From IMG/VR virus record IMGVR_UViG_3300031673_000299, positions 1-32,428 of that record: DNA of 32,428 bases. One strand, written 5' to 3'. The DNA comes from a virus. A program made the position numbers and the translations under genes. A model generated the notes under the pieces. That model was not told the origin of the DNA and did no database searches. It saw only the letters and a list, made by a program, of their open reading frames with translations. Below are positions 1 to 32,428 of the stretch, piece after piece (the stretch's first letter is position 1; each line of letters begins with the position of its first letter).

Positions 1-50
1 TCCGCACCGCCAGAAAAGCTCACGAAATGCCTTGTGGAATCGCCAGCCAT
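1..50 (-). CDS. Probable PP-loop ATPase / PAPS-reductase-like protein, N-terminal fragment
   Basis: Only the first 16 residues are visible; the gene runs off the left edge. The start ATG (bases 50-48) overlaps the TGA of the upstream gene by one base, and a GAGG ribosome site lies 8 to 12 bases upstream. The fragment reads HFVSFSGGA followed by a codon beginning GA (Asp or Glu). This fits the SFSGGxDS phosphate-binding loop of the N-type ATP pyrophosphatase family, which includes phosphoadenosine phosphosulfate reductase-like and DndC-like proteins and is common in phage early regions. Family assignment is inference from nine residues. Confidence 0.6.
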   Translation of the reverse strand, partial: MAGDSTRHFVSFSGGA

Positions 51-265
51 CACGCCGCCCTCAATCCTCTCCCAGCCCGCTTGCCGTCCGTCGCCCGCCC
101 CGCCTGGCACCACGCCGTAAACCTCTCGCAGCGCCTCACAAACTCCCGGTCGTGTAGCAGGGCAATGATGGTGAACTTCGCGGTCCGCACCACGTCCGCG
201 GGCAAGTCATCGAAGACCGAATCCCAGCCGTCTGAGCGGCCCGCGGGTTTCATTCCGGTTGGCAT
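50..265 (-). CDS. Small hypothetical early protein (71 aa)
   Basis: Not recognised. A short basic protein with a central hydrophobic helix (around FTIIALLHD) and an Arg/Gly-rich C-terminus, and no clear domain. I chose the ATG at 265, which has a GAGG site 7 bases upstream and overlaps the preceding gene by 16 bases. An ATG at 253 would instead make an ATGA overlap but lacks a good ribosome site. The stop is immediately followed by the PP-loop gene, so the two are translationally linked. Confidence 0.6.
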   Translation of the reverse strand: MPTGMKPAGRSDGWDSVFDDLPADVVRTAKFTIIALLHDREFVRRCERFTAWCQAGRATDGKRAGRGLRAA

Positions 266-678
266 GGTGTTGCCTCGGGTAGCAGAGCGAGGGCGGCTTC
301 GATGGCCTTTCTGGCCCGCCACGCCTCCCGCCGCTTGCCCCTAAGATGCTTGTTGCGAAGACGGGTCTGTTCTTTGGTCGCGCCGTTCAATACCGTACAT
401 TTCAGGAGGATATCATTCCGAGATTCCGCACACTCCACGATTGGCAATGCCTTCCGCAACGCCTCCACCAGCGCGGGGACGCACTTGTCCCACAGGTCGG
501 CCTTGCGCTTCTCTTCGGGTACGGGGCAGGTGGCGCAGGCCTTTGGGCAGACCTCATGTCCGTGTACGTCGGGACAGGGGCGTGTATGCTCGCGGTCAGG
601 GTTCGCCAGGACGCCGATAACAGGAATATGCTGTACCGGCTTCCCCGCAAACCTACACTCCTGCCACTCCTCACTCAT
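250..678 (-). CDS. Cys-rich hypothetical early protein (142 aa)
   Basis: Function unknown. After about 40 residues it has a cluster of cysteines and histidines (CPDVHGHEVCPKACATCP), which looks like a metal-binding knuckle. A long, strongly basic helix rich in Arg/Lys follows (around RLRNKHLRGKRREAWRARK), so nucleic-acid contact is possible; that is inference. The ATG at 678 is preceded by GGAGG and overlaps the stop of the upstream gene by 8 bases. Longer in-frame starts would run deep into that gene. Confidence 0.7.
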   Translation of the reverse strand: MSEEWQECRFAGKPVQHIPVIGVLANPDREHTRPCPDVHGHEVCPKACATCPVPEEKRKADLWDKCVPALVEALRKALPIVECAESRNDILLKCTVLNGATKEQTRLRNKHLRGKRREAWRARKAIEAALALLPEATPCQPE

Positions 679-1021
679 GGAATAACCTCCCTTGATCCGT
701 CTGTGCGGCCACAGCGACCCGCGCATTCCCGCTGGCCATCCCCCGCAGAACCCTGTTTGTACGCGCTACGTGGCGCTGTGGAGCGACGTTCACCAGCTCA
801 TAGGTATGGTAGGGGGCGTCGGGTGCCTTGCGGCTGTCTACGTGCCAACCTGTGCCCCGCAACCCGTGGTTCGCCTCGATCCTTATTCCGCGCACATTTT
901 CGCCAATTCCGTAGATGTGACCGAGCGCGCCGCTTGTCATGGGCCCCCGATGGTAGAGCACGAAGACCATGCGCTCCCATCGGCTCATGCCATCCCAGGT
1001 TTTGGCGAGAAGGCGGTGCAT
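671..1021 (-). CDS. Small hypothetical protein, possibly winged-helix-like (116 aa)
   Basis: Not recognised. The N-terminal half (SRWERMVFVLYHRGPMTSGALGH and following) has the helix pattern and spacing seen in small winged-helix DNA-binding proteins, with a GHIYGIGENVRGIR segment as a possible recognition region. The C-terminus is basic. The ATG at 1021 lies 2 bases beyond the TAG of the upstream gene. In-frame starts further upstream would run through that gene in another frame, so they are rejected. DNA binding is inference only. Confidence 0.65.
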   Translation of the reverse strand: MHRLLAKTWDGMSRWERMVFVLYHRGPMTSGALGHIYGIGENVRGIRIEANHGLRGTGWHVDSRKAPDAPYHTYELVNVAPQRHVARTNRVLRGMASGNARVAVAAQTDQGRLFHE

Positions 1022-1023
1022 GG

Positions 1024-1644
1024 CTACTTGGTTGCATCCCCCTTCACCGCCGCGTCGTAGGCGGCGAGGGCACGGCCCATTGCGGCCATCGCTTCCACCG
1101 GCCTTGCACAGATACGCGCTGCGTTCTTTAGGTTCTCCGCCACCCCCCGCCACTTGTCGCGGTCTGCCGCCAGCTTCGTCACGTAGTCCAGATTGACGTA
1201 GGCCGCCGGGCGAAAACCCGGCCCGTCCCGCACGCCAGTATGGACCGGGAAGCCCGCGGGATGCTGCGAGCAGGAGTAGTCTTCGTTGAGCGTGAGACAC
1301 AGGTTCCCGGGCAGCGAATCCAGGCGCGGCTTCTTCAGCCGCGCGACCTCGGCCTCCGCGGCCTCGGCGCGGTCGCGAAGCGCCCCCCATTCGTCCACGA
1401 GTAGCCCCCGCAGGTCACTATTAGCAAACCGTAGACATGCTTGGGCAATTCGTAGGACCGATCGATAGGCGGTGTGATTCAGTTCCTCGATGTCCATCGC
1501 CCCATCGTCTCGCGCCAGGAATGCCACGATCACAAGTTCTCCTGGCTGCGCCGAAGGGACCGCGTCATACTCAACCCCCGCCTCTTCGAGAACGACCTTC
1601 AGCCGGTCGGGGTGCCTGATGTGGTTGTCTCTATCCTCTCCCAT
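1024..1644 (-). CDS. Hypothetical early protein with central coiled coil (206 aa)
   Basis: Function unknown. The N-terminal 90 residues form a mixed alpha/beta domain with an acidic surface (ARDDGAMDIEEL). An Ala/Glu/Arg-rich helix follows (DRAEAAEAEVARLKK), typical of a short coiled coil, then a Cys/His-containing segment (YSCSQHPAGF) and a C-terminal Ala-rich helix. The ATG has an AAGGAG site 6 to 8 bases upstream. The gene lies in the middle of the leftward early operon, 12 bases after the preceding gene. Confidence 0.75.
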   Translation of the reverse strand: MGEDRDNHIRHPDRLKVVLEEAGVEYDAVPSAQPGELVIVAFLARDDGAMDIEELNHTAYRSVLRIAQACLRFANSDLRGLLVDEWGALRDRAEAAEAEVARLKKPRLDSLPGNLCLTLNEDYSCSQHPAGFPVHTGVRDGPGFRPAAYVNLDYVTKLAADRDKWRGVAENLKNAARICARPVEAMAAMGRALAAYDAAVKGDATK

Positions 1645-1656
1645 CTCGCTCTCTCC

Positions 1657-1995
1657 TTAGAACTTCAGCGCCTCTAGCTGCAATATTGTCGTGCGGAAGT
1701 GGCGGAGGCCGTTGGCGGGGGTGCGGCCGTAGTATAAGACGTAGTTGGCGTTGCCGTGGGGCATCCGGCGACAGATGCGCGGTACCGCACATCTGGAGCA
1801 ATCGCGTCGATTGCCAGGGAAGTCCTGGGGTTTCGTGGCTTGGCAAAAACCATCCTCGTTAGCAAACGTCAGGTCTGCCGCCCGCTTCCAGTTGCCCTTC
1901 TCCGCGGCCTCCAGCGCCAGTCGGTAGACACGCAGGGAATGCTCCTTAGCCTTCCGCAGTTGCCCCTTCGTGGGTTTCGCCTCTTTGTTGGTCAA
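1657..1995 (-). CDS. Small Cys-containing early protein with TTG start (112 aa)
   Basis: Not recognised. A basic N-terminal helical part (KGQLRKAKEHSLRVYRLALEAAEKG) is followed by a possible metal-binding set, FCQ...RDCSRCAVPRIC, and a Tyr-rich segment. I chose the TTG at 1995: it shares bases with the TGA of the preceding gene (TTGA) and has AAGGA 7 bases upstream. An upstream GTG in frame at 2055 would overlap that gene by 64 bases. The TTG start fits the overlap style of this operon but is not proven. Confidence 0.6.
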   Translation of the reverse strand: MTNKEAKPTKGQLRKAKEHSLRVYRLALEAAEKGNWKRAADLTFANEDGFCQATKPQDFPGNRRDCSRCAVPRICRRMPHGNANYVLYYGRTPANGLRHFRTTILQLEALKF

Positions 1996-2231
1996 GTTCG
2001 TTTCCTTAGGAGTGCTGCCAGTTCCGCGGGCCGGGCTAGAACCCACACCGCGCACCCTTCCTCGTCGGTCATAAACCAGGCGCAGCCAGTTGTCAGACAG
2101 GCAGAAGCTCGGTCAGCCGCCCTTATCTCGTCTTGCTCGGACGCTAGGTCGAGCTTTGACAACCCCTCAACGCCCGGAGTGGCGAGCACTCCAGCCGCGA
2201 GTAGCGGACACACCTTGGTCGGTTGCTTCAT
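1992..2231 (-). CDS. Small hypothetical early protein (79 aa)
   Basis: Function unknown. About 80 residues with an Asp/Glu-rich centre and two isolated cysteine positions (ASACLTTGCAWF). Two adjacent starts exist: GTG at 2234, sharing a GTGA overlap with the upstream stop, and ATG at 2231. A GGGGAGGGA ribosome site sits before both, and ATG has the better spacing. Linked by overlap to the genes on both sides. Confidence 0.6.
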   Translation of the reverse strand: MKQPTKVCPLLAAGVLATPGVEGLSKLDLASEQDEIRAADRASACLTTGCAWFMTDEEGCAVWVLARPAELAALLRKRT

Positions 2232-2446
2232 CACTTTCCCTCCCCGAAGTGTTTCTCGACGAACTCCACCAGGCGGCGATTGGCGGGGGCCCTGCCGGGG
2301 CCAATCGCGGACAACTCAAACAGCCGGGATGGACTTCCCCATGCGTGCCAACGAACGGAGGCCTGGCCGAAGTTGTGCTCCGGGATACACCCCCCATATG
2401 CCCACCCCGCCGCCCGCAGTCTCTCTCGCGCCTCACGGTTGGTCAT
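2231..2446 (-). CDS. Small hypothetical early protein (71 aa)
   Basis: Not recognised. It starts at an ATGA overlap with the gene before it. The N-terminal helix NREARERLRAAGWAYGG and the compact 71-residue length are typical of small phage accessory proteins. The order helix, beta-like segment (SRLFELSAIGPG), C-terminal helix (RRLVEFVEKHFGEG) suggests one small alpha/beta domain. No catalytic or metal-binding pattern is visible. Confidence 0.65.
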   Translation of the reverse strand: MTNREARERLRAAGWAYGGCIPEHNFGQASVRWHAWGSPSRLFELSAIGPGRAPANRRLVEFVEKHFGEGK

Positions 2447-2814
2447 TGCTGGCCGTTCTCCAACGCCTCATGGACCGGCACGAACCCCCACGCCTTCAGT
2501 TGGTCCTGTACCTCGTAGCCCAACCACTCGTCGTCATACTCCCCGGTCTGCAGGTTACGGACCCGTCGATTTGCCGGATACCATAGCCTTCGTTCGTCCA
2601 GCGGGGTTGACTGTGTGTTGACCCAGAGGCTTGACCAGATGGGTTCAAGGACACCGCCCTCGCGCGGGTTTGGTCCATGTGGCTCCCTCTTATATACTGT
2701 GGTCGGGGGACTAGCGGTACTGTCCGTAGACCCGATGTCTAGGAGAAAATACTCGTCCTTTAGATCACCGCGCTTGTTGCGGTGATTCGCGTATGTCAGA
2801 ACTGCAAATTCCAT
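2443..2814 (-). CDS. Hypothetical early protein (123 aa)
   Basis: Function unknown. Mixed composition with many aromatic residues (LWYPANRR, DEWLGYEVQDQ, AWGFVPVHEAL). The ATG at 2814 follows a purine-rich AAAGAGAGAGAG stretch that can serve as a weak ribosome site. An in-frame extension to 2886 would pass through the inverted repeat at 2831-2884 and is rejected. Its stop overlaps the next gene as ATGA. Confidence 0.65.
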   Translation of the reverse strand: MEFAVLTYANHRNKRGDLKDEYFLLDIGSTDSTASPPTTVYKREPHGPNPREGGVLEPIWSSLWVNTQSTPLDERRLWYPANRRVRNLQTGEYDDEWLGYEVQDQLKAWGFVPVHEALENGQQ

Positions 2815-2830
2815 CACTCTCTCTCTTTCA

Positions 2831-2884
2831 GGGGGCGGCCCGGTAGCTACCCCGCCCGCATTACGCAGACGGCGGGCCGCCCCC
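2831..2884 (-). repeat. 12-bp perfect inverted repeat between early genes
   Basis: Arms GGGGGCGGCCCG (2831-2842) and CGGGCCGCCCCC (2873-2884) are perfectly complementary and separated by 30 bases. The spacer starts with the palindrome GGTAGCTACC (2842-2851). It fills the gap between the annealing-protein gene and the next small gene. No T-run follows on the transcribed strand, so it is not a textbook intrinsic terminator. An attenuator, processing site or mRNA stabiliser is possible. Confidence 0.7.
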
Positions 2885-2889
2885 ACGTT

Positions 2890-3930
2890 TCACTCGGTTT
2901 CCTTGAGGTGTTCGTAGAACGCCTGTAGTGTCTCCGCGTCGGCCTTCCCCAGGCTCGTCGGGTGTTTTCTCCCCGATTCCATGCACCACGCTACCAGCGC
3001 CAACAACGCCTTCCCCTCGGTGCCGAACTTGTCGGTCAGCCAGACGCGGATGTCCGTTGCTCCGTCCGTGTCGGCGGGTGTGGCGGCGGGTGTCTCGGTG
3101 GGGGCCTCCGCGGGTTCTTCGGGCGGCTCGTTCTGTATCCAATCACAACCTGATCGCGTCTTTGTCCTGGAGTCCCAAGTGCTGTTGTCACAAGCCCAGA
3201 AGCGCGCACCATCGGATTTGCGCTCTCGCCCCACCAGTGTACCGACACCACACTTCGGACAGTTGCCCGATGCGCTGCCATTGCTGGCGGGCTTGCCATC
3301 CTCTTCCTGCTCCCAACTCTTTGGGGCCAGGAAGAAGGCAGTCACTCCGCAGGCCTCCTGGATCGCCCGGACCATCGCCCGTTTCTGGGCGCGGGCGGCG
3401 ACGTTTCGAGTAGTGGAACCGAAGTCTACCGCGAGCGCGTCGGTGAGTTCCTTGTCCTCGCCCGACCATTCGCAGGAGTCGCATTCCAAGATCGACTTCT
3501 TCTCTTTGTGCCGATGCACGGTACGGAGGCACACGGGGCAGGCCCGCCGCCGGAAGCACGCCTCCAGGCTAGAAGCGAACCCATCGGTGTCCCAGAGGTC
3601 GCGCCCCGTCGTTCTGCTGAACACCGTCACCTTCACGGTGATCTCGACGAGTTCTGCGCCGCGGTCAACCGCCGACAGAAGCTCATCGCGCTTGGCCCGG
3701 ACGCCATAGTTGAACAGGCCGGCCAGGAGCTCCGCTCCGCCCTTCCAGAGGAACGGCTTGGGAACTCCGGGAATGGTGCCATAGTGGACACCCTTCTTCA
3801 TCACCGCAGAGATGAAGGCCTCGACGTTCTGTATCTGCGCCTGCGTCCGCGCCGGGTCAATGGCGGCCAATTGCGCGGCCGACGCGGGCAGGCCCGTCTC
3901 TGCGTCTCGGTATTTCTCCAGCTCGCTCAC
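2890..3930 (-). CDS. Candidate single-strand annealing / recombination protein with two zinc clusters (346 aa)
   Basis: The N-terminal domain carries a signature I know from a widespread phage family: MKKGVHYGTIPGVPKPFLWK (residues 44-63), then an ELLAGLF-like segment, a beta-rich stretch and a TRNVAARAQKRAMVRAI helix (174-190). Members sit beside phage exonucleases and are suspected annealing proteins; that role is inference. A CPVC...CDSC cluster (131-153) interrupts the domain and a topoisomerase-type C4 finger (C224, C227, C247, C262) follows. Next come a Pro/Glu/Thr-rich linker and a C-terminal helical tail. Start: GTG at 3930, in a GTGA overlap with the nuclease gene and with AAGGAGG 7 bases upstream. 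It probably acts with the Cas4-like nuclease just upstream. Confidence 0.75.
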   Translation of the reverse strand: MSELEKYRDAETGLPASAAQLAAIDPARTQAQIQNVEAFISAVMKKGVHYGTIPGVPKPFLWKGGAELLAGLFNYGVRAKRDELLSAVDRGAELVEITVKVTVFSRTTGRDLWDTDGFASSLEACFRRRACPVCLRTVHRHKEKKSILECDSCEWSGEDKELTDALAVDFGSTTRNVAARAQKRAMVRAIQEACGVTAFFLAPKSWEQEEDGKPASNGSASGNCPKCGVGTLVGRERKSDGARFWACDNSTWDSRTKTRSGCDWIQNEPPEEPAEAPTETPAATPADTDGATDIRVWLTDKFGTEGKALLALVAWCMESGRKHPTSLGKADAETLQAFYEHLKETE

Positions 3931-5033
3931 TGTTGAGCCTCCTTGATCGTGGTCCGCCATGATCCGGTCTTCGTCTGCTTTCGGCTGATAAGCCACTGCC
4001 CACAACGCCAAGTCCCCTCCTGCTCCACGCGCTCGAACCGGGCCTTGATCGCCTTATCCGTCGCGTTGTAGGTCCGCACGATCTCGGCATAGCCGGCGCG
4101 CGTCAGCAGGTGGCCTTCAAGGTCGGCGTCCTGAATCACCGGATGGCCTACCCACTCCGTTTCGGGCGCGCAGATGTGGACGAAATCGCACGAGGGGCAG
4201 ACATTCTCGTCGAACTTCATTCGGGCTGGTTCCAGGTTCGCGTCCAACGCGTTGTAGACGCGTTCGGCGCTTTGGAGTATGCCTTCGCAATATTCATGGT
4301 CGAGTTCGATGGGAAGGAAGTCGATCTGCCCCGATTCTTTCCCCCGCAGGGCAAGCAGGCCCTCCTCCGCGTTCTGCATGAGCAGGTAGAGTTGCATCTG
4401 TGCGGGGTACTTGCGGAGCCATACCTGCGGAGCCGTTATCAGGTCACGCCAGTTCTCGATGCTTTCTGCGCGGCCGTAACTCAGGCCCTTGTGTTCGCAT
4501 GGGATCTGTCGGCGGCCCAGCCACTTGCCGGTCACGTAGAAGTCCATGCGTCCGCTGATAAGCCGATGGCGGCCTCCGCGGACGAGGACATTGACCGGCT
4601 CCTCGGCGCGAATGACCTGGAAGCCAGCCTCTTCGATATCTGCCTTGCTCGCGGCCGCCTCCAGGTGGCCCTGGTCAAAGAGGGCCTGCAATCCTGGCCG
4701 AGGGGGCAATCGGTCATCCCAGCGGGCGATCTCGTAGAACTTGCAGCGGTCACAGGAGTGGCCCGCCGATGATGCCCAGATGTTCGTCGGGCGCGACCAT
4801 CGGAATTTCGCATCCTTTGTTTCGCGGATGTCGGCCTCAAGGCGTTCCGCGATCTCGGCGATAGTCATTGACTCTGCGGCAGCAGTAAGACTTTGTGTCT
4901 TGCCAGCTCTCTCGGCCCGTTCGCGCTCTATCTCGCGTAGGGCCTGCGGATCGGCTGGAATATCTTCGCTGCCTGCTTCTAGCCCAGGCAGTTCCTCGAC
5001 GGCAGGGAACGTCTCGTGGACGCTCTCGCTCAT
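3927..5033 (-). CDS. Cas4-like PD-(D/E)XK exonuclease with Fe-S cysteines (368 aa)
   Basis: A RecB/Cas4-type nuclease of a phage recombination module. Visible in order: a variable N-terminus; C94-x2-C97 (CDRC); the nuclease core with D164 in GRMDFYV, E180 and K182 in CEHK, and Q212/Q214 in YPAQMQLYLL (motif QxxxY-like); and the C-terminal trio C279, C282, C288. One N-terminal plus three C-terminal cysteines is the Cas4/AddB iron-sulphur arrangement. Such enzymes resect DNA ends to give single strands. It has ATGA and GTGA overlaps on both sides, so it is co-translated with the coiled-coil protein and the annealing candidate. The ATG at 5033 was chosen over far longer in-frame starts. Confidence 0.85.
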   Translation of the reverse strand: MSESVHETFPAVEELPGLEAGSEDIPADPQALREIERERAERAGKTQSLTAAAESMTIAEIAERLEADIRETKDAKFRWSRPTNIWASSAGHSCDRCKFYEIARWDDRLPPRPGLQALFDQGHLEAAASKADIEEAGFQVIRAEEPVNVLVRGGRHRLISGRMDFYVTGKWLGRRQIPCEHKGLSYGRAESIENWRDLITAPQVWLRKYPAQMQLYLLMQNAEEGLLALRGKESGQIDFLPIELDHEYCEGILQSAERVYNALDANLEPARMKFDENVCPSCDFVHICAPETEWVGHPVIQDADLEGHLLTRAGYAEIVRTYNATDKAIKARFERVEQEGTWRCGQWLISRKQTKTGSWRTTIKEAQQ

Positions 5034-5785
5034 CGCCTTCCTCCCGTCCGCCGCGGTTCCAATGTGCTGTAGACGCGCACCCCGGGGATGTTCGTTTGCC
5101 CCTTGAGGGCCTGCACCACCTTGCCGATGGCCGATTCGTTGACCGTCAGATACTCTCGGGGGATGGCCTGAGCGTCCATGACCTCGAACTTCCAGACCTC
5201 CACCATCGCCCCGGCGCCGGAAACCTTCGGTGCCGACAGTACGGGGATAAAGGGCGTGGATACCTCGGCCACAGGTGCGGCCTCGATGGGGGCTTCCAGC
5301 AGCTCCGCGGCCTTCGCCTTGTCGCCTGCCGCCTCTGCGGCGACCGCTTCCTGTAATCGGCGTTCCTCGGCTTCCTTCTGCGCCTTGTCCTGCGCTTGGC
5401 GGCGAAGTTCGACTGCCACCTTCTCGGCTTCCTCGCGAGCCTTGCGCTCCACCTCTGCCTGAATGCGGCGCTTCTCCGTTTCCCATACCGAGAGTTTGCC
5501 GCGCACGATCTTATCCGGTTCGTTCAGGCGGTCAAGGTGGCCGGCCTCCTGCGCGCAGACGGCCTTCCAGGCACCGTGCGCGCCCATCTTCGATGGCTTG
5601 AAGTCGGCCTCGATGGCCTTCTTCAGTGCGCCGATGCCGTTCACGATCTCCCAGGCGTGCTTCTCCCCGTCGAGGGAATCAACGACGAGGTGCTGGGCCT
5701 CTACCAGCAGGCGGTTGTGGCGTACCTCGATCTCCCGCTCTTGCGCCTCGCTCACGGGAACCAACGCTGTGGCTGTCATCGTCAC
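5030..5785 (-). CDS. Coiled-coil protein of the phage recombination module (251 aa)
   Basis: The N-terminal helical domain is followed by a long Ala/Glu/Lys/Arg/Gln-rich coiled coil (roughly residues 105-185). The C-terminal segment has the motif IPREYLTVNESAIGK...IPGVRVY. That ending (YLxxxxxAI, then IPGVRVY) is one I recognise from hypothetical phage proteins encoded next to Erf/RecT-type recombination genes; the exact biochemical role is unknown to me. Start: GTG at 5785 shares GTGA with the upstream stop and has GGAGGT 5 bases upstream. ATG at 5779 is the alternative. It precedes and overlaps the nuclease gene (ATGA). Confidence 0.75.
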   Translation of the reverse strand: MTMTATALVPVSEAQEREIEVRHNRLLVEAQHLVVDSLDGEKHAWEIVNGIGALKKAIEADFKPSKMGAHGAWKAVCAQEAGHLDRLNEPDKIVRGKLSVWETEKRRIQAEVERKAREEAEKVAVELRRQAQDKAQKEAEERRLQEAVAAEAAGDKAKAAELLEAPIEAAPVAEVSTPFIPVLSAPKVSGAGAMVEVWKFEVMDAQAIPREYLTVNESAIGKVVQALKGQTNIPGVRVYSTLEPRRTGGRR

Positions 5786-6105
5786 GCTACACCTCCCTCT
5801 TCTCGCAGGAACGCATCCAGCCACCGCGTGTGTTCGCGACACGCCCTTGCGGCACGATTGAGGCTATTCAGCACGCCCCGAGAGACGGCTGGCTCACAGA
5901 ACCGGCACGGCAAAACGTCTTTGTCCGCCTCCCCCAGGCACTCGGCCCAGCCGTGACAGTACCCACCCTTGACGGGCGACTCGCAGTCCCCGCAGATCGC
6001 CTCCGTGAGGTCATTGCAGGGCATCCTGCAATCTGGTAGACTGTCGGTTGCGTGGGCCGTCTCTGCCCCGACCGGGGCAGGGGCGGTTCTCAACTCTGTG
6101 TCCAT
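5782..6105 (-). CDS. Cys-rich putative zinc-binding protein (107 aa)
   Basis: Function unknown. The centre carries eight cysteines in pairs (CRMPC, CGDC, CHGWAEC, CRFC) with a nearby His, which suggests a double zinc-binding module. The N-terminal 25 residues look disordered and the C-terminal helix is basic. The ATG at 6105 has GGAGGAG 6 bases upstream and a perfect hairpin (6123-6139) just before that. Longer in-frame starts would cover this leader and are not favoured. Confidence 0.75.
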   Translation of the reverse strand: MDTELRTAPAPVGAETAHATDSLPDCRMPCNDLTEAICGDCESPVKGGYCHGWAECLGEADKDVLPCRFCEPAVSRGVLNSLNRAARACREHTRWLDAFLREEGGVA

Positions 6106-6122
6106 CGTCGCTCCTCCTGCTT

Positions 6123-6139
6123 GGTAGCCTCTGGCTACC
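6123..6139 (-). promoter_or_regulatory. 7-bp hairpin just upstream of an RBS
   Basis: GGTAGCC-AGA-GGCTACC on the coding strand forms a perfect 7-bp stem with a 3-base loop. It ends 17 bases before the start codon of the Cys-rich gene and immediately precedes its GGAGGAG site. There is no T-run, so translational control or RNA processing is more likely than termination. Confidence 0.6.
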
Positions 6140-6151
6140 TTTCGTGATTTG

Positions 6152-6227
6152 GGGGGCGGGCTGGCTGCATCTGTGGCTGCGTCTCTGCCCGTGAGTGGTC
6201 TGCTGAAGTTACTGTAGGCCCGCCCCC
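6152..6227 (-). repeat. 10-bp inverted repeat in the 6106-6208 leader
   Basis: GGGGGCGGGC (6152-6161) and GCCCGCCCCC (6218-6227) are exactly complementary, 56 bases apart. The right arm lies in the last codons of the preceding gene and the left arm in the untranslated gap. Both arms are G/C runs in a GC-rich genome, so chance is possible. Otherwise the 103-base gap holds only the 6123 hairpin. Confidence 0.4.
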
Positions 6228-6445
6228 GTAAGAGATGCCCGGCAGGGGGACTGGTGTTGGGGGGCCGTGGTCCGCCCACCGGGCGTACTCCCAACTCGTT
6301 CCTGTACGACCTCGAAGCCATGCGCCCGCAGCGCGCCAATCAGCGCCTGACGCACCTCGGGCGGCTTCTTCATGGGTCCATGCACGACGGCCAGCACTGC
6401 TCCTGTCTCTGGGTCCAGCACGTCATGGCGCTGAAGGACTGTCAT
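6209..6445 (-). CDS. Small hypothetical early protein (78 aa)
   Basis: Not recognised. The first 50 residues look folded, with two short beta-like segments around DPETGAVLAVVHG and a helix (PPEVRQALIGALRAHGFEVV). The last 25 residues are Gly/Thr/Ser/Pro-rich and probably disordered. It starts in an ATGA overlap with the gene before it and ends at the leader of the Cys-rich gene. Confidence 0.6.
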   Translation of the reverse strand: MTVLQRHDVLDPETGAVLAVVHGPMKKPPEVRQALIGALRAHGFEVVQERVGSTPGGRTTAPQHQSPCRASLTGAGLQ

Positions 6446-6711
6446 CGTATGCCCCCTATGACCCGCAGAAACGTCAGCAACCGCGCGCAGGCGAGCCGCT
6501 TCTTTGCCTCCAGGCGGCGACCGCACTCGTTGGCGAACACCTCCGCCCTGGCGTCGGGGGGAATCCCGAAGCCCTCCCGCTCTTGTGCATACGCGGTGAC
6601 GTTTCCATACTGGTCATCCCCAACGCCGAGGTGATGGAGGCCATACTTGGCGATCTCCCTGCGGTAGTCGTCCACATCCCAACGCACAAACCGCCCGCGA
6701 TTGTCACGCAT
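6442..6711 (-). CDS. Small hypothetical early protein (89 aa)
   Basis: Function unknown. A charged, mostly helical protein (DDYRREIAKYGLHHLG, AEVFANECGRRLEAKKRLACARLL). The ATG has GAGGAGG about 10 bases upstream. No motif stands out. It is coupled to the following gene by ATGA. Confidence 0.65.
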   Translation of the reverse strand: MRDNRGRFVRWDVDDYRREIAKYGLHHLGVGDDQYGNVTAYAQEREGFGIPPDARAEVFANECGRRLEAKKRLACARLLTFLRVIGGIR

Positions 6712-6726
6712 GATATCGGTGCCTCC

Positions 6727-7083
6727 TCACTCCGGGCAGTACGCCGGGGTAGCCGGTTCGTAGCCGCCCGGACCATGCACGATATAGAACGTCTCGCCCG
6801 CGACCGGGGGCAAGCCCTCAAGCCGAATGATGGGCGGCGGGGCCATGCGCTCTATCTCTGCCCGCACGAGTAGCGCCTCCGCGCTGTACGCGCCATGTCC
6901 CGGTACTCGGTCAAGGCGGTCGCCTACGGTCTGCGGAAGCCACCGTACAAGCACCCAGACGGCCACGATGAGCACCAGGAGTTGAAAGACGCGGCAGACG
7001 ACCACCACGGCGCGATAACGCCGGTTCATGTCGCGACGTAGGCGATGCTCGATCTGACTGAGTTCCCGGAAGCCCTTAGTCAC
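6727..7083 (-). CDS. Small membrane protein of the early operon (118 aa)
   Basis: One strong transmembrane helix (about residues 25-50, VVVVCRVFQLLVLIVAVWVLV) follows a positively charged N-terminus, predicting an N-in topology with a roughly 65-residue external domain. Proteins of this kind in phage early regions often act in superinfection exclusion, but nothing here proves it. The start is GTG at 7083 with AGGAGGT 4 bases upstream; the start overlaps the end of the preceding reading frame. Confidence 0.7.
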   Translation of the reverse strand: MTKGFRELSQIEHRLRRDMNRRYRAVVVVCRVFQLLVLIVAVWVLVRWLPQTVGDRLDRVPGHGAYSAEALLVRAEIERMAPPPIIRLEGLPPVAGETFYIVHGPGGYEPATPAYCPE

Positions 7084-7483
7084 CGTTACCTCCTATGGGC
7101 GTCAGCCCGTTTCGTTGGAAGGCCCGCTGGAAGGCGGCCGCGAGCGCGACACTGCTAGGGTCGTTATCCCGCAGGAGACGGCCGGCCGGGGGTTGGATGG
7201 GGTCAGGGGGGTGTAGTGGAATGCGGCCGGCCGTCTGCGGGTGCCGCCGAGGGCTCCCAGCGGGCAAGTGCGCTGTGGTGTGTCCTGCCGGGCGAGAGGG
7301 TCGCAACCCAGATCGACCTAGGCTACGACCCCCTCGCGCCGACCGGGCCAAGGAGGGAGGCATGGTGAGGCAGGGGGGGGCGGACGACTGCGAACGCTGC
7401 TGCCTATGCTCCGTCGCCTGTTTGTCCGGGTCCGCCCCGGGCGTGGATTCATGGGGTCGGTAATGCGGCGCGCAAGGCTTCAC
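7076..7483 (-). CDS. Doubtful reading frame, Pro/Arg/His-rich (135 aa)
   Basis: This frame fills the otherwise 396-base gap between the HTH gene and the membrane-protein gene. In favour: it starts in a GTGA overlap with the HTH gene, and its last 30 residues (around SSVALAAAFQRAFQR) look protein-like. Against: the first 100 residues are low-complexity and rich in Pro, Arg, His and Ser, and the span holds a long inverted repeat and an 8-base G run. It may instead be a non-coding regulatory or origin-like segment with only a short 3' gene. Confidence 0.35.
   Translation of the reverse strand: MKPCAPHYRPHESTPGADPDKQATEHRQQRSQSSAPPCLTMPPSLARSARGGRSLGRSGLRPSRPAGHTTAHLPAGSPRRHPQTAGRIPLHPPDPIQPPAGRLLRDNDPSSVALAAAFQRAFQRNGLTPIGGNGD
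7176..7236. repeat. 13-bp inverted repeat containing two GGCCGGCC sites
   Basis: AGACGGCCGGCCG (7176-7188) and CGGCCGGCCGTCT (7224-7236) are perfectly complementary with a 35-base spacer. Each arm holds the palindrome GGCCGGCC. It sits just downstream of the early regulator gene in a span with poor coding character, where a replication, partition or antitermination site could lie. No such function can be read directly. Confidence 0.6.
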
Positions 7484-7734
7484 CGATTCCCCTCCGCCGC
7501 AAGGTCCTGAATGGTCTGGCGGAGCCTTGCGTACTCAGCCTTTGAGAGTCGGCGGCCGCCGGGGAGAATCCCCCGGCAGACCTCGCTCAACCAGCCGATG
7601 CTTACCTCTGCGCGATCCGCCACCCGAGTAAGTGTGACGCCCCTATGGCGGTTCCGATTGATCAGGACGCCGAGACTCCTCAATTGGGGCCTGGAGGCGC
7701 TTCGAACGCTGTCTGTGGCCGAACTGGTACTCAT
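7480..7734 (-). CDS. Cro-like HTH regulator, first gene of the early operon (84 aa)
   Basis: A small DNA-binding protein with a Cro/CI-type helix-turn-helix at residues 30-56 (LTRVADRAEVSIGWLSEVCRG), encoded divergently from the repressor. By position it is the Cro counterpart that would turn down the repressor. I chose the second ATG (7734), which has GAGGT 6 bases upstream. The first ATG (7752) lies about 7 bases from the predicted transcript start and has no ribosome site. The C-terminal helix is charged and could dimerise. Confidence 0.75.
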   Translation of the reverse strand: MSTSSATDSVRSASRPQLRSLGVLINRNRHRGVTLTRVADRAEVSIGWLSEVCRGILPGGRRLSKAEYARLRQTIQDLAAEGNR

Positions 7735-7765
7735 TCGCCTACCTCTACTCATAATTCCACTAGTA

Positions 7766-7795
7766 CCTATACCACGTCGGGCAGGTTCTTGTCAA
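7766..7795 (-). promoter_or_regulatory. Early leftward promoter
   Basis: A perfect -35 TTGACA (7795-7790) and -10 TATAGG (7771-7766) are separated by 18 bases on the minus strand. Transcription would start near 7759 and give a leader of about 25 bases before the HTH gene start at 7734. It faces the repressor promoter. Confidence 0.8.
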
Positions 7796-7843
7796 GGCCC
7801 CAGACGAAAAAAGTTCATCCGGCACACCCGGTCCTGTGGTATA
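7768..7843. promoter_or_regulatory. Candidate operator pair in the divergent switch
   Basis: TATACCAC (7768-7775) and GTGGTATA (7836-7843) are an exact 8-base inverted pair, 60 bases apart. Each overlaps the -10 box of one of the two facing promoters. Shared sequence at both promoters is what one expects if one regulator binds both. The binding protein is inferred, not shown. Confidence 0.5.
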
Positions 7844-7845
7844 CT
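7840..7845 (+). promoter_or_regulatory. Repressor promoter -10 box, leaderless arrangement
   Basis: TATACT lies 6 bases before the repressor ATG (7852), so transcription would begin at or within a base of the A of the start codon. No Shine-Dalgarno site precedes the ATG. No good -35 hexamer lies 16 to 18 bases upstream, which suggests the promoter may need activation, as lambda PRM does. Confidence 0.65.
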
Positions 7846-7851
7846 GGTGTC

Positions 7852-8532
7852 ATGCGGGAAGATCGAGCTGGATTTAGCATGGACTTCGGCAGCTTCGTCA
7901 AGGGGCGCCGGGGTAGTCAAGGCCAACTGGAATTCGCGAGTGTTGCGGGTACCAGTATCAGTCAGCTCAGCCGAATGGAGAACGGGTATGTGCCACCCAA
8001 GAAAGGTCTGGTCAGGATTGCCGCCAACCTGGGTGACGATCCCGCCGAATGGCTGGAGGCGGCTGGCTACGCTCCGCCAGAGGGAAAGGCCCCGGAACGG
8101 GAGCGGGAGATATCCGGGGGGCGTCCGGTCCTGCCCTCGGATGCAAGCCTGCCCGTGAAGGGCACTCTCCACGGGGGGACCATAACCGATGCCGCCGAGG
8201 AGAACAGCGACTACTTCCCTGCGCTCGAAGAGCGCTCGGCGCGGGCAGACTACGTGGTCCGGATCGAGGGCCACAGCATGAGCCCGATGCTGATTCCGGG
8301 CGATTTCGCGGCGGTACGGAAGGCCTCCACCGCGCAGGCTGGCGATCTGGTCGTCGCCAAGCAGGATGATGATAGGTATGTGAAGTGGTATATGGGGTGC
8401 CAGGGCGGTGTCGTCCGGCTGGAAAGCGAGAACCCAGCCTATGAACCGACCGAGAGCAATGAGATAGAGATCATCGGCGTGGTCGTGTGGAGCCACAGGC
8501 CTGAAGAAGGATTGAAGAAGAGGCGAGAGTAG
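7852..8532 (+). CDS. CI/LexA-type phage repressor with S24 peptidase domain (226 aa)
   Basis: It maintains lysogeny and is probably destroyed in the RecA response. Residues 22-45 form an XRE-type helix-turn-helix. Residues 100-215 are a peptidase S24 domain with the nucleophile Ser142 in GHSMSPML and the base Lys178 in VKWYM. The expected self-cleavage bond falls in LPVKGTLHGGT (residues 100-110), where Gly108-Gly109 stands in place of the usual Ala-Gly or Cys-Gly. Upstream in-frame codons lie in the promoter region, so ATG 7852 is the start. It is divergent from the Cro-like gene and first in the rightward lysogeny block. Confidence 0.9.
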   Translation: MREDRAGFSMDFGSFVKGRRGSQGQLEFASVAGTSISQLSRMENGYVPPKKGLVRIAANLGDDPAEWLEAAGYAPPEGKAPEREREISGGRPVLPSDASLPVKGTLHGGTITDAAEENSDYFPALEERSARADYVVRIEGHSMSPMLIPGDFAAVRKASTAQAGDLVVAKQDDDRYVKWYMGCQGGVVRLESENPAYEPTESNEIEIIGVVVWSHRPEEGLKKRRE

Positions 8533-8558
8533 ACGCAGGAATAAGAGGAGGAGAAGAG

Positions 8559-9035
8559 ATGCGAAAGATGGCGATGGCTTTGTTGGTGGCGGCGGCGGGG
8601 GTACTGTCCCTTGCCGCGGTAGATGTGTGGGCCCAGGTCTTCGGCGTTCACGAGCCGGGCAGCGTGTACTTCTCCGATGTGGTGGCCGGTAGTGCCGGCG
8701 ACGAGCACATCGGGTGGCTGGCTGAATCCGAGGTGACCGGGGGGTTCCCGGACGGAACTTACCGGCCCAACGACTATGTGACGCGCGAGCAGATGGCGAT
8801 CTACTTGGCGCGACAGCGGGCGGTTTCTACTATTGATACACTATTGCTTTGTGACCTGGCGTTCGGCGGTGTCGATTGGGGCAGTATCTTCGGGGTGCCG
8901 GGCGGATTGACCCAGGCGCAGGAAGACGAGAACTGGCAGCAACTCGAACACGGACTCGCCAACGCCCAGGCCCTAGGCGGCGAGATCACGTTGCCGCACG
9001 CGGTCAACTTCTGGAATGCCTGGGAATTGCCCTGA
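8559..9035 (+). CDS. Secreted SLH-domain protein (158 aa)
   Basis: A signal peptide (1-25, ending DVWA-Q) is followed by one S-layer homology domain (37-86). Typical residues are FSDV, IGWLAESEVTGG, DGTYRP and VTREQMAIYLAR. SLH domains anchor proteins to pyruvylated wall polymers or to outer-membrane partners. The C-terminal 70 residues have no recognised fold. One SLH copy is fewer than the usual three, so trimerisation or assembly with host SLH proteins may be needed. GAGGAGG lies 8 bases before the ATG. It sits directly after the repressor in the same direction, so it is probably expressed in lysogens and alters the host surface; that is inference. Confidence 0.85.
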   Translation: MRKMAMALLVAAAGVLSLAAVDVWAQVFGVHEPGSVYFSDVVAGSAGDEHIGWLAESEVTGGFPDGTYRPNDYVTREQMAIYLARQRAVSTIDTLLLCDLAFGGVDWGSIFGVPGGLTQAQEDENWQQLEHGLANAQALGGEITLPHAVNFWNAWELP

Positions 9036-9106
9036 GAATCCATGCTATCGGCTAAACTTGCTGGAGCGAGGCCGCGCTCTGGCTTGAATAGGCCAAGGAG
9101 GGGCTG

Positions 9107-9445
9107 ATGAGAAGGCTGTCGGTTGTTCTGTCGTGCGTGTTGCTTCTCGGGGTGTCGTGCGGGTTGCTTCTGCTGGTGAATGCCTGTGCTCCCAAGTCGC
9201 CTTACTCGGGCGATGTTCCGACGGCCCGGGTGACCGACCACGGAGCACCAGCAGATAGACCCGAAGTTGCACCGCAAGTCCCCGAACGCGCCACGGAGGA
9301 TGTACAGGACATCGTGCACGCCACGAGAACGGGCAAGCGTTACCACCGCGCGGGTTGCCGCCATCTCGCGAAGTCCGACATCCCCATGAGCCGGGCGGAC
9401 GCCGAGGCGAAGGGGCTGACGCCTTGCGGCACCTGCAAACCATGA
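9107..9445 (+). CDS. Exported small Cys/His protein, lipoprotein-like (112 aa)
   Basis: The N-terminus is a hydrophobic export signal ending VNAC (Cys27), a loose lipobox. A Pro-rich linker leads to a compact C-terminal domain (71-112) with the pattern GKRYHRAGCRHL...TPCGTC: H80, C84, H86, C107, C110. I know this domain from the C-terminus of many secreted or competence-type nuclease proteins, where it probably binds zinc; alone it has no known activity. AAGGAGG lies just upstream of the ATG. Its TGA overlaps the ribosome site of the next exported gene. Confidence 0.75.
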   Translation: MRRLSVVLSCVLLLGVSCGLLLLVNACAPKSPYSGDVPTARVTDHGAPADRPEVAPQVPERATEDVQDIVHATRTGKRYHRAGCRHLAKSDIPMSRADAEAKGLTPCGTCKP

Positions 9446-9459
9446 AGGAGGTTGGGAAG

Positions 9460-10263
9460 ATGAGCAGAGGCAAGTGGATCGCTCTAGCTGTTACAATGTA
9501 TCTGGTGGCAATAAGCATTCCGACGGCGTTGGCATCGGCTGAGTGGTATGAAGCGGCGGACGTTCCACTGTCGGCAGCGGACATCGCGTCGGAAGTGGAT
9601 GATCGCCTGAGGGAAGCGCGCGTGAGTGAGCCTGCCGCTATGCCGATGTGGGAAGATGTGACTGCACTCCGTTTGAGGCTAATCCCTGCTGCCCAATTGG
9701 TACTCGAGAGGAACGCAGCAGCAGCGGAAGCAGCGGCGTGGGAGGTTATCGTCCGGGCGTTCCCCGGTCTCCTACCAGAGGGGCAAATGGTGCTGCAGTG
9801 CCCGACGTGCGGCGAACGACGGCTGTCCGCTAGGGCAGTATCCGATCCGAGGGTCTTCGCCCTAGCTAACTGTGGTGCACACGTGAGCGTGCCTAAGCCG
9901 ATGGTCGAGACCGACGTCCTCGTCCTCTGTGCCCTCTGCGGCCGGAGCGAGCGGGCGATGTGCCGCGTGCAGGAGGGCCCGCGGAGGATGGTGGGTTATT
10001 GCTCTGCGAAACAGTGCCAATGGACCAGTGAACTTGAGCAGAAGCACCCGGATTGGGGCAGGAATGTCTGCGTGCTGATTGGCCTGCACAAGATTCGCAT
10101 AGGGATGACTACCCAACAAGTCAGGGAATCTTGGGGCTGGCCCGGCCATATCAATACCACAATCACACGCTGGGGGCGTCACGAACAGTGGGTGTATGGT
10201 CGATTCCCATACAGTGAGTATGTGTACTTCGAGAAGGGCATAGTCACTACGATTCAACAGTGA
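9460..10263 (+). CDS. Exported Cys-rich protein with BamE/SmpA-like C-terminal domain (267 aa)
   Basis: An export signal (1-27, ending ALASA) is followed by a helical region. A Cys-rich part (114-186) holds CPTC, CALC and further single cysteines, suggesting one or two zinc ribbons. The last 60 residues read KIRIGMTTQQVRESWGWPG...EQWVYG...YVYFEKGIVTTIQ. This is the pattern of the BamE/SmpA-OmlA fold, a small domain of envelope lipoproteins. The ATG at 9460 was chosen because AAGGAGG lies 8 bases upstream. Combining zinc ribbons with this fold in a phage is unusual. Function unknown; action at the cell envelope is inferred. Confidence 0.7.
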   Translation: MSRGKWIALAVTMYLVAISIPTALASAEWYEAADVPLSAADIASEVDDRLREARVSEPAAMPMWEDVTALRLRLIPAAQLVLERNAAAAEAAAWEVIVRAFPGLLPEGQMVLQCPTCGERRLSARAVSDPRVFALANCGAHVSVPKPMVETDVLVLCALCGRSERAMCRVQEGPRRMVGYCSAKQCQWTSELEQKHPDWGRNVCVLIGLHKIRIGMTTQQVRESWGWPGHINTTITRWGRHEQWVYGRFPYSEYVYFEKGIVTTIQQ

Positions 10264-10285
10264 ACCATCTTGAGAATGAGGTGCT

Positions 10286-11785
10286 ATGGCTAGCGGTGTG
10301 ATGAGCGGTCCCGTCCCCGCCGTCATCTACGCCCGGGTCTCGACGGAAATGCAGGCCACGGACGGCGGCGGTCTCGACGACCAGCTCCGGGTCTGCCTCG
10401 CCACCTGCGAGGCTCAGGGCTACACCGTCCTCGGGATCTTCCGCGATGAGGGTTTCAGCGGCGCCATCGAGGATCGCCCTGCCTTCCAGCAGGCCCTCGC
10501 AGCCGTTCCGCCCGGCGGCGTCCTTGTCGTCTCGCAGTATGATCGCCTGAGCCGCGATGCCGCCTTCCGCCTCGGGTTGCCCGGGGAACTCTCGGGTCGG
10601 AACGTGGCGATTGAATCCCATTCCCAGGGGCGCGTCGATGTCGACAGCCCCAGCGGATTCCTCGCCTATGCGGTCGACGCCGTATTCTCCGAGACGCTAC
10701 GACGCGTGATCAGCGACGCCACCAGGCGGGCCTTCCAGCGGCACCGGCGAGAGGGCAGGCAGCACGGCGGGAAGGCCCCCTATGGGTACGAGTGGGGAGA
10801 AGAGAAGCAACTCCTGCCGCGGACCGATGAGGCCGAGGTGGTGCAGCGGATCTTCGAGTGGGCGGCGGAGGGCTCAGGGGTCGCCAAGGTCGCCAGTCGG
10901 CTCAGTGGAGAGGGTGTGCCTCGGCCGGACGGGTCCTCCGAGGCCTGGCTGGACATAAGCGTCAAGCACATCATTCGCAACCCTGTCTACGTCGGGCGCG
11001 TCGCCCACTGCTACGAGAAACGCTCCCGGGTGGGGCGAAGTCCGGTCTGGCAGAAGCTCCCGCCTGATCGCTGGACGATCCATGAGGGCAAGCACCCTGC
11101 CATCATATCCCGCGAGTTGTGGGATCGAGTGCAGTCGCTGGTGCGCGCACGATCCTGGCACGCGCCCACAAACTACGGGCACCAGTTTCTGCTGACGGGG
11201 CTTCTGCGCTGCCCTTACTGCGGCGGGAGGATGAACGGCTGCCACCTCTTCACGCCTACCGGCCGCTATGCCGTGTATCGGTGCTCGCGCCAGGTCCACA
11301 CTCATACCTGCCGCGGAGTCTGCCGCAGCGCTCGGAAATGGGAGACGGCCTTCCTCGATGACCTGGAGCGGATTCTGGCCGGCGATGCCATCCTGGGCCA
11401 AACCTGGTGCTACGGGATGCCACAGCGAAAGAGCCTGCCGGCTGAAGCCGAGATCGCCGCCCTGGAAGCCCAGCAGCAGCGGGTCGCCGGGGAATTGGCA
11501 ACCGGGGATTGGCCGCGCGAGGTACTACTGAGGGAGATGGGCCGGTTCGAGGCCCGGCTGGAGCGGTTGCGCGCGAGCGTGGCGGATGCCGAGCAGGAGA
11601 ATCAGGGCGAAGAGGAACCGCCCGCCGTCCTCTCCGGTCTGCGTGAGGTGCTGACGTCGCCCGAGGTGCCGATGGCCCGGAAACGTGCCGTCCTGGCTGA
11701 AGTCGTACAGCAGATCGACTGGCAGAATGGGGCGTTGCACACGACGTTCCGACCGGAGGTCTACGCGACAACCGACGAAACGTGA
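10286..11785 (+). CDS. int: Large serine recombinase (phage integrase, 499 aa)
   Basis: It integrates and excises the phage by site-specific recombination. The resolvase domain (12-145) has the catalytic Ser19 in YARVSTEMQ and the SQYDRLSRD motif (83-91). The recombinase domain follows (about 160-285, starting KAPYGYEW). Then come a zinc ribbon with C309, C312, C333 and C342, and a Glu/Leu/Arg coiled coil (about 405-455) of the type that controls directionality. The ATG at 10286 has GAGG nearby. It is the last rightward gene and converges on the small-gene cluster. The attachment site was not identified with confidence. Confidence 0.95.
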   Translation: MASGVMSGPVPAVIYARVSTEMQATDGGGLDDQLRVCLATCEAQGYTVLGIFRDEGFSGAIEDRPAFQQALAAVPPGGVLVVSQYDRLSRDAAFRLGLPGELSGRNVAIESHSQGRVDVDSPSGFLAYAVDAVFSETLRRVISDATRRAFQRHRREGRQHGGKAPYGYEWGEEKQLLPRTDEAEVVQRIFEWAAEGSGVAKVASRLSGEGVPRPDGSSEAWLDISVKHIIRNPVYVGRVAHCYEKRSRVGRSPVWQKLPPDRWTIHEGKHPAIISRELWDRVQSLVRARSWHAPTNYGHQFLLTGLLRCPYCGGRMNGCHLFTPTGRYAVYRCSRQVHTHTCRGVCRSARKWETAFLDDLERILAGDAILGQTWCYGMPQRKSLPAEAEIAALEAQQQRVAGELATGDWPREVLLREMGRFEARLERLRASVADAEQENQGEEEPPAVLSGLREVLTSPEVPMARKRAVLAEVVQQIDWQNGALHTTFRPEVYATTDET

Positions 11786-11845
11786 CCTCCTTTCCTATCT
11801 TGTCGCGTACGCTTCTAGGTGCGCACTATGATGGTTCGGCGGCGG
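11786..11845. other. Convergent gap after the integrase; possible attP location
   Basis: This 60-base gap between the ends of two converging genes has two self-complementary octamers close together, GCGTACGC (11805-11812) and GTGCGCAC (11819-11826). Attachment sites of serine integrases are short and usually lie beside the integrase gene, so this is a candidate by position only. I see no T-run or clear terminator. Confidence 0.3.
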
Positions 11846-12064
11846 CTACGATTCTCCTTCTGCGATTTGTCGCTCCAGGGCCTCAATCCGTTCAACGTGT
11901 GCTTGGATCGGGCGCACGCCGTTTTCCCAGCGGTGGATATTCCACCAGGTGGTGCCGAGGCGCACGGCCAGTTGCTGTTTCGAGAGCGGTTCGCCCGGTT
12001 CGCCGAGGGCCTCCCGCAGGGCCAGTAGCCGTTCGGGGATGCTTCGGGGCTTAGGTCTGGACAT
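11846..12064 (-). CDS. Small XRE-type HTH protein (72 aa)
   Basis: The helix-turn-helix at residues 27-53 (LSKQQLAVRLGTTWWNIHRWENG) fits the XRE family and is followed by a helix suited to dimerisation (HVERIEALERQIAEGE). The ATG at 12064 overlaps the stop of the preceding gene by 14 bases; longer in-frame starts would cover that gene. It is last in the small-gene cluster and converges on the integrase. It may regulate the cluster promoter or integrase, which is inference from position. Confidence 0.8.
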   Translation of the reverse strand: MSRPKPRSIPERLLALREALGEPGEPLSKQQLAVRLGTTWWNIHRWENGVRPIQAHVERIEALERQIAEGES

Positions 12065-12356
12065 GGGGCGGCTCCTGCTTGACCCTCTCCACCATTGCCT
12101 GATGGCCCGCAATGGCTTCTTCTTCCGTTGAATAACGGTTCTGTTCCTGATCGAGGGTTCCGCCGAAGACCAGTGTCTCAAAAATGAGAGGAGGCCCTCC
12201 TGGCCCGAATCGGTGATCGAGCCCGAGCCAGACGGTTGATATGAGCACGTTGCCGACGTCTGTCCGCCGAACGATCTTCTGTTCCTGGTCCTCGAAAGCC
12301 TTGGCCCACTCCATGAGTTTGCACGGGCTTCCATCCCTGCGATAGTATCTAGCCAT
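12051..12356 (-). CDS. Hypothetical protein of the small-gene cluster (101 aa)
   Basis: Not recognised. The N-terminal basic segment ARYYRRDGSPCKLMEWAKAFED leads to a beta-rich centre (NVLISTVWLGLDHRFG...IFETLVFGG) and a C-terminal helix. The order DGxPCKLMEWAKAFED...VGNVLISTVWLGLDHRFG resembles small phage proteins of unknown function that I have seen in early regions. The ATG at 12356 has AAGGAG upstream and follows one copy of the GGGC hairpin leader. Confidence 0.7.
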   Translation of the reverse strand: MARYYRRDGSPCKLMEWAKAFEDQEQKIVRRTDVGNVLISTVWLGLDHRFGPGGPPLIFETLVFGGTLDQEQNRYSTEEEAIAGHQAMVERVKQEPPHVQT

Positions 12357-12373
12357 CGTCTCCGTCTCCTTCC

Positions 12374-12385
12374 GGGCCCTCGCCC
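12374..12385 (-). promoter_or_regulatory. Hairpin-RBS leader, copy 1
   Basis: GGGC-GAGG-GCCC on the coding strand forms a short stem with a 4-base loop. It ends 17 bases before the start at 12356 and is followed by GGAAGGAG. One of four similar leaders in this cluster. Confidence 0.45.
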
Positions 12386-12387
12386 TG

Positions 12388-12657
12388 TCACGCGTGTCTG
12401 ATTTCATTCCAGAGCGCCTTCGCTTCTGCCAACTTGCGCTCAAATCGGGCATGGTCCGCGTCGCTACGAATTGCGACACCGAATACGTGGGTCGTGGAGT
12501 AGCGAAGGATCTGGTAATATTCATCGAGCCATTCCCGGCGGACGCGGACGGTTCGCGATATACCGCTGAGGCTATCGCCTTCGAAGAGGCAGACGGCTCG
12601 CGGGTCGGCCGCTACTCCCCTCACCGCGTCAGCTTGGCATCTCGTCAATGCTGGCAT
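12388..12657 (-). CDS. Hypothetical protein of the small-gene cluster (89 aa)
   Basis: Function unknown. The middle reads REWLDEYYQILRYSTTHVFGVAIRSD, a helix leading into a beta strand, and the C-terminus is a charged helix (HARFERKLAEAKALWNEIRHA). The ATG at 12657 is preceded by AAAGGAAAGGAG about 10 bases upstream and by a leader hairpin. No motif points to an activity. Confidence 0.65.
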   Translation of the reverse strand: MPALTRCQADAVRGVAADPRAVCLFEGDSLSGISRTVRVRREWLDEYYQILRYSTTHVFGVAIRSDADHARFERKLAEAKALWNEIRHA

Positions 12658-12679
12658 CTCGTCTACTCCTTTCCTTTCC

Positions 12680-12704
12680 GGGCTCTCGCCCTAGTCACTC
12701 CCCA
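12680..12704 (-). promoter_or_regulatory. Hairpin-RBS leader, copy 2, with 13-base repeat
   Basis: GGGC-GAGA-GCCC (GNRA-type loop) is preceded on the coding strand by TGGGGAGTGACTA, which recurs exactly before the next gene upstream. A CCCC-TGAT-GGGG mini-stem lies just before it (12700-12711). Confidence 0.5.
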
Positions 12705-12711
12705 TCAGGGG

Positions 12712-13011
12712 CTAGGGTCGATTAATGCTGCGGACCTCGCAACTATAGTCCATGCCGTCCATGTCGCCGTCACCCGGATAGCCAGCGAGAAAGTGCGCGT
12801 AGAGTGTGGCCAGCCGGCCACCGTGCCCACTGGCGTATGCGGGATTGACCGCGACGTGGCTTCCGTGCTGGTCGTATGTGTCCGTATCCCGCGGGTTCAG
12901 GCGAAGGCCGTGCCCAAGCCAACAGTGTTGTGGGTGGCCGTAACCTGAGATCACTACCGATTGGTCGGGGTAATCCCTACACAACCGCGCTAGCAGTTCG
13001 GCTCTGGTCAT
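12712..13011 (-). CDS. Hypothetical protein of the small-gene cluster (99 aa)
   Basis: Not recognised. It begins with a helix (RAELLARLCRDYPDQSVVISG), followed by a His/Gly/Asp-rich stretch (GYGHPQHCWLGHG, DQHGSHVAVNP) that might bind metal. The N-terminal layout, helix then a VVISGYG strand, resembles small phage proteins of unknown role. The ATG at 13011 has AAGGAGG 7 to 8 bases upstream and a leader hairpin before that. Confidence 0.65.
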   Translation of the reverse strand: MTRAELLARLCRDYPDQSVVISGYGHPQHCWLGHGLRLNPRDTDTYDQHGSHVAVNPAYASGHGGRLATLYAHFLAGYPGDGDMDGMDYSCEVRSINRP

Positions 13012-13026
13012 CTGTCCTACCTCCTT

Positions 13027-13051
13027 GGGCTCTCGCCGTAGTCACTCCCCA
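13027..13051 (-). promoter_or_regulatory. Hairpin-RBS leader, copy 3, with 13-base repeat
   Basis: GGC-GAGA-GCC before AAGGAGG, with the same upstream TGGGGAGTGACTA block as copy 2. Conservation of a non-coding 13-mer plus hairpin between two neighbouring genes suggests a mobile or selected leader. Confidence 0.5.
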
Positions 13052-13052
13052 C

Positions 13053-13074
13053 GGCCCGCCGTCGCCGACGGGCC
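13053..13074 (-). promoter_or_regulatory. 9-bp hairpin with GCGA tetraloop
   Basis: On the coding strand GGCCCGTCG-GCGA-CGGCGGGCC pairs over 9 positions with one T-G wobble and a stable GNRA loop. It lies in the gap between two small genes. No T-run follows. Confidence 0.6.
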
Positions 13075-13084
13075 AGGGCAGGGG

Positions 13085-13285
13085 CTAGCGCAAGAATGAC
13101 TCGGCGATCTCACTGAGCGTCAGTCGCTGGGGTTGCCCGCGAAACTCCAGATAGCGATACTCAGACGAGTTGCGAATCAGCGGCTGGCGTAGAACGAATC
13201 GCGAACCGTCTGTTTCGATCTCCCACGGACTGCCAGCGGTTGCCAGTGCCTCCTGTAGGCTCTTTCGCGTCCAGCGCTTTCTCAT
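13085..13285 (-). CDS. Small hypothetical protein (66 aa)
   Basis: Function unknown. It begins RKRWTRKSLQEALATAG, a basic helix, and continues with beta-like stretches (WEIETDGSRFVLRQPLI, YRYLEFRG) and a short helix, a plausible single small domain. GAGGAGG lies upstream of the ATG. A strong 8-bp hairpin (13324-13343) occupies the gap before it. Confidence 0.65.
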   Translation of the reverse strand: MRKRWTRKSLQEALATAGSPWEIETDGSRFVLRQPLIRNSSEYRYLEFRGQPQRLTLSEIAESFLR

Positions 13286-13323
13286 CTTCGTTCCCTCCTC
13301 GGGTAGTCTGTTCGCCTCTCGCT

Positions 13324-13343
13324 GCTGGGGCTCAGGCCCCAGC
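13324..13343 (-). promoter_or_regulatory. 8-bp perfect hairpin between small genes
   Basis: GCTGGGGC-CTGA-GCCCCAGC is a perfect 8-bp stem with a 4-base loop on the coding strand. It lies between two small genes, about 40 bases before the next start. It has no T-run, so attenuation, RNA processing or stability is more likely than termination. Confidence 0.6.
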
Positions 13344-13371
13344 TACCAGGGGCGAACGGCAGGGACAATCG

Positions 13372-13596
13372 TCATACGATAACAATGTGGGGGGCGAGGG
13401 GGCCGCGGCGGGATACGTGGGTCACCGTGAGCTTTCGCAGTTCGTGGCGAAGATCATCAGCAAGTGCGCGACACTCATCATCGATGCCGTTGCGAATGAC
13501 TACCACCCAGCCGCCACACTCGCCCTGTCTGTGGTAAGCCTGATGGCCGAACACCGTTAGGTTTCTCGCCAGTTGCTCGGCTTTGCTTGCGGTCAT
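13372..13596 (-). CDS. Small hypothetical protein, first gene of the cluster (74 aa)
   Basis: Not recognised. It opens with a helix (TASKAEQLARNLTVFGHQAYH), then has a strand (GGWVVVIRNGIDDE) and a second helix (CRALADDLRHELRKL). The ATG at 13596 has GAGGAGGGA about 8 bases upstream. An in-frame extension to 13695 would start upstream of the promoter at 13643-13670 and is rejected. It is the first gene downstream of that promoter. Confidence 0.7.
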   Translation of the reverse strand: MTASKAEQLARNLTVFGHQAYHRQGECGGWVVVIRNGIDDECRALADDLRHELRKLTVTHVSRRGPLAPHIVIV

Positions 13597-13612
13597 CGTC
13601 TCTTCCCTCCTC

Positions 13613-13624
13613 GGGCTCTTGCCC
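13613..13624 (-). promoter_or_regulatory. Hairpin-RBS leader, copy 4
   Basis: GGGC-AAGA-GCCC on the coding strand, followed by GAGGAGGG and the start at 13596. It lies at the very 5' end of the predicted cluster transcript. Confidence 0.45.
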
Positions 13625-13642
13625 CGCTTCTCATCTACCCTA

Positions 13643-13670
13643 ATTTTACCATATGCTAAGCAGATGTCAA
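13643..13670 (-). promoter_or_regulatory. Near-consensus leftward promoter of the small-gene cluster
   Basis: A perfect -35 TTGACA (13670-13665), 16-base spacer, and -10 TAAAAT (13648-13643) with one mismatch to TATAAT, in an AT-rich island within GC-rich DNA. Transcription would begin near 13636 and run leftwards through six small genes. This is the best promoter in the window. Confidence 0.85.
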
Positions 13671-13694
13671 TAAGATTCCGACAGTTCTTGTCCA

Positions 13695-13716
13695 TTTCGG
13701 GGAACTATTTTCGGGG
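13695..13716. repeat. Direct repeat TTTCGGGG x2 upstream of the promoter
   Basis: TTTCGGGG occurs at 13695-13702 and 13709-13716, 14 bases apart start to start, 25 bases upstream of the -35 box. A second pair, TCCTGGGG, lies at 13718-13725 and 13739-13746. They could be regulator sites; chance is not excluded in G-rich DNA. Confidence 0.35.
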
Positions 13717-13729
13717 CTCCTGGGGGACT

Positions 13730-13951
13730 CTAGGGGCGTCCTGGGGCAGGGCGCCGCGCTTCCCGGCGTTCGAAGGCGATCCAGCGCTGGTGTTTCGCCT
13801 CTAGGGTTCGCTGCCAATGGGCAAAGAGACCGGGTTCTTCCCGGCCGAGGGAGCGCAGGGCGGTGACAAAGTCTCCCGTATCAATAGGCAGTCGCGCAGG
13901 TCGGCTCTGCCGAGGCCCGCCGCGACTGTCCTGGCGCGTACGAGTTGCCAT
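13730..13951 (-). CDS. Small hypothetical protein overlapping the gene before it (73 aa)
   Basis: Function unknown. After a basic disordered start it has a helical part (GDFVTALRSLGREEPGLFAHWQ and following) ending in an Arg-rich helix. GGGAGG lies 7 bases before the ATG, a good ribosome site, which favours it as a real gene. It overlaps the 3' half of the 78-residue gene in another frame by 151 bases. It is last before the small-cluster promoter. Confidence 0.6.
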   Translation of the reverse strand: MATRTRQDSRGGPRQSRPARLPIDTGDFVTALRSLGREEPGLFAHWQRTLEAKHQRWIAFERREARRPAPGRP

Positions 13952-14037
13952 CCCTCAGCCTCCCATTGTGGCTTGAGTTTCCATCCATTCTCGTGGGGAT
14001 CGCAACACTCGCCCAACCAGACGCGGATGAACTCCAC
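13801..14037 (-). CDS. Small hypothetical protein (78 aa)
   Basis: Its ATG directly follows the TGA of the HExxH gene. The first 40 residues (MEFIRVWLGECCDPHENGWK, WEAEGWQLV) look like a folded protein, but the rest is less protein-like and shares DNA with the next gene in another frame. The two frames might once have been one gene joined by a shift near 13920-13950. Alternatively, only the first half is structured. Confidence 0.5.
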   Translation of the reverse strand: MEFIRVWLGECCDPHENGWKLKPQWEAEGWQLVRARTVAAGLGRADLRDCLLIRETLSPPCAPSAGKNPVSLPIGSEP

Positions 14038-14454
14038 TCACTCTTCCCCGTAGGCCTTGAGCAGCGCGCAGGTGATGGCCTCGCAGGTGCGTTCCTCGGC
14101 ATCGGAGCGCCACTCGTCGAGAACCTTGCCGGCCGTGCCGAATGCGCCGGCCCCCCGTTCGCAGGCCAGCGTCAGGGGCGCGAGCAGCATGTGAACCACC
14201 TCGTGGCAGGCAATGTCGTTCTGTGGGGCCGCCTCCGGGTTATACTCGACGATGGCGTGACGATAGACGTACTGGTCCTGCTGGGTTACCGCGCTATACT
14301 GCGTACCCGTCAACTCCTCCGAGGCCTTGACGGATACGATCCATCCGGGCTCGTGCGGAATCAGTACGCGCTTGACCCACTTCTGAATCAGTCCATCCCA
14401 ACTATTGGCACGGCGACCAGCCGCAGGCGTGGCAGATTTGGCATGCCGACTCAT
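14038..14454 (-). CDS. Small putative zinc metalloprotease with HExxH motif (138 aa)
   Basis: The helix CHEVVHMLL gives a zinc-binding HEVVH motif (residues 84-88). Glu121 or Glu125 in DAEERTCEAI could be the third ligand, as in gluzincins. The upstream strand (YRHAIVEYNPEAAPQNDIACHE) resembles the edge-strand layout before the active helix in SprT- and ImmA-like phage peptidases. Substrate unknown. The gene begins in an ATGA overlap with the phosphoesterase gene, so the two are co-translated. It sits in the late transcript but beyond the lysis genes. Confidence 0.7.
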   Translation of the reverse strand: MSRHAKSATPAAGRRANSWDGLIQKWVKRVLIPHEPGWIVSVKASEELTGTQYSAVTQQDQYVYRHAIVEYNPEAAPQNDIACHEVVHMLLAPLTLACERGAGAFGTAGKVLDEWRSDAEERTCEAITCALLKAYGEE

Positions 14455-15497
14455 GGACGACCTCCATCCCGCAGTCGGGACACAATATCGGCGGCGACCT
14501 CAATTCCTCGGATGCACTGCATCTCGTGTCGGTCAGGCCAGAAGATGATAACGGGGATGGTGGGCTGGGATTCCCCGAAGTCATGCGAGTCTGAAAAGTT
14601 GTCATAGGGTTTGTAGCTTCCTGGCCGGACGAGGATGCTGTGCTTTCCTTCATGCTCTACCTCTTGAATGCCGAAGATGTGTTTGTCGGCATGCGCCACC
14701 ACGTCATAATGCCGATCAAAATACAGGGTGCGGATGTTGCTGTGCGTCGGGTTCCACTGACTGGTCCCACGGGCCTTGTGGCGAACCGCGATCTCGTATT
14801 GCTGCTCGCCGACCTGCAGGTGGATGGTGCCGCCGTGTCGCAGGTACGGAATCTTGAAGTCGTGACTCAGCCATTCCACGGGGTCAAAGGCGGCCATCTG
14901 GCTTGCCCAATGGTCGTGCTGTCCGGTCACGTCGCCAAGGACTTTGCCCTGCAGGTATTCCCGATAGGAGGCCCAGACATAGTGGCGTTGTATCTTGACG
15001 GGAACCAAGGCCTCTTGCGCCCCATCCTGCATGGTTGGCTTGATGAACGCATCGCAGAAGTCGCCCAGCTCCGCGGTGTAGAGGCCGGCGGTATCCCGGA
15101 TGATCGCATTGTCCCGCCGGAGTAGTTTGTACAGCGTGTTCTTATTTCCCGCGTGCCAGTCACCGCGGAAGGCCACCGCGATGGGCTGATCGGTGGCGAT
15201 TACGACAGGTACCTCGCGCTGCGCGGTATCCCACTTCTGGTGTTGTTCGGCTGCCGTTTCGAGGAAGTCTAGCAATTCCGTCGGGTCTGGCGGATACTCC
15301 TTCAAGCCCGGAAACTCAGGCGCCACATGGCCGGACTGCGCGGCCGGGGATCGGCCATTCCTGTCTCGGAGCACCCCCGCGTCCCGCACGATCTTTCGCA
15401 CGCAATAGAACGTGAGCCCGAGGTCGTCACGGATGCGGTCAAGGGAATCGCCCCGCGCATAGCGCGTGAGGACCTGCTCGGTAATCGCTGGGTCCAT
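14451..15497 (-). CDS. HTH-calcineurin-like metallophosphoesterase (348 aa)
   Basis: Residues 1-45 form a small helix-turn-helix (RYARGDSLDRIRDDLGLTFYCVRKIV). The rest is a calcineurin-like phosphoesterase: D113/H115 in FRGDWHAGN, D146 in LGDFCD, H194-D195 in TGQHDHW (Gln replaces the usual Asn of GNHD), H240 and H269. Such metal enzymes act on nucleic acids or nucleotides. A DNA-binding N-terminus points to a nuclease or DNA-end function, which is inference. GGAGGT lies 6 bases before the ATG. A strong hairpin separates it from the lysis block, so it may be expressed differently. Confidence 0.8.
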   Translation of the reverse strand: MDPAITEQVLTRYARGDSLDRIRDDLGLTFYCVRKIVRDAGVLRDRNGRSPAAQSGHVAPEFPGLKEYPPDPTELLDFLETAAEQHQKWDTAQREVPVVIATDQPIAVAFRGDWHAGNKNTLYKLLRRDNAIIRDTAGLYTAELGDFCDAFIKPTMQDGAQEALVPVKIQRHYVWASYREYLQGKVLGDVTGQHDHWASQMAAFDPVEWLSHDFKIPYLRHGGTIHLQVGEQQYEIAVRHKARGTSQWNPTHSNIRTLYFDRHYDVVAHADKHIFGIQEVEHEGKHSILVRPGSYKPYDNFSDSHDFGESQPTIPVIIFWPDRHEMQCIRGIEVAADIVSRLRDGGRP

Positions 15498-15524
15498 TCG
15501 CCTACCTCCAGCCGGGATGGACGC

Positions 15525-15551
15525 GGGGAGTGCGCGCCAAGGCGCACCCCC
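15525..15551 (-). promoter_or_regulatory. 10-bp stem-loop between lysis block and phosphoesterase gene
   Basis: GGGG-GTGCGC pairs with GCGCAC-T-CCCC on the coding strand with one bulged T and a 6-base loop. It lies about 15 bases after the stop of the secreted-protein gene. It lacks a T-run; it could be a weak or factor-dependent terminator or a processing site. Confidence 0.55.
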
Positions 15552-15566
15552 ACGCCGCCCGTTCGC

Positions 15567-15977
15567 TTAGAGCGCCACGCCAAAGCTAGCGAAGACGCCT
15601 ACACCCGCATCCGTGATGTAGCACAGCCCAGCCCGCGCCGCCGTGCGCGAACCCTCTGCCTCGTACAACGGCAGGCTCACGCCGACCGCGAGCTTCACGT
15701 CGTTCATGTCCGTCGGCAAGCCCAGGGAACCCTTGCTGTGCAGCAGTAGATGGCCCTGGAGGTTCGCGCCGACGTACTGCGGGATTGTCCCCAGGCTAAG
15801 CGATTCCGGCTCCTCGATAGGCAGAGCCTTGCCGCTGAGGTCATAGGCGAGGAATGAACCTGTCCCGCCCGACAGCGGTTGCACGATGGCGATACCGCCG
15901 GACTCGAAGAGTAGGCCCTCCGCCTGCGCCGGCACCGCCAGACACAGCAGTACGGCAAACAACACTAACAGTCTCAT
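15567..15977 (-). CDS. Secreted hypothetical protein, beta-rich (136 aa)
   Basis: A clear signal peptide (1-19, LLVLFAVLLCLAVPAQA) is followed by about 115 residues of alternating Gly-rich and hydrophobic stretches (FLAYDLSG, VKLAVGVSLPLYE, GLCYITDAGVGVFASFGVAL). The look is that of a small beta structure, possibly membrane- or surface-associated. AAGGAG lies 7 bases before the ATG, and the start overlaps the previous stop as ATGA. Its place after the cell-wall hydrolase suggests a lysis or envelope role, which is unproven. Confidence 0.7.
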   Translation of the reverse strand: MRLLVLFAVLLCLAVPAQAEGLLFESGGIAIVQPLSGGTGSFLAYDLSGKALPIEEPESLSLGTIPQYVGANLQGHLLLHSKGSLGLPTDMNDVKLAVGVSLPLYEAEGSRTAARAGLCYITDAGVGVFASFGVAL

Positions 15978-16180
15978 CTGTTCTCTCCTTCGCAGGCAGC
16001 TTCTTTGAGCTTCGCCTGCGCGACTGTGATGATGGAGGCGAGCGCCGCCAAATCCTCAGCGGTCAACTCGTCCTCCCTCCTCCCGGCCACATCGACTCGA
16101 AGGAAACACTTTGCCCGCTTGAACCAGAACTCGACGGGCCGGCCAAACAACCTCACTTCACCGATCTTCTCATTCAGCAC
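15974..16180 (-). CDS. Small hypothetical protein of the lysis block (68 aa)
   Basis: Not recognised. The centre reads GEVRLFGRPVEFWFKRAKCFLRVDV, beta-like and basic, followed by a helix (TAEDLAALASIITVAQAKLKEAAC). I chose the GTG at 16180, which has GGGAGAG 7 to 8 bases upstream and overlaps the endopeptidase stop by 7 bases. The ATG at 16225 would overlap that gene by 52 bases. Confidence 0.6.
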   Translation of the reverse strand: MLNEKIGEVRLFGRPVEFWFKRAKCFLRVDVAGRREDELTAEDLAALASIITVAQAKLKEAACEGENR

Positions 16181-16695
16181 GGTATTCTCTCCCAAAGCGC
16201 GTCGATTTTCCCCCCCGAAGTCCAACGGTTTGCGTGTTCGTTCGGGCGGAGGATAGTCACCATCCCGCCCTTGCTACTCGTCGCCTCAATGGTGAAGCCG
16301 CGCCCGAGACTCAGCCCGACGTGCCCATGTCCGGTGTTCGGGTCCGGCCGCCGAAACAACAGGCAACCCACATTCTCCAGGGCGGCATCGACGGTGATCT
16401 CCCGCACCCATTGCGCCTGCACCCAGGACCCATGCCAGCGCGCGATCGGTAGCGTGGCCCCGTTGTGCTCGATGAACTCCAATCCGCCGCCGAGGGGGAA
16501 CGGGCAACCGTCCAGCATGACGCGGGAGGCCACGAGGGTGTGAACGAACCCTGAGCAGTCCATTGGTTTGTCGGGTGGGGGCAGCACCGTCAACGCGCCG
16601 AGCTTGGCCCCGAGCAGGTATGGGTGCCTGAGCAGACGCAGGGCGAGTTCGCGTACGCCCACGACGCGAGTGTAACTGGTGGCTACGACGGGCAT
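16174..16695 (-). CDS. NlpC/P60-family peptidoglycan endopeptidase, probable endolysin (173 aa)
   Basis: A cell-wall peptidase. The catalytic Cys47 lies in MDCSGFVH at the head of a helix and the His125 in GHGHVGLSLG on the following strand; the third polar residue is not certain. The family usually cleaves between D-gamma-glutamyl and meso-diaminopimelate. There is no wall-binding domain and no signal peptide, so release through a holin is expected. The holin-like gene just upstream supports this. A role as a tail-tip hydrolase is possible in principle, but the position far behind the fibre gene argues for lysis. Confidence 0.85.
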   Translation of the reverse strand: MPVVATSYTRVVGVRELALRLLRHPYLLGAKLGALTVLPPPDKPMDCSGFVHTLVASRVMLDGCPFPLGGGLEFIEHNGATLPIARWHGSWVQAQWVREITVDAALENVGCLLFRRPDPNTGHGHVGLSLGRGFTIEATSSKGGMVTILRPNEHANRWTSGGKIDALWERIPC

Positions 16696-16699
16696 GTCA

Positions 16700-17008
16700 T
16701 CATCCTTCTTTCCGGCGGGTGCGGTGAGCGCAGTCCGAGATGATCGCCGCCAGACCCTTCACTTCGTTGCAGGTGTCCTGGAACGCTTCGGTCATTGGCC
16801 CCAGGTGGTTCTGGAGGAAGGCCCGGTTGTTCTCGGACTCCTGCCTGAGGGCCGCGAGGAAGTCAACCCGCGCGGCCGCACCATCCTCGCGATGCCGATT
16901 GACGATTCGCTCGAATCGGTAGAGCAGGAGCGCGGCGAGAAGCAACGCGCCGCCCATCGGCACCCCCAGGGCTTTGATTAGTTCGATGTTTAGCAGTCCG
17001 GTGTCCAT
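16700..17008 (-). CDS. Holin-like small membrane protein with coiled coil (102 aa)
   Basis: One transmembrane helix near the N-terminus (about residues 10-30, KALGVPMGGALLLAALLLY) is followed by a charged helical domain (RFERIVNRHREDGAAARVDFL and following) typical of a coiled coil. Size, topology and position directly before the NlpC/P60 endolysin are those of a phage holin or XhlA-type lysis partner. GGGGG lies about 8 bases before the ATG. Confidence 0.65.
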   Translation of the reverse strand: MDTGLLNIELIKALGVPMGGALLLAALLLYRFERIVNRHREDGAAARVDFLAALRQESENNRAFLQNHLGPMTEAFQDTCNEVKGLAAIISDCAHRTRRKEG

Positions 17009-17041
17009 GTCATTGCCCCCTGGCCTTGGCTGAGCACGGCC

Positions 17042-17449
17042 TCACGCTGTCCGTTCGTCTGGCGGATCGCCCTCTGGATTTGCCGCCCCACACAGTCGCA
17101 TCAGTGGCGCCAACATCAGCACGCTGCTTCCGCCAATATGCCCCTCGCGCTCGGCTACGCGGCCGCGCTGAATGTCCTGGCGAATGCCTTCCTTCAGGAT
17201 GTCGCGGTCGGCATCATCCATCTCCAGCGCGCCGTCGGCCTTCATCGCCTGGACGATACGGATGCCGAACTCCTGGATGCGCAGGACCTCCTCGCCCTCG
17301 CGCGGGCGCATACCACCGACGACGTTGGCAAGGGCGTGCCCGATTGTGATTACGAGTCCCTTCCCGTCGCCGGCGGGAACAACAATCGTCTCTCCGTCGA
17401 AGTTCGTGATCGTCTGATTTACATTGACCGCCTGCTTGTCGTCTGCCAC
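17042..17449 (-). CDS. Hypothetical protein between tail fibre and lysis genes (135 aa)
   Basis: Function unknown. It starts with a polar segment (DDKQAVNVNQTITNFDGETIVVP), then a short hydrophobic stretch (GLVITIGHALANVVGG) too weak for a clear membrane helix. Charged helices follow (EEVLRIQEFGIRIVQAMKADGALEMDDADRDILKEGI). It might be a small tail-tip or fibre accessory protein, judging only from position. GTG start. Confidence 0.65.
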   Translation of the reverse strand: MADDKQAVNVNQTITNFDGETIVVPAGDGKGLVITIGHALANVVGGMRPREGEEVLRIQEFGIRIVQAMKADGALEMDDADRDILKEGIRQDIQRGRVAEREGHIGGSSVLMLAPLMRLCGAANPEGDPPDERTA

Positions 17450-17459
17450 GGGTTCTCTC

Positions 17460-17708
17460 CTATGGTGTCGCTGAGTCGTTGCTTTCGTAAGTGCCCTCGT
17501 CCAAGTCCACGATTGGCGACGGGATAGCGGCTACACTCTCGGCGACGCGCTTATCCCAATCCCGGTCAAGCAACGCCACCAGCGCGGCGAAGGCCTGCGG
17601 ATGCTGGGTATGAAGCGCCTTCAGAAGTCCGCGCAACCTCGTGTCGTTGGCGAGCAGCTCGCGCAGTTCGTATATTCTCGCCTGCCATCTCGTCGTCGGT
17701 TGGAACAT
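17460..17708 (-). CDS. Small hypothetical protein after the tail fibre gene (82 aa)
   Basis: Not recognised. Helical throughout: TTRWQARIYELRELLANDTRLRGLLKAL (in two helices) and AFAALVALLDRDWDKRVAES, with an acidic C-terminal tail. GGAG lies 8 bases before the ATG. Small helical proteins in this position can be fibre-assembly chaperones, but there is no specific sign here. Confidence 0.65.
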   Translation of the reverse strand: MFQPTTRWQARIYELRELLANDTRLRGLLKALHTQHPQAFAALVALLDRDWDKRVAESVAAIPSPIVDLDEGTYESNDSATP

Positions 17709-17718
17709 CTCGTGTCTC

Positions 17719-19899
17719 CTAGTTGATCGCCCACATCGTACATTGGCGCATAGTCGCCGAGTTGAGGACGGCAGCCGTATCCCAATCCCACGTCACTTCG
17801 AGGTTAGCCGCGAGAGTCGTGTTCACGGGGCGAAGGCCTCCAGTAGCGGGAGTGATATTTACGCGGGCTGAGCCACCCGCAATATCGTTCCAGAGATACA
17901 GGGTGCCTTGCGCCTCCACCGTACCTCCGGCACCCGCGGTGCGCCCCTGTATCACAGCATCCAGTACCCAGAGGCCCGTCGCCACGCCTCCCAGTTCGCC
18001 CTGATCCCATCGGAGCAAGGTCACGGCCCCAAACTTGAGGGCAATGGACTCCCCACCAGGCGGAGCAACCTTGGTCGTGAAGGTGCCACTGGCCCGGACG
18101 TGAACGCCCTTGGGGGCCACCCCCGCCAGCGCCCACCAATGCGCGGGGAGGGGCAAACTGCTCGACTGAAAGGCTGTCTCAGCCGCCGTGTCCTGTATGG
18201 TGTCGCCCGCCTGAATGGCGGTTTGCATATGTAGCACGCCCGCCATGCGCTGTGCTATCCCTGCGGCCTGGAACATCGGAGAGCGATAGAGGTTGTAGTA
18301 TGCTACCTCTCCGTCTGTCGTCGGTGCCGCCGCGTGCGCGTCAGAAAAATACTGCCTTGCGAAGCCGAGGGCCGAGGTGCCGAGAGCAACCACGTCGTCT
18401 GTTGCCCCGTAGATAGCATTGCTGTATGGGCTAATAACAATGCCAGAGGTGTCAACAAGTGACCCGCTATGGAAAAATTGATGGTGACGCCCAGAGATGT
18501 AGTTCAGGTAGTAGGAGGTGACCCCGAAGCCATACGTGCCGCCGTACAGGTTGATATGGGAAATGCTGGGGGATGCTGGTGTGTTGTCGTAGTAGTCGGC
18601 GAAGTGCAGCATCGGCGTTGGGGCTGCGCCAGTTACGCCAGCCAGGAGTTGCAGTTGCCCCACCGATGTCAACCGCGCCCGTTCTACCCCGAGTGTCGCC
18701 AAGCCCAGCGCACCCGCGGCTTGAGAAAACATGCCGTCTGTCGTGCGCCCGACAAAGGAGCATGGCGGAAGGGCCGCGCTGCCCACCCCGAGGAGAAGCT
18801 GGTTGGTCACGTCGTCGTACTGGAGGTTGGCGACGTCATGCGCGATCTCATTGGCGGCATTCGCGAACAGTACCGCCCCCGAAGGGAACGGCATCTGCGC
18901 GGTGAGGTCGGTATATTGTGTAACGTCAAGGTGGTAGTAGTCCGGGCCAAGGCCCTGCAACCCACCCAGCCAGTTGTGATCCACCACGCCGCCACTCGCC
19001 GTAGCCGAACTTGTCCGCAGGCCACTCCATCCGCTGCTCGGGCCAATGATCTCCATGTCGTGGTGGACGCCGGCGACGCGCCGCGCCGTAGCGCTCTCGC
19101 CTATCCCGGGCGCGAGCGCCCCATCCGCCAACGGTATATCCTCAATCGTGTAAGTCCGCTCGTAGAGACGGAACCAGGTCGCGCGGTTCGCGTAGCTGTC
19201 GTAGGTACTGCCCGCATCGGGATAGGGATCGCCCGCATTGTCGACGAGGGTGACTCCCGCGCCGACCTCCAGGTAGCGACGGGCGAAAACGTAGGTGCCG
19301 TCCCACTCGTCAACAGGCGCCAGGCGCGGATCGGAAGCGCAGAGGGCGAGCCAATAATAGGTCCCCGTGTTCAGGGTAATGTCGTTGGCGACGAGATAGA
19401 TAAGCGTCCAGTAGTCGTCACTGATCTGATGGGCATGACGGTATCCCAGCACGCCGACCAGGGTGCGGGCGACCGTGAAGTTCGCGTCCGTGCTGGAGAA
19501 GATCGCCACCCAAACGGAGTTCTCTCCCACGACTCCCGGCGGCGAGGTGTGGAGCTGAATCTCGACTCCGTTGACGATGGTCTGTCGCGCGACAGTGAAC
19601 CGGGAAATGGAATGCCGCGGAGCGACCCCCACCCATTGGCTAATCGGAATGTGGTATCCGTCATCATGCCGGTCATTCGCGAAGCCGGCGAACTCGTCCC
19701 GAAGAGGTATCGCGTCGACGGTATTGCCGGTAGTGTAGATGACGCGCACCGGCTCTGTTTCCAGATGGTCCCAGACAGTCAGCAGGGTGAAGCGCTTCTG
19801 ACCCTCCAGGAAACTGACCGGCATACCCAGGGTCGGCACCAGGGATTCAGGGAACGTACCCAACCCTGTCGGTGTCTGTTCCGGTCGATCTCCCGCCAT
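17719..19899 (-). CDS. Tail fibre / receptor-binding protein candidate (726 aa)
   Basis: It probably contacts the host surface. The N-terminal 300 residues contain beta-sandwich-like modules rich in Tyr/Trp (VWVAIFSSTDANFTVA, YYWLALCAS). The middle has Gly/Ala/Ser-rich repeats typical of trimeric fibres (DVTNQLLLGVGSAALP, ALGTSALGFARQYFSDAH). The C-terminal 150 residues form another beta domain. There is no chaperone-type autoprotease motif. The true start is ATG 19899, 2 bases after the hub gene stop; the in-frame start at 19977 overlaps that gene. Position after the baseplate hub supports the call. Confidence 0.75.
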   Translation of the reverse strand: MAGDRPEQTPTGLGTFPESLVPTLGMPVSFLEGQKRFTLLTVWDHLETEPVRVIYTTGNTVDAIPLRDEFAGFANDRHDDGYHIPISQWVGVAPRHSISRFTVARQTIVNGVEIQLHTSPPGVVGENSVWVAIFSSTDANFTVARTLVGVLGYRHAHQISDDYWTLIYLVANDITLNTGTYYWLALCASDPRLAPVDEWDGTYVFARRYLEVGAGVTLVDNAGDPYPDAGSTYDSYANRATWFRLYERTYTIEDIPLADGALAPGIGESATARRVAGVHHDMEIIGPSSGWSGLRTSSATASGGVVDHNWLGGLQGLGPDYYHLDVTQYTDLTAQMPFPSGAVLFANAANEIAHDVANLQYDDVTNQLLLGVGSAALPPCSFVGRTTDGMFSQAAGALGLATLGVERARLTSVGQLQLLAGVTGAAPTPMLHFADYYDNTPASPSISHINLYGGTYGFGVTSYYLNYISGRHHQFFHSGSLVDTSGIVISPYSNAIYGATDDVVALGTSALGFARQYFSDAHAAAPTTDGEVAYYNLYRSPMFQAAGIAQRMAGVLHMQTAIQAGDTIQDTAAETAFQSSSLPLPAHWWALAGVAPKGVHVRASGTFTTKVAPPGGESIALKFGAVTLLRWDQGELGGVATGLWVLDAVIQGRTAGAGGTVEAQGTLYLWNDIAGGSARVNITPATGGLRPVNTTLAANLEVTWDWDTAAVLNSATMRQCTMWAIN

Positions 19900-19901
19900 G
19901 C

Positions 19902-21458
19902 TCACGCCACCACGTAGCCGCTGAGTTGTGTGCTGCCCCGTGACGGCGTGACGCCATGCTGCACCTCTCGAACCCACAACGCGAAGGCGCCGCCGCCCGG
20001 GTCTTCTATCGTCACCACGTCACCCGCCTCAATCCGCAGGTCAAGGCGCTCTAGCAGCACCCGCGAGCGATTCTCCGAGAGCGTGGCAATCGTCATCTCC
20101 TGGGTCGCCACGGTAAAGCCGTCATTCCAATTCCAGACCGCCGGCCCCTCCACTTCGCCCTTCAGTTGCCCGAAACGGTCAATCAGCGCGTCATTCCAAT
20201 GCTGCACATAGACGCGCGGGTAAACATACTCTGTGGCATGGCCGGCTACGTCGAAATCGAAGGCTATGGTGAGTAGTGGATCACCCAATGCCCGACGCAT
20301 TTGAAATCGCACCGTCGCGTTCTGTCGGTCGCTGGTGTCGTTGTACAAGTCGCTGCCGCCCAGCACATAGGGCGCCGTGAGGAAGTCCCCGATTGTCCCG
20401 GTCGTCATACGTATCTCGGAAACCACCGACGCGCCCGCCCGGAACCGTTCGCCTATGGGGCCGCCGATGCCGAGACTGATTGTCCAGGTCAGATTTGGCG
20501 GCGCCCAGACCTCGGTGATATCGCAGTTAAGCACATCACCGCCCGTAGTTATCGCGCTAGCTCCCGAAAATACTACATATCGAAACTGTGCCCCAAAGCT
20601 CCCCGATGCCCAGACCGAGTCGTCTGTGATACGAGAGAAGGGATGGTCGGCCTCGCCGCCTATCACTCGAATCCGCGTACTCGTCGGGTCCTGGCTAGAG
20701 GGGCCATCTACGCTCCGCACGTTCGCCCGCGGCACCACCATCGCGATGGGCCACGCCCCCGGCAGGCCAGCCGGCAGCAGCAGCCCCGACGCCAGCCGCC
20801 CCAGATAGTCGAACCAGACGCGGTAGCCCTTGGGCTGCATGACGTATGCCGCCATCTGCGCGACACTCATCTGATCGAACTGCAGGGTTTTCATGATGTC
20901 CCAATCGCTCAGAGCATCGAGAGCGAAGTCATCCGGCCAGGCGAACCCGCCGAACTTCTCAAGCAGGTCGGCCAGGACCTCGAAGGCCGTCCAGTAGAGT
21001 GGCGTCGCTCCCCGTATCTGATACGCGGGGGAGGTCTGCGCGTTGGTCCATAGGTCGGCCAGGTCCGTGACGAAGAGCACCACCGTGCGGACGGGCCGGC
21101 CATAGGTGGGCTTGCACTCGACGATGGTGCCGGTCATAACGCGCCAGTACGTCGGCAACCCCGCCAGAATCTCGCCCATCTCGATCCGCACCTCGGCATT
21201 CCGCGCCCGGACCGCCGCCGCGTAGATGCCTCCCACCGGATCGAACTGCCCATTTTCGCTGTGCAGGGTGATGCGCGCCGAGTTTCCCGACCGTAGCGGC
21301 CGCGCTACCTCTATGCTGGCGACCCAGGCCGTCACCTCAAGCGGGTCGGCGAAGCCCCCATCCCCATGGTCGGCCAAGTACACCCGCGCGCAGGGCCGAC
21401 TGACCGGCTCGCCCAAGGCCGCATTATAGGCTGCTGCGTCTACACCAAGGTCCCTCAT
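19902..21458 (-). CDS. Tail baseplate hub-like protein (518 aa)
   Basis: Order after tape measure and distal tail protein is that of the tail-associated hub (gp27-like, Tal N-terminus). The first 190 residues hold beta-rich segments with EVTAWVASIEVARPL, ARITLHSENGQFDP and VRIEMGEI, as in hub domains of siphophage tails. The C-terminal part is beta-rich (TITLSEN..RVLLERLDLRIEAGDVVTIEDPGG). No peptidase motif is seen. The start at ATG 21458 makes an ATGA overlap with the distal tail gene. The long in-frame extension to 21890 is Arg/Gly-rich shadow sequence. Confidence 0.75.
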   Translation of the reverse strand: MRDLGVDAAAYNAALGEPVSRPCARVYLADHGDGGFADPLEVTAWVASIEVARPLRSGNSARITLHSENGQFDPVGGIYAAAVRARNAEVRIEMGEILAGLPTYWRVMTGTIVECKPTYGRPVRTVVLFVTDLADLWTNAQTSPAYQIRGATPLYWTAFEVLADLLEKFGGFAWPDDFALDALSDWDIMKTLQFDQMSVAQMAAYVMQPKGYRVWFDYLGRLASGLLLPAGLPGAWPIAMVVPRANVRSVDGPSSQDPTSTRIRVIGGEADHPFSRITDDSVWASGSFGAQFRYVVFSGASAITTGGDVLNCDITEVWAPPNLTWTISLGIGGPIGERFRAGASVVSEIRMTTGTIGDFLTAPYVLGGSDLYNDTSDRQNATVRFQMRRALGDPLLTIAFDFDVAGHATEYVYPRVYVQHWNDALIDRFGQLKGEVEGPAVWNWNDGFTVATQEMTIATLSENRSRVLLERLDLRIEAGDVVTIEDPGGGAFALWVREVQHGVTPSRGSTQLSGYVVA

Positions 21459-22318
21459 GTCCCCAACTCGTCGATGATATTCAGAGTCAACCGCACTTCC
21501 TCCGCGACGCCGAAGCTCGCCGGGCCCACGGTGATAGCACCTCCGCGGGTCGACGGCACGACCGTCTGCCGGGCGGTGACGTCCGCGATGATGGCCTGGT
21601 AGAGCTGGCCGTCGTCCAAGTCCACCTGATAGACCACGCCGCCGCCCTGCGCATGACACAACCCGCGCAGAATGCAGAACTGCCCTCCCTGCCAGGCTGT
21701 CGCCGACAATTCCCCGGCGAGCGGGCCCCAGGCCCCGGCGGTATACTTGGCGTAGCCAGCACCCGCCGCGGGTGTACCCCCCCATTGAACCTGTCCCGCC
21801 CCCAGCATGTCCTCGCCCGAGAGGACGAGCCATGCAATCGCGGGGTCGCAGGGGTAGGCGATGGGGGCATAGACCTCGTGGGCCTCCCATGCTACGCCGA
21901 TGGTGGTTGCGTCAATGTGTCCGATGATGCCGAGGCGCGTTGTCGGCACACCGCCAGTATCCTCCCAGACCTCGACGCGGAGCTGGCCGGTAACTGCCCC
22001 GACGGCCTGAAGCCATAGGCGTGCGGCGGATACGGCGTTGAAGGCCGGCACCGGTATGCGATAGGCTAGGCTCTCCCCAAGGACCAGATTGTCGCACATT
22101 ACGTTGACGTCGCCATAAGTGCGAACGATGGCGATGGCATAGCCGGACGGCAGGGCGTCCCACTCCAGGCGCACTTCGTCGTCGCCGGGGTGTCCCGCTA
22201 GGGAATGCGCGATGACGCCCGTCAACGTTGGCTCGACGGCCAACCTGGGCCTGCGTGACACGGGCCGCCATCCGGGACGCGGTCCATGGTGCCAATTATC
22301 GTAGTTGCCGATCCTCAT
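21455..22318 (-). CDS. Distal tail-like protein (287 aa)
   Basis: Called mainly from position: it starts in an ATGA overlap with the tape-measure gene and leads into the hub gene. The sequence is beta-rich throughout. A central jelly-roll-like part (RLWLQAVGAVTGQLRVEVWED, TIGVAWEAHEVYAP, AIAWLVLSGEDM, WGGTPAAGAGYAKYTAG) resembles the lectin-like folds inserted in distal tail proteins. The first 30 residues are Arg/Trp-rich. It may add carbohydrate binding at the tail tip. Confidence 0.6.
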   Translation of the reverse strand: MRIGNYDNWHHGPRPGWRPVSRRPRLAVEPTLTGVIAHSLAGHPGDDEVRLEWDALPSGYAIAIVRTYGDVNVMCDNLVLGESLAYRIPVPAFNAVSAARLWLQAVGAVTGQLRVEVWEDTGGVPTTRLGIIGHIDATTIGVAWEAHEVYAPIAYPCDPAIAWLVLSGEDMLGAGQVQWGGTPAAGAGYAKYTAGAWGPLAGELSATAWQGGQFCILRGLCHAQGGGVVYQVDLDDGQLYQAIIADVTARQTVVPSTRGGAITVGPASFGVAEEVRLTLNIIDELGT

Positions 22319-24963
22319 TGCATTCTCCGCCCATACCAGGAGATTTCGTCCCCGAGAGAATCCGTCAGGCGCTGCGAGAGACGGCGGAGGCCCCGATCAT
22401 CGAGATTGTCCACCGAGACGGTGACGTAGACGGGGCCGACACCAGCCCCGAACGCCGCCCTCGGACCCGTCAACGGAATGACCGCCTCCGGGCCCCTCTC
22501 CCCAATCATCGCAACCGTCGGGCGAGTCACAATGCCACCATGCTGGAGGCCGGGAATTAGAAAACTGGCACCAGCCATAACCGCCGCCGCCGAGGCCATC
22601 GTCGCAGCCGCCGCGATCATTCCCGCCGAGGCCGTCCCCATCAAGGTGCCTGCTGCAGCATTCGTGACGGCGGCCGCCTGCGCGAGGGTTGCCGCCCCTA
22701 CATTTGTCGCTGCCGTGGTCGCGTTGCTCACGGCGGTTTTGACTTCTACTCCCGCGGCCGCTACAGCCTGCAGGGAAGCACCCACCCATTGGCCCAACGG
22801 ACCCGGAAGTGCGGTGGCCGCGGCCGTCCAGGCATTCATTGCTCCCGTAAGTTGAGTCGCCGCCTGCTGGCCCGCCAGTTGCTGACCGAAAGCCGCGTTG
22901 GCTTCCTCCTGCCGACGTATCTGGACGGCCTCGGTGATGCGTTGCTGAATCTCCTCGACCATCTCCCGCGAGATCATCTCCAGCAGGGCCTGCTTGACCA
23001 TGCCCGCGATTGCATTGACGGCGTCCTTGAAGCTATTGAGACTGGACACGAGGCGCCCCAGGCCTTCGGCCCATTGCGCCTGGATGCGCTCCCACATCGT
23101 CCCGTAAGTGTCGATGATGTTGGTAGCGGTTTCCTCGGCGGCGGCCGGCAGGCTCTCCAAACCGAGCGCCTGCGCGGTAATGCCAACCCCGGGCGCGCCA
23201 AACATCATGCCAGCGAAAACCAGGGAAAGGCGTTGCGCGACTTCTATGGCGTCCTCGATACCCTTGGTAAGATGCTCCCGCACCGCCCTGTCTACGGCGT
23301 CCGCACCATCCTCCATGCGCCTCCACATATCCTCCGTGGTATTGACCAAATCCTCAAATAGATCGCTGATGTTCTCCATGCCCGGGGCGATTGCGTCGAC
23401 GTAGAATCGCTTATAGACATCGGTAGCGGTTATCACCGTGTCTATCATGCGCTTCCACATGGCGTCGACATTCTCAAGGGCTAACTCGTAGCCAGCCCAT
23501 GCATCCACCCCGGCCACGAGGAGCGCGTGCAATACCTTCTGCGCCTCCGCAAGATCGGCGGTCGCCGCGACATAAGCTGGAGTGCCTTTCGCCAGTAGCG
23601 ACAGTTCCTTCTGGAGTTGTTTGACGGCTTCCCTGGCCTCGTCGACGCGGGTCTTGAACTCCTTAGTCGCACCACCAGCATTGTCAGTTACAGGAGCTAC
23701 CGCCGCGACTTTCGCCGTATAATCGTCAACGGCTTTGCCGGCGGCCTTGAGGGCATCCTCATATTCGCGCCGCGCAGCATCTACCGCACGCCGCAGCATA
23801 TTGGTGGTTCCCCTGTAGACGGGGCCCGCAGCGAGTGCGGCTTGTGCGGCCGTCAGCTTTTCCAAGGCTTCCGCGGCGCGTAGGACTTCAGGTGTTTGCG
23901 CGATAGGCCCAAGCATCCGCACCCGCGCCACCTTATCCATCGAGTCCGCGAGTGCCTCCGACGCCTTCTGCATCGCCCAGATACTGGCTATCGCTATGGT
24001 CAGCGCAATAACAATGCCCGCTGGCCCCGTCAGTATGGTAACAACCGCGGCGATGCCGGCCATAAGTTGAGGCAGGATAAGCAGGATGCCGCCGATAGCG
24101 GTTGCCAGGAGGCCGACTTTCGCAGTCATGGTTGCAATGCTCTGGGTCAGTTTGGGATTCTCTCTGACCCAAATGCCGATGGTATCAATCGTCTCCGTCA
24201 ACTGCTCTATGAGGTCCTTACCCTCTGGCAGCAAACCCTCGCCAATGGCGACCTGCAACTGGAAGAAGGAGTCGCGGAGGTTTGACAGTCGGCCCTCAAG
24301 CGTCTTGCTCGTCTCCTCCATGGTGCCGCGGAAGCGCTCGATAAGCTTGATCGCTGCGGGGAAGAGGGCCTGCCGATTGATAACCTCGCCAGTCTTTGTG
24401 AACTCGACGCCGAGTGCGGCGAAGTCTTCTTTGACGAGCCCGAGGTTTACCGCGACCTGCTCCGTCTCGAACATCCCTGCCTTGAGCTTCGCGAGCGTGG
24501 CAATCACGCGAATCATCGGCTGGTTCATCGCAGCCGCGGTATCACCAAACACCGTCATTGTTTCCGAGATAGAGCCCAGACTGAGCCTCATGGCCTGCAC
24601 CATGATGTCGGCTTCGATGATACCGGGCAGGTCGAACGGCGTCTTGGCGGCGAAGTCGACCAGTTCCTTGAGGCGCTCTTGGGCTGCCTTTGCCGAACCC
24701 GTCAGGACCCTGAACTGCGCCTCGTAGCGTTCCATCTGGCCCGCGGCACTCAGGAAGGACCGCGTCATCAGCAGGGCCCCGGCGCCAGCACCGGCCATGG
24801 CAAGCCCAAGCCCGCGTATCTGGGCCTGATGATCCTGGACGAACCTGTTCATTCGGCCCATGCTGCGCTGCGTTTGCTGCTCGACGGCCTTCAGCGCCTT
24901 GACGGCCTTGTCATAGCGCAGTTCAATTGTGCCGACTACCGAGCCGGCATCGAAGCCCGCCAT
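22315..24963 (-). CDS. Tape measure protein (882 aa)
   Basis: It sets tail length and helps DNA entry. The N-terminal 270 residues are long helices (YDKAVKALKAVEQQTQRSMGRM, MTVFGDTAAAMN) of the tape-measure type. Then come strong hydrophobic segments (VGLLATAIGGILLILPQLMA, AGIVIALTIAIASIWAM), Ala-rich helices and a C-terminal GLQHGGIVTRPTVAMIGERG motif before EAVIPL, diagnostic for the family. At 882 residues the tail should be roughly 130 nm if about 1.5 angstrom per residue applies. It begins one base after the chaperone T stop. Confidence 0.92.
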   Translation of the reverse strand: MAGFDAGSVVGTIELRYDKAVKALKAVEQQTQRSMGRMNRFVQDHQAQIRGLGLAMAGAGAGALLMTRSFLSAAGQMERYEAQFRVLTGSAKAAQERLKELVDFAAKTPFDLPGIIEADIMVQAMRLSLGSISETMTVFGDTAAAMNQPMIRVIATLAKLKAGMFETEQVAVNLGLVKEDFAALGVEFTKTGEVINRQALFPAAIKLIERFRGTMEETSKTLEGRLSNLRDSFFQLQVAIGEGLLPEGKDLIEQLTETIDTIGIWVRENPKLTQSIATMTAKVGLLATAIGGILLILPQLMAGIAAVVTILTGPAGIVIALTIAIASIWAMQKASEALADSMDKVARVRMLGPIAQTPEVLRAAEALEKLTAAQAALAAGPVYRGTTNMLRRAVDAARREYEDALKAAGKAVDDYTAKVAAVAPVTDNAGGATKEFKTRVDEAREAVKQLQKELSLLAKGTPAYVAATADLAEAQKVLHALLVAGVDAWAGYELALENVDAMWKRMIDTVITATDVYKRFYVDAIAPGMENISDLFEDLVNTTEDMWRRMEDGADAVDRAVREHLTKGIEDAIEVAQRLSLVFAGMMFGAPGVGITAQALGLESLPAAAEETATNIIDTYGTMWERIQAQWAEGLGRLVSSLNSFKDAVNAIAGMVKQALLEMISREMVEEIQQRITEAVQIRRQEEANAAFGQQLAGQQAATQLTGAMNAWTAAATALPGPLGQWVGASLQAVAAAGVEVKTAVSNATTAATNVGAATLAQAAAVTNAAAGTLMGTASAGMIAAAATMASAAAVMAGASFLIPGLQHGGIVTRPTVAMIGERGPEAVIPLTGPRAAFGAGVGPVYVTVSVDNLDDRGLRRLSQRLTDSLGDEISWYGRRMQ

Positions 24964-24964
24964 C

Positions 24965-25324
24965 TCAGTCCTCTACCTTCCTCGGCGTCTGCTTCACCGG
25001 GTGTTGCAAGGCGTCAATCACCACCCAGCCCCGCAACTTGTCCCAATCGCCGGTGCTGCTCGCACTTTCCGCCTTCGGCTTGTCAGCTTGTGACTCAAGC
25101 GCAGCCACCGCCTTCTTCCTGGCAGCCTCGTCCAGATACGGGAATGAAGCCGCGTTGATGGCCATAACGTGCTCTCTCGTCCGCAGGCGATGGCCCGCGG
25201 CGAGCAAGGTTTGGAACAACCGGAATGGCATCTGCAGAACGTCGCCATCCCGGCCAGTCCCTATGCGCGTGGGGTCTCCCCCAACGTAGCGGAGGAAGGA
25301 GGCGAGGGCGTCGGGCCACTCGAT
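24965..25324 (-). CDS. Tail assembly chaperone T extension (made by -1 frameshift)
   Basis: About 119 residues in the -1 frame relative to gene G (IEWPDALASFLRYVGGDP...DVLQMPFRLFQTLLAAG...LDEAARKKAVAALESQ). It has no start codon of its own in a sensible place. The frame becomes protein-like at IEWPDAL, while G turns low-complexity there. This is the conserved G/GT arrangement of tail chaperones in long-tailed phages, giving a fusion of about 217 residues. It ends one base before the tape-measure start. The exact slip site is uncertain. Confidence 0.75.
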   Translation of the reverse strand: MEWPDALASFLRYVGGDPTRIGTGRDGDVLQMPFRLFQTLLAAGHRLRTREHVMAINAASFPYLDEAARKKAVAALESQADKPKAESASSTGDWDKLRGWVVIDALQHPVKQTPRKVED

Positions 25325-25617
25325 GGGCTCGCCGCCTTCTCCGCCTCCGCCACGACTTCCGGGAAGAAATGCCTGGTGATGGCCTCGGCCAGACTCGTCG
25401 CCTGTCGGGCGTTCAGTTTCCTGAATACCTCCCTCGGCATACCCGCGTCCTCCATGACGGTCTCGATCAACTCCCACTGGTCCGAGCCCGCGCCCGACTG
25501 CCGGGCGCGGTCCACCTTCATCATGGTCTCGACGGTCACATCGACCAGGTATTCCGTCCCGGAATGCCTTATCGTCAGCGGTTCGCTTGCCAGTGCGTCT
25601 AGGTCATGTACGCTCAC
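25261..25617 (-). CDS. Tail assembly chaperone G (118 aa)
   Basis: It binds the tape measure and recruits tail-tube protein. The layout is N-terminal beta segment (LTIRHSGTEYLVDVTVETMMKVD), helical middle (WELIETVMEDAGMPREVFRKL, ATSLAEAITRHFFPEVVAEAEKAA) and a short Pro/Ser-rich end in the region that also encodes T. The start is GTG at 25617 with AGGAG about 9 bases upstream; ATG codons nearby are out of frame. It sits between the homing endonuclease and tape-measure genes, the usual chaperone position. Confidence 0.8.
   Translation of the reverse strand: MSVHDLDALASEPLTIRHSGTEYLVDVTVETMMKVDRARQSGAGSDQWELIETVMEDAGMPREVFRKLNARQATSLAEAITRHFFPEVVAEAEKAASPSSGPTPSPPSSATLGETPRA
25322..25369 (-). 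other. Region of the presumed -1 programmed frameshift
   Basis: Gene G and the T frame differ by -1. No canonical X-XXY-YYZ heptamer lies in frame here. Candidates are T-TTC-TTC (25369-25363, first tRNA can re-pair) and C-CCA (25327-25324), which would join KAASP directly to IEWPDAL. The second gives the more natural protein junction. Confidence 0.5.
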
Positions 25618-25635
25618 CGTTTGCGTCTCCTATCA

Positions 25636-26367
25636 TCAGGCGAAAGTCGCCGCCACTTTCCATTTCCGCTCCAGTCGGCACTCTCTAGGGGCATCGGCAT
25701 AGAGATACCCAGCAAGCCTAGCGGCTGGCTTGCCCCCATAGAAGAGTTGATAGTAGCCCCGTCCTGTCTTCAGCAAGCGCGTACGGCTCTGCGTGATTTC
25801 TTGCAGATAGGCTACGAGGCCCCGCATAAAGTCCAGGCTCATGCTGGTGATCTGCATGACCGGATAGACTATGCCGCTCTTGCTGTGCCGCATAGTTCCA
25901 AGGCTACCGTCACCATCCCAGTAGCCACGCAGAAAGTCGGCCATAACGTCGGCCGGAATGTCGGGCCATGGCAGGGTACGGCTCTTTGTCTCGGTGAGGC
26001 CATATGCCCGCAACTGTGCTGCAAGGTGATGAGACCCCACGGTCCATGTCAGTAGTTCTTGGGTCGCGCCGTTTCGATACAACGCGATTGCCCCAGCGTC
26101 CACAATGGCCCGCATTTGATGACACAGAGCCCCATCTTTCGGAGCAACTGCTAGCGAGACATGATTGGTCTTGCTAACTGAACCATCCGATGCCATAAGG
26201 CCCATCGCCCATGCGGTCGCCCTTGTGAGCGGTCGGTCCCAGACGTGATATACGCGCCTGCGCGATTTGCCAAAGCATACCGACGAGCAATAACGACCGC
26301 AGCCGCTCTTCAGCAGATAGGGTCGAGTTATAAACTCGGCACCACAAATCTCGCAACTACGTATCAT
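25636..26367 (-). CDS. Freestanding LAGLIDADG homing endonuclease (243 aa)
   Basis: Two LAGLIDADG helices are visible: WAMGLMASDGSV (residues 53-64) and FLRGYWDGDGSL (145-156), each with the catalytic acidic residue, so one chain forms a pseudo-dimer. The N-terminus has a zinc-type CEIC...CSSVC set (C5, C8, C27, C31). It cuts a long DNA target to spread its own gene. It lies between the tail-tube gene (9-base gap) and chaperone G, with no weak flanking reading frames, so it is freestanding and not in an intron. Its DNA is visibly more A/T-rich than its neighbours, a sign of recent arrival. Its ribosome site is weak. Confidence 0.88.
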   Translation of the reverse strand: MIRSCEICGAEFITRPYLLKSGCGRYCSSVCFGKSRRRVYHVWDRPLTRATAWAMGLMASDGSVSKTNHVSLAVAPKDGALCHQMRAIVDAGAIALYRNGATQELLTWTVGSHHLAAQLRAYGLTETKSRTLPWPDIPADVMADFLRGYWDGDGSLGTMRHSKSGIVYPVMQITSMSLDFMRGLVAYLQEITQSRTRLLKTGRGYYQLFYGGKPAARLAGYLYADAPRECRLERKWKVAATFA

Positions 26368-26375
26368 CTGGGCCC

Positions 26376-26951
26376 CTAATCACACGCACAGAGGAAAGCT
26401 TCCGATCCCATGAACATCAGGCGCGGACAATCCTGAGAGACCGGGAAGACCTCGAAGATCACGTGCAGGACCTTCTGGTTCTCATAGTCGTGGTTGATCT
26501 CCGCGTCCACTCGCGGGTAGGCGAGAGGGAAAATGAACCATGTCTCGGGGTTCGGATCCGGGGAACCATTCCAAAACGGCTGGACTATCAGCCGCTGGGC
26601 CTGGTCGCGGTGGCTCGTGCCGAGTCCCACGAGGATCTCCAGGGACTGGTCGTCAGGTGCCGCAGTCGGCGTCGTTACGCCGTCGCAGAGGAAGGCCTCT
26701 GTCGGCATCGCGTTCATGAGCAGTTTCCAGCTCAAGTTCGCGAAGCTCGCCTCGACCTCAATCGTCTTGCCGACGGTCATCGCGTCCCACCTATTGATGC
26801 CAGTCTGGTGGAAGTGGATGTCCGCGGTTTCCTCACGAATCCGCACTACAACCGGCGTATCCCACGTCTTTCCGAATTCCGTCTCCGCGCCGGCGGGCCC
26901 GTAGAGAATCCGTGCGGGGCCTAGCAGTGCAAAAGCAGTCGCGTCAGCCAT
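26376..26951 (-). CDS. Major tail (tube) protein (191 aa)
   Basis: Forms the stacked rings of the tail tube. Beta-rich throughout, with a GPARILYGPAG opening followed by segments such as VVVRIREETADIHFHQ, TIEVEASFANLSWKLLMNAM and YENQKVLHVIFEVFPV near the end, the usual tube-protein layout. Position after the tail terminator and before the chaperones supports it. Its ribosome site is the best in the window, a full AAAGGAGGTGA at 26968-26958, 7 bases before the ATG, which fits a highly made protein. Confidence 0.85.
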   Translation of the reverse strand: MADATAFALLGPARILYGPAGAETEFGKTWDTPVVVRIREETADIHFHQTGINRWDAMTVGKTIEVEASFANLSWKLLMNAMPTEAFLCDGVTTPTAAPDDQSLEILVGLGTSHRDQAQRLIVQPFWNGSPDPNPETWFIFPLAYPRVDAEINHDYENQKVLHVIFEVFPVSQDCPRLMFMGSEAFLCACD

Positions 26952-26957
26952 GCTGTT

Positions 26958-26968
26958 TCACCTCCTTT
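26958..26968 (-). promoter_or_regulatory. Near-perfect ribosome binding site of the tail-tube gene
   Basis: AAAGGAGGTGA matches the complement of the 16S rRNA 3' end over its whole length and lies 7 to 8 bases before the ATG at 26951. Neighbouring late genes have much weaker sites, so this gene is set for high translation. Confidence 0.85.
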
Positions 26969-26991
26969 CGGTTACGGAATCCATCCCGGCC

Positions 26992-27044
26992 AGAGAGAAA
27001 GCCCCACGTCTCCCTCGCGCGAGGACGTGGAGCTTTGTCTCTCT
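26992..27044 (-). promoter_or_regulatory. Long stem-loop between tail terminator and tail-tube genes
   Basis: On the transcribed strand AGAGAG, a 2-base bulge, then AAAGCTCCACGTC pair with GACGTGGGGCTTT and CTCTCT, 19 pairs with one T-G wobble. The 13-base loop can pair further (CTC/GAG). The wobble is a mismatch on the other strand, so the fold favours the minus-strand RNA. It fills most of the 151-base gap before the tail-tube gene. It may be a terminator/attenuator or a processing site that frees the tail-tube mRNA. Confidence 0.75.
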
Positions 27045-27102
27045 CCGTTCGGGCGCCCGTCGGCACCCGAGACCGGGCACTTCTGAAGTTGTGACGTCTC
27101 GT

Positions 27103-27534
27103 CTACGCCAACATCAACTCTGCCGTCTTCGCCTTCACATCTATATCGAAACTGATCTCGAAGCGGTAGCGCTCGTCGCCGCCCAGATAGTAGGGTGCCG
27201 ACCGCGCCGCAATGACTTCTGCGTACCACTCCGGGGTATACGTCCCGTCCCCCAGGATGGCGCCGGGCACGTCGCCGATCACCTGCCATATCGTGTCGGC
27301 AAGGCGGTAGGCCGCCCAGTAATCGCTGCCCGTCGGCCCCACGCTCAGAATCTGGAAGCCGTAAAAACCGACATTGTGTCGCAGCCTCGGCTGCATCGGG
27401 TCGCCCGGGCGTTCGAGGATGACGGCATGCGCGCCCTCCTGTAGGACGGGCATATAGGCGCAATGCCATTCCTCGCCCGGCAGCAGGCCGGTCCGAACTT
27501 TCACCCAATCGAACACTTCGCGAATGAGGAACAT
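27103..27534 (-). CDS. Tail terminator-like protein (143 aa)
   Basis: Called from position between the HK97-gp10-like gene and the tail-tube gene, and from size. The N-terminus MFLIREVFDWVKVRTGLLPGEEW (helix then loop) and the middle IWQVIGDVPGAILGDGTY followed by AEVIAARSAPYYLGGDERYRFEISFDI (alternating strands) match small terminator proteins that cap the tube. No enzyme motif. It is tightly packed 1 base after the previous stop. Confidence 0.65.
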   Translation of the reverse strand: MFLIREVFDWVKVRTGLLPGEEWHCAYMPVLQEGAHAVILERPGDPMQPRLRHNVGFYGFQILSVGPTGSDYWAAYRLADTIWQVIGDVPGAILGDGTYTPEWYAEVIAARSAPYYLGGDERYRFEISFDIDVKAKTAELMLA

Positions 27535-27535
27535 G

Positions 27536-27931
27536 CTAAGTCATCCCCAGATGGCGGGAGACAGCCGCCGCCCAAGACCGGATATACTCCTGGCGGTGGC
27601 GTGTGAGCTTGGACGAGAGGTAGTAGTTGCCCGCGCTCGATTCACGGAACCTCATCGGTATCTGGTGGACCCTCGCCGCGTAAGTCGTGTTGAATCCCAC
27701 CTGCAATTTGCAACGGCGCCAGTGCGCGCCACCGAAGACCTCGAAGGTTCCGCTCGACCGCAGTTTGCCCGTCCGATACGGAACGGTCGGGACTTCGTTG
27801 ATGGCATCATGGAGCACCGCCACCCCAATAGCCGCCGCAGATCGACTCACCACGTCCGGGTAGGCACGGGCAAGCCCGTCCAGCCGGCCCTGCATCTTCT
27901 CCCAGCCATCCCAACGGATCGGTTCAGCCAT
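27536..27931 (-). CDS. HK97 gp10-like neck / tail completion protein (131 aa)
   Basis: WEKMQGRLDGLARAYPDVVSRSAAAIG gives the N-terminal helix of the gp10 family. The segment VPYRTGKLRSSGTFEV (tGxLrxS motif) is its signature, followed by strands (CKLQVGFNTTYAARVHQ) and a C-terminal helix. It joins head and tail. The start shares one base with the preceding stop (TGATG). Confidence 0.8.
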   Translation of the reverse strand: MAEPIRWDGWEKMQGRLDGLARAYPDVVSRSAAAIGVAVLHDAINEVPTVPYRTGKLRSSGTFEVFGGAHWRRCKLQVGFNTTYAARVHQIPMRFRESSAGNYYLSSKLTRHRQEYIRSWAAAVSRHLGMT

Positions 27932-28311
27932 CAGCGCACCCAGATGTCCCAGTGTCGCCCGGGGTCATGCGCCCATCCCTCCTGCCGGTCGCGGCGGGCT
28001 ATCGCATAGGTCCGGCCCTCGAAGATAATCCTGTCCTGCGGCCCAATATCCAACTCCACATCTGAGCCCGTGTCCGGGTCCGGGTAGGTCGGCGGGATGA
28101 AAATGCGGGCCGCACAAACGACCTCCTCGCCGGTGTCGTCTATGATCCTGTCCTGGTCGAACTCGACGCGTGCGTTCAGTTGCAGCGTTACCGGCGTGAC
28201 CTCCTGAAGCGGCTCGTTGTAGCCGTCCAGTCCAGTGCCCTCGTCACCGGAGGGCCCGCGCAGAAGTTGGATGACGTGGATGCAATAGCGTAAGAGGAGG
28301 CGGAAGGGCAT
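27931..28311 (-). CDS. Head closure / stopper-like protein (126 aa)
   Basis: A beta-rich small protein (VTLQLNARVEFDQDRIIDD, VVCAARIFIPP, VELDIGPQDRIIFEGRTYAI, HWDIWVR). Alternating strands with a conserved-looking GPQDRIIFEGRTYAIA turn are typical of SPP1 gp16-like stoppers, and the position just before the gp10-like gene agrees. The function is inferred mainly from order and fold pattern. Confidence 0.6.
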   Translation of the reverse strand: MPFRLLLRYCIHVIQLLRGPSGDEGTGLDGYNEPLQEVTPVTLQLNARVEFDQDRIIDDTGEEVVCAARIFIPPTYPDPDTGSDVELDIGPQDRIIFEGRTYAIARRDRQEGWAHDPGRHWDIWVR

Positions 28312-28312
28312 A

Positions 28313-29320
28313 TCAGGCCACCCCCAGGCTCGTCACGCGTCGCCCCAAGCGACCCTGGAGAGCGGCGATGTCGGGGACAACTTCGGCGGAGCTTGACATC
28401 TCGCGCATCGGTTCGAGCATCCTCCGCTCTTCCATCAACTCTCTATTGACGCCGATGAGGGAATGCCCGCAGTCCGGGTGGAGCGGCGTCTTATGCTGGG
28501 GTTGTAAGATCGGAAAGCCTGGCGTCCTGCCCGTGATGGAGAATGTCTTGCCTTGCAGGGGCAGGCAGATCGTCGGGCAAGCGCCGCTGTGGACACTCAT
28601 CTGCATGAGGTCCTGTCCCGCCGAGAGGGTTCGTGCGATGGACCCTTCGGTTGCGGCCTGCCGGGTCGCCGTGCGCGCCACCATCTCGCCATAGTGTTTC
28701 ATCGTATAGTGGCGCAACTTGCCATCCTTACACATGACGGCGATCATCTCGCCCCGCGCCGTGCGCTCAAGTTCCAGCCGCAGAGCATCCGGTACGTAGC
28801 CCTTGAGCCTCGCCGAAGCGCCATCCATCAGCGTTTGCTTGATACGTCGCCCCAATTCATCGGGCCCCAACCCCTCGACGATGCCCTCGGCGATCAGTCG
28901 GGCGATCTGCTGCTCTGCCACTAATGCCTGCTGCGTATCTATCCAAACGCTTCGGGCAAACGGCGCGATGCTCTGCAAGGCCTGCGAGGTGTCCGCCATC
29001 ACGCGGGCTATGGCGGCCTGCGCGCCCTGCCTGTCGATCAGGGTCATCGAAGGCAGCACCGGCAACCGCATGGCCCCGTTCGACAGCAGCATCCCGTGTC
29101 GGTACGCCCGCGGCAGGTGCAGGTTGCACCAGCCCTCCTGGTGCTGTTCGAGCGCGCGGACGATGGAGTCGATTTGCTGCAGAAGCAACTGCGTGCGGCG
29201 ATATTCGAATGGGGTGGTAGCCGCCCGTGCGAGAACGGCCTCCAGGCGCGCCTCCGCCTGCTCGTAGAAGCGCACGAGGGACGGCACCATCTCCTCGAAC
29301 ATCGAGACGTCTATGGGCAT
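28313..29320 (-). CDS. Phage minor capsid / head morphogenesis protein (335 aa)
   Basis: Matches the minor capsid family: a helical N-terminal half, then ARTATRQAATEGSIARTLSAG and HSGACPTICLPLQGKTFSITG, and HPDCGHSL with the Cys/His set (CPTIC...HPDCGH) usual in the Mu gpF / SPP1 gp7-type domain. It helps head assembly or DNA entry. I take ATG 29320, one base after the previous stop; GTG 29368 would overlap the connector gene by 47 bases. Its place downstream of the capsid gene is less common, since it usually follows the portal. Confidence 0.8.
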   Translation of the reverse strand: MPIDVSMFEEMVPSLVRFYEQAEARLEAVLARAATTPFEYRRTQLLLQQIDSIVRALEQHQEGWCNLHLPRAYRHGMLLSNGAMRLPVLPSMTLIDRQGAQAAIARVMADTSQALQSIAPFARSVWIDTQQALVAEQQIARLIAEGIVEGLGPDELGRRIKQTLMDGASARLKGYVPDALRLELERTARGEMIAVMCKDGKLRHYTMKHYGEMVARTATRQAATEGSIARTLSAGQDLMQMSVHSGACPTICLPLQGKTFSITGRTPGFPILQPQHKTPLHPDCGHSLIGVNRELMEERRMLEPMREMSSSAEVVPDIAALQGRLGRRVTSLGVA

Positions 29321-29321
29321 C

Positions 29322-29750
29322 TCACCATCCGGCGTCCGGGCTGTCGTGCATGCCGCGGCGAAAAGCACCCTGCGTCCGGTCGGTGTCTGCGCGCCGTCCC
29401 GCCTTATCCGCCACGCTTACGCCCCCGAAGTAGACGGCCGTCATGGCGGCCTGTGCTTGCGCGATCAACTCAAGGGCTTTGTCGTTCATGTCCTTGACGG
29501 CGCCGCGCCAATCTTCGGAGAAGCGACCGATCTGGAAGTTCGGATTGGAGCCGATGCTGATGGCCCATGTCTGCAGCAGGTGCCCGGCGGCCAGCATGCG
29601 GTTCCCGCCATCGTCGCTCAATGTCGCGGTGATCTCCTCGTCCTGGAAGTGGAAAGCGTCGCCGCAGTAGATGAGGCCCGTGTCCTGGATCTTGAATCGA
29701 ATCCAGGCGACGTCGCTCACCGCAGGGTTGCCCGCGTAGGTGGTAGTCAC
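29322..29750 (-). CDS. Head-tail connector (adaptor) protein (142 aa)
   Basis: The N-terminus TTYAGNPAVSDVAWIRFKIQDTG and then QDEEITATLSDDGGNRMLAAGH match the family pattern (YxGdPaxSxxdxvRfxIgDT...DeEI) of siphophage adaptors, with a long following helix and a GRFSEDWRGA..DMNDKALELIAQAQA end. It forms the ring under the portal. The start is GTG in a GTGA overlap with the previous gene. The C-terminal 25 residues are Arg/Asp-rich and disordered. Confidence 0.75.
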   Translation of the reverse strand: MTTTYAGNPAVSDVAWIRFKIQDTGLIYCGDAFHFQDEEITATLSDDGGNRMLAAGHLLQTWAISIGSNPNFQIGRFSEDWRGAVKDMNDKALELIAQAQAAMTAVYFGGVSVADKAGRRADTDRTQGAFRRGMHDSPDAGW

Positions 29751-30145
29751 GCCGCGACCAGCTCCTCGGCAGGCATAGGCGCATGCGCCCGCTTCACGGC
29801 CGCGATGCGCTTCTCGATCCCCTTGACGCCCTCACATGCCTCGGTATGTCCCGCCGTGCCCTCCTCCAGCGTTTCCAGGTGGGCCTTGGCGTTGAATAGC
29901 TCTGCCTCGAACTGGGCCTGCGTGAAGTGGGGGTGGGTGTCGCTTGCGAACTTGCGGCCACACTTGCAGGTTACGATCTCCCCAACGTCCGTGGCGTCGA
30001 TGGGCGCGGCGTAGCCCGCGCGGATCAGGTTATCGCCCGACGGGAGCTTGATGACCTCCCCGCGAAGGATCTGGATGAAATCGTCGGGGTTGTTGTGTCC
30101 CTTCGGATCACTCGTGTACTCGTTGTTTACGATGCAGAACGGCAT
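29747..30145 (-). CDS. Small beta-rich protein following the capsid gene (132 aa)
   Basis: The N-terminus (IQILRGEVIKLPSGDNLIRAGYAAPI) has the strand-turn pattern of small proteins encoded next to the capsid gene in many siphophages. It is followed by CKCGRKF with nearby His residues, a possible metal knuckle, and a helical part with Cys/Glu/Lys repeats (AHLETLEEGTAGHTEACEGVKGIEKRIAAVKRAH). Function unknown. AAGGGAG lies 5 bases before the ATG. Confidence 0.65.
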   Translation of the reverse strand: MPFCIVNNEYTSDPKGHNNPDDFIQILRGEVIKLPSGDNLIRAGYAAPIDATDVGEIVTCKCGRKFASDTHPHFTQAQFEAELFNAKAHLETLEEGTAGHTEACEGVKGIEKRIAAVKRAHAPMPAEELVAA

Positions 30146-30164
30146 ATCGTCTCCCTTTCTGTTT

Positions 30165-30199
30165 GGGGGCCCCGTCCATTAGGTAGGCCCGGGACCCCC
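30165..30199 (-). terminator. 10-bp stem-loop after the major capsid gene (attenuator candidate)
   Basis: GGGGGTCCCG and CGGGGCCCCC pair over 10 positions with one T-G wobble on the transcribed strand, loop of 15 bases, about 21 bases after the capsid stop. It is followed by AAACAGAAAG, not a T-run. It may reduce read-through or protect the 3' end of the capsid mRNA. Confidence 0.5.
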
Positions 30200-30220
30200 T
30201 TCTCAGCGGTCAGTTATCGC

Positions 30221-31240
30221 CTAGAGGCAGATCGGCATGTCCAGGACAACCTGATTCAGGATGCCTGCGCCGGCGACTGCGTTCGGGAAGTAGACGCCGA
30301 GGTTGGTCTCCACGAGCTGGACATCGAAGTAAATGTTGCCTACGATGATGTCCTTCTTGGAGTCTTCCTCGCCTCGATACTGCTCGATCTGCACGTTCAT
30401 CCCGGTGTGGTTCGCTCCGGTATAGGAGAACGTGTAGCCGGCCGAGGGGTTCATGGTCGAAGGCGACGGCGCCGTGTAGCACAGCAGGGCGTCATTGGGA
30501 ACAGCCCAGCGGCCGTCCCATTGGCCTTCCATCGGCCCGACGTCATGCACCGCCTGGGAGACGAGTAGGCGCTCAATGTTGAGCGCATCTGCCACCTGCG
30601 CCACAGACAGGTTCGGCTCGGCAGAGCCGAGGTTGCGATAGATGGCGATGATCTGGGGGTTCATTCGCAGATAGTAGAAAGTCTGCTTATTGACCACCAG
30701 GGTATTGGGCTGGAAGCCACTGCCGAGCGCCATACGGAGCTTGGCGTTCATGATGTCCGTGATGGGTGTTGCGGCCGCAAGGTTCCATGCGCCCGCGCCG
30801 AAGACCCCTTGGTTGGGCCAGTTGGCGGCAACCATGACGGCTGCCGACCACATCTCCTCACGCTTGAGGAGGATGTTCTGCGTGATCCACTGGACGGCAT
30901 CGCGCTTCAAGTCGAGCGGGGGCGTGGCGTTCGCCGTCTCTTCGTCGGCGATCTCCTTGCCCACCGCGTACTCGCGACAAAGGTACGTGCTATCCCAATT
31001 GACGTGGAAACCGGACCTCTGCGCCTTCGCACCAGGCGCCCGGGGCCGCACGTTCAACGTCGCATTGAACCAGTCTTTAGGACAGTACCGGAGAATGCGA
31101 TCTGAAATGGTCGCCACCGGCACCATGGGGAAGACCTTGCCCGCCACGAAGATGTCCTGGTCTGCGATGTAGAACTTCTCCGCGATGTTCGTCAGCGGGA
31201 TATTGACATGAACTTGGCTTGTGCTAGGTAGTGCTGGCAT
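30221..31240 (-). CDS. Major capsid protein, HK97 fold (339 aa)
   Basis: Main shell protein. It opens with a helical/extended N-arm (LPSTSQVHVNIPLTNIAEKF). A long spine helix region follows (DAVQWITQNILLKREEMWSAAVMVA). The end shows the familiar EEDSKKDIIVGNIYFDVQLV segment of this capsid family, where a strand carries the last conserved residues. Length fits. AAGGAGG lies 9 bases before the ATG. It is followed by a stem-loop. Confidence 0.88.
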   Translation of the reverse strand: MPALPSTSQVHVNIPLTNIAEKFYIADQDIFVAGKVFPMVPVATISDRILRYCPKDWFNATLNVRPRAPGAKAQRSGFHVNWDSTYLCREYAVGKEIADEETANATPPLDLKRDAVQWITQNILLKREEMWSAAVMVAANWPNQGVFGAGAWNLAAATPITDIMNAKLRMALGSGFQPNTLVVNKQTFYYLRMNPQIIAIYRNLGSAEPNLSVAQVADALNIERLLVSQAVHDVGPMEGQWDGRWAVPNDALLCYTAPSPSTMNPSAGYTFSYTGANHTGMNVQIEQYRGEEDSKKDIIVGNIYFDVQLVETNLGVYFPNAVAGAGILNQVVLDMPICL

Positions 31241-31254
31241 AGTTCATATCCTCC

Positions 31255-31680
31255 TTATCCGAAGTCCACCCACTGCGCATCCGCCTTCCATGGGTTGAGG
31301 GCCTCAACGTCGAGCGTAGCCTTCTCGGATCCCGTAGGAGTAGGCGACAGCACACCGGGTTCGTGTATTTGTCCGCCGATCCAGTCCTCCGCGACCGCGG
31401 CCACCGCGTGGCCGTTCACGTCGGATGCCCACGACGTAGCGCAGGCAATGGCCGCGGGAATGACGCAGAAACTCTTACCAACGCGCATTACCAGGGCCGG
31501 TTCCGTGATGTTCGGATCGTTCTGCAGGATGCCGCACATCTTCTGTCCGGCCCCGCACAGCCCGATGAGTGGGCCATTCCAGCGGTCGGAATAGCACACT
31601 ATGTCAACGATGTGATACGGGTTGGTCCTCAGGTCTTCATTTGCGATGAAGGTATGGAGGACTTCCGCAAGTTCTGGCAT
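31255..31680 (-). CDS. Head decoration / capsid-stabilising protein candidate (141 aa)
   Basis: Placed between scaffold and capsid genes, as are decoration proteins. Gly/Ala-rich beta segments (GPLIGLCGAGQKMCGILQ, SFCVIPAAIACATSWASDVNGHAVAAVAED) resemble the small beta domains that cement capsids. Function by position and composition; no strong motif. Confidence 0.55.
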   Translation of the reverse strand: MPELAEVLHTFIANEDLRTNPYHIVDIVCYSDRWNGPLIGLCGAGQKMCGILQNDPNITEPALVMRVGKSFCVIPAAIACATSWASDVNGHAVAAVAEDWIGGQIHEPGVLSPTPTGSEKATLDVEALNPWKADAQWVDFG

Positions 31681-31683
31681 TGG

Positions 31684-32428
31684 TTATCCTCCTCTCGTAG
31701 CTTCAGCGTCGCTACGTCTGGCGAGGGCCGGGTCTTCCGCCCTCACCTTCATGATCGCGTCGGCGAGATCCAACTTGCCGCTCGCGTCCTTCTCGACGCG
31801 CGCCTTGGCGAGCCGCATAGTCTCGTCCTGCGCGGACTCGGGAACGTCTACGCCGCGTCGCGGCGAACCAATCGGGGTGCTGAGGTCGATTGACTTAGTC
31901 AGGCCCTCCGCCCAACCAGCGAACTTCTCGCGCTGCTCCGGCGTCCATGACCGAACCAGTTTGATCTGGTCTTCGCGGGACATGCTGGGCAGGTTCATCG
32001 TGTCGACCAGCTTCTCAACCTCAACCAGGTCGGCCTTCGCAACCATCTCGGCCTGGAACTTCTTGAGGTCGCCGATTTCGGCATCGCGCTTCGCGAGTTC
32101 GGCCTTGTGCGCTTCGCGCTCGGCCTTGAGCACCTTCTCGACAGAGGCCGGTATGTCGGGTGTGACCTCCGGCGTCTCGTCGGGCTTGGTCTCGGTCTTC
32201 TCGTCAGGCTTCTCTTCCGTCTTCTCTTCGGGCTTCGGGTCCTCGCTTATCGCTTTCACGATGTCCGCAAAGGCAGCACTCGATCCGAGCAGACGCAGGG
32301 CACCCTTTAGTGCATTGCGGTCCTTCTCGGACAGCTTGCCATCCTTGGCCCGACTCGCCATCGCCTTCATCAGGGCATCTTCACCGTCGACTGCGGTATT
32401 GAGAGCCCCCTCGATGGCGGCGGTTTCC
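31684..32428 (-). CDS. Scaffold / prohead protease C-terminal part (at least 247 aa, cut by right edge)
   Basis: The frame is open to the right edge, so the true start lies outside. The visible part has a helical start (NALKGALRLLGSSAAFADIVKAI), a highly repetitive Glu/Lys/Pro/Thr linker (EEKTEEKPDEKTETKPDE), a coiled coil (EREAHKAELAKRDAEIGDLKKFQAEM) and a C-terminal helical end. Layout and position before the capsid gene suit a scaffold domain, possibly fused to a prohead protease of the XkdF type whose active site would lie beyond the edge. Confidence 0.65.
   Translation of the reverse strand, partial: ETAAIEGALNTAVDGEDALMKAMASRAKDGKLSEKDRNALKGALRLLGSSAAFADIVKAISEDPKPEEKTEEKPDEKTETKPDETPEVTPDIPASVEKVLKAEREAHKAELAKRDAEIGDLKKFQAEMVAKADLVEVEKLVDTMNLPSMSREDQIKLVRSWTPEQREKFAGWAEGLTKSIDLSTPIGSPRRGVDVPESAQDETMRLAKARVEKDASGKLDLADAIMKVRAEDPALARRSDAEATRGG

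Follow-up and report, generated by a model that had tools for sequence, protein, structure and literature searches.

Among the closest described systems are Ltp of the S. thermophilus phage TP-J34 and lactococcal Sie2009, both exported or membrane-anchored lysogeny-module products encoded beside the repressor and integrase genes (PMC3952083, PMC7693887). The ltp gene is transcribed in the prophage and its product blocks DNA injection (PMC3952083), and Sie2009, encoded in the same slot, protects lysogens at DNA injection (PMC7693887). The pneumococcal proteins SzaL and SpaL are surface zinc proteins of the lysogeny module with a reported effect on prophage activation (PMC12637031). Prophages also encode secreted DNA-acting proteins that lower transformation, namely YokF of SPbeta and Dns of Campylobacter; the DNase YokF cuts transformation about tenfold (PMC4774983), an effect of advantage to prophages at risk of deletion by recombination. 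Although genes placed between a repressor and an integrase are likely expressed in lysogens, few of them have an assigned function.

The cassette analysed here (P1, P2 and P3) is a variant of this already known kind (Ltp, Sie2009, SpaL/SzaL). As in the Ltp/Sie-type layout, exported genes lie between the repressor and the integrase on the same strand. The likeness to Ltp and Sie2009 is one of position and export, and P1-P3 differ in having SLH, Ada-like zinc and BamE/BLIP modules; that to SzaL/SpaL is one of surface zinc proteins in a lysogeny module. Unlike the YokF type, none of P1-P3 has a nuclease domain (Pfam search; no PF00565), whereas related cassettes include P2 domains joined to an SNase. 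What deserves pursuit is the wider pattern: an Ada-like module, exported and lacking the acceptor, encoded between repressor and integrase.

The window, a 32,428-base IMG/VR record analysed over its whole length, is a temperate tailed phage with head and tail genes on the minus strand and a lysogeny block on the plus strand. The features referred to below are:

30221-31240, minus strand: capsid
28313-29368, minus strand: minor head protein
22315-24963, minus strand: tape measure
7480..7752, minus strand: small ORF of 90 aa, divergent from and facing the repressor gene; possible Cro-like regulator, judged by ORF and position only
7753..7878: divergent intergenic region, from the layout the expected site of the lysogenic promoter and operators
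7879..8532, plus strand: CI/LexA-type repressor (P0004) with HTH and S24 peptidase (phrog_4, E=2.9e-26; PF00717, E=1.5e-20)
8559..9035, plus strand: P1 (P0001), Sec signal and a single SLH domain at residues 38-80 (PF00395, E=1.4e-11; homologue in Armatimonadota bin117)
9107..9445, plus strand: P2 (P0002), hydrophobic N-terminus (probable lipoprotein) and Ada-like HxxxC/CxxC zinc module at residues 66-112 (N-Ada profile and fold match)
9460..10263, plus strand: P3 (P0003), Sec signal, helical region, Cys-rich part and BamE/BLIP-fold end at residues 211-267 (phrog_11546; AlphaFold model of the end)
10286..11785, plus strand: large serine integrase (phrog_95, E=6.8e-91; PF00239, PF07508 and PF13408, i.e. 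Resolvase, Recombinase and Zn ribbon)

The five genes from repressor to integrase all lie on one strand with successive gaps of 26, 71, 14 and 22 bp, and P1, P2 and P3 are each preceded by a strong Shine-Dalgarno sequence. No plus-strand terminator was found from 7400 to 12100, and we infer that the repressor through P3 are read as a single operon. Because the three genes hold a lysogeny-module position on the repressor's strand, are closely spaced and lack a plus-strand terminator, P1-P3 are likely expressed in lysogens. The 90-aa ORF had no PHROG match, and the intergenic region at 7753..7878 contained neither a sigma-70 consensus match nor a clear operator repeat. An earlier note on this DNA had described three consecutive plus-strand ORFs ending at 10263, all with export signals and flanked by a repressor and an integrase, and each of these points held up. 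In a crude hydropathy test, N-terminal hydrophobic cores were present in 6 of 38 plausible window genes, and P1-P3 are three of these six and consecutive. A PADLOC run gave no match, and no relatives were retrieved when P1, P2, P3 and the integrase were each searched singly against IMG/VR.

P2 is hydrophobic at residues 4-25, followed by NAC, and is probably a lipoprotein or membrane anchor; a relative (L207:3489-3770) bears a standard LAGC lipobox. The YHxxGCRxL...CxxC pattern pointed out in the earlier note lies at residues 79-112. A profile of P2 relatives matched N-Ada structures (E about 0.005-0.013). Against the Ada family PF02805, P2 itself scored 12.7 bits, under the Pfam cut-off of 23, and a related phage protein (L025:2765-3028) exceeded the cut-off at 30 bits. 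The top three Foldseek matches of the P2 model were N-Ada structures (prob 0.69-0.99, E 0.09-0.25), and the best fold match of the module was the DNA-bound N-Ada 1u8b (Z 4.3, rmsd 2.0, 46 residues, 33% identity). No paper turned up when the literature was searched for phage together with this domain under its Pfam name.

Cys38 of Ada is the methyl acceptor. P2 has the fold of the Ada N-terminal zinc domain and three of its four zinc ligands (C42, C69 and C72 are retained), but His80 of P2 stands at the position of C38, the protein is exported and it is without DNA-repair domains. All 119 distinct P2-type domains collected have His at the acceptor position, a count that is partly built in since the DNA patterns used to collect them demanded YH; the 11 Armatimonadota domains from a protein search, made without a His-containing DNA pattern, have it as well (11/11). 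The P2-type module is basic, with a mean net charge of +4.1 and a positive charge in 93%. Methyl transfer has presumably been lost in the P2 module, zinc binding is probably retained and the module may bind DNA. Since P2 lacks the acceptor Cys, we rejected the view that it works in Ada-type repair.

Phages that carry the P2 domain repeatedly show one gene order: repressor, (ImmA/IrrE), exported proteins, integrase. The slot is occupied as follows:

L024: lipoprotein, membrane-anchored SNase with P2 domain, serine integrase
L025, L028 and L095: P2-like lipoprotein, stalk-domain transglutaminase-like protein, SNase with P2 domain, serine integrase
L030/L031 and L032: the slot order also recurs
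L038: P2-like lipoprotein with an adjoining MBL protein
L044: two lipoproteins, then a tyrosine integrase
L132: stalk, MBL and P2 domain fused
Ruminococcus phage RG-TP1: P2-domain gene between repressor and serine integrase

Within 4 kb, a same-strand integrase lay downstream in 9/23 viral P2-type clusters and 0/36 BamE-end clusters (p=6.5e-5), and a same-strand HTH gene lay upstream in 11/23 and 3/36, respectively (p=1e-3); these counts are of single-linkage clusters in 10-kb windows, with contig ends, from profiles built for this analysis, and the control group of BamE-end exported proteins differs from the P2-type group in host range. P2-type proteins were also found in ordinary bacterial loci, and the domain is not prophage-specific. 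Its recurrence in the slot across unrelated phages is an argument that P2, at least, has been selected.

The partner domains of the P2 module have nucleic acid as their substrate or are similar to ComEC. SNase was identified by Pfam in the P2-domain proteins of L014, L024 and L025, and by inspection the partner in L015 is a NucA-like endonuclease. The matches of the L025 nuclease include SPbeta yokF. In phages A403 (L226:2057-6903) and AP45 (L227:2062-6759), an SNase that ends in a short Ca-binding-like motif (DxDxDG) in place of the Ada-like module lies between repressor/ImmA and serine integrase. As a separate observation, a free-standing P2-like lipoprotein occurs in one slot (L025:2765-5132) together with an SNase bearing the same domain, next to a stalk-domain protein with transglutaminase-like matches.

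At a probability of roughly 0.4, we read P1-P3 as a lysogenic-conversion cassette with exported products that act at the envelope, on incoming phage or transforming DNA. We hold the estimate at this level because the window's cassette lacks a nuclease, and we favour DNA as the target because of the nuclease and MBL partners of the P2 domain. The cassette would be transcribed by read-through from the repressor, so that the three products would be made during dormancy. P1 would bind peptidoglycan or S-layer polysaccharide through its predicted SLH domain, P2 would be held at the membrane's outer surface and expose its zinc module there, and P3 would offer a BamE/BLIP-type protein-binding module beside zinc knuckles. 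The basic Ada-like module of P2 could then bind DNA that reaches the envelope and help to exclude incoming phage or transforming DNA, which would shield the prophage against superinfection or against loss through recombination. The surface location, the DNA binding, the action on DNA and the protective effect are each predictions of this model.

More broadly, exported acceptor-less Ada-like zinc proteins may form a widespread undescribed class of lysogeny-module gatekeepers of DNA crossing the envelope, in prophages of Bacillota, Armatimonadota and others, either free-standing or joined to a nuclease (SNase, MBL or another) and accompanied by swappable surface anchors (SLH, stalk domain, lipoprotein, membrane helix); we regard this generalization as speculative and rather doubtful. 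From a recurring exported zinc domain with nuclease fusion partners follows a concrete hypothesis of how prophages might police DNA entry, and cultured phages of thermophiles and of the gut (A403, AP45, RG-TP1) allow it to be tested.

The relatives of P1 and P2 point to the source of these genes. The best match to P2 in 84,980 species genomes was in Armatimonadota bacterium bin117 (78% over 46 residues); identities of P2 to Armatimonadota proteins were 60-78%, and a second Armatimonadota genome encodes a 93-aa lipoprotein with the P2 layout (73% identity over 48 residues). P1 has a homologue in bin117 with 42% identity over residues 1-117, and at E<=1e-12 it matched bin117 only among 291 Armatimonadota genomes. 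Because relatives of both proteins are found in bin117, the phage host is probably an uncultured Armatimonadota bacterium, and P1 and P2 appear to be of host origin. This would link the phage to a poorly known phylum. Tetranucleotide correlation with the window was highest for the pooled bin117 loci (0.69, next 0.60), which supports this host weakly, the pooled sample being larger. Distant capsid relatives were present in 14 Armatimonadota genomes, and relatives of the cassette were not found in the seven capsid-relative regions that we fetched.

The SLH domain that the earlier note had recognized in P1 scored well above the Pfam threshold (44.6 bits, PF00395 cut-off 20.8). The signal of P1 is classical Sec (VWA|Q). 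Tandem SLH repeats, the usual anchor form, are absent from P1, which has one stretch at residues 38-80.

A TTG within P2, at 9355, would give P3 its longest ORF, but the ATG at 9460 is preceded by AAGGAGG and starts the signal peptide; the start of P3 by sequence is 9460. Its signal is classical Sec (ALA|S or ASA|E). The helical region was modelled with low confidence. P3 has nine Cys from residue 114 onward, including two CxxC pairs. BamE and BLIP folds are protein-binding modules. The P3 end, which the earlier note called BamE-like, matched phrog_11546 (E=1.1e-10), though it scored 12.5 bits against BamE PF04355, under the Pfam cut-off of 23.2. AlphaFold modelled residues 211-267 with pLDDT 91-97 in a fold matching BamE, OsmE and BLIP, and the alignment to E. 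coli BamE (9mgg_E) gave Z 7.0, rmsd 1.5 over 52 residues and 33% identity. P3 differs from such proteins by a classical Sec signal instead of a lipobox and by its extra helical and Cys-rich regions. We do not claim P3 as a BAM subunit, as only the fold is common and it is common also with BLIP and OsmE. Among plasmid matches the BamE end was found on unrelated lipoproteins. Three weak matches, to the P3 end only, were found in the 291 Armatimonadota genomes. On a small viral contig that has minor head, tape measure and Ig-like proteins in common with the window (L056:1-6043), an ORF for a BamE-end lipoprotein-like product adjoins the tape measure gene.

The earlier note had treated the three genes as one set that remodels the host envelope and had proposed a search for co-occurrence. 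No other examined record holds P1, P2 and P3 together, and we rejected a conserved three-gene system. The P3 end was found in 0/31 records with the P2 domain, many of these records being fragments. Export, the lysogeny-module position and the slot precedents (Ltp, Sie2009) are consistent with an action on the envelope, whereas the idea of three genes as one conserved unit did not survive and nothing favoured the suggested change in adhesion; what recurs in the same slot of unrelated phages is the domain type of P2. Any cooperation among P1, P2 and P3 is hypothetical.

It may be instead that the three are unrelated host-derived morons, captured separately and each with a small effect and no joint function. 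P1 and P2 do have chromosomal counterparts in bin117, which lie at loci apart from each other with no recognisable phage genes nearby. The P3 gene has a GC content of 59.2% and a GC3 of 0.66 (neighbours' GC3 0.72-0.81), and this lower GC suggests an origin different from that of its neighbours; a P3-type end also occurs on many unrelated exported proteins with no preference for the integrase slot. The recurrence of the P2 domain type in the slot across unrelated phages speaks against independent capture, and we consider it unlikely as an explanation of the whole cassette.

Two other readings also place the exported proteins at the surface. As sensors of cell density, competence or envelope state, the zinc proteins would tune prophage induction in the manner of SpaL/SzaL, with which the gene order repressor, (ImmA), exported zinc protein is shared, and for which loss alters competence-peptide activation and density dependence (PMC12637031). 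We think this improbable, as P1-P3 contain no known signalling domain (Pfam), Streptococcus phages gave no match to the P2 domain and the repressor here is an S24 repressor, normally RecA-responsive. Masking of the receptor or S-layer would have P1 fill SLH-binding sites and the BamE/BLIP module of P3 bind an envelope protein so that other phages cannot adsorb, with P2 as an accessory. The SLH domain of P1 and the fold of the P3 end are compatible with masking, and certain phages require an SLH-dependent S-layer for infection (PMC9703825). A single SLH domain, the lack of recurrence of SLH in the slot elsewhere (1/31 records with the P2 domain, on an endolysin) and the ordinary chromosomal setting of the close P1 relatives in bin117 make it a poor candidate. 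Exclusion of DNA at the envelope is the reading that we prefer to these three.

Several other features of the window were observed. Two minus-strand exonuclease genes, a Cas4-domain exonuclease (phrog_1990, 3927-5486) and a DNA repair exonuclease (phrog_7339, 14451-15497), lie far apart. The weak matches of the tape measure to two RecBCD-inhibitor families (phrog_4790, phrog_6234) are probably artefacts of coiled-coil sequence. In the late region, a 136-aa ORF on the minus strand (15567-15977) has a strong signal peptide (MRLLVLFAVLLCLAVPAQAEG) and lies near a possible holin-like membrane ORF (16700-17008).
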